Assembly: GCA_027475525.1 (NCBI GenBank) | Contig: JAMWFC010000132.1 | Span: forward strand, 791,074-855,073 | Origin: Macrolepiota albuminosa | Lineage: Eukaryota; Basidiomycota; Agaricomycetes; Agaricales; Agaricaceae | Length of the DNA stretch: 64,000 nt | Reading direction: 5' to 3' | Shown here: positions 1-64,000 of the stretch, piece after piece | Numbering within the stretch: the stretch's first letter is position 1 | How the letters are laid out: each line of letters starts with the position of its first letter | The notes under the pieces: model-generated | Database searches by the model: none | Told to the model about the DNA's origin: nothing | Seen by the model: the letters and a program-made list of their open reading frames with translations, nothing else | Position numbers and translations under genes: made by a program

Positions 1-112
1 TTTGGGGAATAACTATGCATTCAATCGCCCAAATAAACGGTATAGGTTTTCTTTCGTGCCCTTGTGAGGATGCTGATTTTGGGGAATAACTATGCATTCA
101 ATCGCCCAAATA
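1..112. repeat. Right part of a 77-bp tandem duplication
   Basis: Bases 1-35 recur exactly at 78-112, an offset of 77 bp. If the unit is 77 bp, the first copy starts outside the window and the second is 36-112. The same 77-bp period recurs at eight other places in unrelated sequence, so this is probably an assembly join rather than biology. Confidence 0.75.
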
Positions 113-826
113 CTAGTCAAGTTGCAAATGCTATCAATACCGGTCGTAGAAACACTTATTTATTCAATGAGCAGTTCCTACTATTGTTCACTCAGTGTAT
201 GTTTGTCGCCCTGGTCTTACTCTGTCATTCTAGGATTCTGCCCCGGATGTATGATGCTTCATATTGCCTTTTGAAGAGTGCGGTCATCCGAGTGAAGGTT
301 GCTATATTAAAGTAAATCTCCAACGCAACACTGGGTGCCAGAAGATTAAACATCTTCCACACTAGCATACATCGTTCCCTGCATCCAGTAATTTAGGAGA
401 TCATTTGCCATATTAGGTATGTAATGTCCTATAGATCAGCCGAACCACTAAACAAGAAACATGAAGGGTCTATCGTGATGAAACGTGCTGTAGTGGATCC
501 ACGACCTGTACCCATCAACAGCAGTTTGTGACGCCAAGGGTGCAGCAACCCTTACATCGGCTAATAATGCCATGTGACGAAGACCCATATCGCCTTGCTT
601 GACACGGCACAGTCTCTTTGCGGCCGTTTTGCAAATGGGACAAACTTTCCTATCTATGTGAGATCTCGGAACACTGTAGGTCCTCTTATTCCTCAATTCC
701 AGATGTTTGCATATCAGACAATCAATTATGCCTTATGGATGATTAATTGTGCTTGCAACTGTGCCGAGTATTCATTGCCACCCACTTCTCAAGGTGGCCC
801 AAAGTTTTCTCGGAAGGCCCTCAATC
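113..826. other. Flank with no recognisable gene
   Basis: Only short overlapping ORFs without recognisable protein features are present. It probably contains the upstream region of the MFS gene, but I see no clear promoter element. Confidence 0.4.
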
Positions 827-2219
827 ATGCCGTTTGAAGACACGATGACCAGCCTTCCCTCTGAGCAGCATGCTAGGCAAGAAAAGCCGTCCCAGGCCGG
901 AGAGTCGTATGCAGCTCAGTCGACAGCAAAGCTACCAACACAGAACATGGACATCCCCTCGCCAAAGCGTGACCTTCGCTTCTGGCTTGTCTTCGTATCT
1001 CTATGCTGCTGTACGCTTCTCTCAGCCATTGATCTCGTATGTATTTTTTGCATACTTCTATGCACGATAGCTGAAACACACACTCTTTGCTCTCTTGGCA
1101 GGCAGGAGTGAGCACTGCGGCGCCGACGATTGTGCACGCTCTCAAAGGCGATGCCTTTGCTTGGACCTTCTCTGCTTACGCACTCTCCTCAGCTGCGTGC
1201 ATACCCCTAAGCGGTAATCTAGCGGAAATCTTTGGCAGACGACCTGTCCTCCAATCTGGTATTATGATCTTCATGGCTGGCTCGGCGATCGCGGGCGCGG
1301 CGCCGACGATGACCGTCCTTATTGTTGGGCGGGGTGCGTGTCATATAGTTTGGTAAAAGTACGCTCAACTGGTTTGTTATAGCTATCCAGGGGGTAGGCG
1401 GAGGCATTATTCAGTCGTTGTCAGCTATTGTAACGGCTGACCTCGTGCCATTGAGGGAGCGTGGGCTGTTTACAGGTATTACTGGCTTGTAGATCGATCT
1501 GTTCTTTCCTATTCCAGTATTATACTAACCATGCCCTGACATTGACAGAATGTGGACATTGGGTTCGGCAATCGCACCTTTCATAGCTGGTGCTCTGTCA
1601 GAAAAAGCTAGTTGGCGGTGGCTTTTTTGTCCGTCTTCCATTTTATGTTTTCTGCGTCAATATATGAATTATCTGCTACCCAGTCATCAACCTCCCACTC
1701 AGCGGAGTGGCTTTTGGCGTTGTGACACTATTCTTGCGGCTTAAAACCCCCAGACAAGCCCTACGTACCAAGTTCTTCAAGATCGATTGGATGTAAGATC
1801 CTGTACATGAGATGCGGCGAATTAATCGATTTGACCTTCTTTCATAGCGGGAATATATTGATCATCACATCAGCTTGTTCATGTATGCTTGCACTCACAT
1901 GGGGTGGAACTGAATATTCCTGGTCATCTTATCAGGTTCTCATCCCACTCATCCTTGGTATTGCGGGACTGGCATTTTCTCTACTCTATGAGGCCAAATG
2001 GGCGAGTCAGCCTGCGGTTCTGTGGACTGTGCTTGCGAATTGGACAAGTATCAGTGGGTGAGTGTTCGTTAGAGGATATGGCTATATACATTGGTTGATG
2101 CGGTTTTTGATCTTAGATACATCGGGACTTTCATTTCTGGCATGGCAAATATAAACATTGGATGTAAGTCTATTGTTTTCCACATTAACTATAGAAATTG
2201 ACACACCTATAGACTATCT
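827..2219 (+). pseudogene. MFS multidrug-type transporter (DHA2 group), 3'-truncated
   Basis: Membrane transporter of the major facilitator superfamily, fungal multidrug H+ antiporter type. Splicing at seven GT-AG introns (1037-1101, 1334-1382, 1499-1548, 1629-1683, 1793-1847, 2058-2116, 2164-2212) gives one continuous protein. Visible features are a soluble N-terminus, a first membrane segment (FWLVFVSLCCCTLLSAIDL), the loop motif GNLAEIFGRRPVL (MFS motif A type), the GAGGG-like stretch QGVGGGIIQSLSA, and ASWRWLF in the region following the fifth membrane segment. Homology ends after about eight or nine of the usual 14 membrane segments, near GMANINIG; the next exon cannot be found and AT-rich repeat sequence follows. 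The start is the ATG at 827; 845 is an alternative. This is probably the only host-type gene in the window and is probably non-functional. Confidence 0.75.
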
Positions 2220-3430
2220 GTAAGTATTGTCACTTCTCATTTTGATTGAAGTGCCTAGGCCTACCTGGTTCTAAGCTGTACAAGGGGCAAGCTCCATCAC
2301 AGCTGGACTTCATTTTATGCCCTGGGCTCTATCAACTTGATGATAATAGAGTCGTCCTTCCATCGGCATTAAGTTCTTTAACCAATCTGGATACTGCATG
2401 CCTGGATACTCCTCACCCTGGAAAGAGGTAGAAAATGTATGACTCTGATGTATGGAGTGCATACCATCCATTTCAGCCTAGCTGCATGTCATACATCTCA
2501 TTGTCAATAAGTATTGAACTAAATCTTCTCTACACTGGCTCAAAACCTGCTCCAATGTTTGGCCTTTTTAGAAAGATTCACATGGTGTGCAACAATTACC
2601 TAAGCAAAAAATTGTAGAAAATCACATGACATACAACTGCATCCTGGCTTCATAATGATGTATTAATCATGTGATTTGGACATGTGTTGCAAGATCAGAG
2701 CAGTCATTTCTTCAGAAGAGTTTTGAAAGGCAGCAATAGATATTATCACTTAAAGCACAGTTATTGATGAAGCATGATTTTCCAAAGCAATGATAGGATC
2801 AAATTTGTTCCTTGGATGAGTAACAACTGTTGAAGTAGATTTGTGAATGTCAGGGCACATGATATGTTGAGAAATTTGAACTGAATCAGACTACAGATAT
2901 ACTTCAGTTGTTACTATAAATGTATAATAATATTGAGTTATATTGACAACATATCATAATCTGTGCTAAAAGATTATTAATACAGTTATAGGCCCTGAGC
3001 CACTCAGATTTTGAAACAACTTACTGAAGAATTTTCCTTTTCAAATTCAATTGAACTTGAAAATATAATATAATGTCACAGAACCCACCTCTGTTTCTAC
3101 TCCTGACAGAGAAGAAGCTCAATGGGAGCAAACTGAACTATATTTAAAATGATCATTACCAAAGCAGCATGCAGACAGAGGTTATTGGAATACCTGAATA
3201 ATATTATAACAAATCCCACATAGAGACATCACAATGGTACGTGTCATACATTGTATGGGAGCTTGCTTTGTCACATACCATATGTGTCCAGCAGAGTCCA
3301 CTACACTGTAGCAGAGCAGTGCCTATAGTGCTATAGAATATAGAGCTGCGGATTTGTCACAATGTGCAGTATAACACAGTCTAGTAGATTGATAAAAGGC
3401 AGGCATACCATGCACATGCAGGCCTGGTGG
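2220..3430. other. AT-rich stretch, nothing recognised
   Basis: The sequence is CpG-poor and AT-rich, with only short ORFs and no recognisable domain. It replaces the missing 3' half of the MFS gene, so it may be an old insertion or a rearrangement. Confidence 0.4.
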
Positions 3431-4620
3431 ACACCAGCAGACACTAGCAGATGTCAATGTGCATCAGCGGCCACCAGCAGGCATCAGCCCATGAGTAAAA
3501 ACCTCCTCCATTGGCAGACATCATGGCATGAATAAACCCTCCTTGAGGTTTCCCACTTCCCTCCCCTCTCTCTTCCTTTCTGCAATAACTCAAGGCTGCG
3601 CACCTCTCCTTCTCTCTTTTTCCCACTTCCAATACCAGTGTATATCTACAAAAGGGCCCTGCAGATCTACGCAGGCCTACGCAAGCCACCAGCGGACATT
3701 CATGCAGATCTATGTTGACCAACTCAAACCTATACAGGCCTATGCAGGCCTGCACAGGGCACCAGTGGACATCCACAGAGGCCTATGCAGGTCCACAGAG
3801 GCAGGTTGGACCAAAGAAAAAGATACAACTTCATGTCTGTCATATGCCTGTAGAGGAGAATTGAACCCTTGGCCTTGGAAAAGCTTTTAGCAACAAAATG
3901 GACTGACAATTTAAATATTGCACCACAGGTCTGTTACTAATTCAAAGGTCAGATAACACAATGAATGGCTGCCCATCTACATCTCTGCAGGTCTCCATAT
4001 AGATATTTTAAGGTGGAAGGGGGGTGGCATACTTCCCAAAAGAGTTTTTGTGGCTTGAAAGAGGCGTTGGCATCATCTGCCATCCATTGAAGTTCATCGG
4101 CAGCCATTGGAACCCACTAGCATCTGTTGGCATATGTCAACATCTGTTGTATATCCATCAATATCTGCTGAATATTTGCTAGTATCTGCCGGCATCCATG
4201 GGAATCCGTTGGCAACCCCTGGCATTATCTGGCATTATTTGGCATTATCTAGCATCAGGGCGGGAGAGAAGAAAAGGGGGTGCATGGGTGTCCGCCACAT
4301 GGAGTGACATCTCAGAGAATGTAGAAAGTGGCAGAAAAGGAATGGGGGTGGGGAAAAAGAGGGCAAAGAGGGAAGGGGAGGAGTGTGGGTGTCCGCTGGT
4401 ATGCCAGTGGACATAGCAGATGTCAGACATCAGGTCAGGGGGGAGGAGAGAAGCGGGGTGCATGTGATGGACAGAGATGGCATGTAAGATAGTGTGGAGA
4501 GTAGAGAGGATGGCACTGAGGAGAAAAGGGGGCAAGAACAGAAGAAGGTGCATGAGTATCTGCTGTCCGCTGGCATGCCAGTAGATGGTAGCTGATGTTG
4601 GCATGTGAGCCAGCTAATGT
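3431..4620. repeat. Degenerate minisatellite-like region
   Basis: Short related words recur irregularly on both strands, for example variants of CAGGCCTAYGCAGG (3660-3800) and of TGGCATCATCTGCCA / GGCATTATCTGGCATT (4065-4255, again near 4400-4600). ORFs here are driven by the repeat and show no protein family features. Confidence 0.5.
3847..3929 (-). repeat. tRNA-like SINE head (minus strand)
   Basis: Read on the minus strand this 83-nt piece has a 7-bp acceptor-like stem (CCTGTGG with CTACAGG, one G-T pair) and a box-B-like GGGTTCAATTCTCC next to the 3' stem. Its length fits a tRNA with a long variable arm. No clean anticodon arm can be drawn, so it is read as a tRNA-derived retroposon head rather than a tRNA gene. 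Confidence 0.45.
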
Positions 4621-4635
4621 CAGCGGTGCAACTAG

Positions 4636-4714
4636 TCCCAGTGGTTCAGTAGAATATTTGTGTATTGATATTCAATATTGTGTACAGTGGCAGGTTCTAC
4701 TCCTCCTACTCCAC
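4636..4714 (+). repeat. tRNA-like SINE head
   Basis: Box-A-like AGTGGTTCAGTAGAATATT is followed about 50 nt later by box-B-like AGGTTCTACTCCTCC. Its layout matches the pieces at 4791-4872 and 5841-5915, which points to a family of tRNA-derived short retroposons. Confidence 0.4.
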
Positions 4715-4745
4715 TTTAATGAGGTCTAATAGTGTGTTTTTATAC

Positions 4746-5651
4746 AGGTCCATTTTTGCTCTACATATACACTGTACTGACTTGTAGTAAGTGTTTGTAG
4801 TACAATGGAATATTGATAAATTGATATTTTATATTATATGCAAGAGGTGGGTTCAACTCCTGCTAGTGCACATTATATAATAGCAGCAGGCCATTGACAT
4901 CTGCTAGCATTATGAATTTGATCCATTAAAAACTCCAGAGATTTCTGCAGAGGGATAGAATAGACACATTTGTATATGTGATCAGTTGATGACATGCTGA
5001 GGCTGGCTTCCTTTGTGCTGGTCTTTGTGACAAAAATAGCCAGCCCTGACATATCATTACTTGTCATGTGTGCTGCGATAAACACACATGCAAGTTCTTG
5101 CATTCTATCTCTTTTTAGTAAATTCTAGAGTTTTGAATAAATCAACTTAAATGATGCTAGTAGACGGTTCTGTGTAAAAATGACAAATATTTTAATAGGG
5201 CCTGTAAGCCCCAATAAAATATCCATTCATCACTTGCTAGCATCATTAAGTTGATCTGTTCAAAACTCTAGAAATTACTGAAGAAGGATAGGATAGAGGA
5301 GTTTGCGTGTGTAGTTATTGCAGTGCACATGATAAGTAACGATGCACCAGGGCTGGCTATCTTTTTTACTAAGACCAGCACAAAGGTAGCTAGCCACAGT
5401 GCATCATCAACTTGTCACATGCGCAAATGTGTCCAAGTCTATCCCTCTGCAGAAATTTCTGGAGTTTTGAACAAATCAAATTCATGATGCTAGCAGACAT
5501 CAATGGCCTGCTGCTATTATATAATGTGCACTAGCAAGAGTCAAACCTGCCTCTTGCATACAATATGACATATCAATCTATCAATATTCCATTGTACTAC
5601 AGACACTTACTACAAGTCAGTATGGTGTTCATGTAGTGCACAAATGGACCT
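4746..5651. repeat. Large imperfect inverted repeat (foldback or two tail-to-tail SINE copies)
   Basis: The left arm (about 4746-5160) is repeated in inverted form at about 5237-5651, with scattered substitutions. The outer ends are AGGTCCATTT and AAATGGACCT. Each arm has, near its outer end, a tRNA-like head (4791-4872 plus strand; mirror at about 5515-5595 minus strand) with box B GGGTTCAACTCCTGC in the left copy. The roughly 75-bp centre is partly palindromic. It carries no coding capacity. Either two SINE copies inserted tail-to-tail or a single foldback element fits. Confidence 0.6.
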
Positions 5652-5840
5652 ATATAGAATTTAAACAGATAGTGTTATCAATTTTTACTTGTAGTAAATT
5701 GACAGAGGGCAGAAGAGGTCTGCTGGAGTGGTATCCTGTACATAGACGGATCAAAGAATTTACTGCAACTAGTGTATCTGTATTGAATTGACAATATTAG
5801 ACTAATATTTATTTACATCATAGCAGTATTTGATAAGCAT

Positions 5841-5915
5841 CTGTGGTGTAGTGGAATATTATCAATTGGTATTCATTGTATCTTGCAGTAGGCAGATTTG
5901 ACTCCTACTAGTGCA
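5841..5915 (+). repeat. tRNA-like SINE head
   Basis: TGGTGTAGTGGAATATT (box-A-like) and CAGATTTGACTCCTACT (box-B-like) are spaced as in the other heads of this region. The sequence that follows starts like the body of the 4746-5651 arms, then diverges. Confidence 0.4.
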
Positions 5916-6071
5916 TTGACATCAAACTGTCAGAAATTTGAACGCTGCAAAGAAATGGTCTCAAAAGAGCAGAAAGAGAGATGAACAAAGTAAGGGTGAA
6001 AAACAACCTAATTTGTTGACTGAGGCCGGTCCATTGATGGCACTGGCGCAAGAAGACTGATAGGTCATAGG

Positions 6072-6208
6072 CCAGCAGCAGGAGATTTGTCTGGTCTGTC
6101 ACCAATTCTGAAAAAGAGAAAACAACTGAGTCCTCCAGCAGCAGGAGATTTGTCTGGTCTGTCACCAATTCTGAAAAAGAGAAAACAACTGAGTCCTCCA
6201 GCAGCAAG
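6072..6208 (+). repeat. 63-bp tandem repeat, two copies plus a partial third
   Basis: Units at 6072-6134 and 6135-6197 are identical, with 11 bp of a third. The period is a multiple of three, so in the enclosing ORF it repeats 21 residues (LSGLSPILKKRKQLSPPAA type) without a frameshift. This differs from the 77-bp duplications and is probably a genuine protein repeat. Confidence 0.7.
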
Positions 6209-7121
6209 AGTTTCATCTGGTCCATCATCAACCTTCAAGAAGCAAAAACAGGTGAGTTACATTGGTAATCATTTACCTCCTGGTAGCCATGCAATACCAG
6301 AGAAGCAAGAGGACAAGGGTAAGAATGAGGATGAAAAAGAAGAGAAAGAATAAGAGGGCAGGATACCAAAGGGGGAAATTACTAGAGGAATGCTGTTGAG
6401 CAGGTATTTGAGGACAGCACCTTGTTGCGTGGGTCAGCACATCAACCCCTCTTGCAAATATTGCACAAGTAAGTGGCTACAGTGTGTCAGGACAAAGAGT
6501 GGCACCACATGCAATCTTGCCGGCTCATTCACAAACAAACATGTAGCCTGACAATTGTTGAGAAAACCATCAAGCTTGGCAACAAAGAAAAAAGGAAAAA
6601 ACTACTGAGAAAGAAGTCAGTGATAATTATTGAGAGTGATGATGGTATGAAACTCTTTTTCTGCTCAAATAGCTAACCAATAGTTAGCAGATGAACTAGC
6701 CAGTCCCACTTCAGGACTATTAAAATCATCTGTTTGTCCATCTCAACCATTGACCTCCAACCACCCAGCAGATCCTCTTCCAGTCAAGAGAAAGGACAAG
6801 GAGCAGACAATGAAGTTTAGTCACAGTGAGGACATTGTGACTGATGTGATAGCAAGGGTGGAGAGCCATTTGGACAAGATGGAAAATGTGTTCCAGAAAG
6901 TGTTGCAGAATGTTGGAGTGCAGGTGCTGGACAGGTTTGTCATGGCTGAGGAGCGCTGGTTACCGCATATTGAGGACTTCTTCTATTGCTACCAGACTCA
7001 AGTCAACATGCTCAGTGGCCGCATAGAAACTCTGCAAATCAAAGTCTTTCTTGCAAGTGAGATGCTTGCAGATCATGATGGATGGATCTGTCAGATAAAA
7101 GAGCAGATCCACAATATTTGA
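6087..7121 (+). pseudogene. Decayed cysteine-cluster / coiled-coil ORF, possibly related to the Gypsy accessory genes
   Basis: Not identified with certainty. Three open pieces lie in line: a basic repeat segment (6087-6353), a cysteine-rich segment around 6420-6560 in which several cysteines follow C-x2-C and C-x6-C spacing, and a helical segment of about 120 residues (6750-7121) with heptad-like hydrophobics. The order (charged N-terminus, cysteine cluster, coiled coil) resembles the antisense accessory genes at 17-19.7 kb and 56.8-58.6 kb. Stops and frame changes separate the pieces. No neighbouring Gypsy body is recognisable, so the relationship is an inference. Confidence 0.35.
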
Positions 7122-7768
7122 GGTGTGTTTGACACTTTGCAGAATTGACTTCACATATCCACCTGTCTCTCCAGTCCATCAGGTCAGAATGATGTGGCAG
7201 TGCATACAACAGCACACAGTGGACTTGGACCCATTGCTAAAAAGGAAAAACCCACTCCTGACCTCAATGCTAACATATCCGTTCTCACTAGTGACACCTC
7301 TGCTCTTGCCACTGACCAATCCCATTCTGCCACTGACTTATTTGCTTTCACTGTTGCTCTGTTCCTGCTTCAACAAATATCTTCACAGATGTCTCACACA
7401 TAAACATCTCTCTCGGCCTTCAACCATCTTTTGTCTCTCTGCCAGTCTCTGCCAAGGACCCTCTCCCTGGCTCAAAGGGACAGGCTCACAGCAACTCCCA
7501 AAGTAGTCAGCCGCCAATGCAATGGACCTGATTATCCAGTTGGCTTACTGAGAGATGGAAAGCAACAGAAGACAAGTAAAGATAGATAATTGCAGAATTA
7601 TTTTTTTTCTACATTTTTGTAATACTATAGTTTACAAAAATATAATGTAACTTTTTTCCTTCTCTACATCAATGACTTAATATGGCTGCTACTCTTTTTT
7701 GCTAGTGTAGACATATCAATGTATTGAGCTGCATCCTCCTATAACATTTGTACTTGAGACTTGTAGGG
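7122..7768. other. No gene recognised
   Basis: AT-rich, CpG-poor sequence with short ORFs lacking any family features. It lies between two decayed transposon-associated ORFs on opposite strands. Confidence 0.4.
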
Positions 7769-9639
7769 TCACTTCAAATTTGTTGACAATTGGTTAGGCA
7801 ATGCCTTTTGTAATGCTGGCCTTTTCTCACCTTCAAATTGGTCATTGTCCTCATCTTGAAGAATGTTGAGCACCCTTCTTGACACTCTATATCTAGGGAA
7901 ACTATTACTAGGGCCATTAATTGGGGAATCTGGATGGCTCCATCCTCTTTGTTGTAAGAGGTGGATGGTAGTGGCATCTACCACTGCTGTATCATCACTA
8001 CATTTGTCATGAACAGATTTGTTGTGAGCAGACTTGTTGTGAGCAGAAGCTGATATATTTGGTTGGGATTTGTTGTGAATTGTAGATCTGTTGTGGCACT
8101 GAGGCTGTAGAGTGTGCAGTGAGTGCAAGACAGGGAGTTCTTCCTGTAAGTCAGGCAGTGGTATGTATGGTACACTAAGTGACAGAAGAAGTGTAAGCTC
8201 CAGTTGCTACTCCAAGTTGGCTGCAGATCTGGTGACTAAAGCGGATCTACTATCAGCAGCTCCATCATTAGCAATAGTCCTACTGTTGCCATCAACTACC
8301 ACTGATGGTGTTGCTGCATTTTTTTCATGATCAGCTTGGATGCCATACTTGGCAGCTACTAGCTGCTTGTGATGGTTGAGATAAACTGTCCAGCAGAAGG
8401 TGTCACTGGATCTATACTGTCCTTGATGGTCTCACCAGAAGTTTAGCAGACACAACAGCTCAGACTGACCAAGATTATAGGGATCTTGAAATATCAGACT
8501 CTCTGGAAGATACCTTGAATGTATAAATTGCTGATCATTGGTCCTCACTGCCTTGTAAGGAGCAGATTCATACCGGTAACCAGACACAATTTCTGATGGA
8601 GTGATCAGATGATGAGCAAAGATGAAGAAAACTAGAATTCACTGTAATGAGTATTTAGATAGTCCTGGACAAGCATTTTCAATTCTGCCTGAGTTTGAAA
8701 TATATTTGGTCCTGGATCTGCTGGTAATACTGCGAATCCATCCCTATTCAGATTAAGGATGAGGTCATAGCATGTAAGGATAGGAGGAGTCAAATTATAG
8801 AGTGATTGCATGTTGGATGACATGTTTTGTAACAAAATTACAGCTTTTGTGAGCTTAAGATCACACTGCACAGAATCAGACCAGTCCGGTCTATTGACAA
8901 TGTAATGTAATACAAAAATAAGCTGTTTAGTAAGCAGCAAAGGTAAACTATTTATAATATGTAAATATTAATATTAAATATAATATAATATTGACTACTA
9001 TAGTAAGTAAAAGCTATGTGGCAAACGCCGCATAGCGAACTATGCTACACATCTCCCAATTGGACCAAACTATGGTCTCAAAGCACCTCGATGGTCAGGC
9101 CATTGGTAAGTCAGAGATGGGGGCAATTGGAGAGTCCCCAGGCTCCCGGAATGGATCGGCAGTCACATCGTCCATATCATAGTCAAGGAGTTCATCCTCA
9201 GGTGCAGGCTTGTGAGATATGCCTGATGGCCCTGCAATAGGCAGAAAATTGTCATAGTCCTGTAGAGGGGACAGTATAATATTGGGGTCAAAGGTTGGCC
9301 CTGGAGTAGGTGGTTGAGGATCAGGGAGATCTCCATTATTAGACGGATACTGGCATGTCCAGATCTCATGGGCATGAATGTCTTGCCCAATGAGGAGATA
9401 CATCCTCTTTGTGAATATGTCATTAAAAGCATGACAACTCTCCTGCTGCTGAAGCATCAGGCATTGGCAGTCGCTAATGGTGGCCTCATGCCACCCATCC
9501 CACTAGGCAAGAGACTGAGGTGTCCCATAACAACTAAGGCATTGCAGCCTATCATTGTCAATGGTGGCTGCCTCGTTGTAAAGCCAGCTGTCACTGAAGA
9601 ATATGTGGGCCAAGTAGGTGACTCCATAGGTATATGCGT
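7769..9639 (-). pseudogene. Decayed transposon-associated hypothetical ORF, interrupted by a solo LTR
   Basis: On the minus strand open pieces follow one another: 9639 to about 9060, then, beyond a solo LTR, 8825 to 7769. Visible words include IFTKRMYLLIGQDIHAHEIW (N-terminal part) and PYNLGQSELLCLLNFW. These resemble an uncharacterised ORF that recurs in transposon-rich mushroom DNA. That link is from memory of such families, not from a search. Stops include a TGA at 8432-8434 inside NFW-[R]-DHQGQ, where arginine is expected, and a TAG near 9505. The upstream end is cut by the F1 LTR at 9640. Confidence 0.45.
8828..9049 (-). mobile_element. Solo LTR of Gypsy family F3 (LTR-X copy A)
   Basis: This 222-bp piece runs from TGTAAC to GCTACA and matches the pieces at 40077-40385 and 46920-47158. 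It contains the hairpin CTATGTGG...CCGCATAG and a TATAAATA-type box when read on the minus strand. No internal element sequence adjoins it. A convincing 5-bp target duplication is not visible (tgttt versus catct), probably because of mutation. Confidence 0.65.
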
Positions 9640-10130
9640 TGATAGGACCCCATACAGGATCAGTGCATCAACGGCAGGCGACAGCAACGCGGCACCGACT
9701 CGGGATACCTTAGCGCACGCTAATTATCCAATTTTGGCGATATTTGATGGTTGCGCACGGCAAGAAGCAGATCCGATGAGTGATAGCACCAATGGCAGAC
9801 AGAATGACAACTGACAGATGGCATCAGTCACTGACGACAGCGCTTAGCGAGAAGCTTGATGATCTATCAAAAACTGACGGACAGCTTGGCATTTGACCTT
9901 GGCATCTGACATCGCTTAGCGCCTTGATTTGGCGCCTGACATCGCTTAGCTTTTTGGACAGATAGAAGGGTGATGGATTGATGGTTTAGCACCGCGATCT
10001 GCCGCCTGGCGCCGCTAAGGGTCTTGAATGGACGGCAGAGATCTGAAACCGTTGGAGCTACCCCTATAAAATTTTCTAGTTTACCGCACTTTGGTGTCAT
10101 TAGTCACTGGCGACGGTGAACTCATTGTAG

Positions 10131-10138
10131 TATAAAAG
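10131..10138 (+). promoter_or_regulatory. TATA box of LTR1
   Basis: TATAAAAG, conserved at the same place in LTR2 (20408-20415) and LTR3 (29434-29440). Likely drives the genomic RNA of the F1 element. Confidence 0.6.
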
Positions 10139-10319
10139 CACTTACCGACTTGTACATAGAGATAATTGAACAATAGACCAGAGTTTCCTGCTCCCCTTTC
10201 TTCAGTCTCCCTTATGCTCGAGATCTCATTTATGGCCGGCAACGTTGAACTCATCGGCAGTTGCAGACGCTTGCCAACACTTGACACACTCACGCCTTGC
10301 AACTACGGCAGGCATTATC

Positions 10320-10341
10320 AATGCTTAGACTTCGCTAAGCA
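10320..10341. promoter_or_regulatory. Conserved LTR hairpin
   Basis: ATGCTTAG, a 6-nt loop, then CTAAGCAT gives a perfect 8-bp stem downstream of the TATA box, so it would lie in the 5' end of the transcript. It is kept in LTR2 (about 20597-20618) and shortened to 6 bp in LTR3 (around 29615). Role unknown. Confidence 0.45.
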
Positions 10342-10577
10342 TACCGTGCTCTTGCTGCTCACATTGCCATGTCACTTACCGCTTCTTTCATAGGCGCTTT
10401 ACCTTAGCGCTTTACACTTGCCGACCCCCTTACCGACTTTTCTCCATTTTCACAGGCGCGTTCTCTGGGACCTGCCTGGGACTCCTCACATCACTTATAG
10501 CGTGCCCAACGCAAGCTTTTGGTACGGTAACACTATAGTTATATTTGTTACTGACCAAACTGTGGGCGTCATCAAAT

Positions 10578-10590
10578 TGGAGCCCACCGC
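10578..10590 (+). other. Primer-binding site of F1 body 1
   Basis: TGGAGCCCACCGC starts three bases after the LTR, is complementary to a tRNA 3' end finishing in CCA, and is identical after LTR2 (20855-20867). The tRNA species cannot be named from the sequence alone. Confidence 0.6.
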
Positions 10591-10957
10591 AAGGGATCTC
10601 TAGAGCAGAATTCTGCCAGAAACCCGTCTCCAGTGTAGGCGCCGTCTGCTAGAGCAGTCAGCAGAAGGCATTGCCCCTTCCCACCCATCAACTCCACAAC
10701 CACCTGGTGCCTTACCAGGTCTCTCTCTAGCACAGGAACTACAGAACGCCACTGTAGACAAATTTCCTGATCTCTTCCCACGTTCTCTTGACTTTAGCGC
10801 CGACAACCTGTTAGCGTCGCCGCTTGCCGTACCGCAATCCGTTACCCCCATCACTCCTCTAACACCTCTTTCTCAACTCGTCATTTCTCTTACCCCGTCA
10901 CCAATCTCAAGAACCCCTTCCCCACAACCGCTAACTGAACTCGCCAACACAGTCGCT

Positions 10958-12418
10958 ATGGAACAACAAGTTCAGCGTATGCCTCCACATAACCACTTCT
11001 CAGCACCAAAATGGGACGAGTCCAAGCCACAGGAGCTCTCCCAGTATTTCAAGAAATTAGAGTATTTATTCAGAGATTGTAACATTACCGACCACACACA
11101 GATGAAGGAGTACACGGCAAGATACGTATCATATGACACAGCAGAGACGTGGACAGGTTTGACCGAATTTGCCGTCTTTGTTCCTGCTGCCCCACCTGTT
11201 CCAGCCCAAGGCGCTTCGTATGAGAACTGGAAGACGGCAGTAATCCGGTTGTACCCTGGCGCAGAAGAGGCTACCCGATACACGGTAAACGAGTTGCAGA
11301 AATTAGTTCAGGAATCATTTGACAATGGCACTTCCTTGCTTGGCGCGTTCTCTACATATTACCGTGAGTTTCAGAAAATTGCTAGGTGGCTTCTGCAGAA
11401 CGGCAAGCTATACATTAACGAGGAACGTCGCCTATTCCAACAAGGCATCCCAACTTCGCTTTGGACTCGTATTGCTCGTCGCCTAGAGATAGTTCATCAG
11501 GCCCATCACCCGGACGAGCTCTATAATGTTGCCGACGTTTTTGAAGCCGGTAAGTGGGTTCTCAAGGGGATGGACACTGGCATTGGGCTGCAGCGTGCTA
11601 GGACGAGCCCACCACCTGAGCAAACTAACGGTATCATTCCCATCCCACCTCCTGCTGCCGACTTCGTTAAGAAGGAGGATCTCAGTGCTGCCGTTACCGC
11701 TGCCGTTGCATCTGCTATGACTCGTATCGAAACTATGATTACCACCAACCTGACTGCTAACCGACCCGCTAATGTACCCACGTCTGGCCCTTGCCACTTC
11801 TGTGGGGAAATTGGTCACACTATGACTAGAGGATGCTGCATTACTCTCAAAAATTACATTTGGCAAGGAAGGATTCGAAGGGCTATCGACGGCAAGATAG
11901 TTCTTACCACTGGCAATACTATCCCCAACTACCCAAACAAGAAGTACTTCCAGGAACGAGTTGATGAATGGCATAGGCACAACCCAGGACAAATCATTAC
12001 CGGCACGCTTTCTGGCAACGCCAACCCCGACCCTGAACAGGTGACCCAACAGCAAATGATCCACGAGGTCTTACACTTCGACAGCATTGGCAACCGCCCT
12101 ACTTTCTTGCGGGAAGAGCGTATCGCCAAGCTACAACAGGAGCTGGATTTGCTTAAGAATCAGGTTTTTGATGGGGTTGAAGTTAAGCAGCCTAAGCAGC
12201 CTCTTAAAGGATATAAGCCAATGCCTCCCGCTAGCAAGTTACCGACTCCTACTCCTGCCACTCCGCCAGCTACCACACCAGAACCATCGTTGTCCTCTGC
12301 CGCTCCCGAACCGCCTTTGTTGCCTCTCCATCACTACTCAGGGATTCCCGACCATTATCACGCTCCCACACAACGAAATTTTGCTGCTCCCGAGAAGCAT
12401 CCTGAAGGTGGTTACTGA
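10958..12418 (+). CDS. gag: Gag polyprotein (F1 body 1)
   Basis: Capsid/nucleocapsid precursor of the F1 Gypsy element, 486 aa. It starts at the first ATG after the primer site; the reading frame is also open upstream from 10604, without an ATG. A retrotransposon gag-type helical region lies in the first ~250 residues. A zinc knuckle CHFCGEIGHTMTRGC sits at about residues 280-295, with one extra residue before the last cysteine relative to the usual C-x2-C-x4-H-x4-C. A proline-rich tail follows. The ORF ends at TGA (12416-12418) where the sister copy at 22694 has CGA and reads through into protease. The stop is therefore a decay mutation, and the ancestral product is a Gag-protease fusion. 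Confidence 0.85.
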   Translation: MEQQVQRMPPHNHFSAPKWDESKPQELSQYFKKLEYLFRDCNITDHTQMKEYTARYVSYDTAETWTGLTEFAVFVPAAPPVPAQGASYENWKTAVIRLYPGAEEATRYTVNELQKLVQESFDNGTSLLGAFSTYYREFQKIARWLLQNGKLYINEERRLFQQGIPTSLWTRIARRLEIVHQAHHPDELYNVADVFEAGKWVLKGMDTGIGLQRARTSPPPEQTNGIIPIPPPAADFVKKEDLSAAVTAAVASAMTRIETMITTNLTANRPANVPTSGPCHFCGEIGHTMTRGCCITLKNYIWQGRIRRAIDGKIVLTTGNTIPNYPNKKYFQERVDEWHRHNPGQIITGTLSGNANPDPEQVTQQQMIHEVLHFDSIGNRPTFLREERIAKLQQELDLLKNQVFDGVEVKQPKQPLKGYKPMPPASKLPTPTPATPPATTPEPSLSSAAPEPPLLPLHHYSGIPDHYHAPTQRNFAAPEKHPEGGY

Positions 12419-13168
12419 CCTACCGTGCCAATTTTTGACATCGAAAAATCAAACCACGTCTTTAGCTGCATTATGAAAACCGCCGTCACCTTGTCAGTTG
12501 AAGAACTTTGTAGTATTGCTCCTGACATCCGCAACCAAGTCAAGACCGCTGTTACTCCTCGACGTCTCTTGGTGACAACCGTTGCCGAGGTTGAGGACCT
12601 CGACAATGCGCTACCCGGTTTTTCTGTTACCGTCGACTCACTGGATACTGAAGACTCTTCTGCCGACCCCATTGCTAACGCCACCTCTGTGGACCCAGTG
12701 AAGACCTATCTTAGGTCAGTAGAACATGGAGAAGACCTGGCAATCCTTACTGTCGCTCAAGAATCACACGCTATCCGCTCAGTCACACTAACGGTCGACA
12801 ATAAGCATGAGGTAGAGGCGATTGTGGATAGCGGGTCTCAAATCATTTCTATGGCAGCCAAAGTCGCTAACAATTTAGGCCTCATTTATGACCCAACTGT
12901 GATACTAAACATGCAGAGCGCTAACGGTACGGTGGACAGATCCCTAGGTCTCGCCAAGAATGTGCCCTGCACCATTGGCGACATTACTTTTTACCTTCAA
13001 ATACATATTTTGCGCTCCCCAGCATACGACCTACTACTTGGCAGACCCTTCAACATCTTGGCGCGATCAGTCGTCAAGACAGTTACCGACGACAAAACGA
13101 CTTTAACAATTAGTGACCCAAATTCCAGAATCCAACAAACGGTGCCCACGTTCCCTAGAGGACAATGA
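12419..13168 (+). CDS. pro: Aspartic protease (F1 body 1)
   Basis: Retropepsin region that matures the polyprotein. The catalytic motif is IVDSGSQI (residues about 135-142 of the 12425 ORF), followed about 85 residues later by YDLLLGRPF, the usual second conserved retropepsin element. It is continuous with Gag in body 2 and separated here only by the TGA at 12416. It ends at a TGA (13166-13168) that is also present in body 2, so that stop predates the split or is functional. Confidence 0.8.
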   Translation, partial: PTVPIFDIEKSNHVFSCIMKTAVTLSVEELCSIAPDIRNQVKTAVTPRRLLVTTVAEVEDLDNALPGFSVTVDSLDTEDSSADPIANATSVDPVKTYLRSVEHGEDLAILTVAQESHAIRSVTLTVDNKHEVEAIVDSGSQIISMAAKVANNLGLIYDPTVILNMQSANGTVDRSLGLAKNVPCTIGDITFYLQIHILRSPAYDLLLGRPFNILARSVVKTVTDDKTTLTISDPNSRIQQTVPTFPRGQ

Positions 13169-13218
13169 AAAGGTGCCCACGTTAAGCCCCCGGAATTTAC
13201 CGACCAACACGCCAATGA

Positions 13219-14818
13219 GCCTTTCCACCAGTGTTTTCACAGACCATTGAGGAGGTGATTGGCGACAATCACGGAGATGTGGCGCTAACACTGGAATATG
13301 ACCATTCAACTGGTCTTGTAAATGTTATGTTTACTGCTGTTCTTGACGAAGACGTTTTAACTACTCTATCCATTACCGACGCTGAGCTTTCCCAGAAAAA
13401 CCCAAATATTACCGACTCCGCTCTAGCATACTTATACCTTACCGCGTCCGAATCTTTTCAGAATATTGCGTCTACCGATACTTATCTCACTACTCTTCCC
13501 GGAGCCTTGTCTCCTGCCGTTCTTGGACTTGCCGCCTCTCAGGCTACAGTTCCCCTTTCCACCTCTGTATATAACCAAGCTAACGCTCCCAAAAGGAAAG
13601 AGGTTCAAGTCAAAAAGAAATATAAGCCAGTTGCACTTAAAACAAAACCCATCGCCACGCACTCTCCTGAGACATTTAGAATCGAGCGCCAGATCATTGG
13701 CGACCCTCTTGCTGACCTGCCGACCTTATCACCAAATCTGCTGCTGCGGAACGCCAACAGCAGTTGGCCAAGGAGCACAACACAGGATTTTTGACCAAAG
13801 ATGAGTTGAATGTCCTTACCGATCTCTTTGCAAGCAAGATAAAGCATTCGCCTGGGAGGACTCAGAATGCGGCAGCCTGCAAACAGACTTCTTCCCGCCC
13901 ATTGTAATCCCGACCATCCCTCACGTGCCGTGGACTGAGCACAACCGACTGTTACCGCCTGGGATCGAAGCCGAGGTCTGCCAAATCATTAGGACCAAGA
14001 TTAAGGCTGGCATCTACGAACCCTCCAATAGCTCTTACTGCTCCCAATGGTTTTGCGTCCTCAAAAAGAACGGCAATCTACGCATAGTCCACAGTCTCGA
14101 ACCGCTGAATAGAGTTACCATACGACACTCTGGAGTACTGCCTTTTCCTGACCACATTGCCAAGTCCTTTGCCGGGCGCATTTGTGGTGCCACCCTTGAT
14201 CTCTACGTTGGCTATGACAAACGCCTAATACACCCTTCTTCCTGGGATCTCACCACTTTTCAAACTCCGTTTGGCGCCTTGTGCCTAGTCACCTTACCGA
14301 TGGGCTGGACAAACTCGGTCTCTATATTTCATGACGACATCACCTTCATCCTCCAGCCCGAGATACCACATAATGTTCTAAGCTTTATTGATGACGTTGG
14401 CATTAAAGGCCCCAAAGACTGGCAACTCGTAAACGGCTTACCAGCGACCCATCTCAACAATCCCAATATTCGCTTAGCGCTATGGGACTTTTTTCAGCTG
14501 CTTAATCAAGTTCTCCAACGTATGAAGTATAGTGGTGGGACTTTTAGCGGTCACAAACTCCTCCTTTGCGCACCAAGATTTAAAATACTTGGTCACATCT
14601 GCACTCCCGACGGACGCGTTCCCAACAAGTCTCGCTTAGCACTCTTGGAGCGATGGGGCCCTTGCCATGATTTATCTGAAGTTCACGCCTTTCTTGGTAC
14701 CGTTGGTGTTCTCAGGATATTCGTCAAGAATTTTGCCCATCGTGCACACGCCCTTAACCGACTCACCCACGCCAACGAGCCCTTCGAATTTGGGCCAGAC
14801 CAGGTCACTGCACAATGA
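13219..14818 (+). pseudogene. Reverse transcriptase (F1 body 1), frame-broken
   Basis: The RT is recognised from KKNGNLRIVHSLEPLN, the LVTLPMGWTNS box, and FIDD within LSFIDDVGIKGP as the catalytic YxDD box, here starting with F. The pol frame opens at 13219, 51 nt after the protease stop and in another frame. Against body 2, a deletion of about 29 bp near 13741 and a 1-bp loss near 13830 break the frame; the RT core then reads open from 13925. It ends at TGA 14816-14818, where body 2 has CGA. Confidence 0.8.
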
Positions 14819-15562
14819 GACTTAGTAAAAGCCCTACAAGACACCAAGCCTCTAGTCCCCATCGATTATACTTCTGCCGACCCTGTTATCTTGGTGGTGG
14901 ATACCTCGTACATTGCCATTGGCTACTTCTTGTGCCAGTGCCTTAGCGACAATCGGAAACAGCAATGCTACAATCGCTTTGGGTCTATCACGCTAAACGA
15001 CCAGGAATCTCGCTACAGTCAGCCTAAGCTAGAGCTCTATGGACTCTTCAAAGCCTTTCGGTCGCTAAAGATGTATTTGATTGGTGTGCGGAATCTTATT
15101 GTTGAAGTCGACGCTAGGTACATCAAAGGCATGCTGCAGAATCCTGATATCCAGCCATCCGCTAGCATGAACCGGTGGGTAGTCGCTATCCTCATGTTTC
15201 ACTTTGAACTGGTCCACGTCAAGAGCTCTTTCCACGGACCAGATGGACTCTCTAGGCGACCCCGGCAACCTGGTGACCCGGCAGTAGATCCACAAGCTGA
15301 TAGCGATTTCGAGGACTGGGTCGACAGATTACATGGTTTTGTGCACCTTATACAACAGCCAATCCCCCTCCTACAACGGCAACAGCCTACTAGTATCCTT
15401 CTACATCCCATTGTCCCTTACCGCCCCAAGACCTTTAGCGCACCCCTCACATTCTACACGGCAAGCATTTTCAGTCAAAATTTGCCTCCTGTAAACGTTG
15501 TACAAGAGCCCCATCCGCTAAGGGAAGACAGCAGAAACCTAACCTACGATGCCGTTCCCTGA
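14819..15562 (+). pseudogene. RNase H region (F1 body 1)
   Basis: Degrades the RNA strand during reverse transcription. Ty3-type RNase H features are VVDTSYIAIGYFL (first acidic residue), YSQPKLELYGLFKA (E) and VEVDARYIKGML (D). The fragment ends at a TGA (15560-15562) replacing the CGA seen in body 2. It is one continuous frame between two decay stops. Confidence 0.75.
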
Positions 15563-16954
15563 TCCGCCAAGGCAAAGGCAGAAGACAGTCGTCTGTTAAT
15601 AGTTGAACAATGGATACAAGACCTCAAGCGACCCGCAGGCCTTACCGACAAGCAATACGTGACCTTTATCCGATACGCTACCTGTTTCTTCTTTACCAAT
15701 AACCGACTTTGGCGACGGAATTGAGATGGCGCTCACAAGCTGATCATCAAGCCAGAGAGTCGCTTACGAGTCCTGCGCGCTATGCATGATGAGCTAGGAC
15801 ATAGAGGTCTGTACGCTACCCAAGCCTCTCTTTTAGAATGATTCTGGTGGCCACACGCTAGTGCTGACATTGCCTGGTACATCAGGACTTGCCACCTCTG
15901 CCAAATTCAACAAGCGCGCCAAGTGCTCATCCCGCCAACCGTTGCAATGCCAGCTCCCCTCTTCAGCAAAATCTACGTCGACACCATGCATATGCCCAAA
16001 TCTGGTCACTACAAGTACATCATTCAAGGTCGTTGCTCGCTAATCCACTGGCCTGAATTTCGAATGCTTCAAAGAGAAAATACAGAGGCGGTCGCCAAGT
16101 GGCTCTTTGAGGACGTCATTTGCCGTTGGGGAGCGCTAAGAGAAATCGTCACGGATAACAGTGCGCCCATTATCAAAGCGCTAACCTATCTCGCCAAGAA
16201 ATACAATATCCATCACATTTGAGTATCTGGCTACAACAAACGTGCCAATGGCTTGGTAGAGAGACCACACTTTGACATTCGGCAAGCGCTCTTCAAGGCA
16301 GTCAATGGTGACGAGTCTCGTTGGAGTGAGGTGACATATTCAGTATTTTGGTCGGAAAGAGTTACCATTCATAAGCGCATGGGTTGTTCTCCCTATTACA
16401 CGGCTACTGGCACCCATCCGTTACTCCCTGCCGACATTATAGAAGCGACCTACCTTCAACCAGTGCCCAACAGCATCCTAGCGACTACCGACCTTATCGC
16501 CAGACGAGCCATTGATCTCCAACGAAGGAAAGAAGATTTAGAGCAACTTCACGAGGTAGTCTTTAGCGCCCGTCGCCAAGCAGCCCTACAATTTGAGACC
16601 GAGCATAGTGCGACTATCAGAGATTATAACTTCCTGAGGGGCGCGCTAGTGCTTATGCGCAACTCCAAAATTGAAACCTCATACAACAAGAAAATGTGCC
16701 TGCACTATTTGGGACCTTTGGTAGTCATCTCTTGTAACCGTGGAGGTGCTTATGTGCTCTGTGAATTAGATGGTTCAGTACTACATCGACCTGTTGCCGC
16801 TTTTCGCCTTTTGCCATATCTCGCCAGGGAACAAATTGACTTGCCACTTGAAGCGCTAGATATCGACACCGCCAAGCTTAGAGAACTTGAAGAAACAGAA
16901 TTATTGGACAATGATGATTTGCCGACTCTGGTTGAAGAAGAAGAAAATGACTAG
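15563..16954 (+). pseudogene. Integrase (F1 body 1), with nonsense mutations
   Basis: Inserts the cDNA into the genome. The zinc-binding HHCC domain is visible as MHDELGHRG and TCHLCQ. The DDE core is visible as YVDTMHM, VTDNSAP and NGLVERPHF. A GPLVV-type C-terminal motif is followed by a very acidic tail; there is no chromodomain. TGA stops at 15839-15841 and 16220-16222 stand where arginine is expected. This is the only F1 integrase in the window, since body 2 has deleted it. Confidence 0.8.
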
Positions 16955-17374
16955 AAAAGACTATATTGATAAGCTCCTTTTTCTATTACTTACCTTACTT
17001 ATCTTTCTTGCCGATACTTACTGTACTATATCCAACAGACAATTCTTTACATAGTCAAGTCGCAGTGCTAGCGTGTCGCCAATGCTTAGTGCACTGCGCA
17101 ACTCTCGCCAAGGGTTTTTCGCTATGATGATTTACTGAGCGTTTCTCTTTTTCCTCAAAATTTGTCTAAGTCCCTCACCTACAACTCCTCTTACTAAAAC
17201 CTACCTTAGAATACTTGCTGCTTGCTTTCTTTTTTTTTGCTTTCTTGGCTCTGTGCTAACTTAGACTATGGGACTTATCATTTCACTTCAAAGCGAGGCG
17301 GCGAAATAGATATAAAGGCGGTAACAAAAACAAAATAATATAAACATAAGCAGCCTATCTACGCTAAGGTCTGC
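16955..17374. other. Gap between convergent pol and accessory gene (F1 body 1)
   Basis: About 420 bp without a gene, between the end of integrase (plus) and the end of the accessory gene (minus). It probably holds the 3' end signals of the antisense gene. It is T-rich on the plus strand and conserved in body 2 (26116-26433). Confidence 0.5.
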
Positions 17375-19746
17375 TCAATCGCTATCGTCCTCCAGCAGCA
17401 GGGAACTATCCGATACCGGCAAAGAAGAGTCGTGCAGAGGTAGGAGGTCGCCTGGCAAGATGTTGTTGGCGGTCTGCCAATTCATGGCAGCTTGGCAGTC
17501 GTCCTGGTAGTCGCGAAGAACATGAAGGCTACGACCAAGGTTGGAGTAGCGCAACCTTAGCGCCATGAGCTGCCCTCGGACTCGTTCCCACTCCCAACTC
17601 ATTGTGGCCTCCATCGTTGCTGCCCGCCTCAAATACCGCTCCAACATCTCGCGAGGATTGAGCGCTATGACCAGGTAAACGAGGTCCTGCCCCAGCCACT
17701 GGAAAGCGTTGCCAGTGACCGTCGGCTCCAGCTGAGGGGTCCAGGCAGGATTAACCCTGGCAATTACGGGGTGCCTTGGTTCCAATCCGGCAACGTCCTC
17801 GGGATCAGAAACCTCCCAGGGGGCGACGTTACCGTAAGGCAGCAGCCACCGCCACTCAGGCTCCTCCTGGGCAACTCCTGCCGCTGCCTCCTCTCCTGCC
17901 GCTACCTCCCTTGCCGCTGTCTCCTTCTTGTCACCTTTGCGCTGGGTCGCCAAGGTCTCGTCTGGCTCCCCATCTGCGTCCTCGTCACCAGCCATTGCTG
18001 AGGGACTCCCTTCGCCCCTTGGTGTTGCCACCATTGGTGCCACCTCCTGAGGCTCTTCCCTTGACGGCAGGTCCATTACTGCGTCGTCCTCGTCAGCGGC
18101 CGGCAGAGAAGCCCCTCTCAGATGGATTGGGGAAAGCAACTTGCTGGGCCTGGCTTCAGTGTCTCTTGGCAGGAGGCGGCTGGCGGCAAGCGCCTTCTCC
18201 AGTTCCTCCATCTCCACGTCTCCGGGGATAGAGGGAGGAGACTCTACCTGTGCATGTTTGGCCTTGCCCTTCCCCTTAGCAGGCGAAGAGACTTGTCTTT
18301 TTGAAGGGACCGTAGTCCCTTGGCACTCACCGGCACCACGGTTGCCGACAGTTTTGTTTTTGTCCCCTTGACGCGTCGGCAGCGCCAGGGAACTCTTGCT
18401 GATTGCTGCCACGTCTCCAGCAGCCTTCTTCTTCTTCTCTCCCTCGACAAACTCTTGTGCTCTCTTGACCAAGACGGCACGCTTGAAGGTGCGTTCCACT
18501 ACCGTGTCGGGAGCTCCCCCGCATTCGTGACTCTTGGCGCCATCCAGAGTACAAGCTCATTTAAGGGTCCCACACCGATAGCAGGGCTGACCGCCAGTAG
18601 GGTACCAGCACCCCTCTGGGTCATTGTCAGCCCAGCATTTGTTGCACTAGTACCTAAGTTAGCAAGCACAGTAACAGAAAAGGTGCTAAGCTTACCACCC
18701 CCTGGAAATCCTTAAATTCTTGCCTTGCCACGAGCGCAACAGTCTTTTTGTTCTTCATCTTGGGCAAGACAACTCCTGCATCCATTCCCTCATCAAGGAC
18801 GGCGTCTTCCCGGCACGGCACCAGCAGACTCTTCAATTCAGAATCGGTAAAGATAGTCTGCGTTGGCGCCTGCAGACATAGGTTGGTAAACAGCACCTGG
18901 GTCTAAAAAGAACACTTACCGCATACTGGGGAGCCTTTCCCTTGCGAGACTTGGAAACAGTGGTTAGCGTGGCACGGCAGCGGCAAGAATAGGCAAAAAC
19001 TCACTTTCTTCAAAGCCTTACCCGGCTTTACTGAGGAGCCCTTCCTGCTAGCCGGCAGTGCTGGGCTCTGTGCACTGCCGGCATGCAAAACCTTGCTCTG
19101 TTCCTTGGCGACTGGCGCCCTCCCACGGTCGATCTCCTCCATCTCCTCCGCCAATGCCTGCACACGTGCCTGCTCTTCTAGCGCCCTCGTAATCTCCTTA
19201 GCATCACAAGAGGCAGCAGTAGAGAGTTCCTCCTCCACCTGCATCCGCGCCAAGGGTGCCAGCACCTTCTGTTTACTATGGGGCAACAAGTCAGACCAAA
19301 GCTAAGTCAAAAGAATGGGTTAGGAATACTTACTTAGGCGCAGGCGTGCTTACCGTCATCGGCAAGGCACCCGAAAGGATATCCTCCAATTCATCCTCAA
19401 TGGTGGGGACAGGAGGAGGCGCCTAGGGACCCAATCAGCTAGCGACATGGCAAGGACTTACAAAGCGAGAAAAAGGCGCTAACCAGTCGGCACCACGATT
19501 GTCAACATAGCGGGCTTGACACCACTCCCGCACCTCGATCTCCCTATCCCACCCTATGCCAAGAACGCGAACTTCATACCAGCATTTCAACAGCTTCATC
19601 ATGGCAACGATCAAGTTTGGAGGCGCCTCCACGCCCACACCCTCAATGCGCCTAATGAAATTGTTTGCCTTGTCGATATAGGTGGAGGCGGTGTCTTGAG
19701 CCTCGCGAGATGGTATGGGGGGCGGAGTTGGAACACGGAAAGACAT
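17375..19746 (-). CDS. Antisense accessory gene of F1 (copy A): six-cysteine cluster and coiled-coil protein
   Basis: Six exons: 19746-19462, 19422-19354, 19301-19005, 18949-18920, 18869-18696, 18646-17375. All introns are GT-AG and 39-54 nt long, and all exon lengths are multiples of three; the product is about 708 aa. The N-terminal domain contains EVREWCQARY. A Glu-rich helical middle follows. At the start of exon 6 six cysteines are spaced C-x2-C-x8-C-x8-C-x2-C-x6-C, similar to a Zn2Cys6 cluster. After that come a Lys/Ser-rich, possibly nuclear, segment and a C-terminal coiled coil with an acidic tail. A TGA at 18557-18559 sits inside the cluster, so this copy is probably dead. The ATG is about 170 bp from the 3' LTR, which may supply its promoter. 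Function unknown; a regulator or nucleic-acid binder is an inference. Confidence 0.75.
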
Positions 19747-19907
19747 TTTATTTAAAAATGAGCGCTAGGAAAAGATGGGGAGGAGAAACGAAGTCCACAC
19801 TCATACGCCAGGACTATAAACAAAATCTCAAGAATGCACAGACCACTTGGCACAAAAGCGGTAACGGTAGCCTTATTTGGTAACTGAGGACAGTCAATTT
19901 TTCAGTT

Positions 19908-19916
19908 GGGGGGAGA
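19908..19916 (+). other. Polypurine tract before LTR2
   Basis: GGGGGGAGA directly abuts the LTR start and is preceded by the conserved CAGTCAATTTTTCAGTT. It is the plus-strand primer site of F1 and recurs at 28856-28864. Confidence 0.75.
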
Positions 19917-20851
19917 TGATAGGACCCCATACAGGATCAGCGCATCAATGGCAGGTGACGGCAACGCAGCACCGACTCGGGATACCTTAGCGTGCGCTAA
20001 TTATCCAATTTTGGCAATATTTGACGGCCGCGCACAGCAAGAAGCAGATCCGATCAGTGATAGCGCCGATGGCAGACAGAATGACAACTGACAGATGGCA
20101 TCAGTCACTGACGACAGCGCTTAGCGAGAAGCTTGATGATCTATCAAAAACTGACGGACAGCTTGGCGTTTGACCTTGGCGTCCGACATCGCTTAGCGCC
20201 TTGATTTGGCGCCTGACATCGCTTAGCTTTTTGGACAGATAGAAGGGTGATGGATTGATGGTTTAGCACTACAATCTGCTGCCTGGCGCCGCTAAGGGTC
20301 TTGAATGGACGGCAGAGATCTGAAACCATTGGAGCTACCCCCATAAAATTTTCTAGTTTACCGCACTTTGACGTCATTAGTCACTGGCGACGGTGAACTC
20401 ATTGTAGTATAAAAGCACTTACCGACTTGTACATAGAGATAATTGAACAATAGACCAGAGTTTCCTGCTCCCCTTTCTTCAGTCTCCCTTACGCTCGAGA
20501 TCTCATTTATGGCTGGCAACGTCGAACTCATCGGCAGTTGCAGACGCTTGCCAACACTTGACACACTCGCACCTTGCAACTACGGCAGGCATTATCAATG
20601 CTTAGACTTTGCTAAGCATACCGTGCTCTTGCCGCTCACATTGCCATGTCACTTACCGCTTCTTTCATAGGCGCTTTACCTTAGCGCTTTACACTTGCCG
20701 ACCCCCTTACCGACTTTTCTCCATTTTCACAGGCGCGTTCTCTGGGACCTGCCCGGGACTCCTCACATCACTTATAGCATGCCCAACGCAAGCTATCAGT
20801 ACGGTAACACTATAACTATATTTGTTACTGACCAAACTTTGGGCGTCATCA
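19917..20851 (+). mobile_element. Gypsy family F1, middle LTR (LTR2)
   Basis: A 935-bp LTR of the same length as LTR1, and very similar to it. It serves as 3' LTR of body 1 (polypurine tract on the left) and 5' LTR of body 2 (primer site on the right). The TATA box is at 20408. Confidence 0.9.
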
Positions 20852-20854
20852 AAT

Positions 20855-20867
20855 TGGAGCCCACCGC
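20855..20867 (+). other. Primer-binding site of F1 body 2
   Basis: TGGAGCCCACCGC, identical to the site after LTR1. Confidence 0.6.
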
Positions 20868-21235
20868 GAGGGATCTCTAGGGCAGAATTCTGCCAGAAAC
20901 CCGTCTCCAGCGTAGGCGCCGCCTGCTAGAGCAGTTGGCAGAAGGCATAGCTCCTTCCCACCCATCAACTCTACAACCACCTGGTGCCTTACTGGGTCTC
21001 TCTTTAGCACAGGAACTACAGAACACCACTGTAGACAAATTTCCTGATCTCTTTCCACGTTCTCTCGACTTTAGCGCCGATGACCTCTTAGTGTCGCTGC
21101 TTGCCATACCACAACCAGTTACCCCCATTACTCCATTAACGCCTCTTTCTCAACTCTTTTTTTTTACTTACCCCGTCGCCAATCTCTAGAACCCCTTCCC
21201 TACAACCGCTAACCGAACTCGGTACCACCGTTGCT

Positions 21236-23446
21236 ATGGAACAACAGGTTCAGCACATGCCACCATGCAATCACTTCTCAGCACCAAAATGGGATGAGTC
21301 CAAACTACGGGAGCTCTCCCAGTATTTTAAAGAATTGGAGTATTTATTTAGGGATTGTGGTATTACTGACCACACACAGATAAAAGAGTACATGGCAAGG
21401 TACGTGTCGTATGACAAGGCAGAAACGTGGACTGGCCTTGCCGAGTTTGCCGCCTTTGTTCCTGCTGCCCCACCAGTTCCAGCCCAAGGCATGTCGTATG
21501 AAGGCTGGAAGACGGCAGTAATCCAGTTGTACCCTGGCGCTGAGGAGGCTACCCGTTACTCGGTAAACGAATTACAGAAACTAGTCCATGAGTCCTTTGA
21601 CAATGGCACATTGTCTCTTGGCACATTCTCCACATATTACCGCGAATTCCAAAAGATCGCTAGGTGGTTAGTACAAAACGGCAAGCTTTATATTAACAAG
21701 GAACGTCGCCTGTTCCAACAAGGCATCCTGACTTCGCTTTGGACTTGCATTGCTCGCTGCCTAGAGATAGTTCATCAGACCCATCACCCAGACGAGCTCT
21801 ATAATGTTGCCGACGTCTTTGAAGCCAGTAAGTGGGTTCTCAAGGGGACGGACACTGGCATTGGGCTGCAGCGCGCTAGGACGAGCCCACCACCTGAGCA
21901 AACTAACGGTATCATTCCCATCCCACCTCCTGCTGCTGACTTTGTTAAGAAGGAGGATCTCAATGCTGTTGTTACTGCTGCCATCGCATCTGCTATGACT
22001 CGTATCGAAACTATGATTACTACCAACCTGACTGCTAACCAACCTGCTAATGTACCCGCGTCTGGCCCTTGCCACTTCTGTGGGGAAATTGGTCACACTA
22101 TGACTAGAGGATGCTGCGTTACTCTCGAAAATTACATTCGGCAAGGAAGGATTCGAAGGGCTATCGATGGCGAGATAGTTCTTACCACTGGCACTACTAT
22201 CCCCAACTACCCAGACAAGAAGCCTTTCCAGGAGCGAGTTGATGAATGGCATAGGTGCAACCCAGGACAAATCGTTACCGGCATGCTTTCTGGCAATGCC
22301 AACCCTGACTCCGAACAGGCGACTCAACAGCAAATGATTCACGAGGTCTTACACTTCGACAGTGTTGGCGACCGTCCCACTTTCTCGTGGGAAGAACAAA
22401 TTGCCAAGTTACAGAAGGAGCTAGATTCGCTTAAGAATCAGGTTTTTGATGGGGTTGAAGTTAAGCAGCCTAAACAGCCTCTTAAAGGATACAAGCCAAT
22501 GTCACCCGCTAACAAGTTACCAACTTCTGCTCCTGCCGCACCACCAGCCACCACTCCAGAACCATTGTCATCCTCTGCCGCTCCTGAACCGCCTTTGCCG
22601 CCTCTCCATCCTTATTCAGGGATTCCTGACCGTTATCATGCTCCCACACAACGAAATTTTGCCGCTCCTGAGAAGTGTCTGGAAGGTGGCTACCGACCTA
22701 CCACGCCAATTTTCGACATCAAAAAATCAAACCACGTCTTTAGCCGCATTATGAAAACCGCCGTCACCTTGTTAGTAGAAGAACTTTGTAGTATTGCTCC
22801 CGACATTCACAACCAAGTCAAGACCACTGTCACTCCCCGACGACCCTTGGCAACAACCGTTGCCGAGGTCGAGGACCTGGACGACGCGCTCCCTGGTTTT
22901 TCCATTACCGTCAACTCTCTGGACACTGAAGACACTCCTGCCAACACCATTGCTAATGCCACCTCTGTGGATCCAGTGGAGACCTATCTTAGGTCAGTAG
23001 ACCATGGAGAAGACCCAGCAATTCTTACCGTCGCTCAAGAATTGCACGCTATTCGCTCAGTTGTGCTAACGGTAGACAACAAGCACAAAGTAGAGGCAAT
23101 TGTGGATAGCGGGTCTCAAATCATTTCTATGGCAGCTGAAGTCACTAACAATTTGGGCCTCATTTATGACCCTACAGTGATACTAAACATGCAGAGCGCT
23201 AATGGCACGGTAGACAGATCCCTAGGTCTCGCCAAGAATGTGCCCTGCACCATTGGCAACATTACTTTTTACCTTCAGATACATATTTTGCGCTCCCCAG
23301 CATACGACCTACTACTTGGCAGACCCTTCGACATCTTGGCGCGATCAGTCGTCAAGACAGTTACCGACGACAAAACGACCCTAACAATTAGTGACCCAAA
23401 TTCCAGAATCCAACAAACGGTGCCCACGTTCCCTAGAGGACAATGA
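21236..23446 (+). CDS. gag-pro: Gag-protease fusion (F1 body 2), intact ORF
   Basis: A 736-aa polyprotein in one frame: gag (residues 1-~480, zinc knuckle CHFCGEIGHTMTRGC at about 280) and retropepsin (IVDSGSQI near residue 625, YDLLLGRPF near 700). It shows the ancestral state of the fusion that is cut by a TGA in body 1. The start is the first ATG after the primer site; the upstream open frame seen in body 1 is broken here by a frameshift and a TAG near 21188. It ends at a TGA shared with body 1. It could still make virus-like particles, although its own integrase is missing. Confidence 0.85.
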   Translation: MEQQVQHMPPCNHFSAPKWDESKLRELSQYFKELEYLFRDCGITDHTQIKEYMARYVSYDKAETWTGLAEFAAFVPAAPPVPAQGMSYEGWKTAVIQLYPGAEEATRYSVNELQKLVHESFDNGTLSLGTFSTYYREFQKIARWLVQNGKLYINKERRLFQQGILTSLWTCIARCLEIVHQTHHPDELYNVADVFEASKWVLKGTDTGIGLQRARTSPPPEQTNGIIPIPPPAADFVKKEDLNAVVTAAIASAMTRIETMITTNLTANQPANVPASGPCHFCGEIGHTMTRGCCVTLENYIRQGRIRRAIDGEIVLTTGTTIPNYPDKKPFQERVDEWHRCNPGQIVTGMLSGNANPDSEQATQQQMIHEVLHFDSVGDRPTFSWEEQIAKLQKELDSLKNQVFDGVEVKQPKQPLKGYKPMSPANKLPTSAPAAPPATTPEPLSSSAAPEPPLPPLHPYSGIPDRYHAPTQRNFAAPEKCLEGGYRPTTPIFDIKKSNHVFSRIMKTAVTLLVEELCSIAPDIHNQVKTTVTPRRPLATTVAEVEDLDDALPGFSITVNSLDTEDTPANTIANATSVDPVETYLRSVDHGEDPAILTVAQELHAIRSVVLTVDNKHKVEAIVDSGSQIISMAAEVTNNLGLIYDPTVILNMQSANGTVDRSLGLAKNVPCTIGNITFYLQIHILRSPAYDLLLGRPFDILARSVVKTVTDDKTTLTISDPNSRIQQTVPTFPRGQ

Positions 23447-23496
23447 AAAGGTGCCCACGTTAAGCCCCCGGAATTTACCGACCAACATGCCAATGA

Positions 23497-25142
23497 GCCT
23501 CCCCACCAGTGTTTTCACAGACCATCGAGGAGGTGATTGGCGACAATCATGGAGATGTGGCGCTAACGCTGGAATATGACCATTCTACTGGTCTTGTAAA
23601 TGTTGTGTCTACCGCTTTTCTTATCATGGAGATGTGGCGCTAACGCTGGAATATGACCATTCTACTGGTCTTGTAAATGTTGTGTCTACCGCTTTTCTTG
23701 ATGAAGACATTTTAACTACTTTATCCGCTACCGACGCTGAGCCTTCCCAGAAAAATCAAAACATTACTGACTCCTCTCTTGCCTACTTATACCTTACCGC
23801 TTCCGAGTCATTTCAAAATATTGCGTCTACCGATACATATCTCACTACCCTTCCCAGAGCATCATCTCCTGCCGTTCTCGGACTTGCCGCTCCTCAGGCT
23901 ACAGTTCCCCTTTCCACCTCTGTATATAACCAAGCTAACGCTCCCAAAAGGAAAGGGGTTCAAGTCAAAAAGAAATATAAGCCAGTTGCGCTTAAAACAA
24001 AATCTGTCGCTACGCACTCTCCCGAGACCTTTAGAATCGAGCACCAGATCATTGGCGACCCTCTTGTTGACATGCCAGCTTTATCACCGAATCTGCCACC
24101 CTTTCAGCCCACAGGACGTTTTACCGTGGAATGCCAACAACAATTCGCGAAGGAGCATGACACAGGGTTTTTGACCAAAGATGAGTTGAAAGTCCTTACC
24201 AATCTTGTCGCTAAGCAAGATAAAGCCTTCGCCTGGGAGGACTCAGAACGTGGCAGTCTACGTACAGATTTCTTCCCACCTGTTGTAATCCTGACCATTC
24301 CTCATGTGCCATGGACTGAGCACAACCGACTGTTACTGCCTGGAATTGAAGCCAAGGTCTGCCAAATCATTAGGACCAAGATTAAGGCTGGCATCTACAA
24401 ACCCCCCAATAGCTCTTACCGATCCTGGTGGTTTTGCGTCCTCAAAAAGAACGGCAATCTATGCATAGTTCATAGTCTCGAACCGCTGAATAGAGTTACC
24501 ATACGACACTCTGGCGTACCACCTTTTCCTGACCACGTTGCTGAGTCCTTTGCCAGGCATATTTGTGGCGCCACCCTTGACCTCTATGTTGGCTACGATG
24601 AATGCCTGATACACCCTTCTTCCCGGGATCTCACTACTTTTCAAACTCCGTTTGGTGCCTTGCACCTAGTCACTTTACCGATGGGCTGGACAAACTCAGT
24701 CCCTATATTTCATGATGACATCACTGTCATCCTCCAACCCGAGATACCGCATAATGTCCTTAGCTTCATTGATGACATTGGCGTCAAAGGCCCCAAAGAC
24801 TGGCAACTTGTAAACAGCTTACCAGCGACCCATCCCAACAACCCCAACATTCGCTTAGCGCTTTGGGAGTTTTTCCAGCTGCTTAACCGAGTTATTCAAC
24901 ATATGAAATATAGCGGTGGAACCTTTAGCGGCCACAAGCTCCTCCTTTGCACGCCAAGGTTCAAAATACTGGGTCACATCTGCACTCCCAATGGTCACGT
25001 TCCTGACAAATCTTGCTTAGCACTCCTGGAGCGATGGGGTCCTTGCCAAAACTTATCTGAAGTTCGTGCCTTTCTTGGTACTGTTGGTGTTCTTAGGATA
25101 TTCATCAAGAATTTTGCCCATCATGCACATGTCCTTAACTGA
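23497..25142 (+). pseudogene. Reverse transcriptase (F1 body 2)
   Basis: The frame is open from the equivalent of 13219, broken by the 77-bp duplication at 23546-23699, then open to 25142. The RT core is complete: KKNGNLCIVHSLEPLN, LVTLPMGWTNS, and the catalytic box as FIDD in LSFIDDIGVKGP. It ends at TGA 25140-25142, where body 1 has CGA (14758 region). If the 77-bp duplication is an assembly error, only the TGA separates RT from RNase H. Confidence 0.8.
23546..23699. repeat. Exact 77-bp tandem duplication
   Basis: 23546-23622 and 23623-23699 are identical. The duplication is absent from the parallel sequence of body 1 (13285-13345) and shifts the pol frame. Confidence 0.9.
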
Positions 25143-26105
25143 CTCACCCGCGCCAACGAGCCCTTCGAATTTGGGCCAGACCAGGTCACTGCACAACGAG
25201 ACTTAGTAAAAGCCCTACAAGACGCCAAACCCCTAGTTCCAATCGACTATAGCTCTGCCGACCCTGTTATCTTGGCGGTGGATACCTTGTACATTGCCGT
25301 TGGCTACTTCTTGTGCCAGTGCCTTAGCGACAATCAGAAACAGCAACGCTACAACCGCTTTGAGTCTATCATGCTAAACGACAGAGAGTCTTGCTACAGT
25401 CAGCCTAAGCTAGAGCTCTATGGGCTCTTCAAAGCCTTCTGGTTGCTAAAGATGTATTTGATTGGCGTGCAGAACCTTATTGTTGAAGTCGACGCTAGGT
25501 ACATCAAAGGCATGCTGCAGAATCCCGACATCCAGCCATCCACTAGTATGAACTGGTGGGTAGTCGCTATCCTCATGTTTCACTTTGAGTTGGTACATGT
25601 CAAGAGCTCTTTCCACGGACCAGATGGACTCTCTAGGCAACCACGGCAGCCTGGCAACCCGGCAGTGGATCCACAGGCTGATAGCGATTTCGAGGACTGG
25701 ATCGACTGATTACATGGTTTTGTGCACCTCATACAACAGCCAATTCCCCTACTACGATGGCAACAGCCTACCAGTATCCTTCTACATCCCATTGTCCCTT
25801 ACCACCCCAAGATCTTTAGCGCACTCCTCACATTCTACATGGCAAGCATCCTTGGACAAGACTTGCCTCCAGTAAAGGTCGTACAAGAACCCCATCCACT
25901 AAGAGAAGACAGTAGAAACCTGACCTACGATGCTGTTCCCCGATCCGCCAAGGCAAAGGTGGAAGACAGTCGCTTGTTAATAGTTGAGCAATGGATACAA
26001 GACCTTAAGCAACCTGCAGGCCTTACCGACGAGCAATACACGACCTTTATCCGAAATGCCACCCACTTCTTCTTTACCAACAATTGCCTTTGGCAATGAA
26101 ATTGA
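25143..26105 (+). pseudogene. RNase H and pre-integrase region (F1 body 2)
   Basis: Same features as body 1 (YSQPKLELYGLFKA, VEVDARYIKGML). A TGA at 25707-25709 stands where body 1 has AGA. The reading continues to about 26100 and then stops at the deletion that removes integrase. Confidence 0.7.
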
Positions 26106-26433
26106 GATGGAGCTGCGCTAGCGTGTCACCAATGCTTAGCGCCCTGCACAACTCTCGCCAAGGGTTTTTTGCTATGATGATTTACTGAGCATTTCCCTTT
26201 TTCCTTAAAATTTGTCTAAGTCCCATACCTACTACTCCTCTTGCTAAAACTTATCTTAGAATACTTGCCGCTTGCTTTCTCTTTGCTTTACTTTCTTTGC
26301 TCTCTGCTGCTACGCTAACTCAGATTATGGGACTTATCCTTCTACTCGGCAAGAAGGCGGCAAGAAATGTATACATCTGTACGGGAACAAACAAAAATCT
26401 ATATACACAACGGCCTATCTACCCTAAGGTCCG
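26106..26433. other. Integrase deletion junction and 3' region (F1 body 2)
   Basis: Near 26110 the sequence jumps from the equivalent of about 15735 to that of about 17070 in body 1. About 1.34 kb with the whole integrase (HHCC, DDE core, C-terminus) is missing. The rest matches the pol-accessory gap of body 1. No gene. Confidence 0.8.
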
Positions 26434-28695
26434 TCAGTCTTCACGATCAGAGAGCGGCAAGGAGTCATCGAAGGGCAGGAGGTTGCCAACCTGAACATGA
26501 TTGAGGGCTTGCCACTCTAGCGCCTCGTTGCAGTCAGCTTGGTATTCCTCGAGGGTCTCCATGCTACGGGTCAAGTTGGAGTACCAGAGTTGCGAAGCCA
26601 TGATCTGTTACCGAACGCATTCATGCTCGCGACCCAATACCGCACGTACTCCCAGCCGCTCTATAACCTGAGGAGGGTACAGGGCCACCACAGGATAGAC
26701 CAAGTCCTCCCCCAGCCACTCGTAAGAGTCGCCAGTGACTCTTGGCTGAGGCTGGGGGGTCCACGATGAGGGCCCACTCGAGCTCATCCAGAGCTGCGTC
26801 GCTAAGTTGCCCTCACTTACCCAAGGGGTGGCAGGCTCCACCGTCGGCAACTCCTGTGACTTGCCAGGGGCATCGTGTAAAGTCTCCTCTGTCTCCCCTT
26901 TGGCATCCTCATTGCCGCCCTCTACCTCCTCACAAATTGGCAATCCTCCAGGTGTCTCCTCCTCCCTGGCTAACTTCTGCGTGCCAGTGGGCTCTCCCAT
27001 TACAACGTCACCTTCATCTCCTGGGGCGCCAACAGTCGAAACATCGAGTGGCGCGTTTTCAGGCAAGATGAGGGGGGACAGTAAGTGGCTGGCAGCAAGG
27101 GCTTCTCCAAGCTCCCTCATCTCCGTGTCCTCAGCAGTTGGAGAGGAGGGGGGCAACTCAATGCGTACTCGCTTGGCCTTACCCTTGCCCTTGCTTGGGG
27201 AGGAGGCCTTACGTTTTTCCTGGCGCTTGCCAGCACCATGCGTACTCGCTTGGCCTTACCCTTGCCCTTGCTTGGGGAGGAGGCCTTACGTTTTTCCTGG
27301 CGCTTGCCAGCACCGCGCTTTCCGACTGATTCCGATTCATCTCCTTGGTGCGTCGGTAGTGCCAAGGAGGACTTGCTGATCTTTGCCGCTCTCCCAGCGG
27401 CAACCTCCTTACGTTCCCCCTCCACAAACTCCCTAGCACGCTTAACCAAAACTGCATGGGAAAAGGTCCTCTCAACAACGATATCTGGCGCCCCTCTCCG
27501 CTCGCGACTCTTGGCGCCATCAATGGTACAGGCATGCTTGAGAGTGCCACATTGGTAGCAAGGTTGAGCACCAGTGGGGAACCAACAACTCTCAGGATTG
27601 TTGTCAGCCCAACATTTGTCACACTAAGATCAGTTAAGTGGAAGAAAGGTTATAAATAGTAGTTGCTTACCACTCCACACAAATCTTTAAACTCCTGGCA
27701 CGTCGCCAGGGAAACCGTGCGCTTATTCTTCATCTCGGGCAACTCCACTCCTCCCTCGATGCCCTCATCCATAACAACATCTTCCCGGCGCGGCAAGAGC
27801 AAACCCTTCAACTCCTTGTTGTCAAAAGTTGTCTGACTAGGGAGCTGGGAGAGAGTCAGTAGAAAGTCGGCAAAGAGTCACAATGGCATACCTCATATTG
27901 AGGACCCTTCCCCTTGCGAGACTAGCAAAAGTTACCATCGGTAAGAAGAAACGCCAATGACGGCAGACTCACTTTCTTCTTCAAAGCCTTGCCAGGCTTA
28001 GAAGGCGAACCCCCTGTGCTTGCCGGCAGTGTGGGGCTCTAAACACTGCTGGTGCGAGACCCCTTGCTGGAACCCTTGGCAACGGACTCCTTCTTCTGCT
28101 CCTTGGCAAGCTCTGCCCTTGCCACTGCCAAGAAATGCGCAGCAGCAGCAGCGGCAGCCTCCTCCTGTTCCTGCTCAATTTGCAATCGAGCAAGGGGCTC
28201 CAGTACCTCTTGCTTACTACGGGGAGATAGTTCAGTCCATAGCTAGAGAAGGAAAGGTCAGAAGCTACTTACTCAGTTGCCGATGCGCTTATGGTCATTG
28301 GCAACGTGCCAGAAAGAATGTCCTCCAGCTCATCTTCGATGGTGGGGACAGGGGGAGGCGCCTAGAGAGCAATCAGCTAAGCAACACGCCAGGCAGCAAA
28401 GACAACTTACAAAGCGAGAGAAGGGCGCTAACCACTTGGCACCATGATTATCGACATACTGGGCACGACACCACTCCCGCACCTTGATCTCGCAATCCCA
28501 GCCAACGCCAAGGACCCACACCTCATACCATCGCTCCAGTAACTTCATCACACCAACCACAAGATTTTGGGATGCCTCAGCACCAACGCCTTCGATATGA
28601 CGGATAAAGTGGTTGGCCTTGGCGATGTATGTGTAGGCAGCTTCTTGAGCAGCCTGAGAAGGCACGGGGGGCGGAGTTGGAATATGGAAGGACAT
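26434..28695 (-). CDS. Antisense accessory gene of F1 (copy B): six-cysteine cluster and coiled-coil protein
   Basis: Same gene as at 17375-19746, with the same exon plan; exon 1 is 285 nt in both (28695-28411) and the first donor is conserved. The cysteine cluster is complete (CDKCW...C...C, then PCYQC, then KHAC) with spacing x2-x8-x8-x2-x6. A GKGKAK-type basic stretch and an acidic region follow. A TAA near 26606 falls just before the final helix (MASQLWYSNL), and a 77-bp duplication at 27161-27314 disturbs the frame after the cluster. Located between pol and the 3' LTR on the opposite strand, as in body 1. Confidence 0.72.
27161..27314. repeat. Exact 77-bp tandem duplication
   Basis: 27161-27237 equals 27238-27314. 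It lies in exon 6 of the accessory gene and is absent from copy A. Confidence 0.9.
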
Positions 28696-28834
28696 ATTTT
28701 TATTATTGAGCGCCAGGTAAAGATGGGGAGAAGAAACGAAGTCCAAACTCATGCGCCAGGGCTATAAACAAAATCTCAAGAACGCATGGACCACTTGTCA
28801 CAAAAGCGGTAATGATAGCCTTATTTGGTGACTG

Positions 28835-28988
28835 AGGACAGTCAATTTTTCAGTTGGGGGGAGATGATAGGACCCCATACAGGATCAGCGCATCAACAGC
28901 AGGCTACGGCAAGGACAGTCAATTTTTCAGTTGGGGGGAGATGATAGGACCCCATACAGGATCAGCGCATCAACAGCAGGCTACGGCA
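28835..28988. repeat. Exact 77-bp tandem duplication across the polypurine tract and LTR3 start
   Basis: 28835-28911 equals 28912-28988. It duplicates the polypurine tract and the first bases of the LTR, so two TGATAGG starts appear (28865 and 28942). Confidence 0.9.
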
Positions 28989-29868
28989 ATGTGGCACAGG
29001 CTCAGGATACCTTAGCACGTGCTAACTAACTAATTTGGGCAATATTTGACGGCCACGCATGGCAAGAAGCAGATCCGATCAGTGATAGTGCCGACGGCAG
29101 ACAGAATGACAACTGACAGATGGCATCAGTCACTGACGACAGTGCTTAGGGAGAAGCCTGATGATCTATCAAAAACTGACAGACAGCTTGGTGTTTGACC
29201 TTGGCGTCTGACACCACTTAGCGTCTTGATCTGGCACCTGACATCGCTAAGCATTTTGAACAGACAGAAGGGTGATGGACTGATGGTTTAGCACTGTGAT
29301 CTGCCACCTGGTGTTGCTAAGGGTCTTGAATGGACGGTAGAGATCTGAAACCGTTGGAGCTACCCCTATGAAATTTTCCAGTTTACCACACTTTGGCAAT
29401 GGTTGGTCATTGGCGACGGTGAACTCATTGTAGTATAAAAGTACTTACCAACTTGTAAATTGAACAATAGACCAGAGTTTCTTGCTCCCCTTTCATCAGC
29501 CTCCCTTACGCTTGAGATCTCATTTACGGTCGGCAACGTTGAACTCATTAGCAGTTGCAGATGCTCGCTAACACTCGACACACTCACGCCTTGCAGCTAT
29601 GGCAGGCATTATCGACGCTTAGACCTCGCTAAGCTTACTGTGTTCTTGCTGCTAACATTGCCATGTTTGCTTACCGCTTCTTCATCGGCGCTTTACCTTA
29701 GCACTTTACACTTGCCGACCCCCTTACCGACTTTTCCTCATTTTCACAGGCGCGTTCTCTGGGACCTGCCCAGGACTCCTCACATCACTTATAGCGTGCC
29801 CAACGCAAGCTATTGGTATGGTAACACTATAACTATATTTGTTACTGACCAAACTTTGGATGTCATCA
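28942..29868 (+). mobile_element. Gypsy family F1, 3' LTR (LTR3)
   Basis: Third LTR of the array, about 927 bp, clearly more diverged from LTR1/LTR2 than they are from each other. It ends GTCATCA at 29868, where homology with the 3' ends of LTR1/LTR2 stops. The flank is ACATC, unlike the left flank of LTR1. Confidence 0.88.
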
Positions 29869-29873
29869 ACATC

Positions 29874-30740
29874 AGCATAGTCTAGCCTCAAGACCTCTGA
29901 AAAGAACCTCATGACCATATCATCTGAAGTGGCAGTGAACGTGGTTGTGGTGTCTTTGGCATGACCCTGGGAAAAGAAAGCAAATGAACAAACACCTATA
30001 TGGAGAAAAAGGTTTCTCATCTGCATGACAGGTCATTGAGGGAGAAATACATGTAAGATGGAAACAATCTACCTCTGAAGTGATGGCCTTGATGTTTTGG
30101 TGTGCATCAATGGCCGAAGCATGATTACTAAAATGCAAACCCTGTGATTTGAGGGCACAATGTTTGACAAGTTCATCAATAAATTCTTTCTTTTGTTTCT
30201 TGCTCATCTTTGAAGGGTCCAATTCTGGATCATTGTTGATATATTGTTGGATATCCTTGAGTTTCAAACAATCTCCAGAAACATGACCTGGCACTGCAAG
30301 ATCATGAGATTAGCTAGCAAGTCAGTAGAATAAAACTCACCCTCATTCAGCTTAGTAGCCTTGTGGTGAGTAATTGCATTTGCAAGTGAGGGGCGACGTG
30401 TCGATGTGTAGTTTGAACCATGAACTATCATCTTCTTGACATGGTCCTGGTCCACCAAAAAATGCTCCAAAGTTTGTTGAATAAACTTGTCCTGGTCAGT
30501 GAGATATTGTGAGACAGCTTCTTGAGTCAGATCAAGGTTTTCCTTTGTGTTCTTCTTCAAAAGGATGTGAGTACCCATTAATGCATCAGACTGTGAGCTT
30601 GACTTAGAGAGACAAAGACGCCCAGATTGAACGGGTCTGTTAGGATTACGAGAAGCCCAAGTCATGGGCTCAAAACTGAGATCATTGAATTGGACTGAAT
30701 TAGACATCGTATCTGACACTGTACTGGTTGTGTTCTCCAA
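29874..30740 (-). pseudogene. Transposon-associated hypothetical gene, 3' end cut by LTR3
   Basis: Minus-strand gene with introns at about 30340-30296 and near 30070-29965. Visible words include KLNEG at the end of exon 1, HASAIDAHQNIKAITSE, and GHAKDTTTTF with MRFFSEVLRLDY. These resemble a recurrent mushroom ORF with a ...GHVHD...FFxEVLxLD region; this is from memory and the function is unknown. The gene stops at the LTR3 border. The start is probably the ATG at 30704 or 30740. Confidence 0.45.
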
Positions 30741-31051
30741 TGCTTGTTAATTGAGATCCGTCATCCAACAATCAAGTGAGTGGTTCAAACTTGTGTTGAA
30801 TCTTGATGCATGATGCCTTACCTTTGTTACTTTCTATTATTTCTTTATTCTCCCTTGTATCCTCTCCCTCTTTTTCTTTAGGATGCATTTTTCAGCAAAC
30901 AATACGTTGTTTTCAGGCATTTATGATTTAATTTAATTTCATTCTTTCACTCTATCAGGGTCTATGCCATCAACTCCCCAACAAACAAATGTTCAAGCAC
31001 AACCTAGTAAGCACATGAGGTTGCAGATATGCATGTTACCTTACCCCATTC
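30741..31051. other. No gene recognised
   Basis: AT-rich divergent spacer between a minus-strand gene and the plus-strand viroplasmin-like gene. It may hold both promoters, but no clear element is seen. Confidence 0.4.
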
Positions 31052-32160
31052 ATGACAGCCATAGCTTCAGCAAAGACCAAAAATTTCAAAGAACCTACTG
31101 CAAATCTTGATGATGTCTTTGCATTGGCCAGAGAACAGCATCTGCATGGGAGGCCTGATATTTTTGAGCCTGATGACCCCAAATTGCGGAGAAAAGTCGC
31201 ATACATTGTGTATCGTAGATATAAAACTGGTATATTTGAGACATGGTAAGAGTTTTTTGAGCCTTATTCTTACTTTGCCTATGTAACTACTTGGATAGGC
31301 CTGCTGCTGCGCAGCAGATTCATGACCTTCCTGGTGGAAAAAAGGGCTGGCTTCAAGGCTACTACAGCTATGATGCGGCTGTCAAAGCATGGAAACATGC
31401 TCTAGCAAATGACCTAGTAACCAAGATTAACAAAGTGCCTGCAAGTGTGTCAAGAAGCTCATTCTACCCTCATACATCTCAGTCTGCTCCCATGCTTCAC
31501 CAAAGTCTCTCTCCTCAACTTCATCAAAAATTGGCCTATGAACATCAAATACGCTCTTTATCTCCAACTCCTCAATCATTCCAACCCACCTTAAAAAGTT
31601 GCCAAGTTCCTCAACTATCCCAGCCCACCTTGAGGAGTTGCCAGGTCCATGTCTCTTCACACTGCCCAACCCCAGCCTCTTCCCATCATCAGCAGTGCAT
31701 GCCCATATCAGATGATGAGGACATGTTCTTGTCCGACTCAGATGACTCAGCCACATTGGTGCCATCTGCATTTTCATGTTCTTATGGTACATCTGGATTG
31801 TCATCTACCCATCAAGCACAGTCATTCAAGACTGCTCCCTTGCCATCTTCTCCTTTGTGCTAATTATTCAAGGGTGCTTCCTCATCACTTCCTCTGCATT
31901 CTGAAGAAAGACAGTCTTTAAAGATTACTGATGAGGAATGCTTTTGGGTAATTGAACAAGGTGCGATGCCTGGTATCTATGAGGGGCAGTCAGTACTAGT
32001 TCTTATTTTTTGTAACTTGTCAGCTAACTTTTTTTTACTGTATAGAGCTGCTGCTGAAGCTGCTATCGGCCAGCATCCTGACCCTTCACTCTTTCAAACA
32101 ACGGGTCTGGCAGCAGCAGCAATGATTTTTACATGTAGTTATATGGCAGGCAAAGTTTCT
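31052..32160 (+). CDS. Viroplasmin / RNase H1 N-terminal-like domain protein
   Basis: The segments YIVYRRYKTGIFETW and, after an intron at about 31248-31299, AAQQIHDLPGG plus GYYSYDAAVKAWKHAL fit the short fold shared by caulimovirus protein VI and the RNase H1 N-terminus. That fold binds double-stranded or hybrid nucleic acid. A Ser/Pro/Gln-rich linker follows to 31864. A second, weaker unit (WVIEQGAMPGIYEGQ, intron, RAAAEAAIGQHPDPSLF) spans 31948-32160. A stop at 31861-31863 separates the halves, so the linker model is uncertain. It may be part of the KDZ element that follows, or an independent ORF. Confidence 0.55.
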
Positions 32161-32559
32161 TCATGCTTCAGTCCACATTAGTGTTATCTAGTTCTAGTTA
32201 ATATATTGTTTTCTCATCATTTGACATGTGGTGTTTTATTAAGTTGTAACTTGAATTTTCCAAAGTGTGTTTTTGCATAGGCTTTTCTCACTGGAAATAC
32301 AATTTTATCACAACATCAGACTAAGCAACTGGTTTCTTGAAATCTTGCTCAATATAACATTTTTCACTAAAGACCTTGTCCAACACATTCACATTTTACA
32401 ATATCTCTCAGAATCTGCTATAGAACCAGTAACAAGTATTTACCATTAGTCAGATAGATGAATCAAGCAGGGGTTTAACGTATTGAACCTAGAAATAAGT
32501 ATACAGCAGAAATCACGGTCACGTTTTGTTTCATCAAACTTGTCAACTCTGTACTTACT
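32161..32559. other. No gene recognised
   Basis: AT-rich sequence between the viroplasmin-like gene and the start of recognisable KDZ sequence. Short ORFs only. Confidence 0.4.
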
Positions 32560-35500
32560 TTGTCTAATGCTCTGTCAGTGGAAATCCAGCAAGAGCAAGT
32601 TCAAGATTGTTAGAGAAGGCTCAGTACACACACCATTTGTTCAAACTCTCAGTTGGCCTGGTATACATGCCTTCCATGCACGCCAAAAGAAGGCAATTCA
32701 AGAATATCAACAAGGTCAGTCTACAAAAATGTTTATAGTTTGCATGAAAACTTATTATGAACTCAGCTCAAAATGAAGAAAGGCAACGTGTGCTCAATGA
32801 GATTCGCAACCTGCCAGACAGTTGCCATGATCACAAGAACAATAAACAATAGGTGGACATTGATGCAGTCTTTGATGGCCATGCTGAAATCAACCTGAGC
32901 CATGCTGGTGGTGAGTTTCAGGAGCTGTTGGAAGAGGAGCTTCGGCCACGAAGAAAACGAAAAGAATATCGTGCCCGTCGAGATATGATTATTCGCCGGA
33001 ATCTTGGTTTTGCGACGCAGCTCAATGCAATGGTCAATGCATACCTCAAGTGGAGCAAGTCATGGGGTGTTTCAGGGAAGGGACTTGCTGCTCCCTTGAG
33101 TCAGGATGCAGTAGTTCAGGAGACTAAGGGCATTAAAATTGTTGATCTTTATGGTGAGTCATATAATCACTTCGCATTGTCACATTTTGTTTAATATTGA
33201 GCAGAGACTTATTCTCTTGATGTGCCCATGCTTAAAGGAGGTGAAACTGTAGCTGCCTCAATCATTGAGCAGGGCCTTATTCTCTCAGCACCATATCATC
33301 CAAACATTGCATTCTCCATACGCACTGTTGAATTATTTTGCACAACACACTTATGATGCCCACACCTTGCCATCCAGCCCTTTGTTAAAAGCTTGTGTGA
33401 CTTACATGGCGTACCTTTCAAGCCATATCTCAGCAGACAGTTCTCTATTGCATATGATGTCTACCTCTCTATACGTGCTGAAACTAAAAAGCATGTTCAG
33501 GCTGCTCTCAAACGCGATACACCAAAGTGGAGGCTTCATCATGCATGCCCTCCTTGTATCTACAAGCTAGAAGGAGAGAAGGAAATGATTTTTGAGATGC
33601 TTGTAACAATGGACAGGAATGATTCCCTCAAGCAGGTAATTTGTCGTGAGCCAGCAACAGAAGATGAAAACGGAGAATTGATACCAGAAACTACCAAAGA
33701 GCTGTGGGATGGACATGATGTAGATGGTGACTATTATCTTAGTTGAGAGACAGTGGATGAATGGGCAAAAGGTGTGCTTCAGGAACTATTGCCAATAGGA
33801 AAAGACTCTGTAAGTTATTCGTTTTTATTATGCAAATGAATCATCCATATTCACCACTGGCATAGGAAGAAGGCACAGAGGGCTCAGAGTCCAACCCTTG
33901 TGGAGAACAATGGAAGAATATGATCGATGAGTTGACTGCACAGATGTGGGGAATATTTGATGAGACTGGAGTTTTCCTTGCCCTTTGTTGGCATGGTTTT
34001 GTTTTATTAATTGCCGACATGATTCAGAGTGGTGAACTGTGCGTATCTATTTCCACATATTTACCGTATCTGTTACCTGATGCCTTGCCAAAAGTGCCAA
34101 ATATCCCTTGGCAGTCATCAGTGAGCTCTTAGATGTATTTGGCATTCGTATTGGTGCTGGTTACAACATTGGCTGTAAATTTGGCATAATGGTTGCCAAC
34201 AGCCCCCTTGAACCACGTGCTTGTGAGCTTCAATATAGGTCACTTGTGGGTAGTTTTCACGGGCATGCTCATAATCGACGATGCCAGCTTTCCTTCCTTG
34301 CAAAATATATTGAAGGACTGGGTCTTGAAGATCTCAAGGGGTGTGAACGGTTTTTTTCCAAGTCCAATGCCCTGGCCTCATCCATACAATATGCAAGTGT
34401 TTTTTATCGCAAGCAGAGTATTCAGGAATACCTTAAACATATGGATAGACAAGAGAGCTATGCAAACCTCAGTGTGTTTCTATTCAATTATTTTTCCTTT
34501 CAATCAATTTGTTTCATAAGCACTTTCCTCATTAATAATTACTACCAGGCAATTAGATTACTCAAAGGCTTGCCTGCATTAGAGAAGCAGATGAGGGATC
34601 ATGGAGTAGTGGGCTTTGAGACGTTCAAGCAATGGCTGGCAGAAGAAAAGGTGTATCTTCAAGAACTATCTCGAGAGCCTTTACAAGAGACGTTACAGAT
34701 GGAATACTATCAGAAGCTAGTGAACCTCGAGGCAAGCCAGTCCGTCACACCTCCTTTCTATCATGAGCAGCCCTAACATTTGATCTAGGAAAGCATTAGA
34801 TGAGGCACAGGCAAAATGGCTTGTAATCACCCCTGACAATCACAATGAATGGGACTATATACAGTCAATTGAGATAGAATGCTGCCATGCCTTAGAAATC
34901 CATGAAAAGGACCTCAAAGTTGTTCAGAGCCTCAAAACAAAGCTTGGGGTCACACCACAATGGACTCAAGCAAACTCTGAGTGGAGTGCAGCAGCGGAGA
35001 TGGCAGCTAAGCGTCACTATCAATGTTGTCTTGATCATTTGAAGGAATTAGTAGTTTCAAGGATGTTTGAGTTATCGAAGATGACTATGTCTCAAATGGG
35101 TGCATCTAACCATATTATTATTCAAAATACAATACTGACATTGATGATTAACAGGGTATAAGTTGCATAAACACATAGGCAAGGCCCTCAAAGCAAGATC
35201 ACAGGCTGTGCAAAATGCACTTGACAAATATAACATTGCTGCTCATGCACTTTGCCCACCATGCCCCGAGCTTTTGTGGGATCTTGTAGTTGAATATGTA
35301 TTCCTTGCTGATTTTGATCTATTATCAGACACACGTGAAGATGTATGTGAACGTCTTTGGGCAGCACCTGCGGCTCAAATCATGATGGATGAGTACTATA
35401 AGATCCAGCGTGCCAGGGAGGAAATTGACCGGTTGAATGTGGAAATTTGACAATTTGTAACGTATATGCAAGATGAAGATGTCTATCTGCATGAGCGAGA

Positions 35501-35843
35501 GAGAACAGTCAAAATGAAGGACAGTACTATTGCCCATCAGATCTACTTGCAGCAGGAACATCTACATCAATTTAATGCCCTCCATATGCAACGCTTTCAT
35601 AAACTAGCATCTCATCCTGGCTTCTTAGGGTCTCTCGTCTCCGGTGTTTGATCTCAGGTTGACATAGAAAGTGAAGAGGACATGGAGGTAGATGAGGGTA
35701 ATGGACAACGTGAGATTGTTGAGGATGGTAGCAATGTATGTGTTGAGGGCAATGATGGCAGGGAGGATGGGAATGACAATGACAATGATACCATGCTGGC
35801 TGAACAGATATATAAGGTGATCCAGATTTCATCAGATGTTTAA
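32560..35843 (+). pseudogene. KDZ transposase 1
   Basis: DDE-type transposase of the Kyakuja-Dileera-Zisupton group. In order: an N-terminal segment with LSHAGGEFQELLEEELRPRR, then LCDLHGVPFKPYLSRQFSIA, the treble-clef-like CPPCIYKLEGEKE, VTMDRNDSLKQV, GDYYLS, FDETGVFLALCWHGFVLL, GYNIGCKFG, and GSFHGHAHNRRCQLSFLA with EGLGLEDLKGCERFFSKSN. A helical C-terminus follows. The family usually has YDIGC where this copy has YNIGC, so a probable catalytic aspartate is lost. Introns are present (for example 33808-33867 and 34045-34110). TGA stops stand at arginine positions (33744-33746, 35448-35450, 35649-35651). Old and inactive. Confidence 0.8.
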
Positions 35844-36199
35844 TTGAGGCCCTCTCTACACTTATTATTTGTATTATATTATTCTACATTACGTTTACAT
35901 GATGTATAAATTTCTTCCAATTTTTCTGGGATTTTCTGATACATTTTGAGCAAGGGACATGAGCTTATCGTGTCCAACAATGAGCAAGGGGCGGGATCAA
36001 CAGCCGGCATGATCTCCAAACAGACACCCAATGGGATGATGGCAATGATGTTGCCAATGGTCGTGTGCTTGATGGCACCGGCAATGAATAACCAGACAAC
36101 ATACTCTGCAATAACAGGTGTATTATCGCAGGAAGGGAGAATAAGATAAATCACGTCTAATTAGGCGTGGCATATTGATTAAATGTCACACCTAATTAG
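35844..36199. repeat. Spacer with two CCTAATTAGG palindromes
   Basis: No gene. CACGTCTAATTAGGCGTG (36152-36169) and CACCTAATTAGGTG (36189-36202) share the core and lie 20 bp apart, possibly the edge of the F3 3' LTR. Terminal inverted repeats of the KDZ element were not found. Confidence 0.4.
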
Positions 36200-39100
36200 G
36201 TGCAATATGTGGTAGCTACAGGTGCTATCTTGGCCTGCCAATACTGTTGTGCTGTTTGCACACCATACATTGTGCTGCAGTCTTGTGCGGCACAGGAGAT
36301 TCCATTTGAGCCTCTTCAGGCTCCTCATACCAGTTGTCATCGGAGGGTGAGGATGGCAGCCTCTCTGGAACAGACTTCTCCAAATGTGGGTCCATTGCCC
36401 ACACACACCAAGGGTATTGGGCTGGCAGGCTCTCTACCAATATGGTGGGTAAGAAGGGGATGTTAGCTCCTGGGGCCTCTTTCAGGGTGTCTTCAGAGAA
36501 GTGCACATTGACGTATGCATGCCCTTCTAGATGCTTACCCCGATGATCTTTTTGGGGTTGCGAGGCCTTGGCCTCAATGGGGCGTGCACTGATGCCCCAG
36601 AAACTCTGCTCAGTCCAGGTATGGCCTGCACTTCCTTATCTACATCTTCTACTGCTAGCACTTTGCACCAGCCAAGTCATGGAGAGTCCTTGCGCTTCTC
36701 TGTAGTACAGTGACATTGCAGGCAATTATCAGTGTCATCTGCTGTAACCCATTCTGCTAGGATCACTTTCCCATTCACTAGCATCTGACAGTGCTCAAAG
36801 TCTAGCATGACTTTGTTACGCCACATGAATGGTGTTCCCAGTATCATATCATAGTGATCAAAGTTTGCTATTTCCATGTATTCCTGGCTATGTGAGCCCA
36901 GTGTCTGGACAGTTACATTCATCTCATACTGCACCATAGCATGGCTTTCTACAGTGCCCAGCTGCAACGCCAATGGCATATCTAACTCCTGTACAGAAAT
37001 TCCATACACATGGGCAAACTGGGGTGTTATACCCAATGTAGTACTCCCGGAGTCCTATAAGGCCTATGCTTTGTGGCCATTTACATCCACATACAAGACC
37101 AGGCACTTCTCGCCTGCCCATTTCAATGTAGGGTGCTGCAACATGCCCTCTGCGCAATGAAAAGTCACCTTCTTCATCTGAACAACATTATTTTTGTTGT
37201 GATTGTTCAAAGGCAGCCAATCTGTCATTGCTGCCAGGCACTCAGAGTTGCTGTCATGACTGTAGTACTTGTTGTCATAGGCATTGTAATATACGTCAAC
37301 TGTGACGTACTCCTCCCCCTCTACAACCACACTCTCAGGCTTGGCACCCAATGCTTCCTCTGAGGGCTTCTGGTCATTTGTAGGGTGCTCAGCCTCAGAT
37401 TCGGTGGAGATGTCTCCATCACTTCCACTTGTGGCTGCAGTATGGTGTGGCCCAAAGGTGGGTGCAGGGTATATACCCCTTTCTTGAGGCTCCCATCTTT
37501 GCAGGGCAATTGGTAGCATAGTGGCCTGACTGGCCACATGCAAAGCAGGTCCCTGTGTGACCAGGTGGGTTGGCCAGCTTGACTTCCAGCCTTGGCTTAG
37601 GGCGTTCTCTGTCTGGCACCCACTCAGGTTGTGGGTGGCTTTGCCCTCAATTTGCCACAGGTGTTCTGCATACCACAAACCGCATGTGGTGGTCATGATC
37701 CAAGTCAGCCTTCTTAGCCAGGAAGGTCCCCACATGCTGGCCCCATGAGGGTGCCCTAGTAGGCAGTAGTTCCCTGCTTCCTCTCTTGTGGCCACTACAA
37801 TGCTCATAGTGGTTAGCAGTCTTAAGAGACTGCTCATACCTGATGGCATACACCACAAACTCCTCCACATCACTGACCTCTGGGGACAGCCCATCCTCAT
37901 GTATCAGATAGTGGTGCATGTCTGCTGGAATACCATCCAAGAACGTTTCGAGCATTGTATACCCATCTGGGTATACTGCCATGTTCTGGGCATGGTTGTT
38001 AAGGGTATTGTAGAACCCTTGTACCCCCAGCTTCTCAGTGTACTTAGCAGACTAGAAGTCCTGCCTTGCATCCTGTAGCATCAAGGAATGTACAAATTGA
38101 TTGTACATTCCTGTGAGGACTCCTTTGAACATCCACTCATACTGGACCTGGTTGACGTGCAGTACTGCTCATTGGAACCACCCCATGGCCTCTCTGGCCA
38201 AGAACTTGGGCAGAACAAAGATTTGTTCTCATTCCATATGGTCACCTCTATATAAGCACATGGCAAGATGGGTACATATGTCCATTGCCCAGTCCTCGGT
38301 CACTGAACTTGGACATGCCTGTGTAGGTGCAAATGTGCCTGCTATCTGCTTTATGCAGCTTCACCCCATCTGGTAACCATAAGGTTACCTCCAGGGCATC
38401 ATCAACTACTCAATGCAGGTGATTGTGCATGGCTTCACAATGCATCTGAATGGCCTCCTGCTGGCCTAGAGATCTAGTCACTAAATCAGCAGCTTGGGGA
38501 AGTGACTTCTCTTGTCCACCCTGCAGCAGACATCACGAGCCTCCTCAACTGTGGGCATAATTGCCCTCATCTTGGGGAATCGACCTATGATGTTCATCCT
38601 GGCCATTACCAGAGGCATCATGTCTGGTAGTGCCATCTCAATCAAGGAAGTCTCTTCGATCATGATTGTTGTGCTGCCCCAGTGCTGGAGAACACATCTT
38701 GTCAATGGGCTTAGTGCCCTCAAATACAATGCCCTGATCATCAATAAGGGACTGTCTCTTAGTACTGAGATTGCCATTGTGCATATGTTGATACACAACT
38801 CTGTTGCTCAATGTTTCCACCATTGGCACGTGCAGCATCACAGATGCCTTGCTCTTCACCTTAAACGTGGTGCTATCATGTCCATCTGGGCCTGACATCT
38901 CTGTCCTAAGGGCTTGGTTACACATGTGTAGGGGCTTCTCATGCCACCCTTGTCCTGCTGGAGTATAAAAAGTACTCACTGGTTTTACTTTGGGCGCTTC
39001 CTGCACCTGTGCTAGTGCTTCCACTAGCTCAACTCCAACGTCTTGATTATGACATGCCAAGCATTCCTCAGACATGTGGCTCCAGGGGGTCAACACCCCT

Positions 39101-39951
39101 GATTGCCTTGCGGCCTTCTGCTGCAAATACATCTGCAGTTCTATGGTGAGAACTCTCACCATTAAATCAGTATATTTGGTACTGAATACATTGGGCACTT
39201 CGTGCCCTTGTTGCTTAAGTGCTACTATATGCGCTGAAGCATAGCGCTTGAGTTGCGCTTGGGTGGTGTATTTCATCACCTCTGGGTGTAAATCCCAAAA
39301 CACCCACAAGCGCATGGTGTATGCGGTTTTCAACCGCTGCTCCTCTGCTCCGCCGTCGTCATTGCTACACAACTCAATCACCTCCTCCAGGAGCTCTGCA
39401 ACCTCTGGGACTTCCTCCACTGCTGGTGTGTGTGGGAAACAATTTTCCACTTGGGCCACTTCAGGACTTGCAGCCTCCTCCAGTACCTCCTATATGTGGG
39501 CTTTTGCTATCCTGGTGGGCATTGAGCCCACTGCAGCCTGCCTGGTCCCACTACTCTGGCTCAAGGGAATAGGTCCCCTAGTCTGTATTGATGACTCAGT
39601 GTCTCCTGAGGTGCCCTGAATGTCTGTTGGCTGCCAGCCTTCATCAGGGAGCTCTTTGGAGGCTAGCTGGCTGGACCGTTGCAGTCCTCCTGGCAGCTGC
39701 ATAACTAGGAGAGTTAATCCCCCTGGCATCTTGTCCTGTGGCCATGGCTGGCCATCCTGTTGCGAGGTCTCAGCTCTTTGGGCCTCACTTTTATTCCTGG
39801 GCAGGTTGGTGCTCCGATCTCAGTCTTGAGCCTTGGGTCTTGACTGACCCGCATTGGACGCTGGCATGTCCAGAGTGTCTGCTGGGTCTCCCTGTAGGTC
39901 GTGGGCATGCTGCCCACTGTCAGTGGTGACTGCAGGAATAGGATTACCCAT
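36200..39951 (-). pseudogene. Gypsy family F3 gag-protease (decayed)
   Basis: On the minus strand: a gag start at 39951 with a proline/charged N-terminus, the gag body (LWVFWDLHPEVMKY, then TMLETFLDGIPADMHHYL), a zinc knuckle CFACGQSGHYATNCP (C-x2-C-x4-H-x4-C) near 37560, and a retropepsin part ending in FDHYDMILGTPFMW near 36850. A pre-RT linker reaches about 36220. RT, RNase H and integrase are missing. Stops and frameshifts break it into several ORFs. Its 5' LTR is the LTR-X copy at 40077-40385, in the matching orientation. Confidence 0.7.
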
Positions 39952-40076
39952 CGATCCTCTGTTTGAAATTTGATGTCTGTGCAAGAAGCTCAAGAAGCTG
40001 ATAGAGTTCTATTAACAAACTCAGCAACTGACATCAGATGCTAGGCAATAGATCCTAGCTGGTGGATTCAAAAAAA

Positions 40077-40385
40077 TGTAACAAAGTTATGGCTTTTGTG
40101 AGCTTAAGATCACACTGCACAAAATCAGACTAGTCTGGTGTATTGACAATGTAGTGTAATACAAAAATAAGCTGCTTAGTAAGCAGCAAAGGTAAACTAT
40201 TTATAATATGTAAATATTATTGACAATGTAGTGTAATACAAAAATAAGCTGCTTAGTAAGCAGCAAAGGTAAACTATTTATAATATGTAAATATTAATAT
40301 TATATTATAATAAATATAATATAATATTGACTACTACAGTAAGTAAAAGCTATGTGGCAAACACCACATAGCAGACTACAGTACA
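40077..40385 (-). mobile_element. LTR-X copy B, 5' LTR of the F3 element
   Basis: The 309 bp include a 77-bp duplication; without it the length is 232 bp, like the other copies (222 and 239). Its minus-strand sense, set by the TATAAATA box, matches the F3 gag that starts 125 bp away. It contains the hairpins CTATGTGG/CCACATAG and GCTGCTTAGTAAGCAGC. Confidence 0.7.
40141..40294. repeat. Exact 77-bp tandem duplication inside LTR-X copy B
   Basis: 40141-40217 equals 40218-40294. The other two LTR-X copies have a single unit here. Confidence 0.9.
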
Positions 40386-40599
40386 TGTCTCTACCAAGAA
40401 GAGCAGACATGTAATCTATCATCTTCTTATTGAGGTCACTAACATGATCAGGAAAGGAGTCTTGGAAGGTAGGTCAGTTAGCATGAGTCAAGTATGACAT
40501 ATTGTCATGACTATAATTGGTGTCAAAATTGTTTAAAGAATGATGGCACTACATATATTTTAATTGTTCCACAGTTGCTCAATAGATTGCTTAGTCATG

Positions 40600-43500
40600 A
40601 ATCAATAGATGACATTACTGATTGCCTTGCTTGTTCTGACCATTACCTGGCACAATAGCAATGCCATGATTATGTTGGGTCAAGAATATTCTGTTGCAGA
40701 TGTTTCCGCCGCATGCACTACTTTAACCTGTTTCACTGACCTGAAGTATGGTATTTCCAACCAATGAATATATCAGATACTGGAGAGTATTTCTATATCC
40801 AACACAATTCATTGCATGCAAACTGTCATCAAGGGAAGATCAGAGTCAGGGCTGTTGAGAACCACAAGCGGAAAAAGGATATTCAGGAGCAAGAGTTTCT
40901 ACGACTCAAATATCAACTAGATGTTGAACTTCCATCAGCAGATAGCAACCTGGGACATCTGGCAGCACATCTGTCTATGACTTCAGATTTCCTAAGCAGA
41001 CTTCAGGATGCCAGCCTTGATCAAATCATGGAAGAGAAAGAGCAACAGGAACCAGAGAATAATGTGCCAATAGAAGATATTGTAGAAGATTGGCCAGCTA
41101 TGAACAGGTTCTGTATAGACAGATATGATTGCTTTGGAAATCTAATACAATGGATTGTTCACGCAACTGGAGTACACTACATCACTGTCATTTCATGTGA
41201 GTGTTCTGAGATGGATGTCTTGGTGGAGGATACTATCTGCTCGCAGCTGGTCCCTAGTACATTTGATTGGACACAAATATATTTTACAATGGCTGTGCTG
41301 GACAACTTCTGTCTGACAAATCTAGAGTGCAAAGCATCCACCTACCAGTACTGGCAGAAAATTGCAAGAATAACTTCTCCAATTGCATCTTCTGGTGAGG
41401 TGGATAATCTTTACTGTGAGCTACGACAAATTTCTTGTTCATGACAGTGGCTGAAGAAGTTGAAGTGGGCAGGCTTTGGACATGATGAATTGAGGCACTC
41501 CACATTGCCAGACTGTGGTGAACTTGCAATATTCTGTCCAACTTGCCCTCAACCAGGAGTCAATCTTCTATTCAACTGGAAAGAAGATCCTGTCCAGTGG
41601 AAGTTCAATTATTCTTTAATAATAGACGGCAACTTCAAAGTGGATCACATCCAATATTTTAATCCTGCTCATGATATATGGCATTCAGAAGGCAGTAGTA
41701 TGATGGCCAGGAGGGATGAGCTCACTCACTATCTCAAGTGCACAAAAGAACAGCCAACAGTGAGTGATATTCTTTAACTCTATCTGTCAGCCACCTGCTG
41801 GCTGTCTGCTGGACCTCTGTCTGTTCAGGGAGCAGCTTGTGAAAACATATTCAAAGTTATTGAAAAGGCCCTGATGATGAACAAGTCATGTGACATTACT
41901 GGTATTGTTGCAACGGCATGTACACGGCACAGCTGCTTTGCTCCTAATAGTGTAACAAACTTGACCTGTAGTGAAGGCCAGGTTTACACAGACTTTTCCA
42001 TCACACGGGCAGTTAAGACGACCAACATGGATGGGATTCAGCGTCTCCTACTGGTATATGACATAGCATGCCAGTGGTGTGTCAAATTTTCTGAACGGCT
42101 TGCTGAGGCCAGAGAAGTCCTGCCAGATAATCTACTTGTGGACTTTGCAATAGGACTTCTTCATGTCCATGGGCATAAGGAGGATTGTTTTTTCTGCTTT
42201 GCCCCGTCCTTCATTCCTGGGGCCGGTCATTTGGCTGGGGAGATAATTGAAAGTCTCTGGTCTACACTAAATGAAGTCTCACAGATGGCCCATATGGCTA
42301 CCTTGGCACATCAGGCAGAAATCCTTGATGATCACATGTGTGACTCAAACTGGAAGAAGCTGCTTGACATGGTTCCATTCCTATATTGGAAGTACAGGAC
42401 TGCTGTTGAGACAAGAGATGCAGCCATTTAATATTTCACTGAGCAATCCATCAGAATATCAATGGATTTACTAACAAGTTAGAAAGCCAGAATAGCTAAG
42501 GCAGAAAGGCTCAGAGAGGAGAGAAACCATAAAGCAATGGATATTCTGAAAGCTCATACAATGACCTTCAATAATGCAAGTGAAGACCAAATAGCAACAG
42601 ACAGTGAAAACCACTCAACGGATGTTGCAGTGACAGATATTTATTCCTTTTGGATTCAACTTGCCTTTGACATTGAGGAGCAGCAGTAAAGTGTATTGCT
42701 GATGGCCCAAACTATTTCACTAATTGGAAGCTCAGAATTGCAATTCAGGACCAGGTTTGCTGTCTGAATTGGCATGCAAGCAATGATGATCAGCAAAAGG
42801 TCAAGGCAGAAATAGAACTATTAAAAGTTTGATTCAATATCCTTGCTGCTTCTCAGGACAGGAGCAGGTTTATTGCTAGTGGAAGATGGACTGCCCTCCT
42901 GGAACTGGATGAAGCTTCCAGAGCCTTTGACAATAATGAAATGGCAGAAGATGGACAGCCAACAGATCTGCTGGTACTGCTGGCAGATAGCCTTGGACCA
43001 ACAGATGTAGTTGTTTCAGAAGATTTTGAAATCTCCTTCCTATCTGTGATTATAGGTAATGTCCCACCTTTAACAATGATAGAGCGCAATCTGTGCTTGA
43101 TTTAAATTGAAAGGCTCCTGCAAACCCTTTGGAAATTCATTGCAGAGAAATCATTCCTATATTCTCATGTTGTCTAGGTCTCCCCAAGCAAGAATGTGAA
43201 AACTTGAGCTCACACATCTCTTCAAAAAATCCAGGCCTCAATCTTGGTGAAGGCTTGTACCTATGCACAATGCCCCAGTGCTCTGCTGTGACTGGGATTG
43301 GACCCCAGCATTCAGAGAAAGTATCTGGTTCTACAAAAAGTGGATTTGAATGCAAGCACAGCTATACAAGATCCCAACATTCCTGGTTCATCAAAGATCA
43401 AGGTATCTTGGATATGGCACTCTAATTCTGATACAGAAAATGAATCTGCAACTATTTCTGAATGTGAGTCCTCTTGTTAACATTTCTGTTATCATTACAT

Positions 43501-43755
43501 CTGTTCATAAACATATCTCTTGAGTTAAGCATGTTCATTATCTACATGCTAGAGCACAACACAACAGATGGACAGAGGAAAGTCAGCTTGTCACAAATGA
43601 AATGGAGTGGACAGTTTGGTATTTCTTCAACCAGGCAGATATTTGGTCAAAGCATGGTATGTTAGTGAAGAAAAGAGGTCTCCAGTCATATGCCCACAAA
43701 AAGGTGGCCATGTGGCAAGAATTGGCCTTAATGGCAATTGATAAATTTAGGTGCC
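40600..43755 (+). pseudogene. KDZ transposase 2, CxC2-type
   Basis: A cysteine/histidine-rich N-terminus (CLACSDH, CCRCFRRMHYFNLFH near 40630-40740) is followed by HATGVHYITVISCEC, then VLDNFCLTNLECKAST and CPTCPQPGVNL. The DDE core is visible as LIIDGNFKVD (first D), LLVYDIACQW (second D) and AGEIIESLWSTLN (E), with GLLHVHGHKEDCF and PSFIPGAGHL between. The C-terminal part (NEMEWTVWYFFNQAD, LQSYAHKKVAMWQ) runs to about 43750. TGA stops include 41442-41444 at an expected arginine; several frame changes occur after 42430. It ends abruptly where the F4 Gypsy piece begins. Confidence 0.78.
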
Positions 43756-46180
43756 TTGCAGTTGGCAGGCTTCAAGTCAAGTAAGAGCTCAATGGCATGA
43801 TCCCACTGCTTGTGCTCCAGGAGAGAGTCAAATGAGGCCTTTGAAAAAACATCCTCAAAGTCTGCAGATGGCCCAGAACAGTATCCCAGAATGGGCAAGG
43901 CAAGGTATTGGTGGCAAAGGCCTGGGCCAACCATTGAAAAGTGGTCTGGCTGGCCCAGATCTCTTCAGCTGATGGTGGAGGGTGCAATGTTGTGGCATAA
44001 ATGTGGTCCCCTACCTTAATAGCCTTGTCTGGTAATTCTGGGTCCAGAGCAGGCAGGAATTCTCCTTCATGACCATCTTCTATGGTGGCTGCTCCACTAC
44101 CATGTCTGGTGTCCTCATAGAGGGCCTTTCTATAAGGGAACACCAGAGGCAAGGAGTTCAACAGGTCAAGGTCAGCAAAGAGAATGTGTCCTGCTCAGCG
44201 GGCCTGGATGGCTACACATTCCCACACAGCAGTGTGCTGCTCTGTCCTTGCCTCCTCAGCACAGGTGGTGCAGCACCGGGGACACCAGCTCATGCTCACC
44301 TCTCTAGTAGTCTAGTCTATCTCTGGATTGTGCTTCTGGAGCCATGTGTATCCCAGGATCATGTCCTGCTTTTCCAAGCTGGTAACCACAAAGGTAGCAT
44401 GCTTGACATGGGCCTGGTAGCACAAAACTAGGTAGCATAGAAGGAACCCACTTCATTGGGGGTACTGTCAATATTGTAGACCAGAATGGAGGAGAGAGAG
44501 AGGCCAAGTTGTGAATTGGTGTCTGGCCATGTGGTCACTATCCACAAAGAGCCCTGTTGCTCTGGAGTCCAGGAGAGTGACTATGCTCTGGGTCTGCTGG
44601 ATGTTAGTTGTCTCAACCTCCACCTTTAGCCAGAGCAAGTTGGCTGAGGGCATGGAGGCTACCACATAGTGTCTTGGGAGGTGACGTTGCTAAGCAGAAG
44701 TGTGGGGTCAAGGGGACACAGTAGAAGGAATCAGCAAGGCTGGGGGGGCTTTCAGATATGTTGGGGGGTGTGCTTACAATTGTAGGTGTCAAAGTGTCCA
44801 CAGGAGTTGTATTGGGCTCTTTTATAGATAGATATGCAAATTGATTTGCACTAAGCAGCAGGGGCATACTCTTTACCCATTACTCCTCTAAAAATCCTCC
44901 AGGCACCCTTCTCTCAGTGCATCTGCACTCTGCTCCAGCTCCAGGGTCTCTGGTGCCGCAATATCTAGAGAGGGTGCTCTGGCTGCATCCTTGACTGCCA
45001 GGAGCTGCAGGAGCAGCTCTTCCTGCTCCTCCAGGGCAACAGCATGCAAAGTGGCCAGAAGTGCCATAGCGCTAGCATTGGCACATTGGCAGGAGGAGTT
45101 CACATCCATAGGGGCCTTAGGAGGCAGTGTTGGCACTGCAGAGGAAGCAGTGAGGCTGGGAGGAGTGAACACAGCTGCTCTAGAGAAGGGGAAGGAGATT
45201 AGAGGGCGTGATGTTATTGCTGAGGCTGGAGCTTGTCACAGGCTGTGCTTGAGTTCCATGACCTGCCACTAGTCCTGGGCCATTCAGTACCAAGAGTCGA
45301 CTTGATTGTTGGCTGGGCATTCTTCTGCAAGATTATCAATGTGCTCCATCAAAGTTGATTGGAGCCTTTTCTGGAAGGTGAGGCAGAGTTGCAGGCCATC
45401 AGGATACCCAGCCTGCTCAACTAGTGCATGGAAGAAGTCAATGTATTTGTCCAACAAGTGCTTCCCTTGTCCATACTGGTTCTTGTCTCAGAGAACCAGC
45501 ACAGCTGTTTTGGCTGGGTTCCAGGAAAAGAACTTGTTTCAGAACTCCTGCTCAAATGTGGCTCACCTTGCAAACTCTGCGACTCCTCCAGGGCATTGGA
45601 AAACCCTCAGTGCATAGGTGGCTGCTCTTCCAGACTTCATATAGGAGAGAACCCATGCAATTTTCAGGTCATCAGAGACAAAGTCATCTCTGCAGAGCTG
45701 GGTATAGATGAGGCATGACTGTAGAAGTTGTTCTCCAGTCACATGGTTGCCATTGTAGGCATCTGAGATTGCCGGTTGGGGAATGAGCATGTGTGGGGCA
45801 CCTTGTGCTACTAAAGGATCTGGAGCGAGGAGCAGTTCTGCTGCTGGTGTTGCTGTAGCAACCAAGAGAGTGGGGTTTAGATGCTCTAGGAGGGCCTGGA
45901 GGGAGTCAGAAATGGTTTTGGTGGTTTGTCAGAGGGTGGAGAGTTTGGCAGTGTGGTGAGTGAGAAAAGCTTGAGTAAGCTGCACTTGGGCCTCCAGGTA
46001 GAGCAAGCAAGTCCAGGCTTCATCCTGAGGAGCTGTAGTGTCTGGAAGAGTGTTTGAAGAGGCAAGCTGAGACATAGAAGGCATAGGTGCTTAAGACTAG
46101 TGGAGAAGTGACAGATAAGAGCCAGAAAATTCTTTTGACAGCTATGAGGGGCTTCCAAACCAGAATCCTAAAACTTGTTC
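43728..46180 (-). pseudogene. Gypsy family F4 gag-protease (decayed, truncated)
   Basis: Minus strand, 5' to 3': a leader, gag (KIAWVLSYMKSGRAATYALR near 45650), a coiled Glu/Gln-rich stretch, and retropepsin VTLLDSRATGLFVDSD (the expected DSGAT is DSRAT here) near 44560. A pre-RT segment follows (PALDPELPDKAIKVGD, FEDVFSKASFDSL near 43870). The RT is missing; the element is cut at about 43745 by the KDZ 2 end. Its 5' LTR is the LTR-Y piece at 46194-46507. Confidence 0.7.
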
Positions 46181-46193
46181 TGCTGTAAAGGTG

Positions 46194-46507
46194 ACCTCCA
46201 GAGGTTGCAGCTAATCACACAACTAGCAGAGGGAAATCCAAAGTGTATTAGAGAAAGTAGAAATAATACAATCAATAACTAATTACCTGGCAAAGAGAAA
46301 TCCAAAGAGAACAAGTCTGAGGATTCCTCTGCTGTTGTGGTGCATCAATATAGGAGGTGGAAGGCATGGGAGCAACTGTACAGTATCCAACAGCTAGCTC
46401 TGGAAGGCCTGGAAAACTCCAGGGGCATGGGAAATGCTCCAGAGTTCTCCAGAGCTCCAGAAAAGGAGGCAGAAAAGAGACATTGAGGAGGAGTCCCCTG
46501 AGTCTCA
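46194..46507 (-). mobile_element. LTR-Y piece, 5' LTR of the F4 element
   Basis: On the plus strand it reads TGTAAAGGTGACCTCCAGAGG...GGAGTCCCCTGA, the reverse complement of the LTR-Y ends. The middle is shortened and diverged. Its orientation matches the minus-strand F4 gag. Confidence 0.6.
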
Positions 46508-46576
46508 GCAAGACTTACTGCAATCTCTCCCTGGTCTGCAACCAGTTCCTCAAGACTCAAAATTTTGCTCCACTCT

Positions 46577-47351
46577 CTCTAGCAACCCTATCAGGGGACT
46601 CCTCATTTCTTCCTTCTTTCACTCCTTATTCCTTCACTCTCCTTTCATTCATTTCCTTATTTCTTCTATCATTCTCTCATTTTGCTGTTTCTATTCTCTC
46701 AACACTATCTGTTAGTACTATTCTCAGCCTTTGAGGTGCTCTGGTTCTTTAGCTATCATTCAGACAAGTGTGGGCCCTTCAGCACTGCTTCCAGACTGCT
46801 TATATAAGCCGGAGTTTGCCTTTCTGACTTCCAAAGTCCGGAGTTTTCCTGCCTTGTTTGCACAGTTGTTTGGTTAGTCAATTTTCAAGTTTTTAAGGTT
46901 TTGTTGTACTATACAGTTGTGTAGCATAGTCCACTATGTGGTGTTGGCCACATAGCGTTTACTTACTTTACTTACATTATACTTAGCATATTATATTGTA
47001 TTTATTATGATATAATATTGTTTAGATAATTATAAATACTTACATACCTGCTGCTTAATAAGCAGCTTACTTTTGTTACACTACATAGTCAATAGACCGG
47101 ACTGGTCTGATTCTGTGCCATGTGATTCTAAGCTCACAAATGCCGTAACTTTGTTACAAGTTGTTTCTCATGCTTCAGAAGCTCTAGAAGCGTCCAACCT
47201 GGCATAGGTAATCCCTAGACTTGTTCTCTTTAGATCTCCCTCTGCCAGGTGAGTAGTTATTATGATATTGTCCGTACATACTCTAATACACTTTGGATCT
47301 CTCTCTGCTAGCTGTGTGACTGAGCCACAGCCTCTAGAGGTTGCCCTTAAA
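46577..47351 (+). mobile_element. LTR-Y copy, interrupted by a solo LTR-X
   Basis: It aligns from CAGGGGACTCCTCA to CCTCTAGAGGTTGCCCTTAAA with the LTR at 49631-50139, with a 239-bp LTR-X inserted. The TATATAAGCC promoter box lies near 46800. It is in inverted orientation to the neighbouring LTR-Y piece. Confidence 0.75.
46920..47158 (+). mobile_element. Solo LTR-X (copy C) with target-site duplication
   Basis: TGTAGC...GTTACA, 239 bp, flanked by AGTTG at 46915-46919 and 47159-47163. The empty site is visible in the other LTR-Y (TACAGTTGTTTCCCATG near 49945), which proves insertion into LTR-Y and defines the LTR ends. Confidence 0.92.
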
Positions 47352-47394
47352 AACCCCTGCCTTTGGCATTTTGCCTCTTTCACTAGTGGGCTAG

Positions 47395-47880
47395 GCAGTT
47401 TAATGACCTGTATTTGGGTCTTGAATGGTGATGATGGCACTGCCATCTTGCAAATTTTGAATGTTGCTTTTTGTCGAGATGTCAAATAGACAACCCAATA
47501 AGACAGTATAAGCAGGACTTTCAAAAATATACACTTGTAGATAGATTGTGAACTCTTCTGCAAAAGTGAATGGCACATTGCATGCTAAACCAACAGATTC
47601 ATTCACTTGCTGATTGGCACTCTCCATCCTCAGCCTAATGTCTGGATCCCAGGTTAATCCTAGATTGAGAGCCTCTTTTAGAGCTATGCAAACTATTTAA
47701 GACCTGCTATCTAGAATTGCCTCTGCTCTCTCTTTTGATTGACAACTGGGTTGAGAGATCTCAGAACCTGCAATTTCCTAGCTACATATACCACTACTGG
47801 CTTTTCTCCTGCTGGGATATTTTCCAAGTAAGTAGCAACACAATCCTGGTGTATCACTGCACTAGTAGGCAAGCCTGATT
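47395..47880 (-). pseudogene. Gypsy retropepsin fragment related to F1
   Basis: The minus strand contains SANQQVNESVGLACNVPFTF, YIFESPAYTVLLGCLFDI and ITIQDPNTG, colinear with the protease segment of F1 (SANGTVDRSLGLAKNVPCTI, SPAYDLLLGRPFDI, ISDPNS). The DSG region is destroyed (LDSRS then stop). It has no adjoining gag or RT. Confidence 0.7.
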
Positions 47881-48004
47881 ATGTTCCATCTGCAATAGTA
47901 GGTGGCCAGAGGTAGATCTTTAACATCTACCTTGTCAAGCTTGGCATCAGTTCTGGACACCTTGTCACACTTGTGCTAAACTTGGTGCACACGATTTATC
48001 CTTT
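47881..48004. other. Unassigned spacer
   Basis: Short stretch between the protease fragment and the F1-like LTR remnant. Nothing recognised. Confidence 0.3.
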
Positions 48005-48321
48005 CTAGGCCATTTCCAACGGGCATGCACAGGACCATCAAGATCAATTAGTGATAGCACCAGTGGCAGCTGGAATGACAGCAGTCATCATGCCGTCAGT
48101 AAGGTCTTGACAGGTGGCGCTAATTAATCAGCACGTGGCCTAGCTAGCCGGTGACAGCACTTATAAATTAGAGATGATGCAATAACTTGTGACAGCTGGA
48201 CTGGCATTTCACCATGGTGCATGATAGCGCTTGGCGACCTCGAGACAGACAGCATGGACAGCGAGCTCGTAATTTCCTTTTATTTAGTTTAATTCACGGC
48301 CTTTACTTATATTCTTACCAT

Positions 48322-49282
48322 TGATGATGCCCAAATTGAGCTGGACGCTGCGTGGACTATCACTAGTGCAGCTACTTAGCTGATATAGCTTTGGGCGTGC
48401 TAAGTGTGTGAGAGAGTCCCAGACAGGTCCCAGAGAACACATGGTAGGCAAGAGGTTGGTGGCAAGGAAAGTGGGTGATTGGAGGCCCTTGCATAAGGCT
48501 CCAAAACGTGGCTACAGGGTGCTAAGAGTCGCTAAGGGGGAGCGCTAAGAGCGTTGGAAAGTTGCTAAGGAAAGCGCTAAGAGGCGCTAAGTGTTAGCAC
48601 CTAGAATGTGATAATAAAAGGATGAGATTGCTTAGCGGATCTAAGCATGAAAGCCAAGCCGTAGTTGCAAGGCGCTAGAGAGAGAGAAATATAGAAAACT
48701 AGAGCAGAGTCCCCTTGCTTGACACGGTCAACAAGAGGTAGTCTGTTGCGTATGGAGATCAAAATGTTGGGATACGATCCCTACTGCCAAATTGATTCCC
48801 TGTACTACTAACAAAAAGTAGGTATTTATAGTAAAGAAAGTTAGCCAATGCTAAGAGGTTAAGCACCGCTAGAGGGTGGTGAACTGATAAAAATGTAAGT
48901 AAATGCGGTGAATTGAATTGTATAGTAAAAAGGTCCATAATGATGCTGTCACGGAAATACTTCATCATTCTATCCTGTGAGCGCTGCCACTGGCTAAGAG
49001 CATTATTCCAGATTGACTGATGCCAAGTGTCTGTGTAAATGTATAGCCTTGGAGTATAAGTGGCAAAGTGCGGTGAGGTGTCAATAGTGGTGCGAAGAAT
49101 AAGTGGTGCCATAAAAAGTGGTCTGAGAGTAATTGGAGTCTGTAGCTGCAAGTTATTAGTGTAAAAATATAAAAAAAATAGCGCTGGAAGCGCTAGAGCA
49201 TGGCGCTTCTGGTGGTACTAGTAGGCCCATATGAGGTGTGGGTATTGGTGCTATTGGTAGCCAGCCACAATGCAGGCTCATT
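48322..49282 (-). mobile_element. F1-related solo LTR (LTR-Z), minus orientation
   Basis: Reverse-oriented LTR of about 961 bp. Its 3' end is TGATGATGCCC on the plus strand (GGGCATCATCA in sense), matching the F1 LTR end GGCGTCATCA. Sense GGGACCTGTCTGGGACTC matches F1 GGGACCTGCCTGGGACTC. Flanks ACCAT / ACCGT differ by one CpG-type change and may be the target duplication. Confidence 0.6.
48529..48602. promoter_or_regulatory. Array of six GCTAAG words in LTR-Z
   Basis: Six copies of GCTAAG, mostly as (G/T)CGCTAAGRG, occur within 75 bp at irregular 10-20 bp spacing. Single copies of the same word are spread over F1 LTR1/LTR2. This is a candidate binding-site cluster in U3. Confidence 0.45.
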
Positions 49283-49630
49283 ACCGTTCCATCCCTGCCT
49301 TGGCAATGCTTAGTTGCTTGGCGATGGGGAACTTTAACTTACTATAAATACTTACCACTTGTCAATAATTAACACAGAACAGAGTATGCCGTCTTACCTC
49401 ACTCAGTTCACCTTACAGTTCAAATTTCTTTTGAGCTGACTAAGTTCTTGGTCGCCAATTGTCTGAAAACTCTTAGCCTGCTTGCCGCAGTCATGCTTAT
49501 GGAACCTACCACCTTGCACCTATGGCAGGCAACATGCAGCTTAGTCATTGCTAAGCCTCTTGTCCTCTTACCACGTTTTTTGCTGCACTTAACCCACTTT
49601 AACTTAGCTACTTAGGCGCCCAATCCTTAG

Positions 49631-50139
49631 TGTGCATCCTGTCAGGGGAGTCCTCATTTCTCCTCATTTCTTCCTTTTCTCACTCCTTATCTCTTCACTC
49701 TCCCTTCATTCATTCTCTTATTTCTTCTGACATTATTTCATTTTACTGTTTCTATTCTTTCAACACTATCTGTTAGTACTACTCTCAGCCCTTGAGATGC
49801 TCTGGTTCTTTAGCTACCATTCAGACAAGTGTGGGCCCTTCAGCACCACTTACAGACCACTTATATAAGCCGGAGTTTTCCTGCATTGTTTGCACAGTTG
49901 TTTGGTTAGTCAATTTTCGAGTTTTTAAGGTTTTGTTGTACTGTACAGTTGTTTCCCATGCTTCAGAAGCCCCAGAAGCATCCAACCTGGCATAGGTAAT
50001 CCCTAGACTTGTTCTCTTTGGATCTCCCTCTGCCAGGTGAGTAGTTATTATGATATTGTCAGTACATACTCTAATACACTTTGGATCTCCCTCTGCCAGC
50101 TGTGTGACTGAGCCACAGCCTCTAGAGGTCACCCTTACA
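49631..50139 (+). mobile_element. Solo LTR-Y with target-site duplication
   Basis: 509 bp, TGTGCATCCTGTCAGGGG...ACCCTTACA, flanked by CTTAG at 49626-49630 and 50140-50144. The TATATAAGCC box is at about 49861. Inserted in the F1-like LTR remnant. Confidence 0.88.
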
Positions 50140-50144
50140 CTTAG

Positions 50145-51277
50145 GCATGCCAGGCCAAGAACCTGGCACTGCAAAGCTAATGTTTCTTTTTGGGTGTTTG
50201 GACTCCAAATGGAGGTCCAACAAAGTGATAGTTGTTGCAACAAAAACTCCCTTGTGGTGGGCTCCAGATGATGCAAAATGTGAGTTTTATTTTATTTTAA
50301 GTTGCTCAAGTGGAATTGAACAAAACTTAGATTTAAAATATATATACTCCAGTTCATGAGGTTTTGGAGGGTTTGAGTTACACACACATCTGTTGTAATA
50401 ATGTTATAATTTTAATTGATTTAATTTGAATGTAAACTTAGAGTCACACTCAAAATTGAGAACAAATAGTATTACTACTAGTAATCCAAATTCAACCTAA
50501 TTGTGTTGGCCTAAGACGTCTACTCTCTGGGGACTCCAAGCCATGGCAAGTTGATTGCTTGCCTGACTTCCCCAATTCTGCCCTTCTTTTATAGCCTTCT
50601 ATCCTATGCACAGACTTTCATTTATTCACGTGTTTTTATGGTTTGGTTGCAGTTTTTTTGTGTTTGGTTGCTCAGCACAGCATTTTCTAGTTCTGAGCAT
50701 TGGGGTTGCACTCCTGATGCCTGGCACAGTGGCTTATTCTTTTCCCACTGTTTTTGTTGGCTAATCCTGTTTTCTTCTTCTATTTCTCAATTCTTCCTTC
50801 TGACTCTTCTCCTCACACTCTTTGTGTCCTTTGAGAGGCCTTGGCCTTGTTTAGTGGCTACTGCAGGTCACATTGTATACTCAAGGATGTGTTTGCACAA
50901 GGTCTTGGTAGCAGGAGAGAACTTGGATTTAGCTTTTGATGGGTGATGTCAATAAGATCTCAGGGCTCATTCTGAGATTTTATCTAGCACTGCCACCATC
51001 AGCTAATTCCTCATGATCACTGATTGCTGGTTGTGTACTTTGTCACTATGTCTTTGGTTTGTCATTTTATTGCTAGGGTTTTTGAGGTAAGGCTCCCAGC
51101 ATCTATAGTTTTTGATGCAATGCTTACAGTTTTCAGCATTTGTTTCTCAAACATGGATATATTGGGAGCCATTGATACTAGTTTGTCTGCCTCAGTTTAG
51201 AGGCAGACGTATCACTAGATATTTATCATGCCTAAGTCTTACTGCTGTGTCACAAATCAATTGATCTCCTGACTTCC
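50145..51277. other. No gene recognised
   Basis: CpG-poor sequence. One 131-residue hydrophobic ORF (50551-50946, plus) is probably chance: it has no family features and lies in T-rich DNA. Probably old LTR and transposon debris. Confidence 0.4.
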
Positions 51278-51690
51278 TGTTATAACCCCTCCCACCTGGG
51301 ACCACCCAGGACCCCATCCAGAACTCCCTCACCAACTTCACAACACAACTTCTGCCATTACAACCACCAATACTGCTATCATGCACATCAAACCCTGCCA
51401 TCACACACCCCCTGACAGCCCCACATCACAGACCTCAGAATTGCCTGCCATCATGGCTATTGCCCCATAAACAACAATCAGATCATTCCAATCACCCCAG
51501 CTATCATGTCTTGCACATCACAGTGTTCCTTCTACACCAATTGATTGTGCACTCCACATATGCAATCTTCAGGATACAGTCTCTCTTCCACCCACTGCCA
51601 CCCATTAACTCCCAGGAACTATCCCAGACATCTGAGAACCCCTCAGGAATCCAGAGCAACCCCTGCAGTACTTATAGCCCTCTGGACTGG
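51278..51690 (-). mobile_element. CpG-decayed LTR fragment of chromovirus family F2
   Basis: On the plus strand TGTTATAACCCCTCCCACCTGG... parallels the reverse complement of the young F2 LTR (TGTCATGACCCCTCCCCTCCGG...) through words such as CCATCATGCRCRTCAA, CAATTGATYGTGC and AGTACTTATAGC. Nearly every CG of the young copy is TG or CA here. In orientation it is opposite to the F2 LTR at 55911-56652, so it reads as sense on the plus strand. Confidence is lower for the exact end. Confidence 0.65.
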
Positions 51691-51794
51691 AGCTTTCAAC
51701 AGCAGGAGGCATTTCATTAACAATGGAGGAAGCAGGGGAATTGGGAGTCCTAGCAACAAAATTAAGAAAAGAGGACACATAAGGAAGATGCAAC

Positions 51795-53229
51795 TCACTG
51801 AGGACCACTGGTGCCACTCTGGCAAGAGTTAGTGGCAATTGGGGAAGTAATATGAAGAAGTGCTTGTACCACCAGTGACTCATCCACATTGGTAGCAACA
51901 GGCAGGAGAGGGGTATCATTGTCTACTTCACCCTTGGCATCCCTCTTAGTAGCCTCATCTTCATCAGACAACAACTCAGTAGCAGAATACACAACAGGAG
52001 TGGAAAGCACTAACTCACAGCACTTGCCAGAGGTCTTGCTAAGAAATACAGTAACAGGCTTGCACTTGAGTAAAGGAGATTGCTGAGGAGAACAGGTGGT
52101 GGGCCCTGCCACAGTGGTTCCATCCTGACTAACAGTAGTACAAAGCTCACAACACTGCCAGGTCTGGTTGGCCTTGTATAAACTGCCTTGTGTTATACAT
52201 AAGTATGGCCTGCTTGTAATTCTTCATACTAGCCATCCTTACCTCACTCACAGGTTGGAATACTATCAAAGGCAGATCTACATTGCAACACATTGCATTA
52301 ATAACAATGCAAGGAGGCAGTGGGGAACCAACAACCTTCAGGATTGTTTTTGGACCAACATTTGTCACACTAAATTAGGAGGTTAATGAAATTGCTAAGG
52401 CATGTTACTAACAATGAGGATGTACTGCACCTGACTTTAGTTTGAAAAAACTGACATTCTTGAAGAGAACTGGTAATATTTTTCTTAGCACCAGAACTTG
52501 AACACTAGCTGGTAATCTGCTGTCAATAACCATAGTATCACAATGTCAATGCAGGAGGTCATATAGTTTGACATCATTGAACATAGTCTGTTTGGGCATC
52601 TAAAGATGTCTGGATTGGATGCCAACACTAAGCAACTCAAGAAAAGGTGCCCACTTCATATAATTTAACACTGCAGACAGGAAGGTTAACTTAGAAAGTA
52701 GAGGAAATAGAGGTTGAAAAAACAGTAAAGAGAGCTGAGGACAGAGGCATGGTACTCATCATAAGAGAATTTCCATGAAGACTAGTAAGCATTGAAGATG
52801 TATAGGTCAACTTCTCAAAAATCAGTAACACAAAAAACAAAGGAAATAAAGCTACTGTATTCCTTCAATATTGGTATTGGCTATCAATGCATTGATTTTA
52901 TTGGTTAACAAAGAAGTCTACAATAGCTAGAGTAATATTAGTGCTGCAGAAAATAAAGAGAGCACAAAACTCACAAATAATCCAGTGAACAGGCACAACC
53001 AATCAGCCCCTTCATGTTCTTGGTACCAAGCCATACACCACTTGCAAACTTTGACTTCTCTAGTCCATGAATTTTCAGGGCTGCATATTACTAACCACCA
53101 CTGATAGAGTTGCATTACTGCAGAAACATTCTGTGGCACATCAGCAGAGATAGTCACTTCAGCATGATCAAACAAAGAAGAGGCTTTTTTGACAAAGTTG
53201 GTAAGGGAAGTAGCTGAAATCCTTGACAT
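51795..53229 (-). pseudogene. Antisense accessory gene (copy C), decayed
   Basis: Exon 1 (53229-52975, 85 codons) ends at a conserved donor after REVKVCKWCMAWYQEHEGAD, matching REIEVREWCQARYVDNRGAD of copy A. Near 52370-52300 the cluster CDKCWSKNNPEGC is followed by a stop where copy B has CYQC. An acidic segment with SDEDEATKRDAKGE reaches 51795. The F1-type polypurine tract lies beyond the start at 54296, again placing the gene antisense just before a 3' LTR position. LTR-W is inserted between the two. Confidence 0.65.
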
Positions 53230-53324
53230 TCTGAAGACAGAAAAGGGGAAACACTAGTAAAAAGAGGGGTTTTGAGGCAATTTTTACTTTTAAGGCACCT
53301 AAATCAATGCACAGACCATAGCAC

Positions 53325-54245
53325 TGATGATGCTCAAAAGTTGGTCAGTAGCAGACACACTTTATGGCTACTAACTTGTGAATTTGCATTGGGCATGCTA
53401 AGTGTTTGAAGGAGTCCCAGGCAGATCTCAGAGAACAAGTCAGAAAACAAGTCAAATGTCAAGAAACTGTGAGTGTCAGGAAGGATAGTTGGCAGAAGAT
53501 GTTGGTAAGGATGGTGCACTAATAAATAAGTGCACCTCAATGAGAAAGGAGGTAAAGATACATGAGAGGCAGCAAGAAGACTAGAGGCTTAGCAATGACT
53601 AAGCTGCATATTGCTTGCCATAAGTGCAAGGCATGTAGGTTCTGTATGCATAACTGTGGCAAGCAGGCAAGAAGTGTTCAGACAATTGGCAACTTTGAAC
53701 TAAGTCAGCACAGAAGAAATCTGAACTGTGAGGCAAACTGAGCAGAAGTAGGATGTGAACCAGGTACTTTGTTCTGTTTCTCTAACTAGTGACAATGGTA
53801 AGTATTTATAGTCAAAAAGAGTTTCCCATTGCTTGCTAAGTGGTTAAGCATTGCCAAGGAGCAGTAAACTGAAAAGAATGTAAGTAAATACCATGCATTA
53901 AACTAAATAGTAAGAAGTCTACAAAAAATCTGTCTGTCTAACTCAATAGAGAGCACCAAGATGAAATGCCAGGCTGTCTGTCATGGGGAAATGCTATCAT
54001 TCCAAGTCATAAGCACTGACACCAGCTAGCTGTACCATTTGCTAACAGAGTGATGCCAACTGTCACTTGTCATTCTAGCTGCCACCAGCACTATCACTGA
54101 TCAAATCCATCACTTGCTGTATGTCATTGGATATGGCCTAAAATGAATAAAACATGCATGCTAAGTTCAGATCATGTGCAGTGGGGTGTCTGGAGCTGGT
54201 GCCAAGCCTGCTATTGATGCACATAGCCTGTGTGAGGTTCTATCA
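53325..54245 (-). mobile_element. F1-related solo LTR (LTR-W), minus orientation
   Basis: 921 bp; in sense TGATAGAACCTCACACAGG...GAGCATCATCA, parallel to F1 TGATAGGACCCCATACAGG...GGCGTCATCA. No internal sequence adjoins it. The flanks are AGCAC and GTGCT, inverted relative to each other rather than a direct duplication. Confidence 0.7.
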
Positions 54246-54295
54246 GTGCTACCAGAATAATAATGGTGTTTGACTGAAAACAGTCAATTTTTCAG

Positions 54296-54306
54296 TTAGG
54301 GGGAGA
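54296..54306 (+). other. F1-type polypurine tract (remnant)
   Basis: TTAGGGGGAGA preceded by ACAGTCAATTTTTCAG, the same context as at 19893-19916. It marks the 3' end of a lost F1-like body that carried accessory copy C. Confidence 0.6.
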
Positions 54307-54644
54307 TAATAGGCTTCTGCTTGGACCAAGCACATCATAGAACAGGATAGGCCTATTTTTGTCAATGTATCTGGAGATTCAGGCTATCTTTTACTAGCTC
54401 AGTTGTCTGTAGCAATTTAAAAGTCCCATCTACTAGTCAACATTATTGACTGCAAGGACTCAGAACTTGGAGGAGGACAATAATAGCACAGCTACAGGGA
54501 AGTAATTCACTAAACTCTGATCAATTCCAAATGGGGATGCACATTAGGTGCTGCCAGTAAAAGATAGCCTGAGCCCCCAAATACATTGACCAAGGGAGGC
54601 CTATCTTATCCCATGATGTGCTCAGTCCAAGTAGAAGCCTATTA
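54307..54644. mobile_element. MITE-like element with ~89-bp terminal inverted repeats
   Basis: The left arm 54307-54395 and right arm 54556-54644 are imperfect reverse complements; ends TAATAGGCTTCT and AGAAGCCTATTA. A TA dinucleotide at each end fits a Tc1/mariner-type target duplication. The centre of about 160 bp has no ORF. It lies directly after the polypurine tract, where the 3' LTR should begin. Confidence 0.6.
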
Positions 54645-54659
54645 CTACCTGTCAGTTTG

Positions 54660-55049
54660 GTTTGTACCTCTGTGATTGAGATTGAGCATCACATCTTCAT
54701 CAATTGCCCTTGATTTGCTGGCCTACATAGAGAAGCTCATTTGGAGGTTCAATGTTATACCTCTGCTTGGTGCACTGAGCTGGTTGACTTGGGAGTTATT
54801 GATGTAGAAAGGGCAGGCTGTGTAATTCATGCAGCTAAGTCTCTATTCTTGGATGACAACAGCATCTTGCACACCTCTGCCTTCTATCTAGATTGTATAC
54901 CAAATGTCATCAACATCCTGGCATCTAATCTGATGTCATTTGCAATCAGGTGGCATGCCCACTACTTTGCCATATCCTGGCACCTCTCATCTATTCAGCT
55001 GGCCAGATGCATTTGGGGTCAAGTTCAATGTCTCTTGGCCAGGATGTGA
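54660..55049 (+). pseudogene. Non-LTR retrotransposon (LINE) C-terminal fragment
   Basis: The open frame from about 54670 to 55049 starts with HHIFINCPLFAGLHREAH, which looks like the H-x-F-x-x-C zinc-binding tail after a LINE reverse transcriptase, and continues with AAKSLFLDDNSILHTSAFYL. No RT core is present, so only the 3' end remains, as is common for 5'-truncated LINE copies. Confidence 0.5.
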
Positions 55050-55910
55050 GCTTTGTGGTAATTTACTTGTACTTATGTGCAACCTTGTGTATTTTGTTTG
55101 AAGTGGTGTCAAGCTTTCTCTAATGGAGTTTTGATGCTATTCCATGTACACCTTTGTCCACTTAATAGGTAGGTCTACCAAGGCTTGTCTTAATGGACTA
55201 GTCCTTAGCTATATTACTTAGCATAGGTAGATATCATAATTGTAACATTGTATGTAACACAAGACTGAGATCATAGACTTTACTCAGATGATAATTCAAC
55301 AGGATTTTTGTTCATCTGTGACCTTTGAAAAGACTATAAATTATGAAGAGAGTGGAGTCTGCTTACGAAGCTTCTGAGAAAAGTCCTTCAAAAATATCTT
55401 TTGTTGGGGAAGTCTCTTCAAACATTTTTTGAATTCTTTTCCGAGAGTTAAGCCTATGCTCATAAGGAGTCATTGAAAATATTTTCCAAAGAAACACAAA
55501 CATCACTGACATTACCTGCAATCAATCAGACACAGTGTGATCAATAGGTTATATTCCACTGTCATGCCAACCATACTGACTAGCATTGAGTTTATGTAAA
55601 CTGGAACAACAAAAGATAAGTAAAGAAGCAAGGTCAATACTCACAACATGCATTTTGTGCTCATCTGAATAAATGCTATTCATTGTCATCCATCAGCACT
55701 ACAGAAGTGCTTATAAACTTGATGAGAACATACCAGTGTATAGGAGACTTGTGGGAGGAGCAATGTAGTACTGTAGAGCAGTGTTTTGAGTAAATTAATC
55801 TCTAAAGCCAGATTTACTCACAGTCATGAGTATACAGGAGACAACAATGGTTGTCAGCACTCCATTGCCCACACTTTATGTTTATTACTAATTATAAGTA
55901 AGTACAACAC
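55050..55910. other. No gene recognised
   Basis: AT-rich, CpG-poor sequence ending abruptly at the GC-rich LTR at 55911. Probably the pre-insertion chromosomal or old-repeat sequence. Confidence 0.45.
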
Positions 55911-56652
55911 TGTCAGGTTCCGCTGAGTCGGGGGCCTTCCGGGAAAGCAACGCCCTTACGATGCGGACTTGACCTACGAATACTCGGGTGTCTGGAACTC
56001 CGGGGCTAGGACTCCGGGGTTCAAGACAAGGACAGGGGTGATCCCGGGATAGGGGACTAGAGTCTGGGGGTTTTGGGTTGGAGGTAACTGGGGTTAGAGG
56101 GGGTCGAGTCGTGAACCGGAGGTTCTAAGATGAGACCAAGTTAGTAACTTGAGAGTCGCGAAGTGCGTACCAAAGCTTAGAGCACGCGAATACTAAGGCG
56201 TGCCAGTTGAAGCGTACCAAACAAGGCGTACCAGTCAAGCAAGGGGCACGCAATATCCAAGGTAACAGTGTATGCAATATCAAGACTACTGAATACAACA
56301 GGGAGCTATGCTATAAGTACTACGGGGCCGGGTCTCGGGGTTCCGGGATGTCTGGGATGGGTTCCGGGGGTCATTGAGTAGCGGCAGGGGCTGCATACCG
56401 GGATCGCGCGTGTGGGGCGCACGATCAATTGGCGCGGATGGAGCCGTGATGCGTGATGCGCGATGGCCGGGAACGAGTCGCGTGATCCGATCATTGATCG
56501 GGGCTGGTGGCGGCTGATGGCGGTCCTTGACGCGCATGATGGCGGTGTCGGCGGTCGTGATGGCGGGGCGTGTCCTGTGGGGTCGGAGGGAGGATCCCGG
56601 ATGGTGTTCCGGGGGTGTCCCAGGGTGGGCCCGGAGGGGAGGGGTCATGACA
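55911..56652 (-). mobile_element. 3' LTR of Gypsy chromovirus F2
   Basis: 742 bp; plus-strand ends TGTCAGGTTCCGC and GGGGTCATGACA, so the sense is TGTCATGACC...GAACCTGACA on the minus strand. It is adjoined on the right by a polypurine tract. The other LTR lies beyond the window. CpG-rich, hence young compared with 51278-51690. Confidence 0.88.
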
Positions 56653-56670
56653 TCACCCCCCCCTCAGCGC
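56653..56670 (-). other. Polypurine tract of F2
   Basis: In sense GCGCTGAGGGGGGGGTGA directly precedes the 3' LTR. Confidence 0.7.
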
Positions 56671-56783
56671 CGAGACCCTCCGAGGCGCGCGTGGCCGGTG
56701 GTTCGGACCGGGGGTCAACCGTGGGATCCGGCACCTGACCTGCCACGTATTGAAAAAAAAAAATTTTACCGTCGAGTTCAACC

Positions 56784-58619
56784 ATGTCGCGTACGCCAAC
56801 GCATTCCCCGACGCCCCCGCAAACGAACAAGGTCGCGCCCCTCATGGCGTGGGAAGCCCAGGACGCGCGTTACCGGGCTCGTCTTGACTGGGAGCGCGTG
56901 GCGGCGCTCGCACAACAACGTGAGTGCTCTCGCGATGGTCCGCTTACCGCGGCTGACTTTTCCTCTTCAGAACAACGATCTTCTCCCGCTCCGGAGGCAG
57001 GTCCCAGCTGTCTTCCGGAGCCTGCCTCTGGTGGCCCCCCGGCGTCGTCATCCGGTCGTCCCACGCCTACCTTCGCGCGGATGACCGTCCGCCCCCCGCG
57101 CCCACCTCCCCCTCCTCGTCCTAGGCTGACCGCCCCCTGTTTCCGCCGCTCCGGGATGGCGGTGGGGGCCATTTCCGAAGTCCCGGAGGACCGACGCGTG
57201 GAGTGGGCAGACGCTTCGCAAGAACAGTTTGGGGAGGCTCTGGAGAGGCCTCGGGGTCTGCCCACCCACACCTGGTGTGTGAGTAATGGGTCGGTAAGCG
57301 AGTTCATACCTCTGGTTTCGCTGCTGACCTTGGCACAGTGTCTGCACTGCGCTCGCCGGGGGGTTATCTGCTTGTTTGAGGCCCTGGGCCCCTCGTCCCG
57401 CCGGGACACGTCTGTGTGCGAGGCATGCCGCCTCAATCATGAACGGTGTTCCGTGTCGGCGTTGTGGAGGGCGCGTTGTGTCTCGAGGGAGCAAGGATGG
57501 CCACTGGGGGGGATTACCCGGAGGATGGGCGTCGAGGAGAGGGATTGGGTGGCGGAGCCGGAGGGGGGGTCACAGGGGATGCCCGCGGGGGGTGGGTCAC
57601 AGGGGGTGCCCGCGGGGGGTCCAGGAGGGGAGTCAGGGAGCGGGGGTCTCCTTCAGGTGGGGGGCCGGGGCCGGCCCGTGGTCCTCATCACGCGCCGGGT
57701 GACCCGGGCCGGAGGGAGCCGGGAGGGGCGCGGGGGGCGCCCTGACAAGGGGAAGCGGCGGGCGTCGCCAAGCCCGTCCCCTGGGCCTTCCAAAAGGGCG
57801 TGTCTGCCCTCTGAGACCCCACCCCCGGGTTCCCCGCCACGCCTGTCCCCAGCGGTGTTCTCCCCCCTGTCTGGGAGGCCCCTGGGTGTCAGTATCGGGG
57901 ACCTGCAGGAGCGTCTGGGGCGGGCCAAGCGGGAGCGTGAGGAGGGGATTAGGGAGGAGGTTGCCATTCGGAGGGGCCTGGAGGAGGGTCGGGAGGCGGC
58001 ACTCCGGGACCTGGAGGAGGCCAGGGCTGCCCGGGGGGAGGCCGAGGCTGAGCTGGAGGCGCTGAGGGCAAGGCTGGGACAGGGGGCGGGATTCCCGGAG
58101 AGTCAGGAGGGGCTGGTGGAGATCCTGCGTCGGGACGTGGTGGTCGCCCGTATGGCGTCGTTGAGTGAGTACCTCCCTCTTCGGATTCGGCCCTCCACTG
58201 ACGCCCCCAGGCTGGGCCCGGGAGCATCGTTTGCTCCTGGACGGGGCGGCCGCGGCACTCGCGGCGCTGCAGGAGGGGCAGCGCCCGGAGGTGACGACCC
58301 CTGGGGTGGAGCGGGGCCTCGGCTTGCTGGCGCGGGTGGTGTCGGCCCACCGGCGGAGAAACGTGCCGGCCCCGGGCTCCTGGTTCGAGAGGGTTTTGGA
58401 CGAGGGGGAGCCCCTGCCGTCCTGGGAACACGGAGAAACGTGCCGGCCCCGGGCTCCTGGTTCGAGAGGGTTTTGGACGAGGGGGAGCCCCTGCCGTCCT
58501 GGGAACAAGTGGCAGAGGAGACGTTGCGGGAGCATGGCCCGGGCGGGAGGGGAGAGGGGTTCCGGGGGTGGCCTGGGGAGGGGGAAGGGAGCGAGGAGGT
58601 TCCGGGGCCCCAGCGTTAG
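56784..58619 (+). CDS. Antisense accessory gene of F2: Zn2Cys6-like cluster and coiled-coil protein
   Basis: Opposite in strand to F2 pol and lying between pol and the 3' LTR. Three introns: 56920-56970, 57279 or 57294 to 57338, and 58165-58210. A Pro/Ser-rich N-terminus is followed, right after intron 2, by cysteines spaced C-x2-C-x6-C-x15-C-x2-C-x6-C (CLHCARRGVIC, then VCEACRLNHERC). This is close to the fungal Zn2Cys6 consensus, with basic residues between cysteines 2 and 3. Then come a Gly-rich repeat stretch (QGMPAGGG type), a basic segment (KGKRRA) and a long Glu/Arg/Ala coiled coil (about 57890-58130), continued after intron 3. The 77-bp duplication at 58354-58507 shifts the last part; without it the frame ends at 58619. 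Function unknown; a DNA-binding dimer is an inference. Confidence 0.75.
   Translation: MSRTPTHSPTPPQTNKVAPLMAWEAQDARYRARLDWERVAALAQQRECSRDGPLTAADFSSSEQRSSPAPEAGPSCLPEPASGGPPASSSGRPTPTFARMTVRPPRPPPPPRPRLTAPCFRRSGMAVGAISEVPEDRRVEWADASQEQFGEALERPRGLPTHTWCVSNGSVSEFIPLVSLLTLAQCLHCARRGVICLFEALGPSSRRDTSVCEACRLNHERCSVSALWRARCVSREQGWPLGGITRRMGVEERDWVAEPEGGSQGMPAGGGSQGVPAGGPGGESGSGGLLQVGGRGRPVVLITRRVTRAGGSREGRGGRPDKGKRRASPSPSPGPSKRACLPSETPPPGSPPRLSPAVFSPLSGRPLGVSIGDLQERLGRAKREREEGIREEVAIRRGLEEGREAALRDLEEARAARGEAEAELEALRARLGQGAGFPESQEGLVEILRRDVVVARMASLSEYLPLRIRPSTDAPRLGPGASFAPGRGGRGTRGAAGGAAPGGDDPWGGAGPRLAGAGGVGPPAEKRAGPGLLVREGFGRGGAPAVLGTRRNVPAPGSWFERVLDEGEPLPSWEQVAEETLREHGPGGRGEGFRGWPGEGEGSEEVPGPQR
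58354..58507. repeat. Exact 77-bp tandem duplication
   Basis: 58354-58430 equals 58431-58507, inside the last exon of the F2 accessory gene. Confidence 0.9.
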
Positions 58620-58905
58620 GGAGTTCCCTTTCTTTTGTCGTATCGTTTTTTTCTTTTTTGTTCTTTCTTCTTGTTCTGTTCCTACGCTGTAGAATCTTGT
58701 AGTTATAGAAAATGTACATACTTGGTCTCCCGGGATCAGAGGGTGGTGCAAGGGGATGAGAGAGAACTGGGAAGGGCACCTTGCTCAGTCTCCCGGGCAC
58801 TACTATGAAAAGGTACTAAAAAAACGGTAAGGTCTAGAAAGGAGAAGCAGAAAGTATACATGGGAGTTGAATCCCTACTGAACCCAGAGGCGGGGGTTAC
58901 GCCCA
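58620..58905. other. Gap between convergent accessory gene and pol (F2)
   Basis: About 290 bp between the two stop codons, T-rich on the plus strand after 58620. Probably holds 3' end signals for the accessory transcript, opposite to pol. Confidence 0.5.
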
Positions 58906-60113
58906 CTACTGCCGTCTGTGAGTCCTGCGCCCGGGAAGATCGTTCCCCGGGTGCCGTTGTTGGAAGTTCCGGAGTTTGTCGAGGGCGCCTTCGAGGTTTC
59001 GGCGCGGTTCCCAAGTGTCGTCTTCCGGGCCGTATCCCTTCCATTGTACGAGGAAGTGGGGTCGTCCACGAATGTTCCGGGAGTCGAGGATGTCTTCAAC
59101 CTTGTAGTGGTATTCGTCCTCGACCTCGACCGGGGGAGGGGGCTCGGGGCGTCGTTCGGGGAAGGGATCCGGGGGGTGTCGTTCCAGGAGGCGGACGTGG
59201 AATACCGGGTGCAGACCTTTCAGCCCCGGGGGGAGCTTGATCTTGTAGGCGTGGGATGAGACCTTCTTCAATATTTTGAACGGGCCGAGACGCTTGTGAT
59301 CGAGTTTTGGGGAGGGCCGGCAGGTGCGGAGGTGTCGTCGATCTAACCATACCTTTGTCCCGGGGGTCTAGTCAGGGGTGTCTTCCCGTTTCCAGTCGGC
59401 GTGTTTCACGTAGGCCCGGTTCACGGTGTCGATCTCTTCCCGGAGAAACTCGTGAAGGGATTGGAGATCCCAGGCGACCTCGTGGGCGGCATGCGACGGG
59501 ATGTCCCAGAGCGAGAGTGTCAGTCGAGGGTGGTATCTCTTGTTGGCAAAGAAAGGGGATACCCCGGTGGCAGAGTGCGGCATGTTGTTGTAGGTGAACT
59601 TGGCCAGGGGGAGCTCGGCACGCCAGTCGTCCTGTAAGTAGTTGACGTACAGTCAGAGGTACTGCTCGAGAGACTGGTTGACCCTTTCGGTTTGGCCATC
59701 GGTTTCGGGGTGGTAGGCGGTAGAGAGGTTAGTCTTTACTTCAAGTGCCTTACACAGGGAAGTCCAGAACTTGGACACGAAGAGAGGGCCACGGTCGTAG
59801 AGAGGTTAGTCTTTACTTCAAGTGCCTTACACAGGGAAGTCCAGAACTTGGACACGAAGAGAGGGCCACGGTCAGAGACGATGTCGTCCAGGAGTCCATG
59901 TTTGGCAAAGACGTGCTCAAGGAACAGCCAGGTGAAGTCCGGGGCGGTGTCTGTGGTGTGGCAGGGTAGGAAGATGCCCTGTTTGGTTAGCCTGCACACA
60001 ACGACGAGAATGGCATCGAACCCTTCAGACTCCGGGAGTTCGACGATGTGGTCCAGAGATATGGAGGACCAGGGGCGTCGTCTGACTAGCAGGGGTTTCA
60101 GGAGTCCGTATGG
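58906..60113 (-). pseudogene. Integrase core and chromodomain (F2)
   Basis: Minus strand. DDE residues lie in [28 protein letters not shown] and, after the duplicated segment, [32 protein letters not shown] segment and [12 protein letters not shown] precede a chromodomain (about 59120-58950: [29 protein letters not shown]). Such a domain targets insertion to modified histones in chromoviruses. Breaks are the 77-bp duplication 59721-59874, TGA at 59653-59655 (arginine expected) and a TAG near 59370. Confidence 0.85.
59721..59874. repeat. Exact 77-bp tandem duplication
   Basis: 59721-59797 equals 59798-59874. It falls between the second D and the E of the integrase core and shifts the frame. 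Confidence 0.9.
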
Positions 60114-61667
60114 TCAGTGTCGGGGGACCTTGGCCCGGAGGCAGGGTTCACATGATCGAATGTAGCGGGTCACGTCCTTCTTCAACCCTGGCCAAAAGTA
60201 AGTCCGGGAGATCAGCTGGAGAGTCTTACGTATCCCAGGGTGTTCCCGGAGCTTATGATCATGGTGTTGACGGAGGACATTGTAGCGGAGTCGGGCGTGA
60301 TCCGGGATGTAGATGCGGCCGTCCCGGAGGAGGAGTTTTTTGTCGGAGGACAAGGAGAAGGTGGGGTCCCAGTCAGTTTCGTCGGAAGAGTTTCGGAGGT
60401 CGTGATCGGTGAAGTACTTGTCTCGGGGAGCGCGGCGGATCTGGTTCAGGGTCCCTTCGTCGTTTAAGATCAGTACGGCATTCAGATGTTCGGGAGGGAT
60501 CACCATGCAATGATTGAACGCATTGCGTTCCGCCTCAAATGACTTCTTGGGGTAGACGTCCGGTCGACGGGTGAGGGCATCGGGCTTGGCGCCAAGTCGT
60601 CCCGGGCGGTACTGGATCGTGAAGTCGTATTCTGAGAGGATCTCGGACCATCGGGCCTGCCGTCGACTGAGTTGCTTGGTCATGGTGAAATACTGCAGGT
60701 TATTATGATCTGAATAGACCTGGATCCGGTGCCGGGCTCCCTCAAGGTAGGCCCGCCATTGCTTGAAGGCTTTGATGATGGCGAGGAGTTCCTTGTTGTA
60801 AATGTCGTAGTTGAGCTCGGCGTCAATCATGGACCGGGTGTAGAAAGCGACTGGCTGGGGCTCCCCACCGTCAGGCTCCATCTGTGAGAGGATCCTGGCG
60901 ATGGCGTAGTCGGACGCGTCACATTCCAGGATGATTGGGAGGGCCGGGTCGTAGTGCCGGAGTACCGGGGCAACTGTGAAAGCCTCCTTGAGCAAGTTAA
61001 AGACGCTCTGGCACTTACTGTCCCAGTTCCAGGCAATGTCCTTACACGTGAGCCGGTTGAGGGGTTTCGTGATCCCGGAGTAGTTGTCTATAAACCTCCG
61101 GTAGAAGTTAGCAAAACCCAGGAAGGACTGTACTTCCTTCACGTTTCGGGGTTGCGGCCAGTTGACGATGGCCTCGACCTTGTGGGGATCCATGCAGACG
61201 CCATTCGGGAATACTATGACGCCAAGATACTCAACCTCTTCAGTATGGAATGAACACTTCTCAGGCTTGGCGTGGAGGTTGTGCTCCCGGAGGCGTTCGA
61301 GGACTTGCCGGACATGCTTCTGGTGATCCTCCAGTGAGTCGGAGTAAATGAGGATGTCGTCCAGGTAGACGATCATGAAGACGTCGCTCATGTCGTGGAA
61401 GATGTCGTTCATGAAGTATTGGAACGTGGCGGGGGAGTTAGTCATTCCGAAAGGCATTACAAGGTACTCAAACAGACCATACCGCGTGCGGAACGCGGTT
61501 TTCCACTCGTGTCCCGGGGCGATGCGGACGTTGTTGTAACCGGAGCGGAGGTCGATCTTCGTATAAACCTTGGCACTGCGGAGTCGATTGACCAGATCGC
61601 CGATGAGCGGGAGCGGGTAGCGGTTCTTCTTGGTGATCTTATTGAGTCCCCGGTAGTCGACGCAGAG
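60114..61667 (-). CDS. pol: Reverse transcriptase, RNase H and integrase zinc domain (F2)
   Basis: Minus strand, one long frame from just after the TGA at 61668-61670 to the TGA at 60114-60116. RT: CVDYRGLNKITKKNRYPLPL, MPFGMTNSPATFQ and the catalytic VYLDDILIYSDS. RNase H: ECDASDYAIARIL (D), YNKELLAIIKAFKQWR (E), VYSDHNNLQYF (D). Integrase zinc finger: REHPGIRKTLQ and SCEPCLRAK. A classic chromovirus layout. Both bounding stops replace an expected arginine codon. Confidence 0.88.
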   Translation of the reverse strand, partial: LCVDYRGLNKITKKNRYPLPLIGDLVNRLRSAKVYTKIDLRSGYNNVRIAPGHEWKTAFRTRYGLFEYLVMPFGMTNSPATFQYFMNDIFHDMSDVFMIVYLDDILIYSDSLEDHQKHVRQVLERLREHNLHAKPEKCSFHTEEVEYLGVIVFPNGVCMDPHKVEAIVNWPQPRNVKEVQSFLGFANFYRRFIDNYSGITKPLNRLTCKDIAWNWDSKCQSVFNLLKEAFTVAPVLRHYDPALPIILECDASDYAIARILSQMEPDGGEPQPVAFYTRSMIDAELNYDIYNKELLAIIKAFKQWRAYLEGARHRIQVYSDHNNLQYFTMTKQLSRRQARWSEILSEYDFTIQYRPGRLGAKPDALTRRPDVYPKKSFEAERNAFNHCMVIPPEHLNAVLILNDEGTLNQIRRAPRDKYFTDHDLRNSSDETDWDPTFSLSSDKKLLLRDGRIYIPDHARLRYNVLRQHHDHKLREHPGIRKTLQLISRTYFWPGLKKDVTRYIRSCEPCLRAKVPRH

Positions 61668-62355
61668 TCAGAGCGAGCCGTCCTTCTTCTTGGCAAATAG
61701 AACCGGGGCTCCGGCGGCGGAGGCGGAGGGTTGGATGAATTCCTTACCGAGCATTTCGTCAAGGTAGTCCTTGAGGGCCCGGAGCTCGACCTCCGACATG
61801 TTGTACACCTTGCCAAAAGGGGGGGTGGCTCCTTCCTCAAGGTCGATGGTGTGATCATAGGGGCGGTGAGGGGGGATCTCCTTGGCGTCTCCTTCGGAGA
61901 ATACGTCAGCGAACTCGTGATACTCCGGGGGAACTACTTCTCGGAGGATTTGCTCCTCGGTTTTCTGTTCCGGGGGAATAGCGTCCCCTCGTAGGTGTTC
62001 TTCCAGGAGAGAAGGCGAGGTGTGCAGCTGAAACGTGGGAGTTCCATCCCTTATGAGGCGGGCGAAGGGGGCGGCCCCAATGATCCTAATGTCGAGTGCG
62101 CTCGGGTCGATCAGGGTTGTGGAAGCATCAGCCGGAGCGGGTGTGACGCGTGTCTGAGACCGGCAGGGGTAGTTCGGCCCTTTGTACTTGTTCCGAGGAA
62201 TGTTTGGGGGTCGATCAGGGGCCTTGCGGTCTCGGACGGGCGTGGGTGGGGCATGCGCGGGGGGCGCGGCAGTCGTCCCGGGGGTGTCGGGCGTCGGGTC
62301 GCCTCCTAGGGCTCGGAGGTGCACGGCGGTTGAGGGGTGGTCTTCGGGTCCCGGG
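61668..62355 (-). pseudogene. N-terminal part of reverse transcriptase (F2)
   Basis: In frame upstream of the TGA at 61668: VVPPEYHEFADVFSEGDAKE, RPYDHTIDLEEG, MSEVELRALKDYLDEMLGKE and APVLFAKKKDGSL, the usual start of a Gypsy RT. The polypeptide is continuous with the tandem protease on its N-terminal side. The TGA sits exactly where KKDGSLR is expected. Confidence 0.8.
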
Positions 62356-63190
62356 AAGGTCATGGTGAGCGTCCTCCAATCGATGTCGGGGTTCGTGTCG
62401 CGCAGCCAGGGCAGTCCCAGCACCATCGGGGTCGATTCGTGAAGTCGCGTGACCAGGAAGTCGGAAGTGAACTCGTAGTTGTTGTCCAGGGTCACGCGTC
62501 CCAAGTGAGACCTTTGGATGGGGCCGGAGGAGGAGGGGGTGCCGTCGAGGCGTTGCAGGCGGAGGGGCTGGTCGAGGGAGTCATGGAGGAGGTCGAGGGC
62601 GTCGCTGATGAAAACCCCGGTGGCTCCGCTGTCGATAAGGGCCGATATCGGTCCTGGGGCGCCGTCCAACCTGGCATTGATGACGAAGGATCGGGACAAA
62701 CAAGACTGGAGTCCGGGAGGTGGTGGGGGCCCGTCCTTCGGGATAGGGTTGGAGGAGTGGGGGATGTCGAAGGGGAGTTGCTGGTCGTCGGGGGTCGGGT
62801 CCTGGGTCAGGCGAAGGGTGAGGTGTCGCCAATCGATGTGGGGGTTAGTGTCCCGGAGCCACGGGAGTCCTAGGACCAGGGGTGCGGAAGGGTGGAGTTT
62901 GGTTATCAACATCCGGAGGGTGTGAGTCTGTCCGTTGGCGAAAGTAACGGGCATACGCACAAAATGAGTGATGTTCCCCGCCGTAGAGGCATCTCCGTCG
63001 AAGAGGCAGAGCCGTACCAGGACCGGGAGCCGCTAGGCGGGTTCCGGGGCGGAGGTAGACCATGCTTCATCGATGAAGTTGTCGGTGGCGCCACTGTCGA
63101 CGAGGGTGTTGAGGCGGGTTCCGGGGCGGAGGTAGACCATGCTTCATCGATGAAGTTGTCGGTGGCGCCACTGTCGACGAGGGTGTTGAG
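62356..63190 (-). CDS. pro: Tandem retropepsin domains (F2)
   Basis: Two protease-like units in a row on the minus strand. Unit 1: LVDSGATDNFIDEAW (about 63110-63060, duplicated with the 77-bp repeat), ending in LVLGLPWLRDTNPHIDW near 62835. Unit 2: ALIDSGATGVFISDAL (about 62650-62605), ending in MVLGLPWLRDTNPDIDW near 62390. Each has the DSGAT active-site motif and the LGLPWL element. Retropepsins normally act as dimers of one domain each, so a single-chain pair is unusual. The first unit's frame is disturbed by the 77-bp duplication. Confidence 0.75.
63035..63188. repeat. Exact 77-bp tandem duplication
   Basis: 63035-63111 equals 63112-63188. It duplicates the first DSGAT motif of the F2 protease. 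Confidence 0.9.
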
Positions 63191-64000
63191 GGGAGTTCTG
63201 GAGGGGGTGAGGCAGGTTTTGAGGAGGAGGGAGTGCGAAGAGTGGGAGGGTAGATAAGCCATGAGGGTGTCCTGTATGAGTGTCGTAGAGCGAAGATGTG
63301 AGACCGGGGCGGAGAAGACGTCGGGGTCGATTCCGCGATTTAGGGCGTCTTCCGGGTCTAAATCGCCGGGTCGTTTTCCGAATACTCGTAGGTGGCGTCC
63401 TCCCCTTTGAAGGTCCAGGTGGTGTCTTCCGGGTCTAAATCGCCGGGTCGTTTTCCGAATACTCGTAGGTGGCGTCCTCCCCTTTGAAGGTCCAGGTGGC
63501 ATGTCCCACGACCTGTCGTTTGGGGCACTCGGAGATGAAATGGTCTTTCTCACCACAGAGTATGCAAACACCCTCCCTTCTCCGTCGTTCCTGCACATCC
63601 GTCGGGACTTCAATCCAGGGTCATCCCTTCTTTTGAAGCCAGTTGGCCTGGAGGGCCTCCTTGTCCCATTCGTCGTCGAGGTCGAAGTCTTCGGGGTCTT
63701 CCGGGGGTTCCTCGGGGCTTGGCGGGTTGCCCGGGTCAGGGGCGGCCACGGCGGCATTGAGTTGGGCCTGGGGGCGGGCGCCGCTGCTGGGGTTAGCATT
63801 GGGCGAGCCGCGACTCACCGGGGGTCAGCCGCCAGGGAACGCGGGGGGACCGGGGTTTCGATCTTGGAGGTTGGGGGCTTCGCCGGAGGGCCAAGGGGGT
63901 CCTCCTCTAGGGTTCCAGGGGGGTCGGGAATTCGAATACTCGCTGCGGTCTTCCCAGTAGCGTTGGTCGATCTGCATGACGAGGGCCTTGTATCTGTCGT
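63191..64000 (-). pseudogene. Gag C-terminal part with zinc knuckle (F2), partial
   Basis: Minus strand, running off the window edge. An acidic segment EDPEDFDLDDEWDKEA precedes the zinc knuckle CILCGEKDHFISECP (C-x2-C-x4-H-x4-C, near 63575-63530). TGA at 63621-63623 replaces an expected arginine codon, and the 77-bp duplication at 63347-63500 shifts the frame after the knuckle. The capsid region and 5' LTR lie outside the window. Confidence 0.75.
63347..63500. repeat. Exact 77-bp tandem duplication
   Basis: 63347-63423 equals 63424-63500, just downstream of the zinc knuckle in gag sense. Confidence 0.9.

Follow-up and report, generated by a model that had tools for sequence, protein, structure and literature searches.

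The window, by which we mean the whole 64-kb stretch of DNA that was analysed, contains two Ty3/Gypsy elements with one LTR (LTR_B) common to both. The features referred to below are the following.

9640..10574, plus strand: LTR_A, the 5' LTR of element 1, 935 bp (sequence comparison)
10958..16954, plus strand: gag-pol region of element 1, split over several frames (Pfam matches to protease, reverse transcriptase, RNase H and integrase zinc-binding)
17349..17375, minus strand: conserved dyad or hairpin of 7 pairs with loop TTAGCGTAGATA, starting at the last base of the stop codon
17375..19746, minus strand: predicted antisense gene (open frames and recurrence in other copies)
19462..19746, minus strand: exon 1, conserved N-terminal helical domain (gene model, AlphaFold)
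19354..19422, minus strand: exon 2, form A; in form B it ends at 19334 (gene model)
19005..19301, minus strand: exon 3, form A; in form B it starts at 19275 (gene model)
18920..18949, minus strand: exon 4, 30 nt (gene model)
18696..18869, minus strand: exon 5 (gene model)
17375..18646, minus strand: exon 6, with the six-cysteine cluster, an acidic disordered part and a C-terminal coiled coil (gene model, AlphaFold)
19814..19820, minus strand: TATA-like box TTTATAG, predicted promoter of the antisense gene (recurrence across copies)
19871..19880, minus strand: CCAAATAAGG, a word that we take to be CArG-like (recurrence across stretches)
19906..19916, plus strand: polypurine tract TTGGGGGGAGA (sequence)
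19917..20851, plus strand: LTR_B, the 3' LTR of element 1, common to element 2, with 17 TTRSCG words
26434..28695 (about), minus strand: antisense gene copy of element 2, diverged and decayed (similarity to the gene of element 1)
28942..29868, plus strand: LTR_C of element 2 (sequence comparison)

Element 1 has the organization of a Ty3/Gypsy retrotransposon, with LTRs, a polypurine tract and the domain order protease, reverse transcriptase, RNase H, integrase; RNase H and integrase zinc-binding scored above the Pfam cut-off and RVT_1 below it. LTR_A and LTR_B are 95.6% identical, and 38 of their 41 differences are transitions. The CpG observed/expected ratio is 0.32 and 0.46 outside the elements versus 0.60-0.95 in element parts and, taken with these transitions, the contrast is consistent with CpG methylation and decay. 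Elsewhere in the window lie a second Gypsy pol, unrelated to the main family (60114-63799, minus strand; strong RT, RNase H and integrase matches; TTRSCG at 2.7 per kb, without the main-family density), and a fold-back element at 4738-5659, a large nested inverted repeat whose arms of 222 and 188 nt are 88% and 78% complementary.

The antisense gene is situated between the end of integrase (16954) on one side and the polypurine tract (19906-19916) on the other. It had been proposed as a six-exon gene on the minus strand, with short GT-AG introns, between integrase and the 3' LTR, and both its coordinates and its strand were right. In the window copy the introns measure 39, 52, 55, 50 and 49 nt, all of them GT-AG and in phase 0. 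The claim that the exons are in phase thus holds for all five introns, but the reading frame of the window copy is interrupted: a TGA in frame at 18557-18559 falls within the cysteine cluster, at amino acid 314, where other copies are open.

Copies were searched for in an assembly of 100.1 Mb and 129 contigs using exon-1 DNA, which gave at least 41 matches (40 of 424 candidates were scored). Besides the window's own copy 39 were fetched; 29 of these, retaining most of the region, were aligned with the window row (30 rows), while 10 were left out as rearranged, truncated or too diverged. Because they were chosen by similarity to the window gene, these copies over-represent its close relatives. 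A gene model was built for 26 of the 30 rows (L014, L015, L023 and L025 did not fit the patterns). Donors, branch-point-like words CTRAY, acceptors and the position of the stop recur in other copies, the length of exons 1, 2, 4 and 5 is constant in nearly all modelled rows, and introns are 39-59 nt long in 25 of the 26, the exception being L026, where the pattern gave introns of 33 and 46 nt and exon 4 is unusual. Nine modelled rows (L018, L020, L027, L031, L032, L044, L045, L046 and L047) are open for 679-720 amino acids up to the common stop, a shared position that uses TGA, TAG or TAA depending on the copy.

Selection was evaluated over the 36 pairs formed by these nine open copies. The comparison across copies that had been proposed as a check gave dN/dS values (Nei-Gojobori) of 0.07-0.32, that is, purifying selection. 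Under a mutation-spectrum null, in which the same base changes are moved to random sites of equal base and CpG state, amino-acid changes were fewer than expected in 35 of the 36 pairs (z from -4.0 to -17.9), the remaining pair, with only 10 differences, having a z of -1.3. By segment, median dN/dS was 0.04 in the cysteine cluster (13 usable pairs), 0.06 in exon 1, 0.08 in the C-terminal coil and 0.13-0.18 in the linkers and the acidic part; the end of integrase has a median of 0.05. Coding on the sense strand of the same stretch was rejected, no long sense frame being kept across copies: in the nine rows examined the longest sense frames reach 106-249 amino acids, versus 391-430 for the antisense exon-6 frames. 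By all the sequence tests that we applied the antisense gene is real, and it is a protein-coding gene under purifying selection.

At the junction of exons 2 and 3 there are two donors and two acceptors, and the frame is kept by the combinations A-A (phase 0) and B-B (phase 2). The two optional segments are present in 29 of 30 and in 30 of 30 rows, some of their end positions being fixed by the search pattern itself. Their minor-base fractions, summed at codon positions 1, 2 and 3, are 0.31, 0.07 and 1.83 for one and 0.40, 0.27 and 1.47 for the other, and since both vary mainly at third codon positions, alternative splicing of exons 2 and 3 is likely. In two annotated Termitomyces proteins (P0005 and P0008, both gene predictions) the common part ends in the two matching ways.

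Concerning the promoter, 29 of 30 rows contain GTTTATAGTCCTGG some 70 nt ahead of the ATG. A location-blind count found GTTTATAGYCCTGG in 45 of 49 stretches and CCAAATAAGG in 41 of 49; the TATA string is absent from the diverged copies L048 and L052. Expression from a bidirectional LTR had been suggested as the source of the antisense transcript. Because the conserved TATA-like box sits outside the LTR, between it and the gene and about 70 nt before the ATG, such a promoter is not needed and we discarded it as a necessary source; LTR-driven antisense transcription may be an extra one. At the other end of the gene, the dyad has a counterpart in element 2 (26398-26441, minus strand) and its outer pairs show compensating changes. 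Of its cells 95.9% pair, and this value, the covariation score and the double-change number exceed all 500 of 500 shuffles; four pairs have a double change (reached in 39 of 500 shuffles) and there are seven pair types (in 444 of 500). The dyad following the stop codon could be a hairpin in the RNA or a site for a protein.

The six-cysteine cluster and the coiled coil expected in the product were both recovered, the former in the sequence, with the spacing C-x2-C-x8-C-x8-C-x2-C-x6-C, and the latter as AlphaFold predictions. The model of P0001, made on 26 rows, has a mean pLDDT of 59.5; it is confident for the helical domain at the N terminus (residues about 8-112) and for two coiled coils (130-197, 541-603), and confidence is low elsewhere, cysteine cluster included. 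Gal4-type Zn2Cys6 factors have six cysteines, which bind two zinc ions, in two C-x2-C halves, with x6 after the second cysteine. Our protein resembles them in its six cysteines in two C-x2-C-containing halves, and CGG/CCG occurs in some variants of the motif described below; it differs in having x8 instead of x6 after the second cysteine and in having no Pfam match. The profile of the Zn2Cys6 zinc cluster (PF00172, presumably its Pfam accession) gave no match, and no Pfam family, that one included, scored above the cut-off for the antisense protein or its cysteine cluster; the cluster may bind zinc. Pfam likewise revealed no similarity to gag or capsid and no Transposase 28 domain (PF04195), the domain of plant TRP28. 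There was no NCBIfam match for the antisense proteins, no PDB sequence match for the full protein or the exon-6 profile and no Foldseek match to PDB at E <=0.001; viral contigs matched neither the antisense protein nor a piece of RT-RNase H. Two PDB matches to the cysteine region (E 0.13 and 1.3) were taken as chance. Among about 5.8 billion proteins 13 homologues were found, all hypothetical proteins of Termitomyces, with a search that requires shared 5-residue words and may miss distant relatives; Termitomyces or a close relative is accordingly the likely host of the element. Pol has 1702 relatives at E <=1e-30, the best 77% identical, and the organisms named among the best 120 of them include Meripilus and Mycena.

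The exon-6 acceptor followed by the first codons of the cysteine cluster occurs at 445 places (216 + 229) in the 100-Mb assembly, and the reversed control at 0. In the whole assembly the spliced exon 5/6 junction was found 0 times versus these 445 unspliced ones, and the spliced exon 1/2 junction 0 times versus 209. The proposal that introns on the antisense strand survive reverse transcription of the sense RNA is borne out by both counts, and the absence of spliced junctions agrees with passage through unspliced sense RNA.

Linkage to the element was examined in this genome at 45 loci carrying the antisense gene. The end of integrase is found on the opposite strand in 39 of 45 within the fetched stretch, and on neither strand in the other 6; an LTR is present in 43 of 45. 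The gene is therefore tied to a Gypsy element, as the original prediction supposed, and it has the features of an additional ORF, being antisense and 3' of integrase in family copies (39 of 45 loci). Six diverged loci chosen by hand have it antisense beside the same integrase in 6 of 6, with integrase pieces 80-95% identical and an antisense protein that, along most of its length, has only 36-56% identity (up to 89% in exon 1); two further loci that were picked proved to be members of the main family. The exon 1 donor and exon 6 acceptor of the diverged L048/L052 subfamily sit at the same place and in the same phase as those of the main family. By inspection, both of these copies seem to have an extra intron (L048:3000-3420, L052:3700-4060) in the stretch that is exon 6 elsewhere, the L048 stretch overlapping a 77-bp duplication.

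Synonymous divergence of the antisense gene is more than 1.5 times that of the integrase end in 31 of 36 pairs, which suggests that antisense modules have been exchanged between lineages. The antisense gene of L050 looks like a mosaic of two subfamilies. Five places on C14, C30 (two), C54 and C90 share the match score of L050, and all six are probably recent copies that hardly differ from one another; L050 itself has an open pol frame and an open antisense exon 6.

The word TTRSCG pervades the main family, at about 9-23 per kb in LTRs, gag, pol and antisense gene and on both strands. Against a second-order Markov null of each sequence itself, TTAGCG, TTGCCG, TTACCG and TTGGCG rank 1, 2, 5 and 6 of all 6-mers in pooled element pieces. 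The counts that follow are compared with this null, the motif being found and scored in the same sequences. The LTRs contain 21 versus 3.4 expected (SD 1.7) in L032 and 20 versus 3.2 in L050; pol contains 57 versus 10.2 in L050, 64 versus 11.2 in L049 and 53 versus 10.1 in the window; the window gag has 16 versus 2.6 and the antisense gene of L032 39 versus 8.9. Densities in the window are 11.9-18.2 per kb in LTRs, 9.0-11.7 in gag/pol and 8.7-8.9 in the two antisense genes, and 0.4-2.7 per kb (z 0.5-3.8) in five non-element stretches, of which 46000-56000 has z 3.8 though only 1.1 per kb. In pol the word is spread over more than one codon frame. All main-family segments that exceed the 170-bp gap in length have it on both strands, with 16 forward and 5 reverse in the L032 LTR and 34 and 23 in L050 pol. 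No clear rule was seen for the spacing of motif pairs.

Retention was evaluated in the 33 of 47 LTRs that aligned well. TTRSCG sites are kept in 0.74-0.79 of the other LTRs versus 0.48-0.63 for other NNNNCG hexamers (one-sided p 0.0001-0.0076 for six reference LTRs, which are not independent), and under a stricter control, hexamers starting with AT and without a second CpG, p was 0.0006-0.037 for six reference LTRs, again not independent. The L009 LTR, which has an interruption after about 160 bp, serves badly as a reference.

In L048/L052, whose LTR differs from that of the main family, TTRSCG is not enriched in the L048 LTR (1 versus 1.6) and hardly in that of L052 (4 versus 2.0), and the antisense genes reach z values of only 5.0 and 3.8. 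TAGCG, in turn, is found 20 times versus 6.8 expected in the LTR, 39 versus 17.3 in the pol end and 37 versus 13.6 in the gene, and TACCG 23 versus 12.4 in the pol end and 36 versus 9.8 in the gene; TGCCG is enriched in none of the three and TGGCG is at most weak (pol end 25 versus 15.9, z 2.5). In this comparison of two LTR/protein families, the diverged subfamily thus has a narrower motif, TASCG, together with a different cysteine cluster.

From the conserved cysteine cluster and coiled coils, the dispersed and retained word, and the word shift in the subfamily whose cluster is shifted too, we infer that the protein binds TTRSCG. Our preferred reading, to which we give slightly less than an even chance, is that of a multi-copy Ty3/Gypsy antisense gene under purifying selection whose cysteine-cluster protein binds TTRSCG and regulates its own element. 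The antisense transcript would start at the TATA-like box and be spliced, both steps being deduced; the spliced protein would dimerise via its coiled coils, and the dimer would recognise the CpG-containing TTRSCG words along its own element. It would then protect the activity of the LTR promoter from host silencing, acting like VANC proteins, self-repression being a less likely variant of the outcome. The introns would persist as the sense genomic RNA carries their complement and cannot splice. The fuller version, in which the protein is an alternatively spliced anti-silencing factor, its binding word is written into LTRs and coding regions, and subfamilies possess matching versions of protein and motif, is possible but distinctly less probable.

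Other readings have to be weighed against the binding of TTRSCG by a regulator of its own element. Enrichment of the word could be a compositional quirk of the lineage, the protein regulating something else, for example host genes as HBZ does. The comparison covers only two families and the CpG-depleted genome background exaggerates raw contrasts, but the enrichment holds against each sequence's own Markov null and the LTR sites are better kept than other CpG hexamers under the stricter control too; we consider this explanation doubtful, though it deserves attention. Ty1 p22 is a restriction factor for copy-number control, and cysteine-rich basic proteins of retroelements bind RNA. A protein that works inside the retroviral-like particle or on it, for example as RNA chaperone or p22-like restriction factor, with the motif as an RNA-level or packaging signal or unrelated, would agree with such RNA binding and with the somewhat commoner sense orientation of TTRSCG; the presence of the word on both strands in main-family segments longer than the 170-bp gap, and the lack of gag or capsid similarity in Pfam, make it unlikely.

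That the antisense transcript is mainly an RNA, lowering gag-pol expression through double-stranded RNA with its coding capacity incidental, appears improbable. Antisense control has been discussed for plant elements (PMC7264820, consulted in part), but dN/dS of 0.07-0.32, three different stop codons at one place, third-position variation in both alternative segments and sense frames of 106-249 versus antisense exon-6 frames of 391-430 amino acids speak against it. The suggestion of an antisense control RNA with coding capacity was therefore correct about the coding capacity, which codon-level selection supports; a mainly non-coding RNA fits that selection poorly and was disfavoured, and the transcript may have an additional RNA role. 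We give hardly any weight to an artefact or chance, be it what is left of a host gene or an illusion of gene finding: in its favour are the in-frame stop of the window copy, the broken state of many copies and the many exact 77-bp tandem duplications of the assembly, but element linkage at 45 loci, copy number and selection refute it. As for these exact or near-exact duplications, 61 were counted in 333 kb versus a single one for all other periods between 40 and 130. They occur in the window (23546-23699, 27161, 28835, 40141, 58354, 59720, 63035 and 63347) and in many fetched loci; element 1 contains none, L048 has some and the L052 LTR is without them. A k of 77 is a common assembler setting, and the duplications probably stem from assembly with k = 77, an artefact that mimics frame breaks and repeat structure in some copies.

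Antisense genes of this position have precedents. In fungi, the gene brtn, reportedly described by Zhao et al. in 2011, is said to be an additional antisense gene of Boty-like Gypsy elements in Botrytis cinerea; ours is likened to it by description only, as an additional antisense gene in a fungal Gypsy element. HBZ, an antisense gene of the infectious retrovirus HTLV-1, encodes a nuclear regulator of coiled-coil type, is spliced and starts in the 3' LTR. Our gene is likewise antisense and its product of coiled-coil type, whereas it has a TATA-like box outside the LTR and five introns. In plant Gypsy elements, according to the parts of the literature consulted, antisense ORFs (gene23 of Grande, RIRE2, TRP28 of Retand) lie between pol and the 3' LTR and are retained from copy to copy; gene23 is equipped with a promoter of its own and its product is nuclear, and TRP28 is predicted to bind DNA (PMC7264820, PMC11963269). 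Orientation, position and conservation are shared with our gene, which differs in its fungal host, its five introns, its six-cysteine cluster and the absence of a TRP28 or other Pfam match. The word "intron" is absent from the main text of those papers (PMC7264820, PMC11963269), and among the open-access papers that our literature searches listed, no title or abstract opening describes a fungal Gypsy element with an antisense gene that contains introns. In kind it is an antisense additional ORF, already known, from what these sources report, in plants (PMC7264820, PMC11963269) and in Boty of Botrytis.

The closest working analogue is VANC, the anti-silencing proteins of Arabidopsis VANDAL elements, which bind their motif and remove DNA methylation; no membership in that family is claimed. 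VANC21 binds YAGTATTAY, a motif that abounds in VANDAL21 and is found sporadically elsewhere, and the motifs of related VANDALs differ, as stated in the portions consulted (PMC5735166, PMC10398659). Similarly, our element encodes a protein and has a short degenerate motif dense in itself and rare elsewhere (in the window and fetched copies). TASCG without TGCCG in L048/L052 may be a motif difference of the VANDAL type, the comparison covering two families. VANDALs, unlike our element, are DNA transposons, and the VANC21 targets are, in the same portions, non-coding and same-oriented, whereas TTRSCG is also found in coding parts and on both strands.

Antisense genes of LTR retrotransposons are known, and their roles are mostly open. 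One family here offers several hundred natural copies, codon-level proof of coding, likely isoforms and a candidate binding word, so that the function of antisense accessory proteins is reduced to one binding assay, and its five introns show how a retroelement can keep introns on the antisense strand. If the word is bound, retrotransposon accessory genes would be linked to sequence-specific anti-silencing, so far described, in the portions of the literature compared, for Arabidopsis DNA transposons. The fuller version, if true, would extend self-recognition of the VANC type to a retrotransposon and to fungi.
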